A stretch of 62,503 nt of DNA from a virus, in the IMG/VR virus record IMGVR_UViG_3300047157_000129, positions 1 through 62,503 of that record; one strand, given 5' to 3'. The notes below the pieces were generated by a model. That model did not search any database. It saw nothing but the letters and a program-made list of their open reading frames with translations, and was not told the DNA's origin. Numbering within the stretch: the stretch's first letter is position 1; every line of letters begins with the position of its first letter. Both the position numbers and the translations under genes were made by a program. This document shows, piece after piece, positions 1 to 62,503 of this stretch.

Positions 1-127
1 GACTTGCAAATAAGGAGTTTTTTGCGTTTGTCACACATACGAACGTAAACATGACAGTTCTGCACACTAAAACAAGCGCATTACTCGAAGCACCCATTCC
101 CCCTTTTTGGTTTCGCTTTATACTTAC
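1..127. repeat. terminal direct repeat, left copy
   Basis: Bases 1-127 are identical to 62377-62503. A repeat of exactly 127 bases at contig ends is what a de Bruijn assembler with k=127 leaves on a circular path, so the simplest reading is a circular or circularly permuted genome of 62,376 bp. A true short terminal redundancy cannot be excluded from sequence alone. The repeat lies in the divergent gap between the minus-strand arm and the plus-strand virion arm. Confidence 0.97.
119..124 (+). promoter_or_regulatory. possible -10 box (TATACT) upstream of first plus-strand gene
   Basis: TATACT lies about 47 bases before the ATG at 171, in the divergent intergenic region. No convincing -35 hexamer is at the expected distance. 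It is listed because the same hexamer recurs upstream of several other plus-strand transcription units here (1762, 4703, 24334, 39584, 50065). Confidence 0.35.
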
Positions 128-170
128 GTCCCCCTCCTGATTTTTTTCTCAAAATAGCGTTAGGTGACCT

Positions 171-1721
171 ATGCAAGGCTACATTTCGTCAGATTCACTT
201 CCGATTAGTCCTGTGGGTCCACGTGGTCCGACGAACGTACCTATTGAGCGAGTTGATCCTGAGAAGTACATATCTGAGTATTTGGAGTTTCATCCTGAGT
301 ATGAGAGTCTTGACGAGGCATTTACTGATGCGACGGAGCGTTATTACCGTGAGTATGCGACTTTAGCGGGTTATGACGACTTGCCTGATGAGTTATCGCC
401 TCAGGCTATGGCGTATTTGCGTAAGAATGCTGAGAATTGGTCTCCTGCGTGGGATGATGAGGTACGTCGTCAGTCTGCGATCGCTTTGTACGATCAGGAG
501 TTTGAGGATGACAACCCCCGAACGGCTGGAGCTGACAGTGATTTGATGAGTGTTGAGTCGGCTATACGTCCGCGCCGTCACAATGGGAATGAGTTATTAC
601 CTCCGGAGGCTGTGTATTTATTGGAGTTAGAGAATGAGATGGAGTTAGTGCGTCGTCTTCACAAGGCGCAGACAGGCGAGCGACCTTTGAATTGGAGTGA
701 CATATCGATCATGCAGAAGATGATGTCACCGGAGTGGGAGAACGAGCGTCGTTTTACCCGTGATGGAGCGATGAATCACTTTGAGACTCCAGCGACAGCG
801 GCAGAGGAGCGAGGTGAAATGCCTCAAACGATCTTAGGGAATCATCAGGGCGCGAATTACTTTCGGTTTCAGGATATGCCGAGCATGAACAACATTATGA
901 TGTCTGGTCGTGGTCCTATGGGTGGCATGTTCTCTCGTTTGCAGAATACGTTTGATGATGCCACTGGCCACACAGCTTTGGCGATGACTCAGAGTGGTCA
1001 TGACATAAATAACATTCGTGGTTTAATTCAGACGAAGAATGATGAGTATGTACATGGCGATGGTCAATATGAGTTACCTACGGCGAATGCGCCGAGTTCT
1101 GGTGTGATAGACGCGGGTCGGCAGGGTAAGCGGGAGATAGATAATGCGGGTAAGGTGATGTACAATCAGGGTCAGTTAATTTCTAACCCATTTTTTCGGA
1201 TGTTGGAGGATGCTGGAGTTCCTAATGCTCAGCAATATAATTCTCCGGGTGTGGCTGCTGCCTATGAGGGTGCCAACGAGTTCTTTGGTGATATTACGTT
1301 TCCCGTGACGGCAGCGGCGGGCCTTCAGGCTTTAGGTGATGCGAAGGCAGCTTGGAAGGTTCCTTTGAAGACACCTACGGTAATGGAGCATGTTTTAAAG
1401 CCTCAGGCTGTGGATGTTGGTGTTGATGCTGGCATTAACGCGCCGATGATTGGTGCAGCGGCTATGGGGGAGGGTGATTTACGTGAGGTTCCGGGTGGTG
1501 TTGAGGCTATGGAGGGTAAGGCGTTAGTTGACCGTGAGTCTTTCCGTGAGACGAATCCTCGCCAGACTCCGATTAGTTTTATTCGGGAGGTAGTGCGCGA
1601 GCGGAATCCGATCATGCAGAAGATGCAGCTAACCAACCCTCATTTACGGGAAGACGCTGCTAATGAGGCTGCGCGTCGTGACAAGCTTCATCAAGAGCGC
1701 CTTCAGGGTCAGTACCGTTAA
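171..1721 (+). CDS. hypothetical virion-region protein, 516 aa
   Basis: I do not recognise a family. The product is 516 aa, acidic in its first 120 residues, with a Gly/Met-rich stretch near residues 243-253 and an Ala/Gly-rich segment near residues 360-450. I see no signal peptide. An AGGTGA Shine-Dalgarno-like sequence precedes the ATG. It is the first gene of the plus-strand arm, just upstream of scaffold and capsid genes, so a head-related or internal virion role is an inference from position. Its codon use differs from most of the arm: leucine TTA and glutamate GAG are very frequent. This could mean a separate origin. Confidence 0.8.
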   Translation: MQGYISSDSLPISPVGPRGPTNVPIERVDPEKYISEYLEFHPEYESLDEAFTDATERYYREYATLAGYDDLPDELSPQAMAYLRKNAENWSPAWDDEVRRQSAIALYDQEFEDDNPRTAGADSDLMSVESAIRPRRHNGNELLPPEAVYLLELENEMELVRRLHKAQTGERPLNWSDISIMQKMMSPEWENERRFTRDGAMNHFETPATAAEERGEMPQTILGNHQGANYFRFQDMPSMNNIMMSGRGPMGGMFSRLQNTFDDATGHTALAMTQSGHDINNIRGLIQTKNDEYVHGDGQYELPTANAPSSGVIDAGRQGKREIDNAGKVMYNQGQLISNPFFRMLEDAGVPNAQQYNSPGVAAAYEGANEFFGDITFPVTAAAGLQALGDAKAAWKVPLKTPTVMEHVLKPQAVDVGVDAGINAPMIGAAAMGEGDLREVPGGVEAMEGKALVDRESFRETNPRQTPISFIREVVRERNPIMQKMQLTNPHLREDAANEAARRDKLHQERLQGQYR

Positions 1722-1761
1722 AAAAAACGGACTTTTCACCCTTAGCGGCACTGAACATGTG

Positions 1762-1767
1762 TATACT
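1762..1767 (+). promoter_or_regulatory. possible -10 box before scaffold/capsid operon
   Basis: TATACT lies 30 bases upstream of the scaffold ATG at 1798. It sits in an 76-base gap that also has a strong Shine-Dalgarno (AAGGAGGAG, about 1787-1795). A -35 element is not clear. A related sequence (ACTGAAC, a short spacer, then ATG and TATACT) recurs at 4690-4708. Confidence 0.4.
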
Positions 1768-1797
1768 TCTGGCAACTCGCTTTTATAAGGAGGAGCC

Positions 1798-2910
1798 ATG
1801 AGCGAAGAACTGTTACCCCAAGACTCTACCCCTGCTGTTGAATCTACCCCTGTTGAGAGCAGTGCGTCACCTGAGACTGTAGAGCAGACGAGTACCGAGA
1901 ATGTTGAAGCAGCACCCACGCCATCTGTTTGGGACTCTTTCAAAGGACTGCCTGACTTCGAAGGTCAGGACGAGCGTAGCATTGCTCAAAATCTTTATGA
2001 GTCGTTTGAGCGTGAAAAGGCTGCAAGGCATTCTCTTGAACAGTATCAGCAGCTTATTCCGTATGCTCAAGAGTACATGGAGCACAAGGATGCGTTTGAG
2101 AGCTGGCGTAATGGTCAGGCTCAACCGCAGCAACCTCAACAGCCTGCGCGACAAGCTCCTCAAAAGGAAGAGCGAGCCCCGTGGTTGGGGCCAGAAGTTA
2201 AGCCTGAGCACAAGCGTTACCTTGTCAAGGACGAGAATGGGCGAGATGCGATTGCTGAGAATGCTCCGTTGGATGCGAGGTATTCGCTAGAGAATTACTT
2301 ACAGCATCGAGCAGACTTTGCTCAGAACTTCTAAACAATCCAGAAGAGGCGTTGGGTCCGATGATCCAGCAGCAGGCTCAGCAGATTGCTCAGCAGATGA
2401 TTGAGCAGGAGCTTGGTAATCGTGACGAGCAGTCAATATGTTCAGACATTAGAGCAAGAAAACGCAGATTGGCTGTATGAGAGCAGACGGCAAGACTCCG
2501 ACTCAAGAAGGTTTGGCTGTTCAGCAGTACATTCAGCAAGCTGCCGAATGGGCATCGAACAGGTGCCGAGCAGCGTTGGCAATACGCCACAGCAATGGTT
2601 GAAAGAGACCTGTTAAACAGGGTTCGCCAAAACGAAGCTCAGCAGCTCAAAGTCCCAGCAGTTTTCCCAGCAATTACCGCCTCAACAAGCAGCAGCTCCA
2701 GCACCGCAACAGCCCCAGCAGGTACCTCCCGTTGCACAAAATTCCGCTGAAAAGGACATAGAGTTCTTAAGAAGGGAAGCTTCTCGTAACCCGAGTCGCG
2801 GGGCTGGTCAACCGAATCAAGGTTCATCCGATGGGGGTGGACAATCGTTTGAGGCAGAGGTTGAAGTCACAACTTCAAAGAGACAACTTAATTTGAAAAG
2901 GACAGACTAA
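1798..2910 (+). CDS. head scaffolding protein, frameshifted in this sequence
   Basis: The intact first part (1798-2334, 178 aa) is acidic and Gln/Pro-rich, typical of capsid scaffolds directly upstream of a major capsid gene. After the stop at 2332 the same low-complexity Q/A/E-rich protein continues in other frames to a TAA at 2908-2910 that overlaps the capsid ATG (TAATG). Frame changes fall near 2333 (one base lost), 2433, 2482, 2561 and 2655 (one base gained each). The restored protein would be about 370 aa, ending in a basic tail. Each segment reads as sensible protein, so this is probably an intact gene damaged by sequence or assembly errors. A decayed gene is the alternative. Confidence 0.72.
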
Positions 2911-4031
2911 TGGCGTCAAGCACTGATTGGGCAAGGACGATTGGTACGACCTTAGTCCTTCATTTGAAGGAAGAAGAGCTAGCTACTTTTCGTAAGTACA
3001 AGGTCTTTGCACTTCTTGAAGGCAGCGGTCGTGTCGCAATGAATCAGGGAGGTCGTGGCTTCGACTGGGAAGTCAGATACCGTAATCAACCTGTGACCTC
3101 GAACACAGGTGAGTCAGCGAGAGTATTCGCTCGGCACAACCTATGGCAGCGAGCCAACCTTCCATATCGTGGTTACAGCGTGACCGATATGGTAACAAAA
3201 CGGGAGATGCTCGAAAATCGTGGAGTTTCCCAGCTCATCGACGTAGCCGGTAAAATGGCAAGTCGTTTCAAGAGTCTATGCAAGAGCAGCTTGGCCAAGA
3301 GATTTACGTTGACGGGAATCTTCCCGGTAACGAAAACCGATGGCATGGTCTTGAGTCTATCTTCGGTGTAAACGGTTCCGTTAACATTGACGACTGGGGC
3401 TCACGAGACAACTGCACGAGCAGAAGATCCATTCCTCTGGCCAGATGACATCTATGCTGGTCTTAGCACAGAGCTTGGTGCTCTTGGTGGTGCACAGCGA
3501 GAAGCTGGCTCATGGCCATATGTACCAGTGATCCAGAGTATGATTACTACTCTCCACTGGTAGTTAACTACAACTCTAGCTTCTTCGGTGGCGCAACAAC
3601 GTCATGGAAGGATCAGTGCATCGAAGCCATCCGCGAGGGTGTCCAACACGCCAAGCGAAACGACACGAAGGAATCACAGATTGATCTCGTGTTGCTTAAC
3701 AGGAAGCTCTACATTGACTTCCTCAATCGCTTAGACAGTCGTGAGCGAGCAATCGTTACGAAGACTGCAGGTCTCGAAGCTATGGCTTCGGCGATGTAGT
3801 CGAAATGGACGGCATCGAAGTTTCGACCGAGTACGCCATTCCATCCGACACAGGGTACGCCTGTCCATCGGAAACATGGAAATGAAGTGCATGGAAGGCC
3901 AGTTGATGACTGGCGAAGGTCCTTACTACAACGAAGAGCTTCAAGCGCATCGTTACGCTGTAAGCGTACTTGCCAACTTGAAGTTCAAGAGTCCACGTAA
4001 CTTTGTCAAGTTCTCACCACAACCTGCTTAA
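2910..4031 (+). CDS. major capsid protein, frameshifted in this sequence
   Basis: Position after the scaffold, length (about 374 aa when restored) and composition indicate the major capsid protein. The reading starts at 2910 and first stops at 3371. The protein continues in other frames through 3512-3799 and about 3862-4031. Shifts fall near 3270, 3400, 3520, 3777 and 3860. Restored segments include EIYVDGNLPGNENRWHGLES after the first shift and NYNSSFFGGATTSWKD after the third. The final frame ends in TAA at 4029-4031. The changes are mixed single-base losses and gains, some in short homopolymers (AA before GAG at 3270; GGGG at 3396-3399). An intact essential capsid gene in the real phage is the likely truth. 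Confidence 0.75.
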
Positions 4032-4049
4032 GAAGAGGAAAGATAAGCA

Positions 4050-4431
4050 ATGTCAACTTTAACTTCAGATCCGAAGTTTGATCGCGGCAAGACGCTTGGC
4101 ATCAACGTCGCGTATTATGACTCGGTAAATCAACCACAGGACTTGCAGGTTGGTGACGGTCTGTCGGTGATTGGGCAACACTCGGTATTCCGAGATGAGA
4201 ACCCAAGCACTGGAGCACTGTACAGCAATTTGACAGTCGAATGTGTCGCAGTAAAGAATGTCGGTGCCGATGTTCTTCAGTGCGGCGATACAGTTCAGCT
4301 TGATCCAACAGACGCACGACCACTTGGCGACAACTGAAGGTGCTGACGCAACCCTTTACGGGATTGTTGATGAGTACCTCACAGCACCTGTCAAAGTAGG
4401 CGAAGTCTGCTGGGTAGTAGTCGACCTCTGA
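4050..4431 (+). CDS. capsid decoration/stabilisation-like protein, one frameshift
   Basis: The small protein (about 127 aa when restored) follows the capsid gene by 18 bases with an AGAGGAAAG Shine-Dalgarno. It reads from ATG 4050 to a stop at 4337. A single extra base near 4326 accounts for the break, because the next frame continues ATTEGADATLYGIVDEYLTA to a TGA at 4429-4431. Small beta-rich proteins immediately after the major capsid protein are usually head decoration proteins in tailed phages. The assignment rests on position, size and composition, not on a recognised domain. Confidence 0.6.
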
Positions 4432-4449
4432 TGGGGTAGAGGGACAGCG

Positions 4450-4480
4450 GGGGTCAGCAGGTCTTGCACTTGCTGGCCCC
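4450..4480 (+). terminator. hairpin after capsid operon
   Basis: GGGGTCAGCA (4450-4459) can pair with TGCTGGCCCC (4471-4480), ten pairs with one G-U, loop of 11. Only three T residues follow, so it is a weak intrinsic terminator or an attenuator. It overlaps the -35 box of the promoter at 4464-4492. Confidence 0.5.
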
Positions 4481-4492
4481 TTTGCCTATAAT
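4464..4492 (+). promoter_or_regulatory. sigma70-type promoter
   Basis: TTGCAC (4464-4469), a 17-base spacer and TATAAT (4487-4492) make a near-consensus sigma70 promoter 29 bases upstream of the 54-aa gene at 4522. The -35 region is inside the preceding hairpin. Confidence 0.7.
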
Positions 4493-4521
4493 GTTCGCGT
4501 TTCTACCCACAGGAGGTGATT

Positions 4522-4686
4522 ATGGATATGCCAGAAGAGCGAGAGCAGACGGACGACGAGGTACGTGAATCCCTGAATAAGCTAAGCGCCTTGCTTCACG
4601 AGCAGGGTGTTATAGGCACTGGGCCTGATAGTTTGACGGAGGAATATCGCCAAAAACGAAAAATTTGGGCATCTCAGTGGAACTAA
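4522..4686 (+). CDS. small hypothetical protein, 54 aa
   Basis: The ATG at 4522 follows a strong Shine-Dalgarno (AGGAGGT at 4511-4517) and the promoter at 4464-4492. The product is acidic, with no cysteine or membrane segment, and ends IWASQWN. I do not recognise it. It sits alone between the hairpin at 4450-4480 and the terminator at 4709-4742, so it looks like its own short transcription unit between the capsid and terminase genes. The good promoter, good ribosome site and clean boundaries support it despite its size. Confidence 0.7.
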   Translation: MDMPEEREQTDDEVRESLNKLSALLHEQGVIGTGPDSLTEEYRQKRKIWASQWN

Positions 4687-4708
4687 CCTAACTGAACGCA
4701 TGTATACT

Positions 4709-4742
4709 GGGGGTAAGGTATTGTTCCTTACCCCCTTTTTTT
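4709..4742 (+). terminator. rho-independent terminator
   Basis: GGGGGTAAGG (4709-4718) and CCTTACCCCC (4726-4735) form a perfect 10-bp stem with a 7-base loop, followed by seven T. This closes the transcript of the 54-aa gene and any read-through from the capsid operon. A TATACT box (4703-4708) abuts its 5' edge, and the next ATG begins 8 bases after the T run. Confidence 0.93.
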
Positions 4743-4749
4743 ATGCGCT

Positions 4750-5418
4750 ATGGAAACACAAGTTTGTAGATCGTGCGGTGAAACCCTTCCTCACGAGGAC
4801 TTTGGTTTTACTGATAAAGGCAATGTGAAAGGCACGTGTCAGCCATGTCGGGTCAAGAACGCGGCAATCGCCAAAGAGGTGAAGAAAGCCCAGACGATGG
4901 AAAGTCTGGAGAAGGAGAGCGTATCTACGTTTCTGAAAGCAGCCTCCAAAGGCGGCGAGAATGTCCCCCACATCTCGGAATTACTGGAACGAACAATGAC
5001 ACTCTTTGGCGGGAGTGGTGGTTTCGCTCAGGCTCTGGTGAAACAATTCTTCGATGCGACTCCGGGCAGTGCAGCTCGGACCCGAATCTTGGAGACGCTG
5101 ACAAAGCTAACAGTCCAGACGTCGGAGATGGGCGCCAGTAAGAAGCCGTTGGAGTTGTGGTCAGATGACGAACTTGAAGGTGAATTAGACAAGCGTCTGA
5201 AGACAATGGCAGCCACATGGAGGGTTATAGATGCCAAGCCAGAACAGCCAGAACTTCTCGGGGTTGAGTCAACTCCAGAACCCGAAGAGTACGACACAAT
5301 CCCAGAGGGATCAGCTTTTAGAGATACAGGCGGAAATATCCCAGAGGTCGATCGAAGCGGTGAAGATGTACACACCGAGTTCGATTCAGGAGGAGATGCA
5401 CAAGAGCACGGCGAGTGA
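4750..5418 (+). CDS. putative terminase small subunit with N-terminal zinc ribbon
   Basis: The 222-aa product begins with a treble-clef or zinc-ribbon-like pair of CxxC motifs (residues 6-9 and about 30-33), then a helical middle and a strongly acidic C-terminal tail. It lies directly upstream of, and overlaps, the large terminase, the usual place for the DNA-recognition subunit. The zinc ribbon resembles those of phage HNH-associated proteins, so a different DNA-binding role is possible. The ATG has no Shine-Dalgarno and begins 8 bases after the T run of an intrinsic terminator. Its last 188 bases overlap the large-subunit gene in another frame. Confidence 0.55.
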   Translation: METQVCRSCGETLPHEDFGFTDKGNVKGTCQPCRVKNAAIAKEVKKAQTMESLEKESVSTFLKAASKGGENVPHISELLERTMTLFGGSGGFAQALVKQFFDATPGSAARTRILETLTKLTVQTSEMGASKKPLELWSDDELEGELDKRLKTMAATWRVIDAKPEQPELLGVESTPEPEEYDTIPEGSAFRDTGGNIPEVDRSGEDVHTEFDSGGDAQEHGE

Positions 5419-6916
5419 AGTGCTCGTAATTGGCGGTAATAGATCTGGTAAGTCACTGTCGACATTCATGGAGGATGCGCGTGCGGCAACAGGCCAAGAC
5501 CCCTACAAGAAGTACCCTGAAGAAAACGGGAATCTGTGCATTATTGGCAGGGACTGGAAACACATTGGTATGGTCGTGTATCCAATGTTGTTTAAGGCTG
5601 GTGCGTTTAAGATCATTAAAGATCTTGATACTGACCAATGGCGCAGCTACAACCCATCGCTCGATGGCGATCGCTCAGACGATGCCAAGCCAGCGCCTCC
5701 CATGATCCCTCAAAGATTCATTAAAAAGATATCGTGGCTTTTAAAATCATCATCATACATACAGAGCTGTGAGTTACATAATGGATGGACAATATACTTT
5801 TTCTCTTCGGAGGGCGACCCGCCACAGGGCTTCCAAGCCGATAGAGTCCATATCGATGAAGATATTGCAAACGAACAATGGCTCCCCGAGATGCAGGCGA
5901 GGCTTGCAGACCGCAAGGGCGTGTTGGCATGGAGCGCCATGCCGCATTCAAAGAATGACGCATTACTTGGGTTGTCTGAACGGGCAGACACTGCGGTGGA
6001 AACGGGGGACACGACGCGGGATATTGAGAAGTTCGTCTTACGATTCCTCGACAATCCGCACATCGATGAGGAGGAGAAGCGCAAGAACGTTGAGAGATGG
6101 AGCGCGCTGGGTAATGACGTATTACGGATGCGAAGTGAGGGAGAATTCGTCACCGACTCTATCTTGGTCTTTCCTACCTTCTCAATGAGCGTGCATGGTT
6201 ATGACCGTGCTGCATTACCACAGAATCAAGTCCCCGATGACTGGTGCCGTTATGTTGCGATCGATCCCGGACACAGTACTTGTGCTGCTCTTTTTGGTGC
6301 TGTGCCTCCTGATGGTGATACTCTTTTGATCTATGACGAGATGTACATTAGGCAATGTACGGCTCAGATGTTTGGTGAGATGTTTGCGTACAAAACAGAA
6401 AACCAGCAGTTTCATGCGTTTTTCCTTGACATGCACGGTGGTCGTATCCGTGAGATTGGCAGTGGTCGTCTGCCGGCAGAAATATACGCAGAACAGCTAC
6501 GTCAACGCGACATCTCGAGTAGAATAAGCGGACATTCATTCATAGCAGGAAGTGACGACGTGCAAGGACGCATAGCAGAAACACAACGATATTTGTATGT
6601 TCGTGGCGAGACAGGTACGCCACAGCTTCGTGTCTTGAGAGGTGCGTGTCCAAATCTTGAGCGAGAGTTAAAGCGCTACAAGAAGAAAACGCAATACATC
6701 GCGGGAGCCATGCAAGTCACAGACCAACCAAACACGAAGGGTGATTGTCATGCTGCTCAGTGCATGGAGTATCTATGTGCTGCGCGCCCGCGTTATCACA
6801 CCCCGATAGTAGAAACAGCAGAAGAAGAGCATTGGTTAGTGAAGCATTATCAGCGTTTGCGTAAGGAGCGCAGGCAAGAGACAAAGAACTATATAAACCT
6901 TTCGCCCGGAGGATAA
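5231..6916 (+). CDS. terL: terminase large subunit
   Basis: This 561-aa ATPase/nuclease packages DNA through the portal. Walker A GGNRSGKS is at residues 68-75, Walker B with catalytic acid (VHIDED) near 206-211, and an RNase H-like nuclease with acids in AIDPGH (Asp345), IYDEMY (Glu370) and FLDMHG (Asp400). The length fits the family. The start at 5231 has a strong GGAGGG six bases upstream (5219-5224), which means a 188-bp overlap with the preceding gene. An alternative start (Met46 of this reading) would remove most of the overlap but loses that ribosome site. Confidence 0.95.
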   Translation: MPSQNSQNFSGLSQLQNPKSTTQSQRDQLLEIQAEISQRSIEAVKMYTPSSIQEEMHKSTASEVLVIGGNRSGKSLSTFMEDARAATGQDPYKKYPEENGNLCIIGRDWKHIGMVVYPMLFKAGAFKIIKDLDTDQWRSYNPSLDGDRSDDAKPAPPMIPQRFIKKISWLLKSSSYIQSCELHNGWTIYFFSSEGDPPQGFQADRVHIDEDIANEQWLPEMQARLADRKGVLAWSAMPHSKNDALLGLSERADTAVETGDTTRDIEKFVLRFLDNPHIDEEEKRKNVERWSALGNDVLRMRSEGEFVTDSILVFPTFSMSVHGYDRAALPQNQVPDDWCRYVAIDPGHSTCAALFGAVPPDGDTLLIYDEMYIRQCTAQMFGEMFAYKTENQQFHAFFLDMHGGRIREIGSGRLPAEIYAEQLRQRDISSRISGHSFIAGSDDVQGRIAETQRYLYVRGETGTPQLRVLRGACPNLERELKRYKKKTQYIAGAMQVTDQPNTKGDCHAAQCMEYLCAARPRYHTPIVETAEEEHWLVKHYQRLRKERRQETKNYINLSPGG

Positions 6917-6918
6917 TC

Positions 6919-7278
6919 ATGAAAGCCCCAGATCTCAGAGTTGGTGACACCGTTGTTTTTTACCCTGATCCGCATACTGAACAGAATCCCATGCTTGGCT
7001 GGGCTTTAACGCCTATCCGCACAAACGACGCTGCTAATTTACTGGTTTACACCCCTGAAGCTGGCTTTGTAGAGAAGGTAGCGGTTCGCTGGCGGTATTC
7101 GGAGGACATTGAAAAACGCATGTCTGTTCGCGCAATGGGCGGCTGGGATCTAAGTCCTGTCATGAAAGACATGGAGAAAATCAGAGATATCAAGTTAAAC
7201 AGCATGGTGGCGTCCGAAAAAAGGGCTGTAAAGGACAAGAAGACTGTAAGGAAACCCGCAACAGCAAAGGCTAACTAA
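6919..7278 (+). CDS. hypothetical protein between terminase and portal, 119 aa
   Basis: The gene starts two bases after the terminase stop with GGAGG in the terminase C-terminal codons as ribosome site, and its TAA overlaps the portal ATG (TAATG). The N-terminal half looks like a small beta-barrel (VGDTVVFYPDP near residues 8-18), the C-terminal half is helical and lysine-rich. I do not recognise a family. Translational coupling on both sides implies it is made with the packaging proteins. Confidence 0.8.
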   Translation: MKAPDLRVGDTVVFYPDPHTEQNPMLGWALTPIRTNDAANLLVYTPEAGFVEKVAVRWRYSEDIEKRMSVRAMGGWDLSPVMKDMEKIRDIKLNSMVASEKRAVKDKKTVRKPATAKAN

Positions 7279-9401
7279 TGGTCCAAGTTCAAACTGGCAT
7301 ACCGCTTGCTCCTACAAGTCAAGTACCAAAGTCCGCCGACAGTCCTGATGAAGTGCTGAAGTATCTCACTCGAGGCTGGCTTGACAAGATTTCAAAGGCA
7401 TACCGTCACAAGAAGTCATTTAACGATGACGCTTGGGAGGCCCGTAACTTCTTTGATGGGGATCAGAATTGGTTCTGGAAAGAGCAGTATGCTCGCAGTG
7501 AATATGGCTATAACCGCGCGATGTCTCCGCCGGGATTTCGCATGCAGATCAACAAAGTGTTTGAAGCAGTTAAGTTGTTTGGCTCTGTTATTTATCACCG
7601 GAATCCAGTGCGAACAGTAACGCCTCAACCACTGCCTATTGTTCCACCTGAAGCTGTCGGGATCAACATGAGTGACCCGATGATGGCGCAACAGTACGAA
7701 CAACTTGTAAACGTTGTCAGTGCTAAAGCTGGCGTGCGTGATATTGTTGCTGACTTGATGGGGCGTGTGTTAAATTACACACCAAATGAGTTTGATTTAA
7801 AAACGCACAGTCGTCGTGCAGTAGACGAAGGCATCATAACAGGGATGGGTCTGTGGTGGACCGAACTGATGACGATGCCAAATGGTCGGCGGTTTGTCGG
7901 TTCGTTTGCCGACAGCGTTGACAATTTTCTGATGGACCCTGATGTAACAGAAATCGAAGATATTCGCTGGTGTGCGAGAAGGTGCATTCACCCTATCCAT
8001 GAGGTAGCAGAAAAGTATGATATTCCCGAAGCTGCTCTTAGGGGCAACGTAGACAAGCAAGGGGCTCAAAATGCACGTTCGCAAGAGCAAGTTGTTTTCG
8101 GTGACTATGACGGGACCGGCAAACGCACGAGTGGTCCAACTGGAAAGACAAACGATTTATGTGTGTATTGGAAGATATATTCCAAAACCGGAATGGGCGA
8201 TCGACTTAAGGATGCGCCGAAGGATATAAAGGGTGTCTTTGATGGTATTGGCGAGAACTGTTACCTTGTTGTAGCGGAGGGTGTTGATTACCCGTTAAAC
8301 ATCAAGACTGCCATGCTTGGTGAGGAAGTAAATCCAGAGAGTGGTGTTCCTGATTCTTTATTTACTGCAGTGCAGTGGCCTATTCCGTTTTGGGCTGATG
8401 GCGCCAACGGCTGGCCTTTTACTGCGTTTCAACCACATCGCAAGCCGGGATACATCTGGCCGATTAGTCACATCAAGCCGGCAGTGCCAGAGCTACGATT
8501 CTTATGCTGGGCGTATTCGTTCATGGCACAAAGAGTAGCTACATCCTGCGAAACACTATTAGGTGTTAGCAAGGCCGCCGATCAAGACATCAAAGATCAG
8601 ATCCTGTCGCAGTCAGAAGGTGGGTTCAAGATTGTAGAAGTCAGCGAGATGTTGGGGCGCAGTGTCAACGACATCATCAGCGTCTTTCAGCTACCCAACG
8701 TAACTGGTGAAATCTGGCAGGTTATACAAGCTGTGACTGACTTGGCGGACAAGCGGCTAGGTATGACTGAGTTGGTCTACGGCATGACAGACAAGCAGAT
8801 CCGGTCAGCTACAGAAGCATCTGTAAAGGTTGATCAGATTAGCATTCGTCCAGACGACATGGCTGAGTGCCTAGAGAACTCAATGACATGCCTCTCAAGG
8901 AAAGAAGCCATAGCTACTCGTTGGCTTTTAACTGGAGAAGACCTTGAGCCTATTATTGGTCCTATGGGCGCAGCGGCATGGCAGCAGCATGTTATGCAGA
9001 TGAATCCTTTTGAGGTCGCTCGTGAGTTTGATTACACGGTAGAGGCAGGCAGTGCCAAGAAGAAGAACAAGAGCGCACGTATTGAGCAGATGAACGTAGC
9101 GGTTCAGACGCTTGGTCCAGTGCTACAAGGTCTTATACCGTCTGGAATTGTTGAGCCATTTAACTCATTGATGCGTGACTGGGCTGAGTCGATGGACTTG
9201 GATGTAGAGCAGTACTTAATACCTGCGCCACCGCCACCAGATCCAATGGCGCAACAAATGCCACCGGAAGGCGCTCCTCAAGAGCAGCCACCGGCAGAGC
9301 AGGCTCCACCAGCAGAAGAACAACAGATGACAGAAGAGGAAATGATGCAGCAACCTCCACAGCAGGTTCCAGCTGAATTGCAGCCTCCAATGCCAATGTA
9401 G
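7278..9401 (+). CDS. portal protein
   Basis: At 707 aa, this is the head-tail connector through which DNA enters and leaves. Evidence is its place two genes after the large terminase, its size, a portal-like N-terminal region (EARNFFDGDQNWFW near residues 54-67) and a long helical middle. The last 75 residues are Pro/Gln/Met-rich low complexity, as in many podovirus-type portals. It is coupled to the upstream gene by a TAATG overlap. Confidence 0.88.
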   Translation: MVQVQTGIPLAPTSQVPKSADSPDEVLKYLTRGWLDKISKAYRHKKSFNDDAWEARNFFDGDQNWFWKEQYARSEYGYNRAMSPPGFRMQINKVFEAVKLFGSVIYHRNPVRTVTPQPLPIVPPEAVGINMSDPMMAQQYEQLVNVVSAKAGVRDIVADLMGRVLNYTPNEFDLKTHSRRAVDEGIITGMGLWWTELMTMPNGRRFVGSFADSVDNFLMDPDVTEIEDIRWCARRCIHPIHEVAEKYDIPEAALRGNVDKQGAQNARSQEQVVFGDYDGTGKRTSGPTGKTNDLCVYWKIYSKTGMGDRLKDAPKDIKGVFDGIGENCYLVVAEGVDYPLNIKTAMLGEEVNPESGVPDSLFTAVQWPIPFWADGANGWPFTAFQPHRKPGYIWPISHIKPAVPELRFLCWAYSFMAQRVATSCETLLGVSKAADQDIKDQILSQSEGGFKIVEVSEMLGRSVNDIISVFQLPNVTGEIWQVIQAVTDLADKRLGMTELVYGMTDKQIRSATEASVKVDQISIRPDDMAECLENSMTCLSRKEAIATRWLLTGEDLEPIIGPMGAAAWQQHVMQMNPFEVAREFDYTVEAGSAKKKNKSARIEQMNVAVQTLGPVLQGLIPSGIVEPFNSLMRDWAESMDLDVEQYLIPAPPPPDPMAQQMPPEGAPQEQPPAEQAPPAEEQQMTEEEMMQQPPQQVPAELQPPMPM

Positions 9402-9420
9402 CCCATTTCTTGCTGATTCT

Positions 9421-9439
9421 AGACATAAACCCCATGAGG
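9421..9439 (+). repeat. conserved 19-bp leader motif, copy 1
   Basis: AGACATAAACCCCATGAGG lies just before the start at 9446. A copy with one difference (T for C at position 10) is at 24786-24804, before the start at 24812. It includes the GAGG ribosome site. It may be a leader or control element shared by two gene starts; function unknown. Confidence 0.5.
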
Positions 9440-9445
9440 ACTGCC

Positions 9446-9997
9446 ATGAAATTGCCACATGATATTGCTAATGCTCCGGGATGGGTTCAGGCCCATTATG
9501 TATCCATGATCGAAGACGGTCAGGATGAGAAGTTTGCTGAAATGTGCGCTTTAATGCAGCCTCCGGGAACGGGTCAATCGGAACGTGCATTCATGGAAGG
9601 TCGGAACAACGGCGAATGGTTGAATAAGCTACCTCGCCCACAGGCTATGCGCATGTTAAAAGCGGCGCGTGAAGCGGGTGTTGATCCTACAGGGAAGTAC
9701 TATTTTGGCGGAATTGCAGATAAACGTGGAATATTTGACCCGAAAGCATGGGTCTCAGATGCACATGACGTCAAAAGGGTGGCTGAAGAACGCGGTTTAG
9801 ACGTAGATGGCAGCGTAAAGCATCGTTCATCTGGTCGCCCAGCTGACAAGAATCAGGACGTTCCACTCGCAGCAGACATCGTTAAGAGAGAAACAGCGCA
9901 CGAGCTACTCAAAGACCCTAGCCTATCCAAGAAGGAAGCACGTCGCAAAGCAATCGACAACGTAACACCACACTGGAAGAAAAAGAAAAATGGCTGA
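9446..9997 (+). CDS. hypothetical protein after portal, 183 aa
   Basis: I chose the ATG at 9446 because GAGGA (9436-9440) is six bases upstream. The longer reading from 9410 has no ribosome site and would translate the conserved leader motif. The product is soluble, with a mixed helical N-terminal half, a segment around KYYFGGIADKRGIFDPKAWV, and a basic C-terminus ending in poly-lysine. No domain is recognised. It overlaps the following giant fibre gene by 8 bases, so it probably belongs to the virion operon. Confidence 0.78.
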   Translation: MKLPHDIANAPGWVQAHYVSMIEDGQDEKFAEMCALMQPPGTGQSERAFMEGRNNGEWLNKLPRPQAMRMLKAAREAGVDPTGKYYFGGIADKRGIFDPKAWVSDAHDVKRVAEERGLDVDGSVKHRSSGRPADKNQDVPLAADIVKRETAHELLKDPSLSKKEARRKAIDNVTPHWKKKKNG

Positions 9998-12900
9998 CAA
10001 GATTCAGATCAAGCGTAGCAGTGTAGAGGGCAAGAAGCCAACACCTGAGCAGTTGGCAGATGGGGAATTAGCACTCAACCTCAAAGACAAAAAGATCTAC
10101 GCAAAAGATTCTGATGGTGTAGTGCAAGAGTTTCCTGCTGTAGACGCAGTGAACGTAGGTGTTGAGAGCGTCAACGACATCACTGGCGAAGTCGACATCA
10201 ATGGATCCGACAACATATCCGTCACGAAGTCTGGCCAGAACCTGACTCTTGACGTCAAAGACACTGTAGCGCTGAAGACTGACGTTCCTGCACAACTCAA
10301 TCTCATCGAAGGTACTGGGATTGATATTGCGTCAGACGGTAGCAACAGAACCATCACCAATGAGATCACTGATCTTGGCGATCTAGATTCTGTTGTCATA
10401 GATGACAATACCGGGATAGCCGAAAACTCTGTTCTGACATTTACAGACGGCAACTGGGTTCCGGGTACGGGCGGTGGTTCTTCTGACGTAGATGAACTAA
10501 ATGATCTGAGCGATGTCACCCTTGACGGTGTAGATTCAAATCAGATCATGCAGTACTCCGGCGGTCAGTGGAGGAATGTAGATGTTCCGGGAGCCGCTGG
10601 ACAGACTACGGTCAATGGACTATCAGGCGCAGTGTTTCTTGAGGGAACTGGTAGCGTATCTGTCTCCAAGCCAGATCCAAACGACGACAACAAGATACTT
10701 ATCAATGGCACTAGCGGGGTTCCAGAAGCAAACAGTGATGGCAAAACTTATGGGCGCAAGGACGCAGCTTGGGTAGAGATTGAAGCTACAGGTGGCGACG
10801 AGAATGTCCAATCGAACTGGACTGAGACTGACAAAACTTCCGATTCGTTTATTCTAAACAAGCCGTCTAAACTGTCGGACTTTGAAAACGACCTAACTCT
10901 TCCTCCAGCCGACGCGGAGAAAAACGTACAGTCCGACTGGGATGAAGCGACCACTACATCTGATGCGTATATTCTGAACAAACCAACGAACCTCTCAGAG
11001 TTTGAGAACGATCTGACTCTCCCGCCATCGGACGCCGAGAAGAATGTTCAATCGAACTGGACGGAAGCAGACACTAGCAACGATGCGTTTATTCAGAACA
11101 AACCAACGAATCTGTCGCAGTTCAATAACGACATCACGATTAGTGCTGATAACGTAACAGACCTGCCTGTCACTAACCTTGAGTCCGGCAACGAGCTGAC
11201 GCTGAATGTTAAGGACGAAGGCAATGGCACTTGGACGCTGACTGCGCTGAATCAGGGTGGCAGTGGAGGCGGCGGTGGAAACCTCAACTTGATTGAGGGG
11301 GACTGCATTAGCATTGATGCCGTAGAGAATGGGACAGATTCGAATGTCACCGATATTACTATTGGTCTTGCTTCTGACTGTGATTCGATTACATCCAACC
11401 TCCCTATATCCAGCACAGATAACAAGGTTACGTTATCAGATGATAACGGTTCATTTCAAATAGAGACTGGCGACCCCACAGCAGACCCAAGCACAAAGGA
11501 AGTTCGGGTAGTTGTAGACAGTATTGGCAATGTCACGATCAAAGAAAAGCTAAGAGGTGACGGGAACTATACGCCCCTAATTGAACTTTCAGCTGGACAT
11601 GAGGTCAACGTCACCAAGTCACGTTATTACAACTATTACGCAGTTGACGGCAGCACTACCCATCGGGAAATTATCTACAACGCAGATAGCGAAGCAGCTT
11701 GTTCATTCTTAGTCTACGGGAAAACATACGCATCTGGTTTGCCTGTTGGCATACCTGTTGGCGAACAGCCTTCTCATTTTAAGTCTTCGCATGACCTTGT
11801 GCATGAAGTAAAAAGAATGCTTTGGTGTAGCAGTTCCACTAATGCAGAGCCAGACGTTGTTATTGACTGCACCACAGACTCCAACGATCCTGTTCTGAGG
11901 GTTATACCGAAGGGCCACATTGAAGCGTCCCGCATCCAAACCGACACGATCACCTCAAAGGATGCTGCTGTTGGTGATGCACGAATTAATTTTGATTCCA
12001 AAGACATCAACATCTCAGCAAACGATTTTGATGGCATCATAAGTCTGCGGAACAACTCCAGCGGCAATGCAAACATCTTTAATGTCAGCGGCAATGCTTG
12101 GTCGAGCCAGTGGGGAACTTTTGGCGGTGGTTACAGTTGGTGGGGCCAGAACTTCGAAGTAGAAGAAAATGGTATAGATTTCAAGCCGCGATACACGGGA
12201 ACGTCTAACATAGGCTCGTTCTTAATGTCTCCAATGCGGGACGCTAAATGGGGTCTTCTTCAAGGCTCTATGCGGGTGTACCCACCAACACCTAGCGGAG
12301 ACCAGCCTTCAATTCCTCAATCAGAAATGCCTCAAGTCATGGCATGGGAAGCCCTTGATGGTCGCCTAAGCGTTGGCCCCACTTCGGCTCTTACTAACAC
12401 TCGCTTGTACACCTCTGGCCCAGACTTCATCGTAAATGGAGCAATATCGGTTAATGCAACTGGTTTGTATGCACAGTATGATTTACAAAACCCAACAGCG
12501 GCTAACATCGGGGGTTACTACTGGCAAACAAAAGACAACAATATTTATTTAGGCGTTGATACTGTTGGCGATGGGAACACAGATGATTATGAATGGCAAC
12601 TTGTAGACCGTAATGAACAAGACGAGAATGGTAATTTTGTTTATCAATCATCCATAGGCACTCACAATTATTACGCAAGAACATATATCACATGCGATCA
12701 TAATTTAACATCATGGCATGATGGCTTATATGTCGAGTCTCCTTCGTGGTCTGCTACTGGCTCGATAACAGGGAACCCTAACCCTTCAAACCAAGCATGG
12801 CGAATGGGGAACTACGCTGGTGTTCGTGTGCAAAATTGCACACTTTCAAAAACAGCAGGAACAACAGCAAGTTTCTTAGCCAATCAGAATGCAAGTTCTG

Positions 12901-15683
12901 CTGGTAATTGTTACTCCTTCTACGCAATGGGTACGGCTCCAGCAAGGTTCAACGGGGGTGTCCAAACCGACACAATCACCACAAAGGATGCTGCGACAGG
13001 TGATACTAACATTCAGTTATCGGGAAGCAAAGTTGGCATTGGCTACCAGACAGGTTTGCCGGGATGGGACGCTTCACTTCTAGTACGGGCACAAGACAAC
13101 AAGTCCGGTCAAACCAATCCAGACGATGACGAGACAAGCTGGACAGAGCATCCCGGTCTTATTATTGATTCAAGGAATCCAAACAGGTTAATCAATAATC
13201 AGTGGACTGCACAAGGAACTACTACCATTACGGCAGTGCCGCCAAACTCTGATTACAGCCAGCCTGTTTCTGTTTACAGAAGTTCTGGAAGCTATGGAGG
13301 AGACCATGTCTTTGCCGCTGGGGGGCTATCAGGATGTCCAACTAAAAATGAGTATAGTTTCTGGATCGACCGATCCGGCAATCTTTATGCAAATCCAGAT
13401 TATGAGCCATCTTCAAACAACTCCTTAGTCACTAAGAAGTGGGTAATAGACAACGCTGGTGGCGGGTTCCCAATCGAATCTGATCCTGATGGTCGCGTTC
13501 TCATTGAGGCAGACGATGCCAATGGCATTCTCACAAGCTGGGTAGATAATACTCAGGGTGATACAGACCCTGACAAGAATGTGGCTGATAATGATGTATA
13601 TGTCTGGTATGTAAATGACAAGCCAGATTCTAATCCTCCTTATGGGTCGCCCGGAGCACCTGCGCTTAAGCTTACACGGCAAGGCGTTCTTGAAACTGCA
13701 TCCGGCACCTTGAAAAATAGTCGCAGTGACCTTACAGGACAGGTTACTGGATTCGGTTTAGAGGGTATTCGTAATTCCGTATTCTACCCACACGTTCAAG
13801 TTGCTCACGATTCTCGTGGCGACACAGGGCTTTATTGGGATGAAGTGAACTATCACTTCATGAAAAAAAGAAATCCACTCGATACGCAGGGAGCATCTCC
13901 GTGCGAGTTGGGCGACAACACTTCGCAAGGCTGTGCTTGGGAGTCCTCATTGTTTACCATCCGTGATGGTGGGCTTGATGGCGCAGTACACATTACGACC
14001 TCTGCTGATTACACACCGATTGACGATTACGATATTGTCACTAAGAAGTATTTTGATGACAACCGTGTCCCGCTTCCTAACCCAGACAATCCTCTTCCAC
14101 CAGTTGGTGTTGGCGCTGGCTACACATGGGAGCAGCTAGAACGAACTCCGGGACTGTATCTGTCAGCCGTGTACGGAATTAACGGCATCTATTCCATAGT
14201 TGGCTTTAGCGACATGCAAGTTGCGGCTATAGAAGGTGGAATAAGGATGGATGCTCAGTGTTTCTGGAGCACTGACGGAAGGGAGTGGACTGAAGGTTTT
14301 GTTGGAGGTGCTTGGGTTTCAGCCAACAATGGAGAAAATCTGTATTCTTTACCGACACCAAATAATAAATACGGTAAGTTCTGTGACGGAACGCAAGTAA
14401 TATTTACAGGAAATGCGTTTACCTCAACAGGGAAGACGTGGCAAGGTTTCGATACTGATCGGGCCTTTCAATACCGATCTGACAGCTACATTGGCGAAGG
14501 AGTTCCGTTTTTCTGGGATTCTGGCATTTCGGCAGATCGAGCTGTAGATCCTAGTACTGGAAGCTATCTGGGAACCAACTGGCCAGAAGGCGCATGCTGG
14601 ATTACAAGCCGGATGTACGCCATTGAGGATCTGGAAGACGACGACACAAATGACATGATCAGCATCGTCAACAGCGCCGCGACTACTAGAACTGACGTCC
14701 TACTAACCAACAGTCGTGATGTTATCTGTCCAAAGGTTTTCTTCTCTCTGAATGGGAACGATGACTACTATTTCAACACGAATAAGCTGTACAAGCCACT
14801 TCAGTCAGAAGCTGCTATTAAAGCTGCGAACAAGACTGATGCGCTTACTACCTACTTTGAGCCTCTACATTCACTCCAAGAATGCGCCGATGCTTGTTGC
14901 ACTCCTGACGGCAAGGTAGCTCTTACTCTTGATAGTGATAGCAATCAGTTTTACTGGTGGGTTCATAAGCGAACTACTTTGACTGTTCCTTCTGACTTGT
15001 GGCTAGAAACAGGAGTTTGCTGTGCGTATGACAGATCCAGCGGATACTTTGCGGCTGCAACGGCTGACAAAGTGCGCGTATACGAAGCGCCTTCCACTTC
15101 CGGGTTTAATGCGTATGGCGGTCGGCTAGTTAATACTTACACGATACCGCAGGCTGCTGAATGGACGCACTTAAGCATATCCGGTGGCGTCTACATTCTT
15201 ATGAGCAAGTCTGGTGCGATTGCAAGGCTCGACACTAACAATCCACTAAACGACACGTTTGAAATGATTGGGGCTAATTCCCCAGCAGTTTTCTCTGCCA
15301 ACCCAGTGCTGGCCGGGACAAATGGACGGTTCTTGGTTGCAGGTGGTGAAGACGTTGACGGCCTGCCTGATTTTGGTCGCATGTACAACCCACGCACCGC
15401 AGACCTTCCCCCTGCTGGCCCACCCGACGGTCCACAGCGGTATGCGTGGTCTGGTGGTGACAATAATACGGGAGGCACTACCACTGATGATGTTGATCTT
15501 ACCGATCCAGTAGACACTGGTGGAGATAAGCGTTCTGCCAGAAAGCTACTGACAACCCAGAAGGACGCTAACGAATACTTTGCAGAAGAGATTGAAAAAC
15601 GTGCGATTGTTGTAACTCTCACTCAGGCTGAGTACGACGCCCTAAGTCCACCTGATGAAAATACCTTGTACCTGATTACCTGA
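9990..15683 (+). CDS. giant tail fibre / adhesin, 1897 aa
   Basis: The N-terminus (IQIKRSSVEGKKPTPEQL, then GELALNLKDKKIY) matches the short virion-attachment domain common to phage fibres. Residues about 271-384 are three 40-residue tandem repeats (QSNWTE..SDSFILNKP..L..FENDLTLPP). Two further similar blocks (QTDTITSKDAAVGD and QTDTITTKDAATGD) occur near residues 650 and 992. The C-terminus carries the common fibre ending LTQAEYDALSPPDENTLYLI. The middle is beta-rich and Asn/Gly/Ser-rich. It very likely forms trimeric fibres for host recognition. It is one uninterrupted frame of 5.7 kb, which contrasts with the broken capsid genes. Confidence 0.88.
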   Translation: MADKIQIKRSSVEGKKPTPEQLADGELALNLKDKKIYAKDSDGVVQEFPAVDAVNVGVESVNDITGEVDINGSDNISVTKSGQNLTLDVKDTVALKTDVPAQLNLIEGTGIDIASDGSNRTITNEITDLGDLDSVVIDDNTGIAENSVLTFTDGNWVPGTGGGSSDVDELNDLSDVTLDGVDSNQIMQYSGGQWRNVDVPGAAGQTTVNGLSGAVFLEGTGSVSVSKPDPNDDNKILINGTSGVPEANSDGKTYGRKDAAWVEIEATGGDENVQSNWTETDKTSDSFILNKPSKLSDFENDLTLPPADAEKNVQSDWDEATTTSDAYILNKPTNLSEFENDLTLPPSDAEKNVQSNWTEADTSNDAFIQNKPTNLSQFNNDITISADNVTDLPVTNLESGNELTLNVKDEGNGTWTLTALNQGGSGGGGGNLNLIEGDCISIDAVENGTDSNVTDITIGLASDCDSITSNLPISSTDNKVTLSDDNGSFQIETGDPTADPSTKEVRVVVDSIGNVTIKEKLRGDGNYTPLIELSAGHEVNVTKSRYYNYYAVDGSTTHREIIYNADSEAACSFLVYGKTYASGLPVGIPVGEQPSHFKSSHDLVHEVKRMLWCSSSTNAEPDVVIDCTTDSNDPVLRVIPKGHIEASRIQTDTITSKDAAVGDARINFDSKDINISANDFDGIISLRNNSSGNANIFNVSGNAWSSQWGTFGGGYSWWGQNFEVEENGIDFKPRYTGTSNIGSFLMSPMRDAKWGLLQGSMRVYPPTPSGDQPSIPQSEMPQVMAWEALDGRLSVGPTSALTNTRLYTSGPDFIVNGAISVNATGLYAQYDLQNPTAANIGGYYWQTKDNNIYLGVDTVGDGNTDDYEWQLVDRNEQDENGNFVYQSSIGTHNYYARTYITCDHNLTSWHDGLYVESPSWSATGSITGNPNPSNQAWRMGNYAGVRVQNCTLSKTAGTTASFLANQNASSAGNCYSFYAMGTAPARFNGGVQTDTITTKDAATGDTNIQLSGSKVGIGYQTGLPGWDASLLVRAQDNKSGQTNPDDDETSWTEHPGLIIDSRNPNRLINNQWTAQGTTTITAVPPNSDYSQPVSVYRSSGSYGGDHVFAAGGLSGCPTKNEYSFWIDRSGNLYANPDYEPSSNNSLVTKKWVIDNAGGGFPIESDPDGRVLIEADDANGILTSWVDNTQGDTDPDKNVADNDVYVWYVNDKPDSNPPYGSPGAPALKLTRQGVLETASGTLKNSRSDLTGQVTGFGLEGIRNSVFYPHVQVAHDSRGDTGLYWDEVNYHFMKKRNPLDTQGASPCELGDNTSQGCAWESSLFTIRDGGLDGAVHITTSADYTPIDDYDIVTKKYFDDNRVPLPNPDNPLPPVGVGAGYTWEQLERTPGLYLSAVYGINGIYSIVGFSDMQVAAIEGGIRMDAQCFWSTDGREWTEGFVGGAWVSANNGENLYSLPTPNNKYGKFCDGTQVIFTGNAFTSTGKTWQGFDTDRAFQYRSDSYIGEGVPFFWDSGISADRAVDPSTGSYLGTNWPEGACWITSRMYAIEDLEDDDTNDMISIVNSAATTRTDVLLTNSRDVICPKVFFSLNGNDDYYFNTNKLYKPLQSEAAIKAANKTDALTTYFEPLHSLQECADACCTPDGKVALTLDSDSNQFYWWVHKRTTLTVPSDLWLETGVCCAYDRSSGYFAAATADKVRVYEAPSTSGFNAYGGRLVNTYTIPQAAEWTHLSISGGVYILMSKSGAIARLDTNNPLNDTFEMIGANSPAVFSANPVLAGTNGRFLVAGGEDVDGLPDFGRMYNPRTADLPPAGPPDGPQRYAWSGGDNNTGGTTTDDVDLTDPVDTGGDKRSARKLLTTQKDANEYFAEEIEKRAIVVTLTQAEYDALSPPDENTLYLIT
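10800..11138 (+). repeat. three tandem 120-bp repeats in fibre gene
   Basis: Units begin near 10800, 10917 and 11037 with a period of 120 bases. They encode about 40 residues each with the core QSxWxExxxxSDxFIxNKPxxL. The copies have diverged at synonymous and some other positions, so this is an old protein repeat and not an assembly artefact. Such repeats usually form the fibre shaft and can change copy number by recombination. Confidence 0.85.
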
Positions 15684-15684
15684 C

Positions 15685-16176
15685 ATGCCAGCACTAAACA
15701 TAAGTAACATCAAAGACGCGAAGCTAGGAAGTACTGACCTCAGTGCGGTCTACAAGGGCAGTACGTTGATTTGGGATGGTGTAGCAGGGGAGTTGGTTTT
15801 AACTCGTGCTTATTTCGATTACCAATCTAGCAGTGGGTGTAATCGTGGGCAAAGCAAATTCAATTTAAGAGTGCTGGGGACGCACACTTACGATGAACCG
15901 GGCAGGCAATACAACGTTCAATATAACCTGACTGGTGGCTGGCAGGGTTCTGATAGTAATTGGATAATTGATACTTTTACAACTCCCGGCGTTCCTTTCA
16001 ATGTTGTTGGTCTCAGTATTTGCATGAGTTCAAGCAGCGGGCAGATCAACACAAACTGTCGAATGCGATTCAAGCTATCGGATGGAACGGTAACTAATTG
16101 GTCTTATTATTTTATGTCTGGAACAACAGACATTCCCGCAGATGTTTTACAAGAAAGCGAGATAGAAGATGGCTAA
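15685..16176 (+). CDS. tail/virion accessory protein, 163 aa
   Basis: The N-terminus (KDAKLGSTDLSAVYKGSTLIWDG) has the repeated LGST/KGST...IW pattern seen in small phage baseplate and fibre-tip proteins. The rest is beta-rich and ends in the acidic SEIEDG. It begins one base after the fibre stop and overlaps the next gene by 8 bases. A fibre partner or tip role is inferred from context. Confidence 0.65.
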   Translation: MPALNISNIKDAKLGSTDLSAVYKGSTLIWDGVAGELVLTRAYFDYQSSSGCNRGQSKFNLRVLGTHTYDEPGRQYNVQYNLTGGWQGSDSNWIIDTFTTPGVPFNVVGLSICMSSSSGQINTNCRMRFKLSDGTVTNWSYYFMSGTTDIPADVLQESEIEDG

Positions 16177-16420
16177 ACGAGTAGTAGGAACCCCGATCTC
16201 TGTTCAAGAACATCGGGAAACATTATCAGCAACGGTTGATGTTGAAAGCGGCATGACCGACTTCATCGTCAAGAGAACGTTAGTTGATGCAGACAACGGT
16301 GAAGTGATTGTTGTCCAGAAGATTCGTGAGACTGCTCCAACTGGAGAAGTTGCAACAGCAATCACGGAAGCAGTAGCAAAGTCCGCAGATGTTAAACAAC
16401 CGGAACCAGAGGCAGTCTAA
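16169..16420 (+). CDS. hypothetical virion-region protein, 83 aa
   Basis: A small acidic protein with no recognised domain. It overlaps the upstream gene by 8 bases and shares its last base with the next ATG (TAATG). The tight coupling on both sides and clean codon use support it. It is likely a virion or assembly protein made with the fibre genes. Confidence 0.7.
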   Translation: MAKRVVGTPISVQEHRETLSATVDVESGMTDFIVKRTLVDADNGEVIVVQKIRETAPTGEVATAITEAVAKSADVKQPEPEAV

Positions 16421-16638
16421 TGGCAGACGTACGCATACAAATACGACACGCTGATGCAGGCGCATGGACTTCTGCTAACACAGTTCTTGAAGACGGCGAG
16501 ATGGGCTGTGAAACAGATACAGGTCAGTGCAAAGTAGGTGATGGCATAATTGCATGGTCTGCGCTGCCTTACGTTGGGTATGCGTCTGATGCCGACTTGC
16601 CTAATTTTGATCGTGATGTTGATGGGGGTACATACTGA
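16420..16638 (+). CDS. free-standing fibre N-terminal-type domain, 72 aa
   Basis: The sequence IQIRHADAGAWTSANTVLED, then GEMGCETDTGQCKVGDG and AWSALPYV is the small domain normally found at the N-terminus of long phage fibres (residue pattern G-E-x-G-x-E-T-D-T-G-x-x-K-x-G-D-G). Here it stands alone, followed at once by a stop and the next gene (TGATG). It could be an adaptor or a remnant of a fibre whose shaft was lost. Confidence 0.7.
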   Translation: MADVRIQIRHADAGAWTSANTVLEDGEMGCETDTGQCKVGDGIIAWSALPYVGYASDADLPNFDRDVDGGTY

Positions 16639-17912
16639 TGCTGTATACAGCACAAGACGCTATGGAATATATGCTAGCGACTACCACTGGCGGTACTCAG
16701 GACTCTGAGCATCGTGCGTTGCGTGCTGCTATTGGCAATGGATACAGGGATGTTATTCAACACAAAGACTGGGCCTGCCACGATACGTCAGTAGATATAC
16801 CAGCGGTCAACTTCTTGCCGGATCCTATGAAGGTTCCCTCAGCGCCAGAGAACGTCAATGGACCTTACTCTCACAGGCTACCTGCGGATTGCAAGAACGT
16901 AGACGCAATGATAGCGCCTGACAGGACAACGCCGTGCTGCTATTGCACGTTGCAGGAATACGAAAGACTGCGTGCTTACGACACATCTCCGGGCTCTACC
17001 ATCTTCTGGACAGTAGTCCCTGACGACCAAAACCCAGCATTTAATCGTTTATTGATTGCCGGACGTGGGTTTTCTCTCTATGAGGGTGATACGTATACGT
17101 TGACTTATCGCAGTAAGCCGGAACCGCTGCGCTACTTTGGGTATGAAAAAGTATGCAGGAACTCAAGCTGGGCTGAAATACCAGTTGGCAAAGTTGTGCG
17201 CTATGGTACTGCAACAACGTATCCAGAAGGCCCGTACGGGATACACCCGTTTACAACTGAGATTATTAAACAGGGAACACTAGAAGCGCCTACTGGACCT
17301 GAGTACGACGGAAAGAAATACATCTTTACGGATCGCATGGATGTGACTGATTACATGTGGACAGCATGCTTGTCCGCAGCAGAAGTCTGGTACGCCCGAC
17401 TCACAGGAAAAAACGTCGAAGGCGCTCTCACTATATACAGCAGAGACATGCGCTTAGCTATGGAGCAAGATGGACTAGCGCCATTCTCAGGACGTCGCAC
17501 ACATGTTCTACGTTATCCAGAGAACATGGAGATGCCATATGCTTCTACTGGAACTGCTCGTTCTTTGGGTTATTATTCGCCTGAGGCGCAAGACACAGGA
17601 ACAAACATCAACCCAACAGCAGGAACACCAAACGACACGTACATGACATCGGATAAGCCTCATTCTATCGGTTACGCTGGTCCTCCAAAGGAAACTACAT
17701 ACAAGGTGGTAAATGGCGTCAAGTACAATCAAACAGCAGAAGTTGATGGTAAAACAGTTGGCGCAGACAAAGCGACGTTTGTTGATCCAACCGGCACGCC
17801 CGATCAGCTACGAAAACTTGCACCGGGATCATTCAAAATAGACAAGCGTGGCGACAAGTGGGTGCTACAGGATGGCGACCCGACCGATCCAAGTTCTTGG
17901 AAAAAGGAGTAG
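16638..17912 (+). CDS. putative head-tail adaptor (tail tubular A-like), 424 aa
   Basis: The N-terminal segment (AIGNGYRDVIQHKDWACHD near residues 31-49) has the A..xAYRxxxxxxDW pattern of podovirus adaptor or tail tubular A proteins, which bind below the portal. The rest is beta-rich with a Pro/Gly-rich C-terminal third. It sits ahead of a nozzle-like gene, as A and B proteins do in T7-like phages. The assignment is moderate: no decisive motif, and it is longer than the T7 protein. Confidence 0.5.
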   Translation: MLYTAQDAMEYMLATTTGGTQDSEHRALRAAIGNGYRDVIQHKDWACHDTSVDIPAVNFLPDPMKVPSAPENVNGPYSHRLPADCKNVDAMIAPDRTTPCCYCTLQEYERLRAYDTSPGSTIFWTVVPDDQNPAFNRLLIAGRGFSLYEGDTYTLTYRSKPEPLRYFGYEKVCRNSSWAEIPVGKVVRYGTATTYPEGPYGIHPFTTEIIKQGTLEAPTGPEYDGKKYIFTDRMDVTDYMWTACLSAAEVWYARLTGKNVEGALTIYSRDMRLAMEQDGLAPFSGRRTHVLRYPENMEMPYASTGTARSLGYYSPEAQDTGTNINPTAGTPNDTYMTSDKPHSIGYAGPPKETTYKVVNGVKYNQTAEVDGKTVGADKATFVDPTGTPDQLRKLAPGSFKIDKRGDKWVLQDGDPTDPSSWKKE

Positions 17913-17922
17913 GTGGTGAGTG

Positions 17923-18465
17923 ATGCAAAGAAACCAGCAATGGAAGGGTTTAGTCAGCAAAGCAAGTCCTTACCTCTTAGAAGCAGGCGCAACACAAGAG
18001 CAAGTAAACCTGCACAACAAAACACCCGGACAGCTGGAAGTTCGGGAGGGCATGTCTGCGGTGACTTTTACGCAGGAAATGACTCATTCAGTGCTGGATC
18101 TCGCCTCGTACCGGACGATCAATCAACATACCCTTCTTTTGCTGAATACATCTGGAGATTTGATTGCATCGACACAGCCACAGATCCAGCAATCAACCAA
18201 GATTGGTTACGAGCCGCCCTGCTCGACGTCGGATGGACAGACGACAACTAACTATCTTTGGCAGTATGCGTCAGATGGTGGTGTCACCAAAGACCTTATC
18301 TATATCTGGTATGGTGGGGTTCCTGTGCAAGATAGTTGGGAATACAAAGTTAGCGCTGGAGATGTGGATGGAACTGGAGCTATTGGTCCAAGCGCAGATG
18401 CTGGTGGCGCTACAATAACTGAACTTGAAGGCATTGATCCTGACTCAATGACACCGTACGAATGA
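17923..18465 (+). CDS. hypothetical tail-associated protein, 180 aa
   Basis: The start is ATG 17923, preceded by GGAG and AGGTGG within 20 bases. GTG 17920 is also possible. The segment KGLVSKASPYLLEAGATQEQ, then VNLHNKTPGQLEVREGM resembles the opening of tail nozzle (tubular B-like) proteins. The gene may therefore encode the N-terminal portion of a nozzle protein split from the 1053-aa product. Its stop overlaps the next ATG (ATGA), giving coupled translation. Confidence 0.6.
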   Translation: MQRNQQWKGLVSKASPYLLEAGATQEQVNLHNKTPGQLEVREGMSAVTFTQEMTHSVLDLASYRTINQHTLLLLNTSGDLIASTQPQIQQSTKIGYEPPCSTSDGQTTTNYLWQYASDGGVTKDLIYIWYGGVPVQDSWEYKVSAGDVDGTGAIGPSADAGGATITELEGIDPDSMTPYE

Positions 18466-21400
18466 GCACAATAGACACACGATTCTCTGTTACGCATCCC
18501 ATCTGTGCTGCTGAAGGCAGGTACGGAGATGTATACATCACTCAAGGAGATGTTCGCCCTTCAAGATGGACAGGTGATCCAGAGAAGCCCTGCACTGATG
18601 CTGGAATTGATGCGCCTGAGAATGCGCCAGAGCTGACGTTGGACTCAGAGCCTGCATTCTATGTTGCTAGGACTGACGTTCAGAAGCCGGGAGCCGTGTA
18701 CTACGCGCCTCCAGAGATCACGTACAGCTTTGAGAACAGGAAGATTGTTGCTGAAGACGGTACTGTTACAGAAGTACCTGTCAACGAAAACTTTCGTGAG
18801 GCTAAGGCTAAAGCATACCTTGAGCAAGCTGCACTAAATGAGGTCGAGCAAATTGAAGAAGGTAAGTACTATCCAACTCCTCCAACAATTTCTCTGTCGG
18901 AAACGCATGGCAAAGGCGCCGAGCTAGAAGCCATATTGGACTGCGAACCTAATTTTATTGAAGATGAAAACAATTCCTCAATAGACGGAATTACTTTTTA
19001 CGCCTTGAAGGGGAATGGTCCTCCGTGGGAGGATGAGCAAGGCGTGGCGCTACCTAATGAGGCTGAACCTACTCAGTATCCTATTTTCCCATACGTTATT
19101 ATTCCTGTTGAGCGAAATGGGTTCGGCACCTTCGATGCTCCATACAGAGAATTTAATCTTAATAACGGCGAAGGAGACAACTGCTGTCCTGATCGCTGGT
19201 TTTATAACATGTCCGGCACCTACGAAGTGCGAGGGCTGTCTGAAGATTCGCAAGGTACTGGCGCACAAGTGCAGGTAGTTGGCTCCGGGTTTAACGTTAC
19301 GTGTAACAGTTATGGTGAAGGTCGGTTTGACTGTGAGGTTGTCGACCAAGCGCCCATTGGTGTGCAGAGCCTAACTCCATACACGTTTGGTTCGGGGTAT
19401 AGCGAGGACGACAAACCATTTATACGAATCTTTCCGTTTAAGACGTATGACTTTGAATCAACCTCAATGATTAGCTGTCCGGGTGCGGCTGGAAGTTCAC
19501 AAGAGGATCGATGCAATTTTAAGTCTATCGTGTTTCAAGGGTATGTCGGGAATCAGGCAGCTAATCCAAACGGCGTTGGCTGTGAATTAAAATCAATCAA
19601 AGTTGTTAATGGTGGCTCAGGATATCTAGTTGCTCCTGAGCTAAAAATAATTTCTGAAACAGGCTTTGGTGCATACGCTACATGCACAGTGAAAGACGGC
19701 AAGATTGACACGGTTACGATTGAGAACAAAGGCGGTGGTTACAAGTCTCCTCCAAGAATCGAAATTGTAGCTGGTGGTGCAGAAGCCTTTGGCGTTGCTC
19801 GTCCCCATCTTCGTGGCGAATATCAATGTTATTACAGGTATACAGATGACACGCCAGAAGATCGTGGCGGACCAGTACCCAGCAATCTGTCTCCTGTATT
19901 GGAGCTTGACGCTGGCGAGTACGCTACCAGCTGCACATGGAAGATCGAACCGTCTCTTCAGACAGATCGTGTAACTCATGTGGAGTTATGGCGCAGCACC
20001 AGCGGACAAGCAACCACTATGTACCGAGTGGCTCGCATACCCATAGATGAATTCCCAGAAGACGGATACCTAGACGATTTTACCGATGCAGAGCTGCGAG
20101 ACCCAGATCGTCTGCAAGGTGATTACGAGATATACTCCGCGATGCCTATCCTCCTGCCAAACGGAGAGATTAACGCAATGCGTTTTGTACCACCTCCGGA
20201 GGACAAGAGAGCAGTCGTTAAATTCCAAGACCGAATGTGGTATGGGATTGGTGGAGAACTTGAAAATGCAATTTACTACTCAGAGACAGACGAACCTGAG
20301 TCAGTGCCAGAAGAGAATGAAGTTATTATTCAGCAGAACGACAGGGATGCAGACGCGCTGCATGCCATGATTCCGTTTGGTCCGACGCTATTCTTAGCGC
20401 AGGAACGGCACCTGTTTTCATTGAACTTCTCAAAGATACCACTCCTTGATGGACAGATTTCGCCCGTTGCGTTTAGGGGATGCATTAACCAACGGTGCTG
20501 GGTAATCCATGAAGGATATACCTATGTAGCAGATCACTACGGCATATATCGTCTTGGCATGAATGGCGCTGTTGAGCCCATATCGGATGCTGTATTTGAT
20601 GAGTTTGAATTCAACATTGACTGGCGATACTCCAAGTGGAACTTTATGTCAGTTGATTTTGAATCTAAAACACTGAGGCTATTTGTTGTTCACAAAGAAG
20701 ACCTTCAGCCTGATTATGACGTGCATTCAGATATTAACGGAGAGGTATATCCAACACGAGCCTTATGCTATGACATCTTTACAAAGAGCTTCTGGTGGGA
20801 AAAGTATCCAACGCCTATAGCCTCTGCGACACAGACAAACGTAGAAAACGAAGACTACAAGACTTTGTACGGAGGGGCTTCAGGCGTTTACGCAATAGAC
20901 GAAGGCAATGTAGACATGGCTCGTGGCGCTATCATGACAGCCACAGTTACCAACAGAGGTTCAGGTTATGTTGTTCCTCCGAAAGTTCAAACATCTAGCG
21001 GGTTTGGCGGCAAGCTACAAGCGGTTATAGACGAAGAAGGAAAACTGAACTCTATTTGGATCTTGGATCCGGGATACGGTCATGCGCCGGGACCGTTGCT
21101 AGTTGAGCCTTCTCCGACTGGGGACAATGCAGAAGGAATAATAACTGCGTCTCCACTCGACGAAGATACAGCCATATGGCCGACTTTCCATTTCAAGACT
21201 GGTAATGTAGAGTTCCCGACAGATGAAACAGACTCAAAGTCTGGCGCTGAGCAACGCCGTGATATTAAGCTAAATTATCAACCAACTGAAGGAATCACAG
21301 TTGACGATCAGTGGCGTGGCAATGAGCTGTCTGTTCGATTTTACTACAATGATTCTGCATACCCAAGATACAACGTAAGCACTCGTGATCGCGGAATTGG

Positions 21401-21623
21401 TTTTGTAGACTCTACCGTAGACCCTGCTAGTCGTTTAGACATTGCTTACATGACTCATGAGTACGGCGCCGACAATGGAGTTGCTCGCGCCATACACACA
21501 GGCAAAACACTTGAAGACATACGGTCAAATGATCGACATGTCGCTGTTGAGATATGTGGCCCTCGACGCAATGGTGAACCCGTTGTGTTGTACACTCTTG
21601 ATGTGTTCGGGGGAGGCTCATGA
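18462..21623 (+). CDS. large tail protein, nozzle-like, 1053 aa
   Basis: A beta-rich virion protein. Residues about 577-770 (VVKFQDRMWYGIGG, YYSETDEPESVP, YVADHYGIYRLGMNG) resemble the propeller-type body of podovirus tail nozzle proteins. Several copies of a roughly 60-residue unit built on NGGSGY...PP...G.GA.A...DG....V.I...G.GY (near residues 380-440 and 825-890) are inserted, a repeat seen in phage baseplate and tail proteins. It is coupled to genes on both sides by ATGA overlaps. A tail-tip or nozzle role is inferred. Confidence 0.65.
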   Translation: MSTIDTRFSVTHPICAAEGRYGDVYITQGDVRPSRWTGDPEKPCTDAGIDAPENAPELTLDSEPAFYVARTDVQKPGAVYYAPPEITYSFENRKIVAEDGTVTEVPVNENFREAKAKAYLEQAALNEVEQIEEGKYYPTPPTISLSETHGKGAELEAILDCEPNFIEDENNSSIDGITFYALKGNGPPWEDEQGVALPNEAEPTQYPIFPYVIIPVERNGFGTFDAPYREFNLNNGEGDNCCPDRWFYNMSGTYEVRGLSEDSQGTGAQVQVVGSGFNVTCNSYGEGRFDCEVVDQAPIGVQSLTPYTFGSGYSEDDKPFIRIFPFKTYDFESTSMISCPGAAGSSQEDRCNFKSIVFQGYVGNQAANPNGVGCELKSIKVVNGGSGYLVAPELKIISETGFGAYATCTVKDGKIDTVTIENKGGGYKSPPRIEIVAGGAEAFGVARPHLRGEYQCYYRYTDDTPEDRGGPVPSNLSPVLELDAGEYATSCTWKIEPSLQTDRVTHVELWRSTSGQATTMYRVARIPIDEFPEDGYLDDFTDAELRDPDRLQGDYEIYSAMPILLPNGEINAMRFVPPPEDKRAVVKFQDRMWYGIGGELENAIYYSETDEPESVPEENEVIIQQNDRDADALHAMIPFGPTLFLAQERHLFSLNFSKIPLLDGQISPVAFRGCINQRCWVIHEGYTYVADHYGIYRLGMNGAVEPISDAVFDEFEFNIDWRYSKWNFMSVDFESKTLRLFVVHKEDLQPDYDVHSDINGEVYPTRALCYDIFTKSFWWEKYPTPIASATQTNVENEDYKTLYGGASGVYAIDEGNVDMARGAIMTATVTNRGSGYVVPPKVQTSSGFGGKLQAVIDEEGKLNSIWILDPGYGHAPGPLLVEPSPTGDNAEGIITASPLDEDTAIWPTFHFKTGNVEFPTDETDSKSGAEQRRDIKLNYQPTEGITVDDQWRGNELSVRFYYNDSAYPRYNVSTRDRGIGFVDSTVDPASRLDIAYMTHEYGADNGVARAIHTGKTLEDIRSNDRHVAVEICGPRRNGEPVVLYTLDVFGGGS

Positions 21624-22375
21624 GTTTTCAGTTGCAGTTTGGTTCACTGGCTAAGGAACTACAGAAGGCTGGACTGCCGCAGGATGCCGCTGTGCGCATA
21701 GCGCGGATCTTAGGAAACTCTGGTGGGCCTATGCGTCGGGGGCCAGAAACAACAGATACTACTAATCCTGCTATGTCTCAGGTGTCTGCCGGTAACAGGA
21801 AGCACTGGCTTACAAACACAGACTTCAAGGAAGGAGATCTTGATTATCGTCCACAGAGAAAAAATCAATCTGAGAACAAGTCGCGTCCGACGCAGGCAAG
21901 CGCCGTCCAAAGCACCAAGACGCCACAGGCTACAGACAAACCCTTTGATGTCAGTGGAGGAAAATACACCAACACATCTGCTGAAGGAGACGGAACTTCA
22001 GTCGGACTTAACGTCAAGGGGACAGGACAGTTCATTACCCAAGACGGTGAAGCCAACGCACTTCTTGGAGTTAAAATCAGGGCTGATTGTGATCCCGGAG
22101 TCAATGGGCTTATCCGATTCTGGGAAGAACCTAGAGGCGAAGAGTTCCTCTTACGGTTCCAATTAGACGAAGACGTGCTAAACGATCTTATTGAGTCTAA
22201 AGTTAATGCTATACTTGCTGGTCGTCCTCCCGGAGGTGGCCCAAGTGTTCTTGATGCTATTGTTGGTGTGTCATTAACAGCGGAGTGCTTGTTGTTTACA
22301 AGGCTGCGCGGAGAACCAATTTGCATCCCACTTACGGCTTGCACCGGAGAAGGTGAAGAAGGCAATCCTAACTAG
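21620..22375 (+). CDS. hypothetical virion protein, 251 aa
   Basis: The N-terminal 100 residues are polar and disordered-looking. Residues about 115-240 form a beta-rich domain with GLNVKGTGQFI and IPLTACTGEGEEG. I recognise no family. It is translationally coupled to the nozzle-like gene (ATGA) and followed after 8 bases by the cysteine-rich protein. It belongs to the tail gene block. Confidence 0.72.
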   Translation: MSFQLQFGSLAKELQKAGLPQDAAVRIARILGNSGGPMRRGPETTDTTNPAMSQVSAGNRKHWLTNTDFKEGDLDYRPQRKNQSENKSRPTQASAVQSTKTPQATDKPFDVSGGKYTNTSAEGDGTSVGLNVKGTGQFITQDGEANALLGVKIRADCDPGVNGLIRFWEEPRGEEFLLRFQLDEDVLNDLIESKVNAILAGRPPGGGPSVLDAIVGVSLTAECLLFTRLRGEPICIPLTACTGEGEEGNPN

Positions 22376-22383
22376 GTATTGAA

Positions 22384-24333
22384 ATGTCCCTAAGCACACT
22401 AGCAGGAGGCCTGCTCACGGAAGCTGGTGCTCTTGTATTAAACTGCTGCTGTATTGTTTTAGACATTGTGTGCGACAGAAAGCCGTGTCTTCGTGACACA
22501 GATTGCAAGTACTTCCCTGATTGCATTTGTATTAACGGTCGATGTGAGGACGCCGTACGCGAGGAGTGTCCTCCGGGTTACACGGAGATTCCATTAGATG
22601 ATGGCAGCGGATTGGTGCGATGTGTGCCAAACTGCACCGGAGACCCTTGCCAACAGACTGCGGATTGTGCTGAGGGTTGCGTTTGCGTTGATGGCAAATG
22701 CGTTCCATCTAGCGATGCGTTCTTTTGTGTTGATGGTGAGTGCCAGCGTGGTGGGGATTTAGTGTACGACCCTGCTGATCCTGATCGCCCGAAGGGTCCA
22801 TATAACACATACAGTGCTTGTTGCATGTCCACAGACGAAGATGGCAATATGTGCGGATGTGGCTTTGCCTGTCTTGAGAGTTGCCAGTGCATTCCTTCTG
22901 AGGAGCAAGTGGATTACGAAAGCTATCAGGAGTGTCGTGCTCAGTGCTGTGATCCTGATGACGGTGGGCGTTGTTGTTACAACGAAGTGATTAAGAATGC
23001 TGCCGGTGATCTTCTGTCTGTTACATGGTATGACTGCGTAAACAGCCTGAACGAAGACTGCGAAGATGGTCCTATTGAACCTACAGCTGGAGGTGGAACT
23101 CGTCAGATTACTTCTAGGTTTACGAAAGGCGTTGATTGCGACGAAGGCGGCCCTCCTGACCCAAATCTCCCGTGGGGCGAAGGTTGTCCGATACCGGAAT
23201 ATGGTGCTTGCTGTATCTTGGATGGGAATGATGTAATTGAGTGCATAGAGGAAACAAAAGTTGTCTGCGACGACATGCCAAATCGTCCCGGAGATTTTCC
23301 TCAGTATCCTCCGGGATTTACTACAGATTCAAAATCATCCAGATGGTCAGATTGCACAACACACCGTGATTCAACCGTCCTTGAAGATTTTGCATGCGAT
23401 GACTGTAATGGCAAGAAGGACTGTGCATGCGAATCAGACGAGCGATGCGACAACAATTTGAGTGGTTGCACGTCATGCTACGACAATGATCCTTCAAAGC
23501 GTTGGCGACAATGGTTCGTGCTCAGGCGGGAGTCGATAGGCAGATTGGTGACGTTTCTAAAGGTGAAACGGTTACATTTCTACATTCGTAATTGCACAAC
23601 AGATGCAGCTGGCAATCAAGCTCCGGTTACTGACCGAAAGGCTAAAATTTTTATTACTGGCAGCTGTGGAGAAAGTCAACAGAAAGAGATTGAAGATCAA
23701 GGCCAGTTCCCTGTAGATTACAGCGGCACGTTGTACGTGACAGGAGTTCAGGGGATACCAGAAGTTCAAGTTTGCATTACTCTAGAACGAGATGTTTCTA
23801 CCAATCAAGATTGTGACGCCTGTTTTCCTCCTGACGAGGACTTTTCCAGTGATAACAACGGTGAAGTCATATGGGAAAGCTCTGCTGTCCCAGTGATATA
23901 TGTCCCTCAAGAATGGGAGTGGGAGGATGGTTATCCTCAGTGCTTTACTGGTGGAGTGACCGTGATACGTTTTGAGAGGCGATGGACGGACAATTTAAGA
24001 GGCCAGTTCACTCGTCAGTGGGACACTCATTTTTTTACGTGCGACAATGGTTCCATGACGGACGTCACCCAGTTTGTCATTCGTGGAGGGTCTATGACCT
24101 TTGCATTAAACTGTAATAATGGGGCTCAACAACTCCCGGTTGCCGTTGGTCTTACCAACCTAAAAGGCGAGTATAGTTGGGATGCACAGCTTTGCGTCAC
24201 GGAGAATACGTGGGACGCCTACGGAATGCGTCCGGGCTTACAAGGTCCGCCACCAGAATACGATATTTGCGGTAGATTTCAGTGTCCAGAAACTGGATGC
24301 GAGCCGGATACGCGGAACAACCCACTTCCGTGA
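22384..24333 (+). CDS. cysteine-rich virion protein, 649 aa
   Basis: By hand count there are about 59 cysteines, two thirds of them in the first 375 residues. The repeated pattern CxxDxDCxxxxxCxCxxGxC occurs near residues 36-57 and again near 84-107, like small disulfide-rich (EGF or TIL type) modules. The C-terminal 250 residues are beta-rich with few cysteines. An N-terminal hydrophobic stretch (LAGGLLTEAGALVLNCCCIV) may be a membrane or secretion segment. It ends the tail block, before the extended -10 at 24331. Disulfide-stabilised surface protein is an inference. A metal-binding protein is the alternative. Confidence 0.72.
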   Translation: MSLSTLAGGLLTEAGALVLNCCCIVLDIVCDRKPCLRDTDCKYFPDCICINGRCEDAVREECPPGYTEIPLDDGSGLVRCVPNCTGDPCQQTADCAEGCVCVDGKCVPSSDAFFCVDGECQRGGDLVYDPADPDRPKGPYNTYSACCMSTDEDGNMCGCGFACLESCQCIPSEEQVDYESYQECRAQCCDPDDGGRCCYNEVIKNAAGDLLSVTWYDCVNSLNEDCEDGPIEPTAGGGTRQITSRFTKGVDCDEGGPPDPNLPWGEGCPIPEYGACCILDGNDVIECIEETKVVCDDMPNRPGDFPQYPPGFTTDSKSSRWSDCTTHRDSTVLEDFACDDCNGKKDCACESDERCDNNLSGCTSCYDNDPSKRWRQWFVLRRESIGRLVTFLKVKRLHFYIRNCTTDAAGNQAPVTDRKAKIFITGSCGESQQKEIEDQGQFPVDYSGTLYVTGVQGIPEVQVCITLERDVSTNQDCDACFPPDEDFSSDNNGEVIWESSAVPVIYVPQEWEWEDGYPQCFTGGVTVIRFERRWTDNLRGQFTRQWDTHFFTCDNGSMTDVTQFVIRGGSMTFALNCNNGAQQLPVAVGLTNLKGEYSWDAQLCVTENTWDAYGMRPGLQGPPPEYDICGRFQCPETGCEPDTRNNPLP

Positions 24334-24339
24334 TATACT
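24331..24339 (+). promoter_or_regulatory. extended -10 promoter (TGaTATACT)
   Basis: TGATATACT, an extended -10 element, overlaps the end of the cysteine-rich gene 22 bases before the ATG at 24361. A strong AGGAGGT ribosome site lies between. No clear -35 box is needed for this class. It would start transcription of the small-protein and giant-protein block. Confidence 0.5.
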
Positions 24340-24360
24340 GTCTGAACAGGAGGTATCCCC

Positions 24361-24783
24361 ATGATAATGTGCGACAAAGTGTTCTTGGAAGAACGGTGCA
24401 AACAGCGTGGATATACGTTTGAGGAAGTGGAGCCTTGTATTGTAAAGCGTGAAGGAGACACGCTTTGGGTAGATGAGCACCACGAGAAGTATCCTCACGG
24501 CAAGTCCCCAGTAAAGACAAAGGCTAAAGGTGGTCCCGGCACAGAACTCCACAAGCTGCTCGGAAAACTCGGACTTTCGCCTGTAGAGGGCTGTAAATGC
24601 AAGGGACGCGCTCGAAAGATGGATGAATGGGGTCCGGACATCTGCGAAGACAGAATCAATGAAATAGTCGGCTGGATGGAAGAAGAAGCCAGAAAGCGAA
24701 AAAAGTGGTTTGTTCGCTGGCCTGCCAAGACTGTAGTGCTGTTAGCCATTAAGAAAGCCCGTAAAGCCCAAAAACTGGCCTAA
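24361..24783 (+). CDS. conserved cysteine-motif phage/bacterial domain protein, 140 aa
   Basis: The central part (PGTELHKLLGKLGL, then GCKCKGRARKMDEWG, ICEDRINEIVGWMEEEA, residues about 59-117) is a compact domain with CxC and a later cysteine, which I recall from many uncharacterised proteins in environmental phages and Planctomycetota. Its biochemical role is unknown to me. The C-terminus is basic. A strong AGGAGGT five bases upstream fixes the start. Confidence 0.7.
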   Translation: MIMCDKVFLEERCKQRGYTFEEVEPCIVKREGDTLWVDEHHEKYPHGKSPVKTKAKGGPGTELHKLLGKLGLSPVEGCKCKGRARKMDEWGPDICEDRINEIVGWMEEEARKRKKWFVRWPAKTVVLLAIKKARKAQKLA

Positions 24784-24785
24784 TC

Positions 24786-24804
24786 AGACATAAATCCCAT
24801 GAGG
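24786..24804 (+). repeat. conserved 19-bp leader motif, copy 2
   Basis: AGACATAAATCCCATGAGG, 18 of 19 identical to 9421-9439 and, like it, a few bases before a gene start (24812). It contains the GAGG ribosome site. Confidence 0.5.
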
Positions 24805-24811
24805 TGCTTCT

Positions 24812-24979
24812 ATGGCTAAAAAATCACAAAGCGGTCGTTCTGCGGTTATTCGAGAGCTTTTGGCTAATCAGGAGCCAACGGTATCTGAACCCACGCATAC
24901 ATCTAAGAAAACTGCACCTCATCCACATACACAAAAATACGAAGGACTTAAACCATGTCAGAACAAGCCGGCGTCGTAA
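24812..24979 (+). CDS. small hypothetical protein, 55 aa
   Basis: The ATG follows the conserved leader motif with GAGG. The product is basic and polar, with repeated His-Thr/Pro pairs (THTSKKTAPHPHTQK). Its last 25 bases overlap the next gene in another frame. No family is recognised. It is the first of a run of small hydrophilic proteins leading to the giant internal proteins. Confidence 0.6.
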   Translation: MAKKSQSGRSAVIRELLANQEPTVSEPTHTSKKTAPHPHTQKYEGLKPCQNKPAS

Positions 24980-25287
24980 TTAAAAAAGGAGGCGGTGGTG
25001 GCGGAAGCGTCAGTAATAGCATTACTTATGACAACAGCGCCATACATGAGGCTCGTAAGTCAAAATCTGCTGCCAACCAAATGCAAGGCAAGGCTTGGAA
25101 GGCAGCCTACGACGGTGACATAAGCACATCTATGGACACTGCGCAGTCTATTCGCAGCCTTCAGCAGCAGGCAAAAGACGCACATAACACTGGCTCTCTT
25201 GTTGCGTCAAAACGAAGCAGCGCAACAGCGCCTACAAAAGGCACACAAACTTACAGTTATGACAATCGACCAACAAAGGAGAAATAA
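24955..25287 (+). CDS. hypothetical small virion-region protein, 110 aa
   Basis: Polar, Ser/Gly/Ala/Lys-rich, with a GGGGGG run at residues 12-17 and no hydrophobic segment. It overlaps its neighbours on both sides (TAATG with the next gene). The composition resembles small internal or scaffold-like virion proteins. Nothing more specific can be said. Confidence 0.68.
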   Translation: MSEQAGVVIKKGGGGGGSVSNSITYDNSAIHEARKSKSAANQMQGKAWKAAYDGDISTSMDTAQSIRSLQQQAKDAHNTGSLVASKRSSATAPTKGTQTYSYDNRPTKEK

Positions 25288-25430
25288 TGTACGGGAATAT
25301 CCTGTCACAAGAACAGCAACGCAAAAACTCTGCAACTTCAGCAGATAACGCAAACAAGGCAACAAAAACAAAAGGCTTGCTGGCGATGCTAGCTGGCGAT
25401 AAAAAAGGCATGAAGGATTCATACAAATAA
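25287..25430 (+). CDS. small hypothetical protein, 47 aa
   Basis: ATG 25287 overlaps the upstream TAA (TAATG) after an AAGGAG ribosome site. The product is polar, with a short hydrophobic stretch LLAMLAG. It ends in TAA 25428-25430, which again overlaps the next ATG. The chain of TAATG junctions supports it as a real coupled gene. Confidence 0.65.
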   Translation: MYGNILSQEQQRKNSATSADNANKATKTKGLLAMLAGDKKGMKDSYK

Positions 25431-25789
25431 TGAGTTACAACGCCGTTGGTTTTAATCCGGGTCGAAGTGTTCTTTCTGCTTTGCCGGCTGGCAGTCCTAG
25501 TCGCGGTAAGGCTCAAGGAGCTATGTCACAGCTTAAGCTTGAGTCTGCGAAAGCTAACCAGCAAGCTGCCGTGACGGACATGAAGAATGAAGCCGCGCAG
25601 CGTCAGGCTCATGCTGGCAATCGCGCTAAGCAGCAGCAGAACGCTGTACAGATCGAAGGCGCTAAAAACTCAAACGCTATAGCTGGTGAAAAAGGTCGCG
25701 CTGATCAAAAGAACTCATGGGCAGCGCACCATCAAGGAAAGAAAAATCAAAAAATGGGGCAAGTCCTAGACGGCTTGATTAAATCCTAA
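25430..25789 (+). CDS. hypothetical helical protein, 119 aa
   Basis: Ala/Gln/Lys-rich and probably one long amphipathic helix (residues 30-100), like internal virion or core proteins. It is linked by TAATG overlaps on both sides. No family is recognised. Confidence 0.72.
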   Translation: MSYNAVGFNPGRSVLSALPAGSPSRGKAQGAMSQLKLESAKANQQAAVTDMKNEAAQRQAHAGNRAKQQQNAVQIEGAKNSNAIAGEKGRADQKNSWAAHHQGKKNQKMGQVLDGLIKS

Positions 25790-26289
25790 TGGCACTCGGA
25801 ATTGACAACAAACTAAAAAGCAGCATGACTCCTTCGCTGAGTCCGAAAGCGCCGTCGTATCCACAAATAGGCGATCGTACCGTTAGTAATGCAAACAACA
25901 ACATTATGGCGGGTGCTGCTGGAAACAACCGCATGGCTCAGCAGGCTATGGCAGGACGTGGAATGTCGTCTGGTAAAGGCCAAGACTTTCGCGCTAATGT
26001 AGCGCAGGATGATGCCACGATAAAAGCAGCTGTTGGCGCAGCCAAGAACACGATGGATGTATCGTCTGCGAACAACGCAGCGCGTCAACAGTCTGAACAA
26101 ATACGGAAGATGGAAGATATCAGTACTCAGGGAATCCTTAATGGTCTAGCTGGGTCTCAAGCAATGAACTCTCTCAACCGTCAAGGAGCAATGACTGCTT
26201 TGAATAATTCAAACAACATGGCGTTTGTTCAAAGGCAACAAAACAAGTTTGATGCACAACCACAGATTCTCCAATACCTATTGAGTTAA
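25789..26289 (+). CDS. putative small internal virion protein, 166 aa
   Basis: Ala/Asn/Gln/Met-rich, helical, with runs such as AANNNIMAGAAGNN-type sequence in the middle. Small proteins of this kind precede the large ejection proteins in many podoviruses (compare T7 gp14), which is the basis for the call. It overlaps the upstream stop (TAATG). Confidence 0.5.
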   Translation: MALGIDNKLKSSMTPSLSPKAPSYPQIGDRTVSNANNNIMAGAAGNNRMAQQAMAGRGMSSGKGQDFRANVAQDDATIKAAVGAAKNTMDVSSANNAARQQSEQIRKMEDISTQGILNGLAGSQAMNSLNRQGAMTALNNSNNMAFVQRQQNKFDAQPQILQYLLS

Positions 26290-26291
26290 CT

Positions 26292-26576
26292 ATGAAAACT
26301 GAAAACGACATTGACAACATGGATGATGACGAACTGACACCAGCGCAGTTGCGTCGACGCATTAAAAAGCTTCGTCAGAAACTCTCTGATAAAACAGAAG
26401 ATGAAAAAGACAAAGAAGCTGATTCCCAGAACAAGGACCGCGAAGAGCTAGCTGACCTTCATCACGAAGGCAAGCACAAGTCTGATAGCTACGAAGACGA
26501 AGAAGATGCTGTCACAAACTTTGACGAAGACAAGCAAGACAAAAAAGAAGACAAGTCTGACAAGAAGGAAGACTGA
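26292..26576 (+). CDS. highly charged small protein, 94 aa
   Basis: More than half the residues are Asp, Glu, Lys or Arg. The C-terminal third is Asp/Lys repeats. It is likely disordered or coiled-coil. It ends in TGA overlapping the ATG of the giant 2272-aa protein, so it is co-translated with it. It could be an assembly chaperone for that protein; this is inference from position. Confidence 0.72.
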   Translation: MKTENDIDNMDDDELTPAQLRRRIKKLRQKLSDKTEDEKDKEADSQNKDREELADLHHEGKHKSDSYEDEEDAVTNFDEDKQDKKEDKSDKKED

Positions 26577-29500
26577 TGGGATTTCGCGCTCGCAACAAAG
26601 CACAAGTGGCGATGTACAACCAGATCGCCAACGACATTCGTAGAATTACGGACGACACGGTGAAAGGTCCAAACTTTCATCCTGATCAGCTTCCTCAGCG
26701 TGATTTTAATATGTTGCTTGAAGCGACACTAGATGACCTGTCGCCAAATGCAAAAAAACAGTACTCTAAATTGCCTCCAGAAGAGCAAGAGAATCTAAAG
26801 GCTGATTTGTACAGGGAGGTTGTATTTGGCGAGAAACCTCAAATTGAGGGTGTTCCAAACGCGCCAGACCCAAACAGCAAAGCGGGCGTAACAGGAGATG
26901 TTCAGACGGACGAGCCTCCTGAGCCTCAGTTTGGTGCGCCTGCAACAAAGACAAATCAGGCTCCAGCACAAGTAGTTGGAGACACAACAGACGCAGACGG
27001 AGAAACTGTCAAGCAGATTGCTGATCTTCCAACAGATAAGCCCGGATCTGGTATTTCGTCTTCAGGTGTTTCTACTTTTCCACGTGACCAGAAAATTCTT
27101 GATAGCACTCAGGAACTGCTGGATGGTGGCGAGTCTTTACTAGACAGCATTGAGGAGGGAACTGCTGTTAATCCCAATCAAATCAGACGAGACTTATCAA
27201 ACTTTGTGAGTCGTTTGAGTGATGCGCGTGAGGAACTTAAAAGCACTACGATGAGTGCCAGTTTTGAGGATGCTCCTAGATTGCAACGTGCCGCAGAGCT
27301 ACGTAAACGCATTGATCAAATAGAAAAACGTATCAATGACGGAGCACAAGGAAGCGTTGATCTGAACGCCCCAGATGTCAGCACTAACATGGATGACGTT
27401 ATTAACGTATGGGCTGATAAGGTTGGCGATAAGATTATTGAAGAGGATATGTCTCCCGGAGCACAGGGCTTGCAAGACTGGGCGGAAACAGAGTCCGATC
27501 TTGCGATGGGTGGTGGCGGCGACAAACCACCAAAGGAAAAATACAGGGTAGCTTCTGGTACGTCCGGCGATGCCACCAATGACAGCATTATAGCCGACTC
27601 TCGCATTGCGTCACCAGATGAAGCGATTGGTGAGAATGTTGAGTTACTTGGCTCACCTGTCTTGCTTGAAGATGGGTCTGGTCAAAGCAAGTCATTGTTC
27701 AGTTTTGTTCCAGCAGGCGATGACACTCGTTCGTTGATGCCAGAAGGCTACCAGCCAGCGCGTGTATTTGTTCTTGGAGATGTTGTTCCGCATGCAGTGG
27801 ATCCTAGTAAGGCAATCATTAAGTTTGGAACAGACCACTACATGCCTGATGCGGGCGGATTCCGTAAGCTTGAACCGGGCGAATGGAATGATATCAGAGG
27901 TGAATATAAAAGAGAAATACTTGCGACAGATCGTGACGCCTCATACGCAGCAGCTTCAGAGGCTCAGGATCGGCTTGTAGAACAGAACACTAACAAAGGA
28001 ATGCTTCCTAACCCTTTACAGGGTGAAAACAAAGCAATCAATGATAGGTGGAATCGTGAAGCAATTAGTGAGCGAGAAGTTAACCAACTAGGTGAGGTTA
28101 CAGAAGCTGGCGATCCACAAGCAACGCTATTTGTTTACGATACGAATAGGGGTGGGTTTGTTAAGACTGACCCATCAGTTGCTGAAGCCGACAAAGTTCC
28201 TTTGCAGCAGCGCGTTTACGTACGTATTCGTCCACAAGACGCTACTGACGTGGTTGACCGAAGCGTAATCAAAGAGTCCTTAAAGACTTCTCTTGGCGTC
28301 CTTAGCGATATGCTTCTCACGGAAGTTAGAAAAAGGCATCCTGCACTGGACGCTTCGGGCCTATCGCCTATATCACGCAGCAGCAAACCCAACTCATTGG
28401 AAACGCATCGTGGGGCTTCTCTCGGTACAGCCGGAGCTAATTTGGATCAAGGTAGAGCAGCAGCTCAAGACTTGGCAAATATGCTACGCGCTGTTGGTAC
28501 ACCAGAGACTCGCCAGCTCTTAGAAGAGTCTAATGCTACAAACTTTCTGTCTGGCTTCAAGACTCGTCAGGATCGTGGGAAAGACATCCTGTCTCTTTTC
28601 ACAGACAAAGACGGCACACGTTCTTATGCAACCGATGCACAAGGAAATGCCATAACTGATGAAAATGGATTGCCAATTACCATCAGCAGACAGCTTACAG
28701 GTGACGATCCTGCTGTTTCTGGCGTAAATCTCCCAGCAGGATATCTTGACACGCAACGTCCAAAAGATCTCGATCTTCAAGATCAAGAAGTAGTGATCCG
28801 CAAAGTGGGTGAATACCTTACTGTTGATGAGCAGATCAAGCAGTTAGAGGATCTCGGGCAAACAGACAATCAAGCGTACGCGGATTTAAAGTTACAAAAA
28901 AATACATTTGAATTAGAACTTGCTCAGCTAACAGACTCAAAGAGTCATCAAGATTTAATCGACAATATTTTAGACACGTTGCTATACAACAATCTAAAAG
29001 GTTCTGTTGATGGCACAACTAAAAAACGAGTTGATGGATCAGGTGCGCCTACAGCAAATAGCGGTTACACCGTAGAAGGCGTACCAACAGGACAGATTGG
29101 CCCAGATGGTAAGCCAATAATGACGACGCCAGCTCCGTCATCCGTTCCGGAGTCTATGCGTGGATTTCTTGTATCTGAACGTGAAGGCGGGGCTTCAACT
29201 GTAGGCGATGTATTTGAGTTACGACAACGACTTGAGAGAGCTGCTGACACAAGTAATAACACTGGCACTGGCGTTCGCATCAGCGATGAGGACGTCAAGT
29301 TCCTTGATGTTCCTAGTGCGCCTCAAGCAATCGCTGGTGCCATGAGAGACCGTTTTGACGCAGTGACATCAAAATCATTGCAGGGCTCTTTCTTTGATGA
29401 GTACAAGGGTTTAGTCAATGAAGGGATTCAGGACGTTGAAGCGCTAGGTCAAATTGGCAACACGCTAATGCGGAATGGCTTTGCTCCAACAGAAAACATC

Positions 29501-32500
29501 ATACTTGCAGCAAAAGCCAAGCGAGATCGTCTAGCCAGAAGGCTTGAGGAAGCGCAACTAAAACTCAGGGATGACGAAGCAAAGAATGCAATTCAAGTAG
29601 TAGGTGATCTTCCAATATCGCCCGAAACACTTGACCAAGACAGAAGAAGCATCAAGGAGCTTACGGAAGCCTTCAACGAGTCTCGTCGTGTTCTTGGTGA
29701 AATGTTGGAAGCAAAGAAAGAATTCCCTCAGTTTTCTACGGCAGACATTAGTGAGATTGAGTGGCCCGAGAACGCTGCCTCTATCATTCGTGGGTTGAGC
29801 CCTGAAGACAAAGAAATCATTGGCGAAGAACTAGCGTCTATGTTTCGTCGTGGTGAAAGCGACACACTCGGCAATGCAGTCACAGTCCCAGAATCAGTTG
29901 AAGAACTTCTGGAACTGACAGATGAGATTGCGGACTACGATCCTAATCGCGTATTGCGAGACGCACTCGATGTTGCACGTCGAAACTACGCAGAAGCTAA
30001 CAGAGGGTACGAAGGAGGCAAGAGTACGCAGATTGCTGAGGCGAGATCGCGTATCCAATTCATTCAAGACCAAATGAGAAAGCTCAAAAACGGTCAGGAG
30101 TTAGATCCAGAATTTCAGCAACGTATTATGCCGGGTGCGCGTAATAGCAGAACATATGATGATCCGCAGTTCCAAGCATCTACTCAAGACAGAAGTTCAA
30201 AGTTGTTGCGATTGTTTGGCGAAGCATTTCGTGAGCGTGGCGTTGAGATGCCAGCGTTTGCTGACACAAACATGGGGTCACGGCAGGGTCAGGTTAGCAC
30301 TGGAATGCTAGAACGTTACCAAGAACTTCAAGACGATCTCGATCCAAAATACATTGAACAAACAAAATCTGTCATTGCTAGAGACGAAGGTCCGGATCGG
30401 GTCGAAGCTGTTATTCAGGCAAAACGAGAAGAGTTGGCCCAACTCGAAGGCAAGATGATGGAAGCTGCCGATGGCGCTGAAATCAGCAAGGGTGAGTTGA
30501 TTACTCAGATAGAGCAGCAGGAAGATGAATTTGTATCGCAAAGCCTGACAACACTCTTTGCACGAGACGGCAAGATAACGCCTCAGGGTGAAGATGCATT
30601 GGCTATCTTATGGAATGCTGATCCGCAAAGGGAAAGTCTTCCTGACGTCGACCCATTGTCTGCAATGAATCGTATATTCCAGCACTTGAAGGATTGGGGT
30701 AACAACACAAATCCTTTGAAGCTAAGTAGGGCAGAGTATCAAGAGGGTATTGTTGACCTTCTGACATCTAGCTACATGAGGACTAATCTTGGTGCTGGTA
30801 CGGGTGCTGCGGACGTTGCTACTACTTCTAATCCCGCCAACCGTTTTGACACAAACGCGGGAATGAAACAACGAAATCCCGGCGATCCAGAGGTTGGCGA
30901 TACAACTGGCGGTCGTCTGCCAACAGATGGTGACAACACAGCACAGCAGCGTAGCGTTGACGAGCGCCGAACCGATTTCAATAGCGCTAACTTTGCAAAC
31001 AAATACAGGCAGCTTGCAGCAAACAGGAGGCGATATCGAGAGCTACTCCGTGACTTGGAAGGCGCTGATACTCAGGACCGTCTACGGCTGGATTACAGTG
31101 GCAGCGCAATGATCAGGAAGGGGACTGAATATAATCGTGAATGGTTGCAAAACCGTATAGCTAATATTGATGCTGATCTCGAAGCCATGATGCAAGAGTT
31201 TGAGCAAGTCAGTGGAACTAATCCACGTGTTGCAATACAAACACAGCTAGAAGGCGCTGCTCGTCAGACGAACAATCCGGGATTAAGTAATCTTGATAAC
31301 ACACCGGGAGGTGGGCGGACATTTACTATGGACGCTTGGAAAGATCACCTTGATCGCGTACGTACCGCCGAGCCAGAAAACACGGAACGAGCAGCAGCGC
31401 TGCGCAACATGACTGCTATACTCGAAGGTCAACAGCGCGAGCAGAAAGCTATCCGAACTCCAGAGGAAACAGCTGGCATTGTCAATCGTGCTCGGAGAGA
31501 GTATGGCGCAGTACTGAACGAGGATGATTTCGGCAAGTTTGAAGGCATGCTAAATGATCTAGACGCTTTGTACGAGAACCCTCCTTCAACACCTCCTTAC
31601 GAACCACGTGCCAAAGGAACTGACATAGGAGCCGAAGACGCTGAGCCAGAATACACACCAACGGCTCAGTACGCAGACATTTCAATATTGAGCTACGGCA
31701 ACCTGCCTGAAGTACAGAAGCTACAAGACAAGCTGGATGCGATTGACGCTGAGCTAGAGACACTGCCTTCTACGGATATTGGCAAAAGAGACACGCTAGT
31801 CAACCAAAGAAATCGCTTGCAGAACGAAATTGCTGCATCTGTCAGACCGGCTGGTGGAAACGGCACAATCTACGTCAGCGACCCAAGTGCTCGCCGGATA
31901 ATGTCAAATGTTATTGACGGGAACTTTGCTCCGGGACAGCTTGACGTTGGCTCGAGTAGCAATCAATTTATCAATGATTATGTCGGCTACAGTCCGGATC
32001 GTATTGTCGCAGAGCGCCAAAGAATCTTGGACGAACTCAAGAATCGTGATGTCATTGACGGAAAGACTTCGGCAGTAGACGAAGGAGACGTTCGTTCTAA
32101 AGATGATATCAACGAGCCAGATGCGCCAGAAGAAGTGGACACAAGTCTCGGCAGCACCGATGACGAAGCGCTAGATTCAGAACAAGGTGCTGCATACCTT
32201 GATAAAGTTTCAGCTTCTGGAGGAGGCACTGAAGGCACTCAGTTAGGGTCCACTGCTTTAGACGCAAAAATCACTGCAATTCGTAGGCAAATTACCGAAC
32301 AAGGTGGAGACGATGCTGCAAAAGCAACGCTCGGAATGTACGAAGAGTTTCGTGGACGTCTTGAGGCTCTTGAAAAAGTTGAGAAGGGTGCGGTTGGTGC
32401 CGATAACGTTGTGACCCCAGAGTCAATAAATACTCAACTTGTGTTTGTCAAACGAGACGGAAAGGATGTTCCATTCCTTCGGGTTGAAGCAGCTGTTAAT

Positions 32501-33394
32501 CTGGAGTCTGCTGACAACAATAAAGGGGTAGCTACAACTAAAACATTCTATCTCCCTGTAGAGACTGAGAGACCGACTAACCCTATTGTTGGCGGTCCAC
32601 CAAGTGAAATCGGAGAGATTGAGCTGAAAGATGGTAAGGCCGAATGGTTCACACCTGTCACGGCTACAGAGACTGGGCCAACAGAGAAGATTGAGACCAC
32701 TGGTGTTAAACTGCGTGAGTCCGTTATCACTGATGAAGACGATGCGTTAAGTAGTATAGAACAATCAATCAGAGAACTTGATCCAAGCGGAAAGTCTTCT
32801 AAAGGATCAAAACTATTAGGCCCAGACGGCACTCCGATTGTCCAGCAGGATCCAGCCGCAACGGGTAAGACTGCTGGCGAATTGGGCTCGGAAGAAGTTA
32901 TCAGGCAGAACGTCACGCCAAAGCAGACAGAGCGCAACACTGTCACTAACGGCACCGACGCGGATCTTCCTGACCCAACTTCATCGTCGGAGAACACTCG
33001 ACTCAACAGAGAGTGGATCGATTTCATGAAGACGCCCAGCGGATACGGTCCAGCTATCATTGTGGGTGGCGGTACTCTTGGAGCTGGCTTGTTTGCTGCG
33101 CATCAGTACGCCACACGGAAACAAGGGGAAGAGCAAACTCCTCTTAATGAAACAAAGACTGGTCCATTATACCCAGAAGACAGACAAGAACCTATTAGTC
33201 CACCACCTGCTCCTGAGCCCGTAAGCAACATCAGGACTATGGTAAAACCACCGGCACCTGAGCCTGTGCCAGAACCAGCACCGAGAGTAGAACCAGCGCC
33301 GGATCCAATGTTCGATGCATTTGGCCCAGAGATTCGACGGCCAAACAAGCCTGTTCAAACCAATGATGCCAACAGATTTAAGGATGTATTTTAA
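26576..33394 (+). CDS. giant internal/ejection-type virion protein, 2272 aa
   Basis: One uninterrupted 6.8-kb frame. The protein is hydrophilic, largely helical with coiled-coil stretches (for example RDRLARRLEEAQLKLRDDEA near residues 980-1000). A single hydrophobic helix (GYGPAIIVGGGTLGAGLFAA) near residues 2157-2176 is followed by a Pro/Glu-rich tail. I see no lysozyme or transglycosylase motif and no tape-measure pattern. Size, place after the tail block and neighbours suggest an internal virion protein that is ejected and spans the envelope. It is coupled to the next giant gene by TAATG. Confidence 0.65.
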   Translation: MGFRARNKAQVAMYNQIANDIRRITDDTVKGPNFHPDQLPQRDFNMLLEATLDDLSPNAKKQYSKLPPEEQENLKADLYREVVFGEKPQIEGVPNAPDPNSKAGVTGDVQTDEPPEPQFGAPATKTNQAPAQVVGDTTDADGETVKQIADLPTDKPGSGISSSGVSTFPRDQKILDSTQELLDGGESLLDSIEEGTAVNPNQIRRDLSNFVSRLSDAREELKSTTMSASFEDAPRLQRAAELRKRIDQIEKRINDGAQGSVDLNAPDVSTNMDDVINVWADKVGDKIIEEDMSPGAQGLQDWAETESDLAMGGGGDKPPKEKYRVASGTSGDATNDSIIADSRIASPDEAIGENVELLGSPVLLEDGSGQSKSLFSFVPAGDDTRSLMPEGYQPARVFVLGDVVPHAVDPSKAIIKFGTDHYMPDAGGFRKLEPGEWNDIRGEYKREILATDRDASYAAASEAQDRLVEQNTNKGMLPNPLQGENKAINDRWNREAISEREVNQLGEVTEAGDPQATLFVYDTNRGGFVKTDPSVAEADKVPLQQRVYVRIRPQDATDVVDRSVIKESLKTSLGVLSDMLLTEVRKRHPALDASGLSPISRSSKPNSLETHRGASLGTAGANLDQGRAAAQDLANMLRAVGTPETRQLLEESNATNFLSGFKTRQDRGKDILSLFTDKDGTRSYATDAQGNAITDENGLPITISRQLTGDDPAVSGVNLPAGYLDTQRPKDLDLQDQEVVIRKVGEYLTVDEQIKQLEDLGQTDNQAYADLKLQKNTFELELAQLTDSKSHQDLIDNILDTLLYNNLKGSVDGTTKKRVDGSGAPTANSGYTVEGVPTGQIGPDGKPIMTTPAPSSVPESMRGFLVSEREGGASTVGDVFELRQRLERAADTSNNTGTGVRISDEDVKFLDVPSAPQAIAGAMRDRFDAVTSKSLQGSFFDEYKGLVNEGIQDVEALGQIGNTLMRNGFAPTENIILAAKAKRDRLARRLEEAQLKLRDDEAKNAIQVVGDLPISPETLDQDRRSIKELTEAFNESRRVLGEMLEAKKEFPQFSTADISEIEWPENAASIIRGLSPEDKEIIGEELASMFRRGESDTLGNAVTVPESVEELLELTDEIADYDPNRVLRDALDVARRNYAEANRGYEGGKSTQIAEARSRIQFIQDQMRKLKNGQELDPEFQQRIMPGARNSRTYDDPQFQASTQDRSSKLLRLFGEAFRERGVEMPAFADTNMGSRQGQVSTGMLERYQELQDDLDPKYIEQTKSVIARDEGPDRVEAVIQAKREELAQLEGKMMEAADGAEISKGELITQIEQQEDEFVSQSLTTLFARDGKITPQGEDALAILWNADPQRESLPDVDPLSAMNRIFQHLKDWGNNTNPLKLSRAEYQEGIVDLLTSSYMRTNLGAGTGAADVATTSNPANRFDTNAGMKQRNPGDPEVGDTTGGRLPTDGDNTAQQRSVDERRTDFNSANFANKYRQLAANRRRYRELLRDLEGADTQDRLRLDYSGSAMIRKGTEYNREWLQNRIANIDADLEAMMQEFEQVSGTNPRVAIQTQLEGAARQTNNPGLSNLDNTPGGGRTFTMDAWKDHLDRVRTAEPENTERAAALRNMTAILEGQQREQKAIRTPEETAGIVNRARREYGAVLNEDDFGKFEGMLNDLDALYENPPSTPPYEPRAKGTDIGAEDAEPEYTPTAQYADISILSYGNLPEVQKLQDKLDAIDAELETLPSTDIGKRDTLVNQRNRLQNEIAASVRPAGGNGTIYVSDPSARRIMSNVIDGNFAPGQLDVGSSSNQFINDYVGYSPDRIVAERQRILDELKNRDVIDGKTSAVDEGDVRSKDDINEPDAPEEVDTSLGSTDDEALDSEQGAAYLDKVSASGGGTEGTQLGSTALDAKITAIRRQITEQGGDDAAKATLGMYEEFRGRLEALEKVEKGAVGADNVVTPESINTQLVFVKRDGKDVPFLRVEAAVNLESADNNKGVATTKTFYLPVETERPTNPIVGGPPSEIGEIELKDGKAEWFTPVTATETGPTEKIETTGVKLRESVITDEDDALSSIEQSIRELDPSGKSSKGSKLLGPDGTPIVQQDPAATGKTAGELGSEEVIRQNVTPKQTERNTVTNGTDADLPDPTSSSENTRLNREWIDFMKTPSGYGPAIIVGGGTLGAGLFAAHQYATRKQGEEQTPLNETKTGPLYPEDRQEPISPPPAPEPVSNIRTMVKPPAPEPVPEPAPRVEPAPDPMFDAFGPEIRRPNKPVQTNDANRFKDVF

Positions 33395-36321
33395 TGCCTA
33401 TCCAAACAGTAGAAACACCAGCTGAAGCAGAAGCCCGCATTCGTCAGTTGAAAGAAGAGCAAGCAGCAGAGAAAGCAGCCCAAGAAGCATCTGCTCCAGC
33501 GTTTCCAATTTCTCCTATTCCTGACCTGAGGGGTGATCCAACCGTTGGCAGGAATCGACCTCCTGCCAGTGCGATGAATTACCCTGCAACGCCACCAAAT
33601 GTTATGGCGAAAGAAGCGTTGGACTTCGTTGAGCGCAGCCCTCTTGGAGTTGCAGCTGCTGAACGTCGAAAGGAAGACGAAAAACGCGCTAAAGAAAGTG
33701 AAGTTAATCTGTCTCCTGAATTTAGCGGCATGGATGCACAAGGCAAGAAGTCACTGCCAACTGCAGCGGATCGTATCCGTGAAATGAATATGCCAAGTGC
33801 TGCTGAGCAACCACAAGGTGGACTTCGATCCGATGGCATGGTGAATTTCAAAACGCCTAGTGGAACAAAGATGATTGGACAGCCCGGACCCATTACGTTT
33901 GCTAAGCCACCAGAAGGTGCGCCAACAGCTCAAGAGTCTGTACAGCAACAACTATCTGATATGACTCCAAGAGAACTGGAGTTTGCTAACGCGCAGAAGC
34001 AACCAGCGTTTGACGAAGACGGTGGACAGCTTCCTGCTTCGCAGTCAAAGGCTGACCCGAATGCACCTGAAGGAACTCCTTACGATCACCTCCAGAACTA
34101 CAATAAACCAAAGACTGCTTCATGGCGTCATTACCTCAATGCGCTTGAGTCTGGTGTAGGGTCTACCTACGGTGGGGAAAAAGTTGTAGACGAAAACGGA
34201 AAGGTTCACTACACGCCAACTGAAGAGGGTTATCAAGAGTTTGTCAATGACATGACAGGCGGCGATGAGACCGGATTTGCTGAGGAGCAATTCATTCCGC
34301 AGACTTCTCGTGGCGCTGCTGACCCTAAGAACAGTGGACAAACTAAGTCTGGCGCTGTTCGTGGTGAGAAGGTCGACCGTGCGGATGAGATAGCTCAAAG
34401 GCGTGGCGCTAGATCCGATGACGTCACTGAGGGTCTGTCTGGATTTACCGGCGGTAAGGTTGAGTTTAATCCAAAATACCTTTTTGCTGAAGAACGAGGC
34501 ATACCCATCGAAGATTCAAGCGAAGCGTGGGAAAAAGCAACACCTGCTGAAAAAGCGAAGTATAACGCTATGGCAGTTGCGTACAACGAAAACGCTGGCG
34601 AGCTACGTGATGAATCGTTTGCCTATCGTGCTCATCAGATGGGTAAGGACAATACCGATCAGTCGTCTGCGAACAAAGATGTTCGTAACATGGACAGGAT
34701 GACTGCTAGAGGCGACGATGAACGTGCTGAAGCAGAGGCTCGCTTCGAGGGCAAGAGCGGCATAGATGCCGAGAACACTGCCAATGAGCGTGGCGACCAT
34801 GTCATCGGCGGAATGGGTGGTGGTTATAAAAACCGCTTGAATCCCAATACTGGCGAATACGAAATGCAGAAGACAAATGCGAGAGAAGACCTTGATCATC
34901 AAAGAAGGCTTCGCACTATGCTCAGGACTGAGATGAACAATCATCCTACTCAGTTCCTTAATCGCGATGGTTCATTCAATGATGCAGCCGTTCAAGAATG
35001 GTGGGAAGCGCATGGCGGAACAGATAAGGTTCCGAGTGATTGGGTGAATGAAGGCCTGACAGATGACGAAGGCAATGAAATCAATACCGAAGGCCAGAAC
35101 ATTGCAGCAACTCCGTATGGCTCTCTCGGCATGGACACCAAGAGCAGGTTTGCTCATCGCATGAAAGACATGGCTCAGCGTAAGTCTCGCGTTCAAGACG
35201 TGGCGCTTGGTTACTCGCCAGCAGGTGCGAAGTACAACGCTGACATTCAAGACATGATCAACAATGGTGAGTGGGAACAGGCTGCTGCGCTTGCTGGTCG
35301 TGTTGGTGACGAGAAGACCTCTGAGTATTTACTACAGAAGAAGCTCTCTGAGAACAAGATTCTTGAGGCTGATGTTGCAAACAAACCAAAACCTGTCAAT
35401 CCCGGAGACCTGCCGGACACACCCCAAGAGACTTCGTTCAAAGGAATGATTGACTATCTTGCTGGTGGTGGTATGGCTGGATCGCCTGAGTTCAATCAGA
35501 TGGTCCAACAACATATTATGGCAGACATGGAGACGTTTGAGAACAGTATGTTGCAGAAGCAAATACCCACTTCATCTTCTGTTTATCAAGATGAGTTGGC
35601 TAACTTCCTGACAAAGGACGGATCGAAATTTAATCAGATGCTTAACACCATGTTTACGCAAGCTGATCCACAGCCTTATGAGCAGGGCTGGGTAGACAGA
35701 ATTTCCAACTGGATTTCAGGGGGTCAGGGTCTTAGCCCAGATCAGCTAGATGAAAACAGACTTCCAATGAAAGAGTTTATTAACAATATACTTGGTAGCA
35801 TTGGAATGAATGGTGCGGTTGAGAATCCAGCTCTTCGTCAGCATGTAGGCCGAATGTATTTGACTCGCATGGCTCATCGGTTCCCTGAGCTAATGAAGCT
35901 TAAGGAAGAGTATGAAGCAACTCATTCAGACAAATGGTCTGGTCAAGGTTTTATTATGGACGAGCAACCTTCAGGGCCAGCTGAGTCAGGTGAGCAGAAA
36001 GGTTCGGAAGCTTCTGCACCGCCTCCACCAGCTGCCGAACAAAAACCAGCTGCCGAACAAGAAGAGGCTCCACCTCAGCAAGAGGAAGGCATTCCTCCTT
36101 CGTCTGAGGGTGGCCCGAAAGTTGGCGAGAAAGGTCGGGATTGGCACAAACGTGAACCAAAAAAATCAGGAAGCGAGTCAGTTCAAGGTATACGCGATCG
36201 TATTAAAGAACGAAATGCAAGCAAGCCCGGATCACGACGTAGAAGCCAGAACAAACCAACAAAGGAAACGGTTCCGGCGAAACTAAAACCTGAATTACCT
36301 AATCCTTCTCTTTGGGAATAA
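33394..36321 (+). CDS. large internal virion-type protein, 975 aa
   Basis: Hydrophilic and helical, with no transmembrane segment seen. Residues about 865-905 are Pro/Glu/Gln low complexity, followed by a basic C-terminus (about 910-965). It is the second of three consecutive giant proteins. No domain is recognised. The N-terminal helix (EAEARIRQLKEEQAAEKAAQ) is probably coiled coil. Role inferred from gene order. Confidence 0.62.
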   Translation: MPIQTVETPAEAEARIRQLKEEQAAEKAAQEASAPAFPISPIPDLRGDPTVGRNRPPASAMNYPATPPNVMAKEALDFVERSPLGVAAAERRKEDEKRAKESEVNLSPEFSGMDAQGKKSLPTAADRIREMNMPSAAEQPQGGLRSDGMVNFKTPSGTKMIGQPGPITFAKPPEGAPTAQESVQQQLSDMTPRELEFANAQKQPAFDEDGGQLPASQSKADPNAPEGTPYDHLQNYNKPKTASWRHYLNALESGVGSTYGGEKVVDENGKVHYTPTEEGYQEFVNDMTGGDETGFAEEQFIPQTSRGAADPKNSGQTKSGAVRGEKVDRADEIAQRRGARSDDVTEGLSGFTGGKVEFNPKYLFAEERGIPIEDSSEAWEKATPAEKAKYNAMAVAYNENAGELRDESFAYRAHQMGKDNTDQSSANKDVRNMDRMTARGDDERAEAEARFEGKSGIDAENTANERGDHVIGGMGGGYKNRLNPNTGEYEMQKTNAREDLDHQRRLRTMLRTEMNNHPTQFLNRDGSFNDAAVQEWWEAHGGTDKVPSDWVNEGLTDDEGNEINTEGQNIAATPYGSLGMDTKSRFAHRMKDMAQRKSRVQDVALGYSPAGAKYNADIQDMINNGEWEQAAALAGRVGDEKTSEYLLQKKLSENKILEADVANKPKPVNPGDLPDTPQETSFKGMIDYLAGGGMAGSPEFNQMVQQHIMADMETFENSMLQKQIPTSSSVYQDELANFLTKDGSKFNQMLNTMFTQADPQPYEQGWVDRISNWISGGQGLSPDQLDENRLPMKEFINNILGSIGMNGAVENPALRQHVGRMYLTRMAHRFPELMKLKEEYEATHSDKWSGQGFIMDEQPSGPAESGEQKGSEASAPPPPAAEQKPAAEQEEAPPQQEEGIPPSSEGGPKVGEKGRDWHKREPKKSGSESVQGIRDRIKERNASKPGSRRRSQNKPTKETVPAKLKPELPNPSLWE

Positions 36322-36324
36322 CTA

Positions 36325-39300
36325 ATGGCTTCGCTACCTCAGTCGCCAGAAACTGTGTTGCAGAACATTGGGACAGGCACAGCTTCTGCGGCTGTTGGCC
36401 TGCTGAATGCTATCAACTATCCCCAGCAGATGATGTTCAAAAGCATGCTGGGTGCTACCAAGTACAATCGCTTGGTAGACGACAAAGGGTATGCAAACTT
36501 TCGTGATGTTCTGCGCGATCAAGGCGTCGTTGGCAGTAAGAACACATGGGGGAATGCTCTTGGGACTGCGCCTCTAGATTTCTTTATTGACCCTGTTAAT
36601 GCTACTGGTATTGGTCTTCTCGGAAAAGGAGTTGGTGCGTTATCAAAAGCTGGTCGGGTAGCTTCAAAAGCTGGGCTGGCTGGTCACACGCTTGGTCGCA
36701 CCCTGACTAAAGCGGCTCAGCTTGGCGCTGACATAAATCCAAAGCTAGTTGATCAGGCGTCTGAGGGTGCTGCTAAGATTGGCAAGACGTTGGATAATGT
36801 TGCTGATGCTGACATCTTTGGTCGTACGCCTCTGCGACCTAGACAGACAGCGCGTACAGCTACGCTTACTGACGTACTTAAAGCAGCAGATGCTGGTGTA
36901 GATGTCCGTAACGTTGACATGATACGAAAGGCAGTTGAAGACAACCCAAGACTTCTTAATCAAACACTGAACCGAGACTTGAGTTTTGGTACACCGAACT
37001 ACAACTTTGGGTTTAATGTGCCGGGTGGTGAGACGTTAGCGCGTGGTGCTGACAGCCTGATCGAAAGCGCAAAGTTCAGCTATCCGGGACGTGCCGTTCA
37101 GTCTGTAATGAACAAGAACTTAGACAACGTTCCCACGACCAATGCTGAGACACAGCGTCTTGTGTCTGGTACACGCATGCTACAGGAGCAGGCTGGCGAG
37201 ACAGCGGCGCAACGTGCAGGGCTCAAAGCTGCCAGCTTATACGGAGATGATGCAGCACAGCAGATTTTTTCTCCTACAGGAAATAGAGTACTGGCCGACG
37301 CAATAGAGAAGCCAGTTGCTCCGCTTGAGTCAGTAGCCACACCATTAACTGAAAACAAAGCTGTTCAGGACTACGCTGATTGGTGGTCCAAAGAAGCTTC
37401 TAACGAACTAACTGAATCCAAGAAGCTGGGCCTACAGGCAGAGACATTAGACGATCCAAATCTTGGTGGATACCTGCCACGTACCCTGAGTCCACTCATA
37501 GAAGAATACTCAAAGGCTGGGTCATCTGGAGGCAAGGCGCTAAGCACGATGACGGGCGACATGTTTGCACGTGCTGAAGCATTAAAGATGCCGGGTGGTC
37601 GTAACCGAATTACGTTTGACTTGGCATCTGATAACCGTCTTGTTGGACCCAAGCGTCTGCTTAAAAACGACGAAGAAGCAGCGGACCTAATTGGTGAGAA
37701 GGTATACGGTAACGCTAAGGCTCAGCGCAGGAAGACAAGAGAGTTGGCTTCACTGCTGCATCGACTGCCAGATGAATCACTTAGTCAACAGCCGCTGTTT
37801 GGTCAGCATCCAACTGAATCAATTACGAAGTATATGACCAACAGGGCGAAGGCAAGGGCTGGCGCTCAGTCACAGATTGACATACTGGGTACACGTGCTG
37901 CACAGGGTACTCAAGATGGCGCTCCAACAATCTCAGCATCTAGCGCACTGAAGACACTGGGCCTGCAAACTGAGCGTGGATACGGTGCTGGCGACATGTT
38001 GCGGAATGTAATAGCTAGACAGGCTGGCGCACGTGCAGATGACATCAGGCTTTCCGAATGGTTTGTACCTGAGAGCATTCTTGGTTCATTGACTACTGGC
38101 AAGGAAGTGAAGACTCAGGGAGAGTTGGGTCAGATTGCATCGTGGTGGCAGTCAACGTGGCGTAACGCAATTCTCAACTGGCCTAGTCGATATGTTCGTG
38201 ATCTCATGGGCGGTATGTATTCCAATCACATGGAAGGCGCACTGACTATACGTGGTCTTGATCTTGCTACAAAGATCATGCGTGATGGTGCTCATGCTCA
38301 TGGCACAGAGCTAGCGTCGATGCCATTCTACAAAGGAAAGAGTTCGCTAGAGGCTGCGTCATCGTTCTATGCTGATCTAATGTCAACAGACTTGATAAGT
38401 ACAGGCTCAAGACTAGACAAAGGTCTTGCTGGTCAAGCTGTATCTGATTTGTTTCCCGGCTCAACTGCACCGGGTAGCGGACCTCTATCTCAAATGGCAT
38501 CTGAATACGGAAAGTCTTTGAGTAACATATCTGGAATCTTTGACCCTAACTCACAGTTCGCTATATCTGGCGCAAAGGTTGGTGATATCAGTGACCAGTT
38601 CAATAGGCTGTCTGGTTACTCTGAGTTGATGTATCAGGGTTACGCTCCGCAGGAAGCGGCAGTCAGAATGAAACGAACGCACGTAGACTATTCAAGTCTT
38701 TCCGAGACTGAGCAGCGCATACGTTCTACGGCTGTACCATTTTATACATTTATGACGCGGATGCTTGGCGAGCAGGCTAGAAGGATCTTGGAAGAACCCG
38801 GCAAAATGAGCAGAACACTTAAAGCTGTGACGTATCCACAGCGTTCTGAAGAAGACAGAGCCATCATGCCGGATTACGTCAACGAAAAGTTTGGATTTAA
38901 CATTGGCACCGATGACAAGACTGGCGCTAAGAGTTACTTGTACAACATTGACATGCCGGGACTAGAGCAGATTCCATTACTTACGGACTTGGCTCAAGGT
39001 AACGTAGGCGCCGTAACCGATCAGGCGGCTGGCATGCTTAATCCTGTCCTGAAGATGGGAGCAGAGAACCTTACTGGATCACAAGCCGGATTCATGAAGG
39101 GCCAGCCTCTAGAACAGCGGCGAGGAAATCTCTCACGCATACTCCAAGAGAAATATCCATCTCGTCCGGTGCAATATCTAGACAGAGCGCTAGAGATGTT
39201 GCCGGGTGCATCACGTGTGACCAACACAGCGGCCAAGTTAGTGCGTAACGCTGGCGAAGTACCGATAGGACAGAGACTCCTTGACGCTGCGGTCAGTGAA

Positions 39301-39552
39301 ACCACAGGACTCAAGCGACAAACGTACACGATTGATGATCAGCTGTGGGCTGCACAGAATGCACAGCTAAACAGGGTTAAGAACTCTGGGGCTCCAATGA
39401 CCAACTTCAATATCACTGCTGTTCCAAAGGCGATGGAGCCATATCTTACGCCACAGCAGGCACGTGAGAACGACAAGCTGAAAGACATTAAACGAACCAT
39501 GACATTCCGGCGTAAACAGGAACGTCAGTCGATGAATCTTAACGAGCAATAA
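36325..39552 (+). CDS. large polyvalent-type internal virion protein, 1075 aa
   Basis: Ala/Gly-rich amphipathic regions near the N-terminus (residues 10-35 and about 95-130) suggest membrane interaction. Two segments recall large phage polyvalent or ejected proteins: WQSTWRNAILNWPSRYVRDL near residues 610-630 and FYTFMTRMLGEQARRILEEP near 805-825. It is the last of the giant trio, ending just before the early-type promoter at 39562. Probably ejected with the DNA. I see no catalytic motif. Confidence 0.62.
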   Translation: MASLPQSPETVLQNIGTGTASAAVGLLNAINYPQQMMFKSMLGATKYNRLVDDKGYANFRDVLRDQGVVGSKNTWGNALGTAPLDFFIDPVNATGIGLLGKGVGALSKAGRVASKAGLAGHTLGRTLTKAAQLGADINPKLVDQASEGAAKIGKTLDNVADADIFGRTPLRPRQTARTATLTDVLKAADAGVDVRNVDMIRKAVEDNPRLLNQTLNRDLSFGTPNYNFGFNVPGGETLARGADSLIESAKFSYPGRAVQSVMNKNLDNVPTTNAETQRLVSGTRMLQEQAGETAAQRAGLKAASLYGDDAAQQIFSPTGNRVLADAIEKPVAPLESVATPLTENKAVQDYADWWSKEASNELTESKKLGLQAETLDDPNLGGYLPRTLSPLIEEYSKAGSSGGKALSTMTGDMFARAEALKMPGGRNRITFDLASDNRLVGPKRLLKNDEEAADLIGEKVYGNAKAQRRKTRELASLLHRLPDESLSQQPLFGQHPTESITKYMTNRAKARAGAQSQIDILGTRAAQGTQDGAPTISASSALKTLGLQTERGYGAGDMLRNVIARQAGARADDIRLSEWFVPESILGSLTTGKEVKTQGELGQIASWWQSTWRNAILNWPSRYVRDLMGGMYSNHMEGALTIRGLDLATKIMRDGAHAHGTELASMPFYKGKSSLEAASSFYADLMSTDLISTGSRLDKGLAGQAVSDLFPGSTAPGSGPLSQMASEYGKSLSNISGIFDPNSQFAISGAKVGDISDQFNRLSGYSELMYQGYAPQEAAVRMKRTHVDYSSLSETEQRIRSTAVPFYTFMTRMLGEQARRILEEPGKMSRTLKAVTYPQRSEEDRAIMPDYVNEKFGFNIGTDDKTGAKSYLYNIDMPGLEQIPLLTDLAQGNVGAVTDQAAGMLNPVLKMGAENLTGSQAGFMKGQPLEQRRGNLSRILQEKYPSRPVQYLDRALEMLPGASRVTNTAAKLVRNAGEVPIGQRLLDAAVSETTGLKRQTYTIDDQLWAAQNAQLNRVKNSGAPMTNFNITAVPKAMEPYLTPQQARENDKLKDIKRTMTFRRKQERQSMNLNEQ

Positions 39553-39561
39553 TTTTTTTGC

Positions 39562-39589
39562 TTGACAAGACTTGAATGTGCAGTATACT
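39562..39589 (+). promoter_or_regulatory. strong sigma70-type promoter of recombination module
   Basis: TTGACA (39562-39567), a 16-base spacer and TATACT (39584-39589), 27 bases before the exonuclease start. It is the best match to consensus in the window. It separates the virion block from the DNA-metabolism block. Confidence 0.85.
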
Positions 39590-39615
39590 GCCTCCCAACG
39601 GAAATGGAGGTCTGC

Positions 39616-40452
39616 ATGTTTGACGTGTCACTATCAGAAGTGCGTTTTGGTTTAGACATAGAAACGTATCACTCTTTGAAGTCTGTCAGTTCATCGAGAG
39701 AACGGGACTATCACCGCAGCAAAGAGCTGTATTACGGGCGTTATATCTCTGGTTCAATACCGCCCTTCAGTTCTGCAAATACAGGCGTTGGTGATGACTC
39801 TCACACCTGTCTTGAAACGCGCAGCATGAATCACTTGGTGCGTGCTCCGAAGGATAAGCTTACTAAGACTGGACGCATTGGCAATGAGGCTAAAGCGTGG
39901 GCCGAAGAGCAGAAGCTAGAAGGTAAGCTGGTTAGCGATACGTACTACGAGCAGATCAACTCTATCTGGTCTGCGGTACAGCAATGCTCGGAGGCTATGG
40001 AGTACGTTAATGGCGCATTATACAACGAGATCAGTTACTTCTTCAAGGTAGGCGAGTTGGAGTGTAGGGCTCGGGCTGACATTGAGGACGAGTCTGGTTT
40101 GTTTGTTGATCTGAAGACTACTAGCTGCACCAATATTGATCGGGACTTTGCAAAGTCTGTGCATGAATTTGGATATGGTAGGCAGCAGGCTTTCTATGAG
40201 TTAGCACAAGATGCAAGGGGGGATGGGCGTGAGGTTGGCATGGTGTTCATTGTTGTTCAGACAGTGATACCGTACCAATGTCGCGTCCTTACTTTGCCAC
40301 GAGAATATGTGGATCTCTGCAAGGAGTCAGTCTTAAAGAATCTAATTGAGATTGAAATGTACAACACAATCGGATGGAACCTGAAACCGGCACAGGTCCA
40401 GCGAGAACTTTCGTTGCCGGAATGGATGTATGGAGCATTGAAAAATGACTAA
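39616..40452 (+). CDS. PD-(D/E)XK exonuclease, RecE/YqaJ-like
   Basis: 278 aa from ATG 39616, which has GGAGG five bases upstream (39606-39610) and lies just after the promoter. The longer reading from 39562 would begin inside the promoter. Motifs: ECRARADIED (Asp155), FVDLKTT (Asp165, Lys167) and the QxxxY-type GRQQAFYE (Gln190/Gln191, Tyr194) define the viral exonuclease branch of PD-(D/E)XK nucleases. It would resect double-stranded ends for the annealing protein whose gene overlaps it by 8 bases, forming a Red-like pair. Confidence 0.87.
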   Translation: MFDVSLSEVRFGLDIETYHSLKSVSSSRERDYHRSKELYYGRYISGSIPPFSSANTGVGDDSHTCLETRSMNHLVRAPKDKLTKTGRIGNEAKAWAEEQKLEGKLVSDTYYEQINSIWSAVQQCSEAMEYVNGALYNEISYFFKVGELECRARADIEDESGLFVDLKTTSCTNIDRDFAKSVHEFGYGRQQAFYELAQDARGDGREVGMVFIVVQTVIPYQCRVLTLPREYVDLCKESVLKNLIEIEMYNTIGWNLKPAQVQRELSLPEWMYGALKND

Positions 40453-41044
40453 TTGTAATGACAGGAGTGCAAGTACCCAGAACCTTGAAGCAGCTATGCT
40501 GAAGATTCAGGGGGATGTTGTAGACCCAGCGCCCAACAGGAAGTCGCATTTCGCCCGTAAGGGGGAGAATGACTACGCTGACCTGCAGGCCATCTTGAAG
40601 CTGTTACGGCCCTTATGCGCCAAATATGGGATCAAGCACGGCATTAAGACAGGCAGCAGGGGTGAGGACTGGGTAATCTACCTAGCCCTGAGCCACCCAG
40701 AATCAGGCGAATGGGACAACACAAACACGTTGCCGTATAACCCACGCCTGAAACCAATGGAAAGAATGTCTGAGAAGACGTACGCCTCACGGCAGTTGTA
40801 CTCTCAAGAATTTGGGATTTGTGTTGACCGTGATGACGATGGTCACATGGCACAGCAGGGTACAATAGCTGACGCTGGGGTGCGGCAAGCAAAGGCCAAA
40901 GAGTTTCTGAAGTCTGAGTGGTTAAACTGCAAGACAGAAGAGCAACGTGCCAAGTTTGCAATCGGTGCCAGTAAAACAGTCAAGTCCGGACTCGTGACAC
41001 AGGAGTTTGTCACTGAGCTGATGGAAGCTAACGTCTCCGCTTGA
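40445..41044 (+). CDS. single-strand annealing protein, ERF-like
   Basis: 199 aa. The segment NDYADLQAILKLLRPLCAKYGI (residues about 38-59) matches the ERF-family pattern in which a lysine/tyrosine-rich helix binds single-stranded DNA. Overlap with the exonuclease gene supports a functional pair for annealing homologous strands. The C-terminus (EEQRAKFAIGASKTVKSGLV) is polar. Family membership is by pattern recognition, not alignment. Confidence 0.7.
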   Translation: MTNCNDRSASTQNLEAAMLKIQGDVVDPAPNRKSHFARKGENDYADLQAILKLLRPLCAKYGIKHGIKTGSRGEDWVIYLALSHPESGEWDNTNTLPYNPRLKPMERMSEKTYASRQLYSQEFGICVDRDDDGHMAQQGTIADAGVRQAKAKEFLKSEWLNCKTEEQRAKFAIGASKTVKSGLVTQEFVTELMEANVSA

Positions 41045-41069
41045 GTGTGATCAGGCATCCGTGCGGCGC

Positions 41070-41105
41070 TGGGCTCGTCGTTATTCACACATAGCCCATT
41101 TTTTT
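41070..41105 (+). terminator. possible intrinsic terminator
   Basis: TGGGCT (41070-41075) pairs with AGCCCA (41093-41098), loop 17, followed by seven T. The short stem and long loop make it weak. It would allow partial read-through into the 72-aa gene. Confidence 0.45.
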
Positions 41106-41130
41106 CTTTTCAAGGACATAAGTAACTGCC

Positions 41131-41349
41131 ATGCAAGATAACAAACTAATTGAGGATGCTCGCTCGCTGACAACTGTCATAGCATCCGGGACAGTCGACC
41201 TGTCTTACGAGCAGATTAGAGGTTCATTTCTCAAGGTGGTGCCAGCACTCATAGCTGAAGTTGAAATACTAAATGCTATGAAGGAACTGAAGCTGGAACT
41301 GAAGAAGCCACGAAAGCCACGCCGCAAGAAGGCGGTGAAGAAGAAATGA
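41131..41349 (+). CDS. small basic protein, 72 aa
   Basis: An acidic/helical first half and a strongly basic tail (KKPRKPRRKKAVKKK), typical of nucleic-acid-binding accessory proteins. Its stop overlaps the helicase ATG (ATGA), so it may be a helicase partner. No family recognised. Confidence 0.7.
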   Translation: MQDNKLIEDARSLTTVIASGTVDLSYEQIRGSFLKVVPALIAEVEILNAMKELKLELKKPRKPRRKKAVKKK

Positions 41350-42845
41350 AACTAACGGATATTGCCTCTTCAGCACGTGACTATCAGCGTGAGCAGATAG
41401 CCGCTGCAGTGCTGTCTCGTCGGAACGGATCAAACATTGATATCATTGGCTCTCCTGTTGGAAGCGGTAAAGGCTTTACGATTGGTGAACTCATGAGGCT
41501 TGGCACTCGGCCACTGGCTGTGTTGCCTAACTTGAATCTGTTGAATCAAATGCATCAACGTGTGGCTGCTCATCTTGAGGAAGACATTGACGTAGAGCAA
41601 GCAGAGCGCCGAGTCAGCAACTCTTCCATGCACAGGACCAGAGCAATCGTGGCGTCGGCCATGTCCATTTGGAAGGACGATCGATGGAAGAAATTCCTTG
41701 ACCGTTCTATCTGGTTGATTGACGAGTTCCATCTAGGAAACACAGACAGGCGACAGAAGATACTGAAGGTCGCAGCGGAACACGGGGTCTATGTGGTTGG
41801 TCTCACAGCAACACCCTTCACTGCCAAAGGACTGCCGCTTGATAACTGTCCGACACCCTGCTACTGGAAAACATACAAAGACTTTATTGATGACCGATGG
41901 TTAGTGCCACCGAAGATCACGTTGCTGGAACCAAAGTCATACGACTACACCATCTTTGACGAGATCACATTCAATGAATACAACTGTGACGAACTGCTGA
42001 GTGAAGAGGGTACTGTTCATGAGTTTGCGAACGCTGTCATGCAGTACTACAACCAAGAGCCTAGCGCCGTGTACGTGTCAGGCGTCAAGGTATTAAAGAG
42101 ATTGGTTGAGGTATTCAAGCGGTACGGAGTGCAGGTCTCTGCAGTTTGGGGGAACCAGCCACCTGAGGATAGGCAGGTAAACATGCAGGCCTTCCTGAAT
42201 GGTGATACAAAAATCATTGTAAACGTTGGCGTCCTGTCGTACGGATGGGACTTCCCTGAACTACGCAATGTGTTTGGTTGTGCTCCGACACGTAGCTTGT
42301 CAAACATGGAGCAACGATTGGGTAGGCTATCGCGTCCGCTTAGTGGTGTTCTCAATAACGACATGACTCAAGACCAGCGACGTGAAGCTATCAACAACAG
42401 CAGCAAGCCACACGGTAAGTATTACGACTTGACGCACAGCACAAGCGGCATCAAGTTATGCACTCCCATTGATGTATTTGATAATGCCTCTAGGCAAGAC
42501 AGTGACAGACGTGAGAAGATGGTAGCAGCAGCAACTGGAGAAGATGTTGATGTACTTGAAGTCATTGAAGAAACTGCTGACGAAATACGGAAGCAAGAAA
42601 TCAAAGAAGCTGAGCGTCAGAAGGCACAGCTCGGAGTTAACTTTGAGAAAAGTGATGGAGACGTGTTCGGTGAGACACGTGAAAGCAAGCGAGGATGGCG
42701 CATGTATTGGGGTCCATTCAGGGGACAGCTTATGAGGAAGGTGCCAACAGGAGTACTGAAGTCGCACCTTCGTAAATCAAAACCACACACGGATTACAGG
42801 AAGGCTTTGTTTCGAGAGCTGGCAGCTCGAGAGTCTGCCGCATAA
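41346..42845 (+). CDS. superfamily 2 DNA helicase, UvsW/RecG-type
   Basis: 499 aa. Walker A GSPVGSGKG (residues 35-43), DEFH in place of DEAD (126-129), motif III GLTATP (152-157) and motif VI QRLGRLSRP (about 321-329). This arrangement matches phage SF2 helicases that remodel branched DNA. Located between annealing and PD-(D/E)XK proteins, it likely processes recombination or replication intermediates. The C-terminal 120 residues are charged. Confidence 0.88.
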   Translation: MKLTDIASSARDYQREQIAAAVLSRRNGSNIDIIGSPVGSGKGFTIGELMRLGTRPLAVLPNLNLLNQMHQRVAAHLEEDIDVEQAERRVSNSSMHRTRAIVASAMSIWKDDRWKKFLDRSIWLIDEFHLGNTDRRQKILKVAAEHGVYVVGLTATPFTAKGLPLDNCPTPCYWKTYKDFIDDRWLVPPKITLLEPKSYDYTIFDEITFNEYNCDELLSEEGTVHEFANAVMQYYNQEPSAVYVSGVKVLKRLVEVFKRYGVQVSAVWGNQPPEDRQVNMQAFLNGDTKIIVNVGVLSYGWDFPELRNVFGCAPTRSLSNMEQRLGRLSRPLSGVLNNDMTQDQRREAINNSSKPHGKYYDLTHSTSGIKLCTPIDVFDNASRQDSDRREKMVAAATGEDVDVLEVIEETADEIRKQEIKEAERQKAQLGVNFEKSDGDVFGETRESKRGWRMYWGPFRGQLMRKVPTGVLKSHLRKSKPHTDYRKALFRELAARESAA

Positions 42846-42861
42846 CTCTGAGGACTCAAGG

Positions 42862-43410
42862 ATGAGTCAACGAGATATAAACAAATTAAGGGATGTTGGT
42901 AAGTATGGAGAACGTTTAGCTGAGCTGCATTTAATGGAACATGGTTTCAATGTAGCTTGGCCCATAGTGCCGGACGGCACCGACTTGATTGCTTACGACA
43001 AAGGTAAGACGTGGCAAATACAAGTCAAGTGCTTAACTGGTGAACATCAACGAATCGATACAAGAGGGAGGTTTGCAAAACAAAAAGTCTCTAGCAAGGA
43101 AGACTACAAATACATTGATATCTTTATGGCGATTAACTTAGTGAATGAAAAAATTCATGTGCTTCCTACATGGATCCAATTACCTGAGCAATTCTCTGTA
43201 AAGTTTTTACTTGAAACATCGGCAGACCTCATACGTTTGCCACAGCTTCCTTGTCTCTTAGGCGCGCACTCCTGTGATAAGACCTGCAACAAATGCCGTC
43301 CCCATCTTCAAGCGATGTCTGCTACCGACCGGGAAGGGCTGCTTGCTCTCATATCGCGGAGCCATAGGGCTACCAAGCGTAGCAAACAGAAAGGGCGTCG
43401 TGGACAATGA
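42862..43410 (+). CDS. PD-(D/E)XK nuclease-like protein, 182 aa
   Basis: Residues about 13-58 show the fold signature: GKYGERLAELHLMEHGFNV, then DGTDLIAYD (Asp) and WQIQVK (Gln-Val-Lys). The family includes Holliday-junction resolvase-like and restriction-like nucleases. A CDKTCNKC cysteine cluster (about residues 138-145) may bind zinc. GAGG lies 8 bases before the ATG. It overlaps the next nuclease-like gene by 4 bases. Confidence 0.72.
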   Translation: MSQRDINKLRDVGKYGERLAELHLMEHGFNVAWPIVPDGTDLIAYDKGKTWQIQVKCLTGEHQRIDTRGRFAKQKVSSKEDYKYIDIFMAINLVNEKIHVLPTWIQLPEQFSVKFLLETSADLIRLPQLPCLLGAHSCDKTCNKCRPHLQAMSATDREGLLALISRSHRATKRSKQKGRRGQ

Positions 43411-43922
43411 GGCTTGATATAAAGACCCCGAAGGGTCAGCGCACACTTGCTCGTGAACAGGAGTGCATGCGCATAATAACTGAGCAGTATCCCAATTTAA
43501 TATACACGCAGACGCCAAAGGATGAAGCTGCGCTATACGACGGGATGCTTGTTGATCGTCGTGATCATGAAATAAAATTTATTGTTGAACAAAAAACTAG
43601 ACAGATAGCAGAAGAGCAATGGCAATACTATGGTCAGATCTGGCTCATCACAGCACAGAAACTCAAGGATCTTCAAAAGGTTTGTGCGTGGTCACGCATA
43701 CCGTTGATGGGTGTTCTTTATATGCCACCGCAGGGACTGATCCTTTGCGCCAAGTTGATAGACGAAAGCGGCGAGATGTGCGTGGACTACAGAGACGAGG
43801 AAACATTGACTCAAGAAAATTGCAACAGCAAACACAAGCCCAAAGTATTGAGACTCAATAGATATGTCAATATGAAGAATGCAAAAAAAATAACTTGCAA
43901 AAAAATTCCATATCAGGAATAA
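43407..43922 (+). CDS. second PD-(D/E)XK-like protein, 171 aa
   Basis: YDGMLVDRRD (Asp near residue 45) and IVEQKTR (Glu-x-Lys near 60) form a second nuclease-like core. The rest does not match a family I know. The C-terminus is very basic (NAKKITCKKI). It is translationally coupled to the preceding nuclease-like gene (ATGA). It could be a partner subunit or an independent enzyme. Confidence 0.6.
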   Translation: MRLDIKTPKGQRTLAREQECMRIITEQYPNLIYTQTPKDEAALYDGMLVDRRDHEIKFIVEQKTRQIAEEQWQYYGQIWLITAQKLKDLQKVCAWSRIPLMGVLYMPPQGLILCAKLIDESGEMCVDYRDEETLTQENCNSKHKPKVLRLNRYVNMKNAKKITCKKIPYQE

Positions 43923-44210
43923 TGCCGACCGTGTTAATTGGTGTCTGTTCAGCCTTATAGTCCTGCGGGATAAACGAACAGCCTTGCTCAGGCGAGCTAT
44001 GGTAAGATGCTGGGGAGCGATACACTGACCCGCCCCAGAAGGAAGATTCACTTACTCGGAGTGACAGGGATAGCGATAGTAACTCCGAAATCAAACTCAT
44101 CTATCAAGTGCAATGTACCGAAGAAGCGGTGAAACTGTACTACTTCCTGCTTTACCGCAGGGAGTGGTATACCTCGAAACAGTGAAATTAAGTGGCATGG
44201 AGGCGCAACT
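43923..44210 (+). other. 288-base gap with an open frame lacking a normal start
   Basis: No gene is called here with confidence. One frame is open from 44006 to a TGA at 44183-44185 and encodes protein-like sequence (SEIKLIYQVQCTEEAVKLYY, then FLLYRREWYTSKQ), but it has no ATG, GTG or TTG near its beginning. An ATG at 44007 lies in a neighbouring frame that runs 41 codons, so one lost base would join them. Either a small gene with a frameshift or a rare start is present, or this is a decayed gene. Confidence 0.4.
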
Positions 44211-44528
44211 ATGAATGATGAAGACGTAAGGTTACTAACAATCACTAGCATTAGTGGTGGCACGTATGTGAACTGTACGTTCCCTGCTCCTATAGAGATA
44301 ATACATTCCGTGTTCCCCGAGTCTGCTGGAATAGATGAGACATTTCGGTGGAGTGATGCGGCTGGGCTACTACCAGCGCCAAGCATTCTCATGGATTGTG
44401 ATACGATAGTTCAGATAGCTACGTCTGATGAGGCGTATGCAATAGCTGAGTACTTCCAGAAGTGTGGCGCTTGGTTGGAGCAGATTGAATACGAACAGGA
44501 GATCGAAGGAGATCTTGATGACGACTGA
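44211..44528 (+). CDS. hypothetical acidic protein, 105 aa
   Basis: A GGAGG ribosome site about ten bases upstream sets the start. The product is acidic, ends EGDLDDD, and has no membrane segment. No family recognised. Its last 11 bases overlap the HNH-nuclease fusion gene. Confidence 0.72.
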   Translation: MNDEDVRLLTITSISGGTYVNCTFPAPIEIIHSVFPESAGIDETFRWSDAAGLLPAPSILMDCDTIVQIATSDEAYAIAEYFQKCGAWLEQIEYEQEIEGDLDDD

Positions 44529-45222
44529 GAACAAGGAGGTTCTTGATGAATTTGCTAAAACGTTTCCGTTCTGCTTCGTCTGCTGGAGCAGACAAGACTT
44601 GCAGATCCACCATATGGCACAGGGTGCCGGACGAAAGCACGTCAGATGCAATCTCGTACGACTCTGTGCCAGTTGCCACGAGAGACTTCATTTCGTGGCC
44701 GGTGAAAAGGGTCTCACAAAAGGACAAGTGCTGCTGTCAAAACTCCTCCACGACGAAGGAAGTTATGATCCGTCATGCGTGGCTGCTCTATCTCATAAGG
44801 TGGGTTTGCGATACGGCCTTGAGCCTTTACCTGCTTGGGCGCTGGTGCGTCGTAGCCGTAGTGAATACCCTCAGGAGAAAAAAGTAATGGCTTGTAATGC
44901 TAGAAGAAAAGGTAAGACCGGCGAGCTTGAGGCAGCGCATGAGATAAATATATTGCTGCCTAACGCTCAGGCTCGTAGAGCGCAACAGTTCTCAGCGACC
45001 GAGAGTACCGCTGACCTGCTTGCGCCCGGTCTTCCAAACTTATTTCTCGAAGTCAAACGCCGGCAGTCTATTAACCTCCATAAGGTAATGGACGAATGCG
45101 AAGAAAGTTGTGGCGGGCTAAGTCCCGTAGTGCTTCACCGCAAGGATAATACTGACTGGCTGATAACCTTCCGGCTGCAAGATATAAGGGAGATTGTCAC
45201 TGCACTACAGAGGGCTATGTGA
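44518..45222 (+). CDS. HNH domain fused to PD-(D/E)XK resolvase-like domain, 234 aa
   Basis: Start ATG 44518 has AAGGA 7 bases upstream; the longer reading from 44464 lacks a site. Residues 19-58 form an HNH-type zinc module (Cys19, Cys22, His31/His32, Cys50, Cys53, His54, His58). Residues 125-225 form a PD-(D/E)XK domain: GKTGELEAAHE (Glu136), ADLLAP (Asp166), FLEVKRRQ (Glu178, Lys180), like phage Holliday-junction resolvase-type nucleases. An in-frame ATG at 44887 (Met124), with AGGAG 9 bases upstream, could yield the second domain alone. Two nuclease folds in one chain is unusual. Confidence 0.78.
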   Translation: MTTENKEVLDEFAKTFPFCFVCWSRQDLQIHHMAQGAGRKHVRCNLVRLCASCHERLHFVAGEKGLTKGQVLLSKLLHDEGSYDPSCVAALSHKVGLRYGLEPLPAWALVRRSRSEYPQEKKVMACNARRKGKTGELEAAHEINILLPNAQARRAQQFSATESTADLLAPGLPNLFLEVKRRQSINLHKVMDECEESCGGLSPVVLHRKDNTDWLITFRLQDIREIVTALQRAM

Positions 45223-45557
45223 TGAAGAAGAAGCGACCTCCTCTGTTCATACGTACGCGCAACTGGCTCAGAAAGAACTACCCGCTACCAATGCAGGTCA
45301 GCGTTCATCGGCACGAAGCGCACAAGATGCCAAAGCTTTTAGGCTACGTAGAGGTAGACAAGAAGCACATGAAGATCGTGATCACAAAGAACACGAACCA
45401 GCGCGAAGCATCAGAGACCCTCATAGAAGAATGGTCTCATGCATTACGGGAAACTCTGGCAGTACCAGTAGACTACGAAAGCGAAGCTGGAATGCACGAT
45501 GAGTTCTTTTGGTTAATCTACGGCAAGCTAATTAACGAGTGGCGAGAATTAAAATAA
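45222..45557 (+). CDS. SprT-like metallopeptidase fold, active site altered, 111 aa
   Basis: The segment ASETLIEEWSHALRETL (residues 65-81) fits the zinc-peptidase helix seen in small phage and bacterial SprT-like proteins (LxHEWxHA), but the first His of HExxH is Glu here (EEWSH). A second region (AGMHDEFFWLIYGKLINEW) resembles the downstream part of such proteins. With the His missing, catalysis is doubtful, so it may be a binding protein. TGATG overlap with the upstream gene. Confidence 0.55.
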   Translation: MKKKRPPLFIRTRNWLRKNYPLPMQVSVHRHEAHKMPKLLGYVEVDKKHMKIVITKNTNQREASETLIEEWSHALRETLAVPVDYESEAGMHDEFFWLIYGKLINEWRELK

Positions 45558-45563
45558 TTGCTA

Positions 45564-45592
45564 TTGGCATATCTCATTGACCTCTGTAGACT
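45564..45592 (+). promoter_or_regulatory. sigma70-type promoter, possibly leaderless mRNA
   Basis: TTGGCA (45564-45569), a 17-base spacer and TAGACT (45587-45592). A start about 7 bases downstream of the -10 would fall at 45599-45600, two or three bases before the ATG at 45602. That ATG has no Shine-Dalgarno. Confidence 0.5.
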
Positions 45593-45601
45593 GTCCCCAT
45601 C

Positions 45602-45895
45602 ATGACAAAAATAAACTATACAAATGGTGCTACTCGCAATCATATTGACACACGCATGTCTCTTCTACCAATGTCGGCGCTCATGGAATTGGGTCGCGTA
45701 ATGGCTAAGGGTGCAGAAGATCATGGCGAAGACAACTGGCGTGGCGGAATCCCAGAGAGGGTGATCCTTGACCATGCGTTACGACACATCGCACTTCATT
45801 GTGAAGGCGATACAACTGAGCCGCATTTAGCACATGCTGCTTGTAATTTGTTAATGGCTATCCACTTTAAACTGGAAGCCGAAAGGAGTTCCTAA
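45602..45895 (+). CDS. dATP/dGTP diphosphohydrolase-like protein (MazZ-type N-terminal domain)
   Basis: 97 aa. The pattern R-x-x-L-L-P...GAEDHGEDNWRGG...DHALRHIALH...EPHLAHAACNLLMAIHF matches small phage dATP/dGTP pyrophosphohydrolases of the all-alpha NTP type, which hydrolyse purine dNTPs to monophosphates. In some phages such enzymes accompany PurZ in 2-aminoadenine genomes; no PurZ is seen here, so general nucleotide-pool control is more likely. It sits immediately before SSB (TAATG overlap). Confidence 0.68.
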   Translation: MTKINYTNGATRNHIDTRMSLLPMSALMELGRVMAKGAEDHGEDNWRGGIPERVILDHALRHIALHCEGDTTEPHLAHAACNLLMAIHFKLEAERSS

Positions 45896-46254
45896 TGGCT
45901 GCTGATCTTAATCAATCCAGTTTCACTGGTAATCTTGTATCGGACCCACGCATCCGTCATGTCAAGGAGACAGACGTTGCATCATTTACTATTGCAGTTA
46001 ACGGCTTAAAGGAAGGCGCTACTATTTTCGTTCAGTGTGATTGGTGGCGTTGTAACAAGGCCATTGAGTACATGGCAAAGGGTAAGAAGATTGCTGTCAC
46101 TGGTCCCGTCAAGTTGAGTACGTGGAACAGCAAGACCGGAGAGATGAAGTCTGCTATTGGCTTGGAAGTCAAGCAGTTAGTTCTTCTCGGCGGCGCTGAC
46201 ACCAAGCGTACTCCAGTAGAGGAAGAAGATCCGTTTACCTCATTTGCTAGCTAG
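45895..46254 (+). CDS. ssb: single-stranded DNA-binding protein (OB fold)
   Basis: 119 aa. N-terminal SFTGNLVSDPRIRHV, central FVQCDWWRCNKAIEYMAKGK and KIAVTGPVKLSTW follow the SSB OB-fold pattern. The tail is acidic and ends EEEDPFTSFAS, related to but not identical with the bacterial DDDIPF ending. It protects single strands made by the exonuclease and helicase. Coupled to the upstream gene by TAATG. Confidence 0.88.
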   Translation: MAADLNQSSFTGNLVSDPRIRHVKETDVASFTIAVNGLKEGATIFVQCDWWRCNKAIEYMAKGKKIAVTGPVKLSTWNSKTGEMKSAIGLEVKQLVLLGGADTKRTPVEEEDPFTSFAS

Positions 46255-46260
46255 GAAAAA

Positions 46261-46689
46261 ATGCACACGCCTACGATCAAGGATGATCAGGAGCTTTGGG
46301 GATTGTTAGACATGACATCCCCAGAGTTCCGGCGCGGCTGGCGCAGATTCACAGCCAACACTATCAAGGAAGCCCTGTCTACTGCTAACTTTGTAGGCAA
46401 ATTCGCCCTGAAAAATAAGAACTCAGCCCGTATTTCAGTCAAGCCTCGCGTTGCAGAACACATCACTAATGGCTGTGCGGCATGGCTCTGGATCGACGGA
46501 ATAGGCAATCCAGACTTCTCATTTGACGAATGCTGCGAGATTGTAGGGCTAGATCCCGATGCAGTTCGTGAGGCTTTTCATGCACTTTTTGACACTGATG
46601 ACGACATAAAGGAGATAGACTGGTGGGTACGCAGACGCTGCGATCTGACTGGCTGTCTCTGGGCAGGAGAGAACATACATGAGGATTGA
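46261..46689 (+). CDS. hypothetical protein, 142 aa
   Basis: AGGA five bases upstream of ATG 46261. The C-terminal half (FSFDECCEIVGLDPDAVREAF) is helix-turn-helix-like. Cysteines are few and do not form a clear metal site. It overlaps the next gene by 11 bases. A DNA-binding or regulatory role is possible but not shown. Confidence 0.7.
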   Translation: MHTPTIKDDQELWGLLDMTSPEFRRGWRRFTANTIKEALSTANFVGKFALKNKNSARISVKPRVAEHITNGCAAWLWIDGIGNPDFSFDECCEIVGLDPDAVREAFHALFDTDDDIKEIDWWVRRRCDLTGCLWAGENIHED

Positions 46690-46996
46690 ATTCCTCTCAG
46701 GCCCGCAAGAGTCACAGGCTGTCAAAGCACGAGGCGAACAACACGGTCGTTCCAAGTTAAAGGAATGGCAAGTCAACTTAATGCTGGACATGTTCGAGTG
46801 GGGTTACGAGCCCAAGTACCTCTCGGTCGTGTTCAGCGTTGCGTTGTCTTCGGTTTACGCAATACTCAATGGCGAAAGATGGAAGCACGTGCATCATGGG
46901 CGTACTCAAAGGGCTAGCGAAAGGCGGTCTCACCAAGAAGGAGCGCGAGAAGATGAACCGGAAGACCGGCTCAAATCTCAAGGCGCCACAACCTGA
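46679..46996 (+). CDS. helix-turn-helix protein, 105 aa
   Basis: Residues 17-70 (GRSKLKEWQVNLMLDMFEWG, then LSVVFSVALSSVYAILNGERWKHV) form the trihelical domain commonly attached to phage HNH endonucleases and to small regulators, ending in the typical W-K-H. The 34 residues after it are low-quality sequence that overlap the next gene for 101 bases in another frame, so the natural end may have been just after the domain. Confidence 0.65.
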   Translation: MRIEFLSGPQESQAVKARGEQHGRSKLKEWQVNLMLDMFEWGYEPKYLSVVFSVALSSVYAILNGERWKHVHHGRTQRASERRSHQEGAREDEPEDRLKSQGATT

Positions 46997-47114
46997 AGGT
47001 GGATCTCGCAAGAAAAGTTATTGTGCTCGATCGGCTGGCATTAAGAAGTGCAAGAACCCTGACCGCAATGGCGACTGTCCCAATGATGTAGCTAGAAGAA
47101 AGTGGAAGTGTTAA
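46896..47114 (+). CDS. DUF6321-like basic protein, 72 aa
   Basis: The start ATG 46896 fits the conserved domain: KKEREKMNRKTGSNLKAPQ, then KSYCARSAG and RRKWKC at the end. I recall this basic cysteine-containing domain from many phage proteins (DUF6321); function unknown. The longer reading from 46839 adds residues without similarity. Its TAA overlaps the next ATG (TAATG). Confidence 0.6.
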   Translation: MGVLKGLAKGGLTKKEREKMNRKTGSNLKAPQPEGGSRKKSYCARSAGIKKCKNPDRNGDCPNDVARRKWKC

Positions 47115-47575
47115 TGAAACGTTTACTTAGGGGTGCAGGAGTTGACCAAGCACTAGGCATGGATCATGTTGCTGAAACTGTTGGTCATGCAGCTGATGCA
47201 GCAAAAGAGTTCACTCATGCAGGGGGCGGACTTCGTGGTGGAGCAGCTGCGTATGGCGGTCACGTTGTAGCAGATGCTGCGCTGCATGCAGGCAAACGAT
47301 TAGCCGGTACGTATACAAACAAAGACATTGAAAAAGCGAACACGAAGCAAACTCATCAAGGATATGGAACGAATGTACTTCAGAACTTAGCTGGTCCCGG
47401 CAAAGCAATAGATCAACTGCAACAGGGTTGGCGTGGCATGGCAAGAGATGTGCAGGGTGCATACGACTCGGCACAGAAAACAAAACAAATGGAAACCAAA
47501 CGCAATATGAGTCGCCCCATGTCAGAAAAATACAAGTCAAACGTTAATCAACTACAAGGACTATTAGGGAGATAG
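47114..47575 (+). CDS. Ala/Gly-rich hypothetical protein, 153 aa
   Basis: Small residues dominate positions 25-70 (GGGLRGGAAAYGGH), followed by a polar helical half. No signal peptide. It opens a second group of virion-type genes (Ig-like protein, fibre). ATG 47114 was chosen over 47102 because of the TAATG junction. Function not recognised. Confidence 0.68.
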   Translation: MKRLLRGAGVDQALGMDHVAETVGHAADAAKEFTHAGGGLRGGAAAYGGHVVADAALHAGKRLAGTYTNKDIEKANTKQTHQGYGTNVLQNLAGPGKAIDQLQQGWRGMARDVQGAYDSAQKTKQMETKRNMSRPMSEKYKSNVNQLQGLLGR

Positions 47576-47577
47576 TA

Positions 47578-48048
47578 ATGCCAGACATATCAGATTTTGA
47601 TGAGCGCATGAGGGACGGTCACTTCGAAGCAAAGTGGACTGGGCGACCGCAGGTCATTTACCCAGAGGCTGAAGCACCACCACCTCCACCTCCACCGCCA
47701 GATCCAGATACAACGATTGGTACTGTAACTATCAGTGGTGAAACAAGTGTTAACACTGGAGACTCTAAGGTTTACACGGCATCTATTGACGGTGATGCTA
47801 CGGGCCTGACCTATCAGTGGCAGAACACTGGAGGTAACGAAGTCAGTTCTTCAGGCTCCAGCTATGGAGTTGAGTGGGACACAGAGACTACTGGCTACGT
47901 GATGTGCAAAGTCACTTCTTCAGATGAGAACTGCATTGACAGTCCATCCGATGCAGTGCCTTTAGAGGTATCCGTAGTGACTGTGTTCTCCACTGAGGGT
48001 GGCGACAAACTAACCGATGAAGATGGCAACCCCATAGCACCGGAGTAA
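47578..48048 (+). CDS. Ig-like domain virion protein, 156 aa
   Basis: An N-terminal segment, then eight prolines in a row as a linker (about residues 34-41), then one bacterial Ig/PKD-type beta-sandwich of about 90 residues with YQWQNTGG, SSYGVEWDTETTGYVMCKV. Such domains decorate virions and bind host surface sugars weakly. It precedes the second fibre by 4 bases, so it is probably a surface accessory. Confidence 0.72.
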   Translation: MPDISDFDERMRDGHFEAKWTGRPQVIYPEAEAPPPPPPPPDPDTTIGTVTISGETSVNTGDSKVYTASIDGDATGLTYQWQNTGGNEVSSSGSSYGVEWDTETTGYVMCKVTSSDENCIDSPSDAVPLEVSVVTVFSTEGGDKLTDEDGNPIAPE

Positions 48049-48052
48049 TAGC

Positions 48053-49723
48053 ATGCCGATTAAGATTAGCGAGCTGCCTGAGATTGATTACCAAGAAGGT
48101 AATCCAGCTTGGGCTGTAGTTACACATGAGGGTCAGAGCCAGAAGGGTGATCTCACAAAGCTTGCCACTGATGAGAGCGTTGATGAGAAGATAGCAGCGG
48201 TACGCGCTGATATACCAGAGGCTCCAGATCTCGATGGTCTGACAGGTCTAGAGTATGTCGACGGTCAGGACGCCGCTATGCTTGAGGCTGCCAACAACTA
48301 TACTGATGGCGCAGTTGGTGGGATTGTATTCCCAGATCCTCCTAGTCTAGAGACCTACGCTACTATGCAGTGGGTAGAGGACAAGGCTTACGCCACTCAG
48401 TCATGGGTGACAACGCAAGACTATGCGAATAACACTGAGGTAGCAGAAGGCATAGCAGCGCAGGCTCGAATCCAAGTAACTACCGATGGTCTTCAAGATA
48501 CTGAGATAGACACCTTGAAGAATAAGGTCTCTGCACTGGAAGGCACTGTTGTTGAGGCTGTGTATAAAGCCGACGCACGAGATGAACCTCAGGTTGGTTC
48601 TTTTGTTTTGAAGAACGTGCTTAACGAGAAGGTGCTATTATTTTCGCAAGCTTCTTATATCGTGCTGTCAAATACTGACTTTAACAACAAGGTCGTAGAT
48701 ATATCTAAGATTTTAGTTGGTGACATAATTCGTCTGGCTACCAGTTATGAGTCGTACGCAAACTATAAAGTTCTCGCTATAGGAGAACGTTCTGAAGGCA
48801 AGTTTGCTCTTGAGGTTGAGCTTAACAGTGCGCCTCAGAACGCTATTGTCTTCGACGGTTATCCGTATGACTTCTTGCATGCTACGCCATTTGATGCAGC
48901 TAACATGGCGTCAATCACGTATGTCGATGATCAAGACTCTCTCAACCTAGAAGCGGCCAAGTCGTACACGGACGATGAGATTAAAAAGATTGAGTTGCCT
49001 GAAGTAGCAGCTGAAGGCTTGATGGTTACGACTGGTGAGAACGTTGTAGAAACTGGCTGGAAGGTTCGTGCTCCGGGTAAAGACGGGCTGTACACGTACA
49101 TGTCTCTTGCCACTGCTGGTGAAATTGCATTGAACCATGTTCGTAACCCAACTGAGTCGCACCATGCTGCTAATAAAGGATGGGTTACTAGCCAGCACTA
49201 CGTGTCAACTGATGAAGACAATCCGCTGATAGAGAAAACAATCACGTGGAATCAGAACAGTTACAGCGACACGCCAAAGATAAATTTCTCTAATGAAAAC
49301 GAGTATGCTCCGCAGAATCACGAGAGGCGCTGCTTGTATGGGTCGTACAAAAGTAACGGTGGATCTAAGAGTCACTGGTCTTTTGGTTTTAACGAAGACA
49401 TGGCGTATTGGAACTACGACTGGCGAATGGGTAGCAATCTCAAGATGCGCTGGCTCATGGGCGATCAGAACGCAAATGTAATGTCCGTATCTAAGACAGG
49501 CGTTGACATGACGTCTGCATACATCGTTGAAGAGGTTGACTACAGCGCAGTACCAGAAGACAAGCACGAAGAGCTGACTGCTTCTGCGCGCAAGATCGAC
49601 ATTGGTCATAGGTTGACTGAGCTGAAGAGAATACTAGTGGATCTCAAGTCATCCCTTATGGTTCGTGATTCCGACGTGCGTGAATCTGTACTCAATGCGC
49701 TTGCAGGTGTAGAGGATATCTGA
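48053..49723 (+). CDS. second tail fibre protein, 556 aa
   Basis: The N-terminus (MPIKISELPEIDYQEG) is a typical fibre attachment peptide. Repeats YVDGQDAAMLEAANNYTD (residues about 65-82) and YVDDQDSLNLEAAKSYTDDE (near 290-309) are the alternating coiled and beta units of fibre shafts. The C-terminal 60 residues are helical (LTELKRILVDLKSSLM). It lies far from the 1897-aa fibre, implying two receptor-binding proteins or a shaft-tip pair. TGATG overlap with the next gene. Confidence 0.8.
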   Translation: MPIKISELPEIDYQEGNPAWAVVTHEGQSQKGDLTKLATDESVDEKIAAVRADIPEAPDLDGLTGLEYVDGQDAAMLEAANNYTDGAVGGIVFPDPPSLETYATMQWVEDKAYATQSWVTTQDYANNTEVAEGIAAQARIQVTTDGLQDTEIDTLKNKVSALEGTVVEAVYKADARDEPQVGSFVLKNVLNEKVLLFSQASYIVLSNTDFNNKVVDISKILVGDIIRLATSYESYANYKVLAIGERSEGKFALEVELNSAPQNAIVFDGYPYDFLHATPFDAANMASITYVDDQDSLNLEAAKSYTDDEIKKIELPEVAAEGLMVTTGENVVETGWKVRAPGKDGLYTYMSLATAGEIALNHVRNPTESHHAANKGWVTSQHYVSTDEDNPLIEKTITWNQNSYSDTPKINFSNENEYAPQNHERRCLYGSYKSNGGSKSHWSFGFNEDMAYWNYDWRMGSNLKMRWLMGDQNANVMSVSKTGVDMTSAYIVEEVDYSAVPEDKHEELTASARKIDIGHRLTELKRILVDLKSSLMVRDSDVRESVLNALAGVEDI

Positions 49724-50028
49724 TGGCAGAGGATAAGGTGAAGTCAATGATGGGGCCACTGAACACATTCAATAAGCTGAAAGAGCTGAAGGATGCCGTG
49801 AAGTATTTGCCTGTTGTAAAAGCAGCAGACAAACTGCAGGCCGGGATGCCTATCGAGGACTACCTCAAAGCAGCCATTGAACTGGTGCATGAAGTCGCAA
49901 AGGTACAAGGAATCTCCTACAAGGACATGAAGTTAGGGCAGGGCTTGGATCTGTTCTATGATCTGGTGGTTACAGATACACGGGTTAGGAAACATGCGGT
50001 GGAACTGTTGAAGCCGCTAGTAAAATAG
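49723..50028 (+). CDS. hypothetical helical protein, 101 aa
   Basis: A soluble, mostly helical protein (LKELKDAVKYLPVVKAADKL; LVHEVAKVQGISY). It is coupled to the fibre gene and is the last of that unit before the promoter at 50062. It might be a fibre assembly protein, by position only. Confidence 0.68.
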   Translation: MAEDKVKSMMGPLNTFNKLKELKDAVKYLPVVKAADKLQAGMPIEDYLKAAIELVHEVAKVQGISYKDMKLGQGLDLFYDLVVTDTRVRKHAVELLKPLVK

Positions 50029-50061
50029 GCAAGCAACTGGCGACGGCTGATTGCAAGCCTG

Positions 50062-50084
50062 TGGTATACTGTACATAGGTACAG
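50062..50084 (+). promoter_or_regulatory. extended -10 promoter with inverted repeat
   Basis: TGGTATACT (50062-50070) is an extended -10. Overlapping its 3' end, CTGTAC (50069-50074) and GTACAG (50079-50084) form a perfect dyad with a 4-base centre, placed at the expected start of transcription. This is a plausible operator controlling the lysis-type region. A small RNA hairpin is the alternative. Confidence 0.5.
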
Positions 50085-50115
50085 CACGTTTGAAACAGGT
50101 GAGAGTGAGGTGATC

Positions 50116-50718
50116 ATGAGACGGCTGAGGTTAGTGATAGCTGGGTTCCTAATTGCAGGGATCGTGACAGCAAGTGCGGACGCATTTATCTTTAGGAGGA
50201 TGCGGGCTCGGAGATCTTCTGGTCGTGGTGCATTCTCTTCCTCGCGGCAGTCGCGTGGCATGGGCATGTTGTTCCGACGACGATCATCCTCTAGTTCCTC
50301 TAAGTCTGCATCCAGTGGACGCAGCTCACAGTGGAACGTGGAAGGCCAGTGGAACTACAGCACTGCATTCCTTGCTGAGCATTTACAGCAGGTGCATGGC
50401 ATTGATACTACTGGCATGAGCCGAAGTCAGATGCAGCAAGCGCATGACAACGCACACAATGGAGTAAAGATCACCGCAGGTCTTGGTCCTATCAGTGCTG
50501 GTGGTCCATGCGATGGCTGTCCTTTGCAGGGTTGCTGTCCTAGTTGCGTACAGCCACAGAACGAAGAAGTTGTAGAGGCAATCGTAGAGCCAGCAGAAAC
50601 AATCACAATTATTGAGCAGCCTGCTGCATCATCAAGCAGCTCGTGTCCTAGTGGAACCTGTCCCACCTCACGAGGCTCATCATCTACCCGTAGACGAGGG
50701 CTATTCCGACGATGGTAA
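50116..50718 (+). CDS. secreted protein with signal peptide, 200 aa
   Basis: MRRLRLVIAGFLIAGIVTAS followed by ADA gives a clear Sec signal peptide with cleavage near residue 23. The mature part is Arg/Ser-rich, with a conserved-looking helical segment (FLAEHLQQVHGIDTTGM, then NAHNG), a cysteine cluster CDGCPLQGCCPSC, and an Arg-rich end. A periplasmic or surface location is inferred. First gene of the probable lysis/envelope region. No enzyme motif is recognised. Confidence 0.72.
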   Translation: MRRLRLVIAGFLIAGIVTASADAFIFRRMRARRSSGRGAFSSSRQSRGMGMLFRRRSSSSSSKSASSGRSSQWNVEGQWNYSTAFLAEHLQQVHGIDTTGMSRSQMQQAHDNAHNGVKITAGLGPISAGGPCDGCPLQGCCPSCVQPQNEEVVEAIVEPAETITIIEQPAASSSSSCPSGTCPTSRGSSSTRRRGLFRRW

Positions 50719-51032
50719 TTGCAGCATTAAACTTTGACTTACAGACTATCCTCGTAATCATTGGGGCTTTAGTCTTAGTGTTCTTCCCGCAGATCAAGAA
50801 GGCTGTTGAGTCATTAAAGAATCAGACTCCTGTTGTTCCTGACGAAGTGTCAGACGAAAGGTCTAAGGCTGAGTGGATTGTGCTGTTGTCAGAGCTGCAG
50901 AAGCAGACTCATGCAGCAGGGTACATCAAGGCAGAGCAGCTGACATGTGAGCTGACCACTGAGTTGGTGTGCAACTGCAATCCTCCTCCAGTACAAGAGA
51001 CCGTAGTCACAGTAACAAAGGCAATGATATGA
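50712..51032 (+). CDS. small membrane protein, holin candidate, 106 aa
   Basis: One transmembrane helix near residues 10-26 (LQTILVIIGALVLVFF), then a soluble helical part and three cysteines near residues 79-89 (CELTTELVCNC). It overlaps its neighbours on both sides. Size, single helix and context make a holin or spanin-type role possible, not demonstrated. Confidence 0.6.
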   Translation: MVIAALNFDLQTILVIIGALVLVFFPQIKKAVESLKNQTPVVPDEVSDERSKAEWIVLLSELQKQTHAAGYIKAEQLTCELTTELVCNCNPPPVQETVVTVTKAMI

Positions 51033-51484
51033 ATGGCAACGCCAGCTTCTTTATAAGGGTAGCCCTTGCGCTGGGGCTAGCTGCATATGCTCTTGGACTT
51101 ACCGATGGTGGTGGGGGTGGTGGAAAGCCTGCACCGTCAGAACCATACACTGGTTCAATGACCGCTGTGCATTCTGCTGCCGAATCAATGAAGCCTGAAG
51201 ACAGGGCTGTCATGAGTGAGGCGTTTAGCACAGGTGGTGACATGCTGTCAGCTGACAAAAGAAACCTAGTTGATACGACTGAGGTAGCACAGGATTTTGT
51301 ATTTGGCATCCTGTCCTTTTCGTACAACGGTGTAGGTCAGCCAGTAGAGAAGTACCCAGCAGTAGCTGATGCCATAGAGGCAGAGCTTCGCAAGGTATAT
51401 GGAGATGAGATCACGAGCCTATCCCCATCGCAGAAGGACGAGGTAGTACGGACACTCAAAGAGATAGGTAAGGCGGTGAGGTAA
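51029..51484 (+). CDS. membrane-anchored protein, 151 aa
   Basis: ATG 51029 (ATGA overlap) begins a protein with an N-terminal hydrophobic helix (FFIRVALALGLAAYALGL), a GGGGGG linker and a soluble helical domain of about 110 residues. The longer reading from 50969 overlaps the preceding gene without a ribosome site. Possibly a signal-anchor protein acting in the periplasm with the neighbouring peptidase. Confidence 0.62.
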   Translation: MNGNASFFIRVALALGLAAYALGLTDGGGGGGKPAPSEPYTGSMTAVHSAAESMKPEDRAVMSEAFSTGGDMLSADKRNLVDTTEVAQDFVFGILSFSYNGVGQPVEKYPAVADAIEAELRKVYGDEITSLSPSQKDEVVRTLKEIGKAVR

Positions 51485-51591
51485 TGAACCTTATGCCAGT
51501 AAGTGAGTTCTTGATACTAGCGTTAGCCGGAGCAATCGCTGCCGGTTTTATTGTTTGGTTATGTGGAGACATAGACAGATGGCGAGACTGA
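51484..51591 (+). CDS. 35-aa single-helix membrane peptide
   Basis: ATG 51484 overlaps the upstream TAA (TAATG). The peptide is nearly all one transmembrane helix (FLILALAGAIAAGFIVWLC) with a charged tail (GDIDRWRD). It overlaps the peptidase start by 13 bases. Very small hydrophobic peptides beside a lytic enzyme gene often act in lysis timing. Confidence 0.6.
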   Translation: MNLMPVSEFLILALAGAIAAGFIVWLCGDIDRWRD

Positions 51592-52631
51592 AAACATACC
51601 GAGAGCGATTCAAGAACAACGAACTACCTGACCCGCAGGACTTCAAGAATGTGGAGGAGCTGGTCAACGCCTATGACAATGGGTTTGAGGGGGCAATCTT
51701 CGATCCCGATGGGGCTGAAGAAATAGAGATGGGTCGGTACGGTAGCATGTCAGCTACGGCTGAAGAGTTTGGCTTTGCAGATCAAGGCAAGGGCAAGCTA
51801 ACGCTTTTGTATCCAGAGGTTTGGAAGGCAGCTGGGCGCTCTGACTTTTTTCACGGCGAGCCAAATCAGGCATGCGGTGATTGCGTCTCACACTCATGCA
51901 AGCACACACTCATCACCTCGATGGCAGTCAGTGCTAACAACGGTCAGGGTTCTTGGCCACAGATACCAGACGCAGGCTACAAATACGGCGCATTTCATCC
52001 AAGCCCTACCTACTGGTTGAGAGGGAAAAATTCTGATGGTTGGTCGTGCAGTACGGCAATCAAACGTGCGACCGATGGTATTGGGATGGTGATTTGTCAG
52101 GACTATCCGGCACCGCTTGGAATGAATCTCGCAGCATACAGCAAGAGCATCGCACACAAGTGGGGTAGTCAGTCGCCACCATCAGAAGTAAAAGAACAGC
52201 TTGGTGGTCACAAGGTCAAGTCATCCTCTCGATGCAAGAGCTGGGAAACTGTACGTGATGCGATCAGTGCAGGCTATGCGCTGTGTACCTGCGGGGGCGA
52301 AGGCTTCAGCAAGAGTCGTGATAGTAATGGCGTAAGTAAACGCAGTGGATCATGGAGTCATGCGCTCACCTACGTGGCTTGCGACGATACAGAGTGGGCG
52401 CACAAGAACTACGGTGGTCCATTGGTATTGATCTTGAACTCATGGGGACCGAGCTGGAACAACGATAACGGCCCGTACCCACAGGGCAACACGAGCCTAC
52501 CAAAGATACCTCGTGGTAGCTTCTGGGCTAAATGGAGTGACATCAAGAACCGTGACTGCTATGCGGTCTCAGATCTCAACGGATTTCCAAATAGAAAACT
52601 CAAGGACTGGAGTCTTCGGGATTTAATCTAA
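51579..52631 (+). CDS. papain-like (C1 family) cysteine peptidase, 350 aa
   Basis: All three papain landmarks are present in order: NQACGDCVSHSC with the oxyanion Gln97 and nucleophile Cys102, SHALTYVACDD with His261, and LILNSWGPSWNNDNG with Asn287. This is the C1 (cathepsin/papain) arrangement, not a CHAP amidase. There is no signal peptide. The first ~95 residues could be a propeptide. Start ATG 51579 was chosen because the longer reading lacks a site; ribosome site weak. Lying among membrane and secreted proteins, it may degrade host envelope proteins or peptides at lysis. A capsid-maturation role is less likely so far from the head genes. Confidence 0.87.
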   Translation: MARLKTYRERFKNNELPDPQDFKNVEELVNAYDNGFEGAIFDPDGAEEIEMGRYGSMSATAEEFGFADQGKGKLTLLYPEVWKAAGRSDFFHGEPNQACGDCVSHSCKHTLITSMAVSANNGQGSWPQIPDAGYKYGAFHPSPTYWLRGKNSDGWSCSTAIKRATDGIGMVICQDYPAPLGMNLAAYSKSIAHKWGSQSPPSEVKEQLGGHKVKSSSRCKSWETVRDAISAGYALCTCGGEGFSKSRDSNGVSKRSGSWSHALTYVACDDTEWAHKNYGGPLVLILNSWGPSWNNDNGPYPQGNTSLPKIPRGSFWAKWSDIKNRDCYAVSDLNGFPNRKLKDWSLRDLI

Positions 52632-53209
52632 TGCCTTACAAGACAAAAGAAGAAAAGAAAGAGTACGACAGACAGAGATACCTTGCCAAGAAGGAAGAGG
52701 TCAAGGCTCGTGTCAAGAAGTACCGAGAGGATAACCCAGAGAAAGTCTTTGAGCAGAAGAGGAAGTACCGGGAAGAGCATAAAGAAGAGATAGCAGCACA
52801 GAAGCGAGCTGCATATCAGGCTAATCCGGAGCCCGCAAAGAGGCGAGCAAGAGAGTGGCGCAAGGCAAATCGTGCTAAGCTAAACGCTTACCAGAAGAAT
52901 CGACTAGACACCAATAAGAATGCAAGCATGGCGCATCAGATACGAATGCGCGTTGCAAAATATATTCATCGTCATGAAACCTGTGAAGAGTTAGGCTGTA
53001 CAATACGAGAGCTGAGAGAATATCTGTCATCAAAGTTTCTTGATGGAATGACGTGGCAGAACTATGGTGATTGGCATGTGGATCACATTAAACCGCTGGC
53101 TTCGTTTGACCTTACGGACGAGGAACAATTCAAAGAGGCCTGCAACTATACAAACCTCCAGCCTATGTGGGGTAAGGACAACTATGCTAAAGGAAGGAAG
53201 CTATGTTGA
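52631..53209 (+). CDS. HNH endonuclease, 192 aa
   Basis: The C-terminal 60 residues carry the phage HNH signature: DWHVDHIKPLASFDL (HVDHI) and TNLQPMWGKDNYAKG. The first 100 residues are Lys/Glu/Arg-rich with repeated (K/R)YREDNPEK-like units, as in free-standing phage homing-type endonucleases. It begins in a TAATG overlap and interrupts the lysis-type block, consistent with a mobile endonuclease. Confidence 0.85.
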   Translation: MPYKTKEEKKEYDRQRYLAKKEEVKARVKKYREDNPEKVFEQKRKYREEHKEEIAAQKRAAYQANPEPAKRRAREWRKANRAKLNAYQKNRLDTNKNASMAHQIRMRVAKYIHRHETCEELGCTIRELREYLSSKFLDGMTWQNYGDWHVDHIKPLASFDLTDEEQFKEACNYTNLQPMWGKDNYAKGRKLC

Positions 53210-53889
53210 AGTCGACGACGAAGAGCTTGATGCTGAGCTTGATGACATGTTGTTGTTTGGTAATGATTGTTGGTTGCGATCCGGTTGAGGAGAAGGAATA
53301 CCTAGACCTCACTGAGAAGACACAGCTTGGTGCATATATTTCTCTGGCTGTGGTGGCAAGCACACCCGAACCAGATGGTGGCGGGGGCAAGTTACAGGTA
53401 GGTGATGAGTGTCCAGACTGTCTCGGTCGTGGGATGGTTGGTGACGGCACGATAGAAAATAAGTGCAGCCGTTGTAATGGCACCGGAAAAATACAACAAG
53501 GCGATCCCGATGTGGCAGCCATAGTAAATGACTTCAATGAAACTGTTATGACTAACGCAGATGTGGCAGAGTGGATAAGTGCAGACTCACCAAAGGCATG
53601 CTTGTGCGATCCGGCTTGTCCTGATTGTGACGGCAAGTGCGATCCATGTGATTGTTTGTTTTGTCTACCCCGCAAGGATCCTCTACCCTCCCCAACAGAG
53701 CCTGAGACTGTTCGAAGGAACGGACAGCTTTACCGCAAGGAAGGCGACATGTTAGTGCCTGTTGAGGAAGTAAAAGATGTCAGAACAAAATCAATCGGAG
53801 ACAACACAACCAGTAACCGCAGACCTTTCAGGTCTTTTCAAAATTGGGGAAAGGTTTGGGATTCCCCTGTTGCTATTGGTTGCAGTTAG
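53203..53889 (+). CDS. lipoprotein with DnaJ-like zinc motifs, 228 aa
   Basis: The N-terminus has a signal sequence ending in a lipobox (MIVGC, Cys25), so lipidation and membrane anchoring are predicted. Residues about 66-97 contain CPDCLGRGMVGDGT and CSRCNGTGK, the CxxCxGxG motif of DnaJ zinc fingers. A second cysteine cluster (CLCDPACPDCDGKCDPCDCLFC) follows. The last 37 residues overlap the next gene in another frame and look non-conserved. Outer-spanin-like anchoring or a redox/metal role are possible. Confidence 0.68.
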   Translation: MLKSTTKSLMLSLMTCCCLVMIVGCDPVEEKEYLDLTEKTQLGAYISLAVVASTPEPDGGGGKLQVGDECPDCLGRGMVGDGTIENKCSRCNGTGKIQQGDPDVAAIVNDFNETVMTNADVAEWISADSPKACLCDPACPDCDGKCDPCDCLFCLPRKDPLPSPTEPETVRRNGQLYRKEGDMLVPVEEVKDVRTKSIGDNTTSNRRPFRSFQNWGKVWDSPVAIGCS

Positions 53890-54181
53890 TTATGTCACGT
53901 TCAACGAGATCATCAAACCTATTGCATTGAAATATGTAGAGGTACTTGATGAGGTTCGTTCAAACAATAAAGAACTGAAGGATGCATTGTTCGTAATTGG
54001 TGAGTCAAACAAAGATAACATCAGTCGCATTGTCGACGACCTCGACGAGATGGATCAAAGCATCAAGAAGATGAACCTTACGCTGGCAGAGCTGACACTG
54101 ATAGCAAGGCGAGTACAAAATGAAGGGAAAGCGTCGTCGCCTTACGAAGCGCCAGAAAGCGATAGCGGAGGAGGCTATTGA
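53777..54181 (+). CDS. membrane protein with coiled coil, holin/spanin-like, 134 aa
   Basis: One transmembrane helix near residues 28-45 (FGIPLLLLVAVSYVTF) followed by a long coiled coil (VLDEVRSNNKELKDALF...IVDDLDEMDQSIKKM) and a Gly-rich end. This layout fits an inner-membrane spanin or a pinholin-type protein. It overlaps the lipoprotein gene by 113 bases, as embedded spanin pairs do. Confidence 0.62.
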   Translation: MSEQNQSETTQPVTADLSGLFKIGERFGIPLLLLVAVSYVTFNEIIKPIALKYVEVLDEVRSNNKELKDALFVIGESNKDNISRIVDDLDEMDQSIKKMNLTLAELTLIARRVQNEGKASSPYEAPESDSGGGY

Positions 54182-54662
54182 CATAATCCCTCATGCTATC
54201 AGGGGGTTCAAAAGATCTTATCCGGGTATTGAAAGTAAACTGGCTAGAATAGATTCGGTCAGTGTTGCGCACGTTGCCATAGTAATGGCAGCTCGTACGT
54301 ATGATCCGAAGAAGTCAAAGCTAACGACTTACTTCACAAGAGCAATCCATAATTGGTTACTCAAAGAGATCGACCGAGAGAAACGATTGAGATACGGTAG
54401 TACAGATCGCATACCGTTGGCCCTAGTAGAAAGTGAGTTGGACGCAGAGCAATGGAAGGAAGACCTTGCCAATGCCATGCTGTCCCTCACTGATGAACAA
54501 CGCCAGTTGATTAGGGCTAGATACTTTTCAGCCAAGACCTTTGAGGAAATGGCGAAAGAGTTTGATTGTGATCGACGCACTGTGCGCCGGAGGTTGATGG
54601 AGGTACTTAGCTTTCTTGAATCTTTGGATAACCCTCTTGACGACTTATCAGAATCTGCCTGA
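54120..54662 (+). CDS. phage-encoded sigma-70-family factor, 180 aa
   Basis: Residues about 50-90 (AHVAIVMAARTYDPKKSKLT, then TYFTRAIHNWLLKEID) match sigma region 2, and residues about 120-166 (LSLTDEQRQLIRARYF, then TFEEMAKEFDCDRRTVRRRL) match region 4 with its helix-turn-helix. It lacks regions 1 and 3, as ECF or SigH-like factors do. It would redirect host RNA polymerase; its promoters are unknown. It overlaps the upstream gene by 62 bases and the convergent recombinase gene by 56. Confidence 0.78.
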   Translation: MKGKRRRLTKRQKAIAEEAIDIIPHAIRGFKRSYPGIESKLARIDSVSVAHVAIVMAARTYDPKKSKLTTYFTRAIHNWLLKEIDREKRLRYGSTDRIPLALVESELDAEQWKEDLANAMLSLTDEQRQLIRARYFSAKTFEEMAKEFDCDRRTVRRRLMEVLSFLESLDNPLDDLSESA

Positions 54663-55308
54663 TAGTGTTGCGGTCCCAGCTGGTGCCGCGTCTTCTGGGG
54701 CGTCGGTAGTACAGTTTGGCGATCTCTCTAAGTGAGACGCCAGCATCTCTAAGCAGGGCGAACTCGTCCGCAATCTTGCGCTCGTCCTCGTCTGGTGCAA
54801 AGCCATCTCTGTACTTCATCCAGCCATCTGGTATACGACGCCCGTATCGCCTCCCTGAGCGCTTTAGAGTCTGCAGGGCTGTGCTAGTGCGGTCTGAGAT
54901 GTAACGCTTTTCTAGACGCGCTACGCCGGCCAGAACGGTGAACATCAATTCGCCCTCTGGGGTTTTTACGTCCAAAGACGGCTGCGTATAGAACCAGAGC
55001 ATTCCACCCTTCTCAAGGATCCAGTCTTTGGTCTTGAGTGCGTCGGTGGAATTACGAAACATTCTGTCTAAACGTTGGAAGACAATGATATCTCCGCGCT
55101 CAAGTTTGTATAGCAAGAGTCTACCAGCAGGGCGTTGATCCATATGAGTGCCGCCGCTGGTGTCATGGTCGTAGTGCCAATGGCTCTCGTCCCATGTGTA
55201 GTCGCTGAACCTATCACGTATCAGGCTCAGGCAGTTATCGTACTGTCCTTGTTCGGTCAGTTCTTGGTCTTCCGTAGACGCTCGACCGTATGCATATACG
55301 TTTGGCAT
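54607..55308 (-). CDS. serine recombinase (resolvase/invertase family), 233 aa
   Basis: YAYGRASTEDQ supplies Arg9 and the nucleophile Ser11. RPAGRLLLYKLERGDIIVFQ, then RLDRMFRN (79-86) and ARLEKRYISDRT complete the resolvase catalytic domain. A short C-terminal helix-turn-helix-like part follows. GGAGGT four bases before the ATG fixes the start. At 233 aa it is nearer resolvases and invertases than large integrases. It could resolve multimers, invert DNA, or integrate; no inverted fibre segment or attachment site is seen. Confidence 0.9.
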   Translation of the reverse strand: MPNVYAYGRASTEDQELTEQGQYDNCLSLIRDRFSDYTWDESHWHYDHDTSGGTHMDQRPAGRLLLYKLERGDIIVFQRLDRMFRNSTDALKTKDWILEKGGMLWFYTQPSLDVKTPEGELMFTVLAGVARLEKRYISDRTSTALQTLKRSGRRYGRRIPDGWMKYRDGFAPDEDERKIADEFALLRDAGVSLREIAKLYYRRPRRRGTSWDRNTIRQILISRQEGYPKIQES

Positions 55309-55341
55309 ATGTACCTCCGTTGGTATATTAACAAATAAAAA

Positions 55342-55375
55342 AGCGAGGACGCAACCCGTAGGTCACGCCCCCGCT
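55342..55375 (-). terminator. minus-strand terminator with six-T tail
   Basis: In minus-strand RNA a 15-bp stem with four G-U pairs and a short loop forms, ending in six U (plus-strand A 55337-55342). On the plus strand the G-U pairs become mismatches, which shows the direction. It separates the 121-aa gene from the recombinase. Confidence 0.85.
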
Positions 55376-55384
55376 TTCCCTTCC

Positions 55385-55750
55385 CTAATTCAAGTTACGT
55401 CCGATAGCGTCATGCATTTGACGCCAGACTTGTCGCTTCTGTTTAGTGATGGCTATCTCAGCGCATGCTAAGAAAGCACCAAACATAACTTTGACGCACG
55501 TGCCGTATGGCATCGTGTTTACATTGTCAACTGAATACATGCCGACAGCGTATGAGGTATGAGACAAAGCACGAATTGCAAAGGAAGCATCAGTTGACTC
55601 TGGTGTTCCTAGTTCGTTATGTGCTTTACGCAACAGTTTCATCTCGTGTTCAAATAACGCTCGACCTAGCCTACGTGGGTTGCCGATGTGCTTTACCACG
55701 AAAGCATTGATGTAGTTTTCGTTGACTTCGATATGTCGCTTATGATCCAT
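55385..55750 (-). CDS. hypothetical protein, 121 aa
   Basis: Start at 55750 (MDHKRHIEVNENYI), overlapping the amidotransferase stop by 11 bases; the longer reading would add an out-of-place hydrophobic N-terminus. Helical and polar, no domain recognised. As last gene of the amidoligase operon it may be a partner or substrate-binding protein. Confidence 0.68.
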   Translation of the reverse strand: MDHKRHIEVNENYINAFVVKHIGNPRRLGRALFEHEMKLLRKAHNELGTPESTDASFAIRALSHTSYAVGMYSVDNVNTMPYGTCVKVMFGAFLACAEIAITKQKRQVWRQMHDAIGRNLN

Positions 55751-56660
55751 TAGTGTAGCTCTCCTCATTGTTGGCAAGCCACTCAGTAGGCATAGGCTCG
55801 TAATGAATAGCAAGGGTGTCAAGGATGTCAGGGTCGTGGTTGTACAGATCCCTGATGATATGCACTGGGATACCTAGTGACTCGCATGTCTTAGCGTTCT
55901 CATAGTCTTGATGTAATGCGGAGACAGGAATGATATCTTCAGTGTCGTAAGCAATGTCATGCTGCACACGTTCAGCAACCTCGATAGCATCTTGCTGTGC
56001 CAGTCGCGTTGACTGGTTGGAGCGAGCTGCACTGCAGGCTGCTGTGACAGACGAGTAACCAACGCCTGAGTAAACCTTGCGCTGGGGTGGCAAGCTGTAC
56101 GTCGTTGCAGCGTACGGCTTGTACGATCCGTTAGAGTACAGATGACCATCGTCGTGAGTCACCCAGTCTTTGTCATTCCATAGGTAGTGCTGACCTGATG
56201 TATCAAGGAAAGCAATCTTGGAATAAGCAATGTACTTCTCAGCCATGAGCTTGATGCCTACGTTGTCAACGAGGTCAGCGCCGAGCTGATCGTAGATAGG
56301 CTTGAGCACATGCTCGTTGAAGTTGTAAGTATCTGACCTGTCCTTGATAGTCATTGGGCAGGAGATAGTACCGTTGTGCATGAACACAAGGTCATTGCCT
56401 ACACGGAACGGGTGACAGTTAGTCATGTCAAGCGCACCGCCGGTTGACTTACGAAAGTGAATGAGGCAAGTGTACTCTTCGTACTGCTCAATCTCACGAG
56501 CGAAGTGCTCGAATGACGTAACGTCTTTGACAACAGTCAACGAGTTGCCATCGTCTTGTGCAAGGGCAAAGCCCCAGCCATCGGGATGGACTTTGTAACA
56601 GTGTTTGTATGTCTCCATATCAAACTTGGTGTCGAACGGTTTAACAATCGCAATACACAT
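55740..56660 (-). CDS. class II glutamine amidotransferase (Ntn-type), 306 aa
   Basis: Met1 is followed by Cys2, the N-terminal nucleophile of class II amidotransferases. DGWGFAL, HFRKSTGG (near 68-75), NCHPF and FMHNGTI (near 93-99) are the family's glutamine-binding and loop motifs. The enzyme would release ammonia from glutamine or hydrolyse a similar amide. The C-terminal 120 residues are divergent. Its gene starts 9 bases after the amidoligase stop, so the pair is probably co-translated. Confidence 0.88.
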   Translation of the reverse strand: MCIAIVKPFDTKFDMETYKHCYKVHPDGWGFALAQDDGNSLTVVKDVTSFEHFAREIEQYEEYTCLIHFRKSTGGALDMTNCHPFRVGNDLVFMHNGTISCPMTIKDRSDTYNFNEHVLKPIYDQLGADLVDNVGIKLMAEKYIAYSKIAFLDTSGQHYLWNDKDWVTHDDGHLYSNGSYKPYAATTYSLPPQRKVYSGVGYSSVTAACSAARSNQSTRLAQQDAIEVAERVQHDIAYDTEDIIPVSALHQDYENAKTCESLGIPVHIIRDLYNHDPDILDTLAIHYEPMPTEWLANNEESYTNGS

Positions 56661-56669
56661 TTGTAATAC

Positions 56670-57839
56670 CTATGGGGTAAAGGGAAGGGGAGTAACATTC
56701 ACAGCGCGGAAGCCTTGTGCTACACGGTCGTGAACAGATTGGGTCATAGCCCATGCAGCAAACGGATAGACATGTTTGTGCTTGGCTAGGTATGCACCGA
56801 TGTGACTAGATGTCACGTGCAGTGCGGTTCGCATTGGGCATTGACTGAAGTATGCAAGCCACACTTGAGTCATCTGCATGTTGGACAAGATGCGTATCGG
56901 GTTGGTCGCAGAACGAAACAACCTGAACTCCATCAAGCCCTGTTGCACTTTGTAATTCAGCGGCGAATACTTTTGCGTGAAGCCACGTGCATCACCACGA
57001 AACGCATGAGCAAGGTGACGCATGCCAAGCGGACGCTGCTGAAGATAAGTGCTTGAGTAACGACCACCTAGCGAATTGTAATCTTCGCCAGTGCAGTTGT
57101 TGAGAAAGTAACACAGCTTGAGCCACGTCAAAGGTGTCGCTGCCATGTGACATGTTGTTATGTGCATGCCGCATGACTCGTTGTACCATGAGTGAGCGCC
57201 GGGTAGCCATGTACTAAACGCATTGAAGTCATCGCACGAGCTGCCATACTCAACGCGACTGTCAAGCATACTGTGCAGTAGCTTGAACTTGTAGCGCTGG
57301 GTCTTGTGTCTGACAGCACGCCAGTCAAATGACCGTGCCTCCTCCGAGCCCATCGTGCAGGCAAGCAGGAAGTTGTAGTGATCGTCAAAGGTAACTGGTG
57401 CAGTTATCAGTTCACCCTTGTCATCACCTCGTATGCTGCCGTCGTCGACGATGCGTATGAAATCATTACGCACACGCACGTCTTTGATAGGCAGCTGCTT
57501 GAACACACGGTTGGCGCGCATGATGTGGTGACGTCCTAAGTCTGACACCTCTATCTCTACGCCAAAGTTCTGCAACTCTTTGAGTGAGTCACGAGTGCAA
57601 CCGTCTGGCATGTGCGCGTAATTGCGACGGCGCAGAGGATGTAGATACGCTTGGCTAGATCCGCATTCGCACGGGTCTTCCAAACAATCTTGACATATGC
57701 ACTCACACTCAGAGCAGTCACAGTCGTAGCAGCATTCGCAAGGACGATCCTCGCTGTTAGCATCCCACTCTGTGCCACAGACATAGCAATCTACTATGTC
57801 TTGTGGATCTGCATCATAATCTTCTGTTGCTGGCATCAT
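56670..57839 (-). CDS. amidoligase (glutamine-synthetase-like fold) with cysteine-rich N-terminus, 389 aa
   Basis: Residues 18-59 hold 13 cysteines, a probable zinc-binding module. The catalytic part follows the amidoligase pattern: FGVEIEV (93-98), VDDGSI (131-136), GELITAP (142-148), CGMHIT (223-228) and LMEFRLFRSATN (302-313). Such enzymes join a carboxyl to an amine using ATP, making isopeptide or peptide-like bonds. The glutamine amidotransferase is downstream. ATG 57839 has AGGAGG close upstream. Substrate unknown: cell-wall peptide, phage protein or small molecule. Confidence 0.85.
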   Translation of the reverse strand: MMPATEDYDADPQDIVDCYVCGTEWDANSEDRPCECCYDCDCSECECICQDCLEDPCECGSSQAYLHPLRRRNYAHMPDGCTRDSLKELQNFGVEIEVSDLGRHHIMRANRVFKQLPIKDVRVRNDFIRIVDDGSIRGDDKGELITAPVTFDDHYNFLLACTMGSEEARSFDWRAVRHKTQRYKFKLLHSMLDSRVEYGSSCDDFNAFSTWLPGAHSWYNESCGMHITTCHMAATPLTWLKLCYFLNNCTGEDYNSLGGRYSSTYLQQRPLGMRHLAHAFRGDARGFTQKYSPLNYKVQQGLMEFRLFRSATNPIRILSNMQMTQVWLAYFSQCPMRTALHVTSSHIGAYLAKHKHVYPFAAWAMTQSVHDRVAQGFRAVNVTPLPFTP

Positions 57840-57848
57840 TGCCTCCTC

Positions 57849-58910
57849 CTAAGAAACCCAGTGCATGTAATCTGAATACGCTTCCATGCGATCTGGTTGT
57901 TCCATACACCACATCGTCATGTCGTCGATAGTTCTGATGGCAGCACAACGCATGCTGACATCTAGCAAGTAATACATCGAACACTCAATCATCTGTAGCA
58001 CAACGCTGAACAAGTGCGCTTTGCTTTGGTCAAGAAGCTTGAGTGAGAAGTGATTACGATTCATCAAGTCGTGCAAACCAATCGTCCGTGAGAACGTGTA
58101 AGGCACAAGAGATCTGTGAGTAATGCCTTTGCTTTGGTCGATGTAAGGTATCGACGCAGCATTGGCGCAGTAGTCAGTGTCTGTAATTATGTTGTCGATA
58201 AGCTGACGACCTATCGTCTCGCCTGAATGAAATACCTCCGGGCTGTTGCGTGATACCGCTGTGTTCCAGAAAGCAAGGAACTTAGCAAGCAACGATGGAG
58301 TAAAGTCACGGCGATCAAACACAAACTGATAGCTACCTTTAGACCAAGCAGGCGTAAGGCTTTGCCATGCCAGTGCTTGGATGTTAAACGTAGCTGGCGC
58401 AGTGTAGATGCGAGTCTCAGGTCGCTCGAGTTGCGGCGTGAAAGCAAACAATCCATTGTGTGCGTGTGTCGCATACGCGGCACTGTTGAGATGCACTAAA
58501 GTCTTGAATGCTTTGACCTTGTTCTCAAGGTTAGACTCATTGCTGTACCTACGATGAAGGCCAGAGTAGATAACACCTATCTTGACTGGCGACTTCTTGT
58601 CGTAACGATAAGGACGAGAACCACTGTGTGTGATCTGATACTTTTTGGCATGATCACGTGGCTCAAGTCCGTACATCACAGACAGGCTGCGATGTATAGG
58701 CACTTCCATGTTGTACGCAATAGGAGATATCTCGTACAACGTACCCAGTTCTTCTATCGCCTTGTCTGTAAGAGACGACGCTTCACTGGGATGTATATGT
58801 CCACCGCAGTGGTGGCACAGAGCAGATATGTTGCGTGTCCAGTGGTCACTTCGACAAGAGCATGTCTTGTTTAATCCCATTGGCAACGAACTAATGCATC
58901 CGAGTTGCAT
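57849..58910 (-). CDS. unknown protein upstream of amidoligase, 353 aa
   Basis: The N-terminus has a short zinc-ribbon-like site (CSCRSDHW...ALCHHCGGH, about residues 17-40). The rest is not recognised; it is mixed alpha/beta with THAHNG and KGSYQFVFDRRDF segments. AAGGA seven bases upstream supports ATG 58910. It is first in the operon with amidoligase and amidotransferase, nine bases before the former, so it probably contributes a substrate, a partner or a further enzyme step. Confidence 0.72.
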   Translation of the reverse strand: MQLGCISSLPMGLNKTCSCRSDHWTRNISALCHHCGGHIHPSEASSLTDKAIEELGTLYEISPIAYNMEVPIHRSLSVMYGLEPRDHAKKYQITHSGSRPYRYDKKSPVKIGVIYSGLHRRYSNESNLENKVKAFKTLVHLNSAAYATHAHNGLFAFTPQLERPETRIYTAPATFNIQALAWQSLTPAWSKGSYQFVFDRRDFTPSLLAKFLAFWNTAVSRNSPEVFHSGETIGRQLIDNIITDTDYCANAASIPYIDQSKGITHRSLVPYTFSRTIGLHDLMNRNHFSLKLLDQSKAHLFSVVLQMIECSMYYLLDVSMRCAAIRTIDDMTMWCMEQPDRMEAYSDYMHWVS

Positions 58911-58943
58911 GGTAAAATCCTTAGGGTAAGGGGAAATAAAAAA

Positions 58944-58972
58944 GGACCGGGCAGCACACGGCTACCCGGCCC
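58944..58972 (-). terminator. minus-strand intrinsic terminator before amidoligase operon
   Basis: In minus-strand RNA a 12-bp stem (two G-U) with a 5-base loop is followed by six U. It lies between the repeated element (58975-59000) and the 353-aa gene, so transcripts begun upstream or in the element must read through it. Confidence 0.85.
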
Positions 58973-58974
58973 AG

Positions 58975-59009
58975 CTACATATAGAAAAGTGCCTGTAAAA
59001 CTAGACACT
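58975..59009 (-). repeat. repeated intergenic element, copy E1
   Basis: Minus-strand core TTTTACAGG, three variable bases, TTTTCTATATGTAG. A small hairpin (AGTGTC with GGCACT) precedes the TTTTC, and the ParB-like stop codon lies inside it. One of five copies in this arm. Confidence 0.85.
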
Positions 59010-59774
59010 TTGTTGACGCGGCTTGCGCTGATTGAACAAGCGTTGGAACACATCGCTACCAGCGCGTGCTCGTGAGAAACCATTATCCTTCACACGATCT
59101 TGGATCTGCATGCGGATACGTTTAGGCGTAGTGGTTGCCATGCGTGCTGTCATCTTGATCTGCACTGCATCATCCCACTTGCCATTGTCCCACATGTTGT
59201 ACACCCACTGGCCTAAGCCACTGAGTACACCAACATGCACAGCATTGACATCTTCCAAGTCGCCCCATGCTTGAACGATCATGTCAAGAGTCTCATCAAG
59301 TACACCAAGATCATTCAATCGCTGGACACAACCGATGGCCTTGATGTTAGGCCAGTTGCTACCACCGACCTCGAACCCATGATCCTTGACGATAGAATGG
59401 CACTGTCGTGCAGACTTGTCACCTTCAACAAGTAACGCACGGTACAACTCTAAAGGAGTGACCTGCTTACGTGTCTTGGCTGAGTTGCATATACGAAACA
59501 ACTCTGCTTCATGGGCACGACCAGTAGACTCAGTGACATGACACGGCCAGTAGTCATACCCAAGCTGGCGCAATGCCTCTGCTTGGTGCTGACCATCTAT
59601 GATGTACATGCTGCCATTCCTACGACGCGCTACCTTGATAGCACTGATCGCTTCGGGGTTGAAGTTAGCCACGATCTGCTTGACGTGTGCCTTCTTGAGC
59701 ATACGCTGATAAGCAACAGCAGTTTTAAGATCGGACAACTTCACACGTTTGATATTAAATTTAACTTTTTGCAT
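59001..59774 (-). CDS. ParB-like nuclease-fold protein, 257 aa
   Basis: YQRMLKKAHVKQIVANFNP and YIIDGQHQAEALRQLG (Asp60-Gly61-Gln62-His63) are the signature of the ParB/sulfiredoxin N-terminal domain, here with Gln in place of the usual Arg after His. The C-terminal half is helical and basic. Phage proteins of this type are CTP- or DNA-binding regulators or nucleases. It is a single gene between two terminators. Confidence 0.82.
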   Translation of the reverse strand: MQKVKFNIKRVKLSDLKTAVAYQRMLKKAHVKQIVANFNPEAISAIKVARRRNGSMYIIDGQHQAEALRQLGYDYWPCHVTESTGRAHEAELFRICNSAKTRKQVTPLELYRALLVEGDKSARQCHSIVKDHGFEVGGSNWPNIKAIGCVQRLNDLGVLDETLDMIVQAWGDLEDVNAVHVGVLSGLGQWVYNMWDNGKWDDAVQIKMTARMATTTPKRIRMQIQDRVKDNGFSRARAGSDVFQRLFNQRKPRQQSV

Positions 59775-59805
59775 TTGATAACTCCTAATGCAAGTAATGT
59801 AAAAA

Positions 59806-59832
59806 GGGTGAGCGACAACGTGCCGCCCACCC
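59806..59832 (-). terminator. minus-strand terminator before ParB-like gene
   Basis: In minus-strand RNA a 12-bp stem with two G-U pairs and a CGU loop is followed by five U. No CTATATGTAG element accompanies this one. Confidence 0.88.
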
Positions 59833-59846
59833 GTGACTCGGATCCG

Positions 59847-60110
59847 CTATTGAATACTGTCAAGCACCTCCTCTCTTGCTTCGAACATCAATGCATCAAC
59901 ATGTAGTTGATAGCTGGCCGTCTCAGCTTCCTGCTGAGTCTTGAAAGGGCCGACGGGTTCACGACCACCTGCTGCATACACATACGTGTACCAGCTGCCA
60001 GTCAACTCGGACTGCATAAGCACAGCGACGTTGCGCTCGTGCGGTGTATGCAACTCGACGCACTGCGACATGCGTTCAAGATCAGTATCTAATACATGGG
60101 AAGTAATCAA
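59847..60110 (-). CDS. hypothetical protein, 87 aa
   Basis: Small soluble alpha/beta protein (SWYTYVYAAGGREPVGPFKT) with an acidic C-terminal helix. Not recognised. It stands between two strong terminators as its own unit. Confidence 0.68.
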   Translation of the reverse strand: MITSHVLDTDLERMSQCVELHTPHERNVAVLMQSELTGSWYTYVYAAGGREPVGPFKTQQEAETASYQLHVDALMFEAREEVLDSIQ

Positions 60111-60137
60111 AACAAAACCTACTTTCTTAAAAGAAAA

Positions 60138-60189
60138 GGGGGAGCAGCACGCAGTAAGAAAGACGAAAGAACCTACGCGCCACTCCCCC
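60138..60189 (-). terminator. 17-bp minus-strand terminator hairpin
   Basis: The two arms (60138-60154 and 60173-60189) pair at all 17 positions in minus-strand RNA, four as G-U, with an 18-base loop and UUUUCUUUU after. On the plus strand those four positions are mismatched. Confidence 0.9.
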
Positions 60190-60201
60190 TAGCGGAGAGT
60201 A

Positions 60202-60591
60202 CTAAAGGCTGGCGCTATACTGTTCGATAACGTCAGCTAACTGTGAGAAGTCAAGCTTGCCGAGCGAGCTAGTGCCGTCGTTAAGCTCAACGATTGATGT
60301 GACAATACGCTTGCCATCACCATCACGGATAACAATCTGACCATGTGGCGTACCACATCCGCACCATCGGCAGACACACTCAGGTAGTACACCAGCGTCA
60401 GGCTCTGCTGTATGAGATGAACGCAACACGTTGTCGCCCATCTCTTGTTCATACAGACAGCACAACACACCGAGTGCATCATGTTTCTTGGCATGCTCAC
60501 GATGCGTGAAGATGCGCAAGAACTTCTTGCACTGTGTGTAATCACCTGACCGCAACGCACTGACCCATCGACTAGCAATATCGCTATTCAT
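60202..60591 (-). CDS. conserved phage hypothetical protein, 129 aa
   Basis: The opening SRWVSALRSGDYTQCKKFL and ALGVLCCLYEQ match a domain common in phage and environmental bacterial proteins with no assigned function. A CVCRWCGCG cysteine cluster (near residues 72-80) may bind zinc. Start ATG 60591 preferred over TTG 60600. Confidence 0.72.
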   Translation of the reverse strand: MNSDIASRWVSALRSGDYTQCKKFLRIFTHREHAKKHDALGVLCCLYEQEMGDNVLRSSHTAEPDAGVLPECVCRWCGCGTPHGQIVIRDGDGKRIVTSIVELNDGTSSLGKLDFSQLADVIEQYSASL

Positions 60592-60618
60592 AACTATCAA
60601 TCTCCGTTAGTAAAAGAA

Positions 60619-60654
60619 GCAAGGCCAAGCAGTAACGCACTGCCTGACCCTTGC
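60619..60654 (-). promoter_or_regulatory. leader hairpin/terminator of 129-aa gene
   Basis: A 15-bp stem with one bulged G and two G-U pairs forms in minus-strand RNA, followed by UUCUUUU. It directly follows element E2 and precedes the ribosome site, so it acts in the 5' leader as attenuator or terminator. Confidence 0.75.
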
Positions 60655-60687
60655 TACATATAGAAAAACCCCTGTAAATATAGGGTT
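60654..60687 (-). repeat. repeated intergenic element, copy E2
   Basis: Minus-strand core ATTTACAGGGGTTTTTC then TATATGTAG, with a hairpin AACCCT/GGGGTT before the U run. The upstream gene's TAA is inside it. Confidence 0.85.
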
Positions 60688-61024
60688 ATTTGTTCTTTTT
60701 CTTTTTCTTCTTAGTTGGTTTAGTCTTGACAACAATTACGCCGTCATCCTGAACCTCTTCCACCTCCCTTCTACCTACGTGCTTGTAATACAGAACCATG
60801 ATGGGACGGAGGTCTCCGTCGTCATCTTTGACAAAGGATCCGTAGCTATCTAACTCATAGCAGTCAGTCCATTGCTTGTTACCAGACTCAACAGGGTCGG
60901 AACAATACCGTACGTCTGGTGGTTCATCCGTGAAGTACTTGTAACCACCATCTTCAGGCCCGCCTTGAACCTGCACACATACAGTCTCATTGTCAGGCCA
61001 ATCATCATGTGGTCGCTCGCTCAT
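60686..61024 (-). CDS. hypothetical acidic protein with lysine tail, 112 aa
   Basis: Start at 61024 (MSERPHDDWPDNE) has AAGGA about eight bases upstream and overlaps the cyclotransferase gene by 20 bases. The product is Asp/Glu-rich, then ends in KPTKKKKKKNK. No domain recognised. Co-translation with the cyclotransferase suggests a related function. Confidence 0.65.
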   Translation of the reverse strand: MSERPHDDWPDNETVCVQVQGGPEDGGYKYFTDEPPDVRYCSDPVESGNKQWTDCYELDSYGSFVKDDDGDLRPIMVLYYKHVGRREVEEVQDDGVIVVKTKPTKKKKKKNK

Positions 61025-61436
61025 CAACATCTTCCTTTCCAGTTGCGTGTTCCAATCCCAATCCCCACATACCATTGTCAGGTATGTATCCATGTGCTAG
61101 CTCTGGCACTGGCTTGCCTGTAGATGAATCTACATTGATTGGCATGTCCTTGTACCAGTAGGTCTGCACTAACGCATCAGTACCACCATCATGCACAGTA
61201 ACGCGACGGTATCCATCACCCTCAATGGAATCTAAGTACGCTAGATGTTGCGGACTCAGCACAGGTAACAGAGCACCATCGACTTCACCATCCATGTGTG
61301 ATTCAAGACACACGTGGCGATTACCATACGCCTTGCGCACCTTGACAACGTGACGCAGGGTAGCCTTGCTATGACTACCATCATTCAAGATCCCATAGAC
61401 AAACAGATAGTCTGGGATCCTACTTACATCATCCAT
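61005..61436 (-). CDS. gamma-glutamylcyclotransferase-like (AIG2 family), 143 aa
   Basis: YLFVYGIL (residues 10-17) is the phosphate/substrate loop of the AIG2/GGCT fold, and LAYLDSIEGDGYRRVTVHV-like sequence (near 81-97) is its second hallmark. Family members cleave gamma-glutamyl-amine bonds with formation of 5-oxoproline. GGAGGAG before the ATG gives good initiation. In the same arm as an amidoligase and a class II amidotransferase, it probably edits or recycles the amide products. Confidence 0.82.
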   Translation of the reverse strand: MDDVSRIPDYLFVYGILNDGSHSKATLRHVVKVRKAYGNRHVCLESHMDGEVDGALLPVLSPQHLAYLDSIEGDGYRRVTVHDGGTDALVQTYWYKDMPINVDSSTGKPVPELAHGYIPDNGMWGLGLEHATGKEDVDERATT

Positions 61437-61437
61437 A

Positions 61438-61500
61438 TCACTCTCCTCCTAGTAAGAGATAAACAACTCGAACAATCATCCAGATCACTTCCCAATTCAT
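61438..61500 (-). CDS. 20-aa membrane peptide
   Basis: ATG (complement 61498-61500) has a perfect AAGGAGG six bases upstream. The peptide MNWEVIWMIVRVVYLLLGGE is one hydrophobic helix. Its stop lies one base before the cyclotransferase start, and its last codons form that gene's GGAGGAG site. Either a membrane peptide or a leader that couples translation. Confidence 0.6.
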   Translation of the reverse strand: MNWEVIWMIVRVVYLLLGGE

Positions 61501-61523
61501 AGCAAACCTCCTTGTTTACTGGG

Positions 61524-61556
61524 ACACATATAGAAAAACGCCTATAAAAATAGGGG
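61524..61556 (-). repeat. repeated intergenic element, copy E3
   Basis: Minus-strand core TTTTATAGGCGTTTTTC then TATATGTG, with the CCTATTTTTATAGG hairpin. It is upstream of the 20-aa peptide and cyclotransferase genes. Confidence 0.82.
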
Positions 61557-61573
61557 TAAAGAACAATCCAACT

Positions 61574-61598
61574 CACCCAGCGCTGTCACCACTGGGCG
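61574..61598 (-). promoter_or_regulatory. minus-strand hairpin after 89-aa gene
   Basis: A 9-bp stem with two G-U pairs and a 7-base loop forms in minus-strand RNA between the 89-aa gene and element E3. No U run follows directly, so a stability or attenuation role is more likely than termination. Confidence 0.6.
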
Positions 61599-61611
61599 GC
61601 TTGGATGGCTC

Positions 61612-61881
61612 TTAGTTGAAGTACTCAACAGCAGCATTCCATCCCTGCTTAGCCTTAGCTGCTGCATACTCACCATTCTCCGTGACCATGTACGCTACTC
61701 GTACCAGCACGGGACGCTGAGGCTCCTTCTTCGCAGTCCACAGATTGGACAGTGGCTCTCGCCTAGCCTCAACAGCCTCCTGCACTGACGGTACTACCTT
61801 ATTCATCAGCTTCTCGTAACCAGCCAGCGCACACCATCCACAGACGAACATCAAGCAAAACGCACTGCATACATATCTCAT
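61612..61881 (-). CDS. small signal-anchored protein, 89 aa
   Basis: The N-terminus (YVCSAFCLMFVCGWCALAG) is a hydrophobic, cysteine-rich signal anchor. The rest is soluble and basic. TAGGAG precedes the ATG. A membrane accessory protein; not recognised. Confidence 0.65.
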   Translation of the reverse strand: MRYVCSAFCLMFVCGWCALAGYEKLMNKVVPSVQEAVEARREPLSNLWTAKKEPQRPVLVRVAYMVTENGEYAAAKAKQGWNAAVEYFN

Positions 61882-61913
61882 AACTAACTCCTAAGAGAGA
61901 AACACAAAGGGAA

Positions 61914-61938
61914 GGACAGCAACCACAGTGTCACTGCC
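61914..61938 (-). promoter_or_regulatory. leader hairpin of 89-aa gene
   Basis: A 9-bp stem with a bulged U and two G-U pairs forms in minus-strand RNA directly after element E4, before the ribosome site. Confidence 0.55.
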
Positions 61939-61970
61939 TACATATAGAAAAGACCCTGTAAAAATAGGGC
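61938..61970 (-). repeat. repeated intergenic element, copy E4
   Basis: Minus-strand core TTTTACAGGGTCTTTTC then TATATGTAG, with the CCCT/AGGG hairpin. Closest copy to the consensus. Confidence 0.85.
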
Positions 61971-61981
61971 TAATCAATCAA

Positions 61982-62017
61982 CCCTCCATACACAGGCATA
62001 CACCTGCATACAGAGGG
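61982..62017 (-). promoter_or_regulatory. 15-bp minus-strand hairpin after 71-aa gene
   Basis: Arms 61982-61996 and 62003-62017 pair along 15 positions in minus-strand RNA, with several G-U pairs, and a 6-base loop. No U run follows, so termination would be inefficient. Confidence 0.65.
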
Positions 62018-62031
62018 CTGTTTGACGAGTC

Positions 62032-62247
62032 CTACCAAGCCTCACCATCAACTGGCTCTACATATGGCAGACGCTCAGCTACACATGGCAATCCGTTAGG
62101 TCCAAGTATCAGTGAAGACTCAACCTCAACCGGACTGCAATCAAACCCACGTATGCGGGGATACTCAACACTCGCATCCACACCGTCTTCCTCAATGTGA
62201 GCAACAACTGCACGGGCAAGCATCGACATTGCTGATTCCATATCCAT
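62032..62247 (-). CDS. small hypothetical protein, 71 aa
   Basis: Start ATG at 62247 with GGAG seven bases upstream; the GTG at 62250 is also possible. Acidic, soluble, not recognised. First gene of the minus-strand arm. Confidence 0.65.
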   Translation of the reverse strand: MDMESAMSMLARAVVAHIEEDGVDASVEYPRIRGFDCSPVEVESSLILGPNGLPCVAERLPYVEPVDGEAW

Positions 62248-62261
62248 CACGCATCTCCACA

Positions 62262-62302
62262 GCCAGTCAGCAGGTAACTCAACCGGCTACCTCGTTGCTG
62301 GC
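62262..62302 (-). promoter_or_regulatory. leader hairpin of first minus-strand gene
   Basis: GCCAG/CTGGC outer stem and AGGTA/TACCT inner stem, with an internal loop between, directly after element E5 and before the ribosome site of the 71-aa gene. Confidence 0.55.
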
Positions 62303-62335
62303 TACATAGAGAAAACACACTGGGAAAATAGTGGT
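62302..62335 (-). repeat. repeated intergenic element, copy E5
   Basis: Minus-strand core TTTCCCAGTGTGTTTTCTCT then ATGTAG, the most divergent copy, with a CACT/AGTG hairpin. It lies in the divergent region and is upstream of the whole minus-strand arm. Confidence 0.75.
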
Positions 62336-62366
62336 ACAATGCACTGACTCAAGAGACATAAAAGAA

Positions 62367-62503
62367 ATGATGGGACGACTTGCAAATAAGGAGTTTTTTG
62401 CGTTTGTCACACATACGAACGTAAACATGACAGTTCTGCACACTAAAACAAGCGCATTACTCGAAGCACCCATTCCCCCTTTTTGGTTTCGCTTTATACT
62501 TAC
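62367..62503 (+). other. possible small ORF spanning the circle junction
   Basis: From ATG 62367 or 62370 a plus-strand frame runs through the junction (62376 to 1) and stops at 138-140, giving about 50 aa (MMGRLANKEFFAFVTHTNVN at the start). No good ribosome site is seen. Low confidence, but it would be missed in a linear reading. Confidence 0.3.
62377..62503. repeat. terminal direct repeat, right copy
   Basis: Exact copy of bases 1-127. The remaining stretch 62248-62376 plus 1-170 is the divergent intergenic region of about 300 bases, holding element E5, its leader hairpin and the TATACT box. Confidence 0.97.

Follow-up and report, generated by a model that had tools for sequence, protein, structure and literature searches.

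Frame breaks in the capsid genes of a viral metagenome contig fall within a block of foreign lineage and probably reflect a local assembly artefact

Results

The window analyzed here is the whole virus sequence of record IMGVR_UViG_3300047157_000129, 62,503 bases long. Its first kilobases carry a scaffold gene, a major capsid gene and a gene for a decoration-like protein, with the large terminase and portal genes further on (Table 1). The portal of the window matches PHROG 156 (portal, E 2.2e-10), and the capsid protein of a relative, L004, matches PHROG 9953 (“major head protein”, E 4.2e-8). The scaffold and decoration genes have no match in Pfam or PHROGs, and their names rest on gene order only.

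Table 1. Positions and main characteristics of the features described in the window
Feature	Position	Strand	Remarks
Terminal direct repeat, copy 1	1..127	+	127 bp, exact
Scaffold gene	1798..2896	+	Seven breaks, the first near 2328; frame reading and alignment with relatives
Foreign block	2040..4421		L004/L056/L008 lineage in a contig of L001/L002 lineage; informative-site painting, sliding identity and BLAST
Major capsid gene	2910..4031	+	Five breaks; frame reading and alignment with relatives
Decoration-like gene	4050..4431	+	One break near 4329; C-terminal end lost
Abrupt right join	4417..4426		Block abuts intergenic DNA found after the decoration stop codon in L001/L002; 137 bp dropped
Large terminase gene	5231..6916	+	Intact, L001/L002 lineage (control); 91% protein identity to L001 and L002
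Portal gene	7278..9401	+	Intact (control)
Terminal direct repeat, copy 2	62377..62503	+	127 bp, exact

Three-frame reading of the scaffold, capsid and decoration genes together with alignment to eight relatives revealed 13 frame breaks between ~2328 and 4329, distributed as given in Table 1. They correspond to about six base losses and about seven gains, one of the gains being of two bases. Forward open frames remaining in the window reach at most 178 aa in the scaffold, 153 aa in the capsid and 95 aa in the decoration gene. Homopolymer-type errors were rejected as the main cause, since run shortening is seen in only a minority of the breaks when the alignment is judged by eye.

In close relatives, the same genes are complete. 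The scaffold is a whole ORF of 359–363 aa in L002, L004, and L008, the capsid a whole ORF of 374–380 aa in L001, L002, L004, L005, L007, and L008, and the decoration gene measures 166–169 aa in eight close relatives. We then have the wider set of 132 relative loci, in which some contigs appear twice. Here, tblastn gives a capsid match in one frame at 119 loci and no match at 13; 116 of these matches contain no stop and three contain a TGA near the C-terminal end, which we read as a shorter end. The decoration protein matches in one frame at 124 of the 132 loci (no match at 8) and the scaffold at 108 (no match at 24). This one-frame count is blunt, because the window's own capsid also appears as one tblastn stretch in which the shifts cancel out; stops inside the matches were therefore also sought, and a compensated shift without a stop would escape the count in the relatives.

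The breaks are confined to this interval. Comparison of the window by blastx with the non-overlapping ORFs of the relatives covered 36,177 bases, of which 34,169 lie outside 2328–4335, and the ~26 kb of the window without a blastx match were assessed only through their open ORFs. No supported frame break was found in the 34,169 aligned bases outside the interval. Two outside candidates were raised by blastx and judged on DNA alignments: near 56665, the one-base gap sits just upstream of a gene start, and the one near 62314 falls in a region near the end of the record where there is no supported gene. Two others, at 7283 and 61412, came from a looser first pass with 75 loci and were gone once shadow ORFs had been removed. 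Elsewhere in the window, five long ORFs of 975 to 2,272 aa are open, as are the terminase, portal, and tail genes. The contig is thus sound apart from this single stretch, and the probability that all 13 events fall by chance in a block of 2,382 bp, if spread evenly over the covered bases, is ~4e-16. The initial annotation had proposed eleven single-base shifts (about five lost and six gained bases) restricted to the scaffold, capsid, and decoration genes between 2330 and 4330. The limits and the restriction to these genes stand, while the count was slightly low and one of the shifts involves two bases.

All 13 breaks are located inside a block, from ~2040 to 4421, whose lineage differs from that of both flanks. 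On either side of the block, the window is most similar to L001, L002, and L003, with 82–83% DNA identity after 4417 by BLAST. The stretch from ~1930 to 4421 is closest to L004, L005, L006, L008, and L056 (89–94% identity); in the terminase region, L004, L005, and L008 are only ~68–69% identical to the window. At informative sites, the window agrees with the L001/L002 group up to ~2040; from there to 4421, nearly every such site agrees with the L004/L056/L008 group. The lineage changes abruptly at both borders, near 2040 and 4421, as in a chimeric contig. The left border lies in homologous sequence. The right join does not connect homologous sites, and the 137 bp missing there correspond to ~45 decoration codons that are present in the eight close relatives read. 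An exact 23-mer across the right join gave 0 matches in viral_contigs and a 28-mer across one of the breaks gave none either, in searches from which the window's own or very near records were possibly excluded. By these comparisons, the breaks lie wholly within a foreign-lineage block with an abrupt right join, an aspect that the initial annotation did not contain.

We examined the substitutions carried by the block. In the capsid and decoration genes, at more than 9 nt from the breaks, the window shows 38 differences from L004, 34 of them silent and 4 protein-changing, whereas ~77% of random substitutions in the capsid gene would be protein-changing. The excess of amino-acid-changing substitutions expected of a pseudogene is therefore not seen. 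Over 460 codons, the window has one private codon and no private amino acid; private codons number 7/460 in L004, 15/460 in L008, 28/460 in L056, 46/460 in L007, and 10/386 in L006. In the scaffold part of the window, 9 of 727 sites are private and four of these are protein-changing, the scaffold being more variable in all relatives. The predominance of silent differences, the single private codon and the lack of private amino acids argue that the sequence of the block was under full coding constraint and that the indels were superimposed on it.

The breaks tend to adjoin sites at which the variants differ. Eleven of the 13 lie within 1 base of a difference between L004 and L056, compared to 29% of positions, for a pair that was picked after the contexts had been seen; with random non-viral sequences, 0 of 25 runs reached 11 of 13. 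Four other pairs of relatives place 6–7 of the 13 breaks beside differences (25–34% of positions), and when any variable site is considered, 11 of 13 breaks are adjacent to one, as against 49% of positions. The best-matching relative switches across 7 of the 13 breaks and at 252 of 600 control positions, which is no clear excess. Haplotype painting was not retained as evidence for merging, as dense alternation between variants is seen in the relatives as well as in the window.

The window starts and ends with the same direct repeat (Table 1). Among ten long relatives, two have terminal repeats of 127 bp, two of 99 bp, and six have none. A passage of the CheckV paper states that odd repeat lengths of this kind correspond to assembler k-mers (PMC8116208), and the k list of metaSPAdes is given as 33,55,77,99,127 in the relevant passages of two papers (PMC11584781, PMC7311315). 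Our repeat has the length of such a k-mer, as expected of a circular contig in a de Bruijn assembly, and probably represents the assembly k-mer rather than a biological terminus. This points to a short-read de Bruijn assembly, and the record is probably a contig built at k = 127.

Discussion

The broken capsid genes are almost certainly not a real feature of the phage and not a case of gene decay, as far as the sequence allows us to judge. With a probability of roughly nine in ten, we attribute the frame breaks to a local artefact, introduced during assembly or consensus building, in a capsid module that varies between strains. The initial annotation had favored an error of local assembly, through collapsed variants or through chimeric or low-coverage reads, in agreement with the foreign block, the near-total silence of the capsid differences and the few private codons. 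It had also named strain variation at the capsid locus as another cause, which fits the foreign lineage of the block and the tendency of the breaks to adjoin variant sites. Local assembly errors and chimeric joins are described among the known faults of metagenome assemblies (a passage in Chen et al., 2020, PMC7111523). As described there, a faulty consensus stretch sits in an otherwise sound contig and makes protein-coding genes wrong; the criterion in that passage is read support, whereas the present case is judged from sequence alone.

How could such an artefact arise? The sample may have contained several phages of the same group whose capsid modules had diverged. The stretch from ~2040 to 4421 would then be a composite of these sister variants, merged or used to bridge a gap, and joined inside homologous sequence on the left but abruptly and non-homologously on the right. 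The indels could have appeared through one-base slips at sites of difference during the alignment or merging of the variants, a route that we rate somewhat above even odds within the artefact reading. Thirteen indels within 2.4 kb are more than plain short-read errors would be expected to yield. Off-frame joins do not readily come out of a plain de Bruijn path, so that the merging scenario requires an additional step of consensus building or bridging. The merging would have occurred in such a strain-merging or gap-bridging step. According to part of a review, a modified hybridSPAdes algorithm in metaSPAdes takes strain contigs as its pseudo-reads (PMC8021871), and this could allow sequence of a sister strain to enter a contig where the variants diverge. 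We infer that this step may also make indels, although the relevant part of the review describes neither gap filling nor indels resulting from it.

The main alternative route to the artefact is a long-read patch: in a hybrid assembly, low-coverage and unpolished long reads of a sister phage would have been used to close a gap, and the indels would be plain read errors. We hold this to be possible, though with less than even chances. The 13 breaks in 2,382 bp amount to 546 per 100 kb, near the 474 indels per 100 kb that part of one report gives for long-read-only viral assemblies (PMC6487183), and the frame shifts and shortened genes described there resemble ours. Indels without substitutions also suit such reads, and at that rate it is unsurprising that the first 288 and the last 92 bases of the block are free of breaks (P 0.21 and 0.61). 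In contrast to the assemblies in that part of the report, however, the errors of the window are confined to one foreign block and its terminal repeat indicates a k = 127 de Bruijn assembly. Moreover, random indels should not prefer positions at which variants differ, a test that is itself partly post hoc, and the record carries no sign of long-read use.

An unlikely alternative is a natural exchange of the capsid module in which the right join truly truncated the decoration gene and sequencing errors were added separately. The group does seem to recombine in this region. L004 differs from L005/L056 at 2 of 371 sites of the decoration gene (L004:6676–7046, corresponding to 4050–4421 of the window) whereas one segment of the capsid gene shows 82 and 81 differences over 643 sites. 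This suggests that the decoration gene was recently exchanged between L004 and L005/L056 and that mosaicism of the capsid module may occur naturally. The position of the left border within homologous sequence would also agree with such an exchange. Against it, the right join is non-homologous, it removes codons that the eight close relatives have kept, and the 23-mer across it was seen in no viral contig of a search possibly excluding the record itself.

Real decay, in which the capsid genes of an actual phage or defective element have become pseudogenes, is very improbable. The breaks do stand in the record, and none of the three proteins would survive them. However, drift should have added amino-acid changes to the indels, and the differences are nearly all silent; in addition, the terminase, portal, and tail genes are open and no relative shows broken capsid genes. 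We give slightly less credence still to a more speculative idea in which the block is real DNA: co-infecting phages would recombine in the capsid module by slip-prone template switching, producing many dead genomes, and defective capsid genes would be packaged with the help of intact sisters, often enough to be assembled. Programmed frameshifting or another form of recoding that keeps the proteins whole can practically be dismissed, as we found nothing in its favor, each of these genes is one continuous frame in the relatives, and 13 sites in three genes would, to our knowledge, exceed any known case.

An assembly artefact at this locus has practical consequences. With its terminal repeats, the record would be taken for a complete genome although its capsid genes are erroneous and of mixed origin, and it would mislead capsid trees, gene calls, or recombination studies based on it. 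A simple check can be applied to viral contigs, namely to look for a stretch that differs from its flanks in its nearest relatives and that alone contains indels, without protein-changing substitutions.

The phage itself seems to belong to an uncultured group. The terminases of the nearest annotated phages are only ~25–27% identical over about half of the protein (tblastn, a weak match), and the L004 capsid used as query against the phages collection gave no match, which together make such a group likely. The DNA of the block found no match in the phages collection, relatives of the terminase were sought in genome_contigs and none were found, and a search of viral_contigs likewise gave no relatives for three other proteins of the window. 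Several other genes of the window are worth mentioning. A gene at 26576–33394 encodes a protein of 2,272 aa with no match in Pfam or PHROGs and no relative in viral_contigs by pattern search. At 9990–15683 lies a gene for a likely tail fiber protein of 1,897 aa, which matches PHROG 1699 at its start and carries a Phage_tail_C tip domain at its very end, and a minus-strand gene at 55740–56660 encodes a class II glutamine amidotransferase domain. In some relatives, very long antisense open frames run over the capsid region (L034:513–2819 and L144:3866–5599); these are probably a by-product of codon use.

Follow-up and report, generated by a model that had tools for sequence, protein, structure and literature searches.

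Gene content of the peptidase locus

The window, i.e. the whole stretch of 62,503 nucleotides of the viral record IMGVR_UViG_3300047157_000129 analysed in this study, contains at 50-54 kb a cassette of membrane, secreted and peptidase genes, with a tail-fibre-like gene on one side and a sigma-like gene on the other (Table 1). The open reading frame of the peptidase (51579-52631) is intact, its ATG is preceded by the ribosome-binding-like sequence GGAGA, and the start MA(R/K)LKT is common to the window protein and its relatives at the loci L001 and L003. Neither a membrane anchor nor a signal peptide could be read from the protease sequences of this clade.

Table 1. Features of the peptidase cassette in the window, and HExxH and CAP proteins of related phages
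Feature	Position	Strand	Basis or remark
Secreted Ser/Cys-rich protein with WNVEGQWNYST motif	50110-50718	+	Sequence
Small membrane protein, one N-terminal helix	50712-51032	+	Also in CAP/HExxH cassettes lacking the protease
Upstream partner: N-terminal membrane helix and domain of about 110 aa	51029-51484	+	Orthologues in L001, L003, L011
35-aa single-helix peptide MNLMPVSEFLILALAGAIAAGFIVWLCGDIDRWRD	51484-51591	+	Read from sequence; window-specific
Papain-like cysteine peptidase (predicted), 350 aa, soluble, without membrane anchor	51579-52631	+	Conservation, fold
Active-site codons	Q97 51867-51869; C102 51882-51884; H261 52359-52361; N287 52437-52439	+	
HNH/endonuclease VII-like gene between protease and lipoprotein	52631-53209	+	PHROG 1035, E 1.3e-10
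Lipoprotein, lipobox MIVGC, CxxCxGxG repeats; o-spanin-like position	53203-53889	+	Orthologues adjoin protease in L001, L003, L011
Membrane helix and coiled coil, overlaps lipoprotein gene	53777-54181	+	Orthologues in L001, L003, L011
Sigma-70-like factor, ends rightward block	54120-54662	+	Pooled Pfam scan: Sigma70_r4, ECF; assigned by sequence
HExxH and downstream DE pair family	L021 7271-8023; L030 4858-5625; L055 5704-6495; L063 4273-5028; L003 8742-9353		
Secreted CAP-domain (PF00188) proteins	L030 5915-6358; L045 7599-8078; L197 18110-18535		

Several of the neighbours recur in related phages. Orthologues of the upstream partner are located directly in front of the protease gene in L001, L003 and L011, and the profile of the partner also aligned with that of the gene at -1 in phages with a membrane-anchored protease (hhalign 88%, E 2.8e-6). 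The small membrane protein encoded at 50712-51032 is related to proteins of L021, L030, L045 and L055 (hhalign 85.5%, E 5.7e-6), and in L001 a segment matching the Ser/Cys-rich protein occurs as a fusion with the CxxCxGxG protein. The lipoprotein itself showed a weak match to DnaJ_CXXCXGXG (Pfam, E 0.021). For the coiled-coil protein, which may be holin-like or i-spanin-like, there was no Pfam family and no counterpart at the anchored-protease loci L094-L173. None of the membrane and lipoprotein genes of the window matched a named holin or spanin family in Pfam or PHROG significantly. The sigma-like gene lies where the rightward and leftward gene blocks meet.

The 35-aa peptide is encoded in another frame, overlapping both the stop of the partner gene and the start of the protease gene, and neither L001 nor L003 has room for a counterpart. 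It is possibly a very small holin. The idea that it represents the split-off anchor of the protease was not supported, as the proteins of L001 and L003 start with MARLKT/MAKLKT and no anchor is found upstream. The HNH gene is probably an inserted homing endonuclease outside the function of the cassette; a relative of it is present in G1 (L004/L005) at contig positions 23498-24325. A preliminary description of the locus had listed three membrane peptides, a secreted protein and a lipoprotein. The latter two were found as described, but the membrane proteins number four (starting at 50712, 51029, 51484 and 53777).

Fold and family of the peptidase

At sequence level the window protease gave no match in Pfam, PHROG or PDB, and neither this protein nor any of the 7 family members reached the Pfam cut-off of PF00112. 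Full-length alignment was possible with the proteins of L001 and L002 (58% identity) and L003 (45%); the L011 protease is 80% identical to that of L003, its reading frame being broken in its contig. Such end-to-end relatives, together with an unambiguous fold search, indicate a conserved gene rather than a chance reading frame. In an alignment of seven sequences with 27% identity the residues Q97, C102, H261, N287, S288, W289 and G290 are invariant, N287 forming part of the NSWG motif, and C102, H261, N287, S288 and W289 stayed invariant when 47 sequences were aligned. Q97 is likely an oxyanion-hole residue.

The AlphaFold2 model reached a pLDDT of 61 with 7 sequences, and with 47 sequences a pLDDT of 74 and a pTM of 0.79. 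In Foldseek searches its best PDB matches were xylellain and cathepsins, all members of C1, and the best matches among viral structures were named Peptidase C1. Using VIA-align, Z values of 18.5 to xylellain (3OIS) and 15.5 to Cwp84 (21% identity over 248 residues) were obtained; with the cathepsins included, the matches span Z 15-18. A papain fold of the window protein is thus well supported by the model, and cysteine peptidase activity can be predicted for it. The triad Cys102-His261-Asn287 with NSWG had been recognised beforehand as papain-like; these residues are as stated, are kept in the relatives and agree with the fold.

The window protease shares the Cys-His-Asn order, the Gln before the Cys, NSWG and the fold with the papain/cathepsin family (MEROPS C1A; xylellain, cathepsin B, Der p 1). 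It differs by its phage cassette context and by an identity of 12-17%, and it lies below PF00112 detection. The Gln-Cys spacing in the window clade is one residue shorter than in papain, whereas L050 and L053 keep the papain spacing. Cwp84 (4CI7, 4D59), the S-layer-associated protein of Clostridioides difficile, is a bacterial extracellular C1 enzyme of the same fold with an envelope protein as target; however, it is a cell-wall-anchored cellular protein with a lectin-like domain and no phage context. Phage proteins named Peptidase C1 (uncultured Caudovirales in BFVD, Streptomyces phage Shady) have the same fold at 10-16% identity to the window protease and no recognised common cassette.

Distribution of the family and membrane anchor

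Via phages with related terminases and an iterated profile, a divergent form of the protease was reached, which is present in L039, L050, L051 and L053 and has at least 571 confirmed loci in IMG/VR. Papain-like enzymes had been called rare in tailed phages. This holds for named phages, where 50,697 records contained no relative of the window protease, but not for environmental phages. We regard these proteins as a large phage branch of papain-like enzymes, associated with an unusual membrane cassette and mostly unannotated. Neither Pfam nor PHROGs covers the family.

An N-terminal membrane helix is present in 43 of 46 non-redundant family members. In many of these Arg/Lys residues precede the helix and the catalytic domain follows it, an order that would be expected to put the domain on the outer side of the inner membrane. 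In the phylogenetic tree the window protein groups with those of L001 and L003 in a clade of its own (support 100/100), which sits on a very long branch and lacks the helix. The anchor was lost in this clade, to which L011 belongs as well. Members of podovirus type (L050, L053 and L096) are nested among those of siphovirus type, which indicates a transfer of the cassette between phage types. A SAR endolysin signature was looked for and rejected: the window protein has no anchor, and in the anchored relatives the G/A/S/T fraction of the anchor (0.41) is not distinctive compared with that of the partner gene (0.40).

Cassette and its slot in related phages

The order small membrane protein, membrane-anchored partner, protease, CxxCxGxG secreted protein or lipoprotein, and helix plus coiled coil was found in L001, L003 and L011. 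Elsewhere, at least 36 of 55 loci have an anchored partner immediately 5' of the protease, and at least 26 of 53 have a small membrane protein on its downstream side, PF04226 in one case. In G007 the cassette lies upstream of a sigma-like gene similar to that of the window. In L001 and L003 it has the capsid/decoration genes on one side and the terminase genes on the other, and in many siphovirus relatives it separates the HK97-type prohead protease gene from that of the major capsid protein.

In sister podoviruses that lack the protease, this slot is occupied by a conserved HExxH...DE protein, a CAP protein and a small membrane protein akin to that encoded at 50712. The HExxH...DE family, which has no Pfam family and an N-terminal helix in most members, probably represents a membrane-anchored metallopeptidase, judging by its sequence motifs. 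Secreted CAP-domain proteins are frequent in this set of phages: they were detected in 9 of 24 records, namely in five podoviruses with CAP in the slot and four protease-bearing siphoviruses, and in 0 protease-bearing podoviruses. The filling of the slot with HExxH...DE and CAP proteins in sister phages suggests that a peptidase is selected for at this place. In L066, L067, L072, L083 and L084 the slot is empty.

The location within the head module of L001/L003 and of the siphophages, as well as the solubility of the window-clade enzyme, would suit a protease that is packaged in or associated with the head and is either ejected with the DNA or processes virion proteins. We consider this improbable, since most relatives are membrane-anchored, sister phages do without the protease although they share the capsid and scaffold genes, and the siphophages already own a prohead protease. 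No sign that the protease is a virion component was seen. A capsid maturation protease in particular was rejected, because the five genomes with an empty slot carry the same capsid family without a papain-like protease.

Possible hosts

The only named match to the family, found among plasmids, was PLIM_RS21800 on pPLIM01 of Planctopirus limnophila (NC_014149), with a profile match of 4e-30, aligned Cys, His and Asn residues and an N-terminal membrane anchor. Its identity to anchored relatives is about 27% over 75-82% of their length, and it differs from the family by NSH in place of NSWG. The gene adjoins phage structural genes. Among the genes of pPLIM01 (L174 1-37010) are those for terminase, portal, capsid and tail, which make up a complete tailed-phage structural set, as well as integrase genes and a ParB-like gene, so that it has the appearance of a phage-plasmid. 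Because of this relative Planctomycetota are the likeliest hosts of the family, and the host of the window phage itself may be sought there as well. Scanning bacterial genomes with window-type protease queries revealed no prophage.

Planctomycetes were formerly thought to have an envelope dependent on protein, and the preliminary suggestion of a host with such an envelope fits this older view. It does not fit P. limnophila, which possesses a lysozyme-sensitive peptidoglycan sacculus containing DAP (PMC4432640). In the open-access literature searched we found no study on the exit of Planctomycetota phages from their hosts; the relative in cultured P. limnophila makes this question testable.

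Search for lysins

The 127-bp terminal repeat indicates that the window genome is complete. Its proteins contained no lysin or peptidoglycan hydrolase family in hmmscan searches against Pfam and PHROG, and the protease itself neither a recognisable peptidoglycan hydrolase domain nor a CHAP match. The earlier statement that no lysozyme, amidase or transglycosylase is visible therefore holds at HMM sensitivity, and the search for a canonical endolysin elsewhere in the genome found none. In 22-23 related records a genome screen for SLT, Amidase_2, M15_3, GH24, M23, CHAP and Amidase_3 was negative, too. This screen is weaker than hmmscan: it did detect the CAP domains mentioned above but missed GGACT, found at 4e-7 in one pooled window/pPLIM01 protein, in both records. 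Absence at hmmscan level covers the window together with 72 G021/G022 proteins and 19 from pPLIM01, and for the other related records it rests mainly on the less sensitive screen.

The sister phages G021 and G022, which lack the protease cassette, showed no recognisable lysin either in a pooled hmmscan of 72 proteins of up to 1,500 aa that lie within single pieces. The missing lysin is consequently either a feature of the whole group or a limit of the libraries, and a lysis role of the protease cannot be deduced by elimination. Of the proposal that the protease acts as endolysin, the papain-like identity is borne out by the structure, and extracytoplasmic action of the family by the anchors, the membrane neighbours and the planctomycete relative; the elimination step falls with G021/G022.

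Possible role of the cassette

We tentatively favour a late papain-fold peptidase which acts on a protein or peptide of the host envelope and aids progeny release, a reading that is plausible rather than established. Usual places of podovirus lysis genes are beside the terminase genes and in the stretch from a tail-fibre-like gene to the end of the rightward block. The cassette positions in L001/L003 and in the window, respectively, speak for this reading, as do the triad, the papain fold with its match to S-layer-associated Cwp84, the anchored relatives, the membrane neighbours, the HExxH...DE and CAP proteins in the slot of sister phages and the missing lysin of the window. Against it stand the equally lysin-free G021/G022 without the cassette, the siphophage position between prohead protease and major capsid gene, which is unusual for lysis, and an anchor composition no more SAR-like than that of neighbouring membrane genes.

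In such a process the small membrane and secreted proteins would be made together with the peptidase. The anchor of most relatives would hold the catalytic domain on the outer face of the inner membrane. In the window clade, where the anchor is gone and the coiled-coil gene 53777 and the lipoprotein gene 53203 are present, the soluble enzyme might reach the periplasm through a holin-like lesion formed by the neighbouring small membrane proteins, as ordinary endolysins do. The peptidase would then cut the protein or peptide part of the envelope late in infection, leading to release. Activity, export, late expression, substrate and lysis contribution of the protease cassette, like the holin and spanin roles, are what we infer. 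The pairing of a soluble enzyme with the coiled-coil gene is known from one clade. In functional terms the cassette resembles SAR endolysin and holin-endolysin-spanin modules in its anchored and soluble enzyme forms, its small membrane proteins and the lipoprotein beside a coiled-coil membrane gene; it differs in having no peptidoglycan hydrolase domain, and lysis by it is putative.

Alternatively, the enzyme might remodel the host surface or periplasm (superinfection exclusion, removal of a receptor or surface layer, non-lytic release) instead of lysing the cell. The stable anchor in most relatives, sister phages that dispense with the protease, the family member in a phage-plasmid and the report of a planctomycete phage released chronically without lysis (PMC10945688) are consistent with this. 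We nevertheless judge it unlikely, as the window clade has no anchor or signal peptide and would need another export route. Somewhat less likely still is a disguised peptidoglycan endopeptidase cleaving stem or cross-bridge peptides in the manner of CHAP and NlpC/P60, which are peptidoglycan hydrolases of papain fold (PMC10318531). The lysozyme-sensitive, DAP-containing sacculi of P. limnophila (PMC4432640) and the lack of another lysin in the window would agree with such an enzyme, but fold and NSWG match C1 proteases rather than CHAP, for which there was no match. A takeover enzyme that works inside the cell on cytoplasmic host proteins, with an incidental position among envelope genes, would explain the missing export signal of the window clade; with anchored relatives and envelope neighbours as the rule, we regard it as very improbable.

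If the enzyme lyses the cell, it would add a strategy of phage release other than peptidoglycan hydrolysis and close a gap in Pfam and PHROGs. A more general version, in which widespread phages, probably of Planctomycetota, are released by an anchored or soluble papain-like protease cassette that replaces any peptidoglycan hydrolase and whose peptidase is swapped for a metalloprotease/CAP pair in sisters, appears doubtful to us.

Further observations

Two leftward genes of the window presumably encode a class-II glutamine amidotransferase (55740-56660, minus strand) and an amidoligase (56670-57839, minus strand), and a set similar to this region (55740-57839) has reportedly been described for Phage-ZRK32. 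The Pfam scan of pooled window and pPLIM01 proteins, which is not resolved to single proteins, listed a class-II glutamine amidotransferase and a gamma-glutamylcyclotransferase-like protein. The amidoligase genome screen gave no match in the control records either.

Within window positions 1798-4422, four frame changes that compensate one another interrupt the capsid gene (2910-4031). Its scaffold and decoration neighbours seem frameshifted as well, and terminase, portal and protease genes are intact. These frame changes are likely sequencing or assembly indels.
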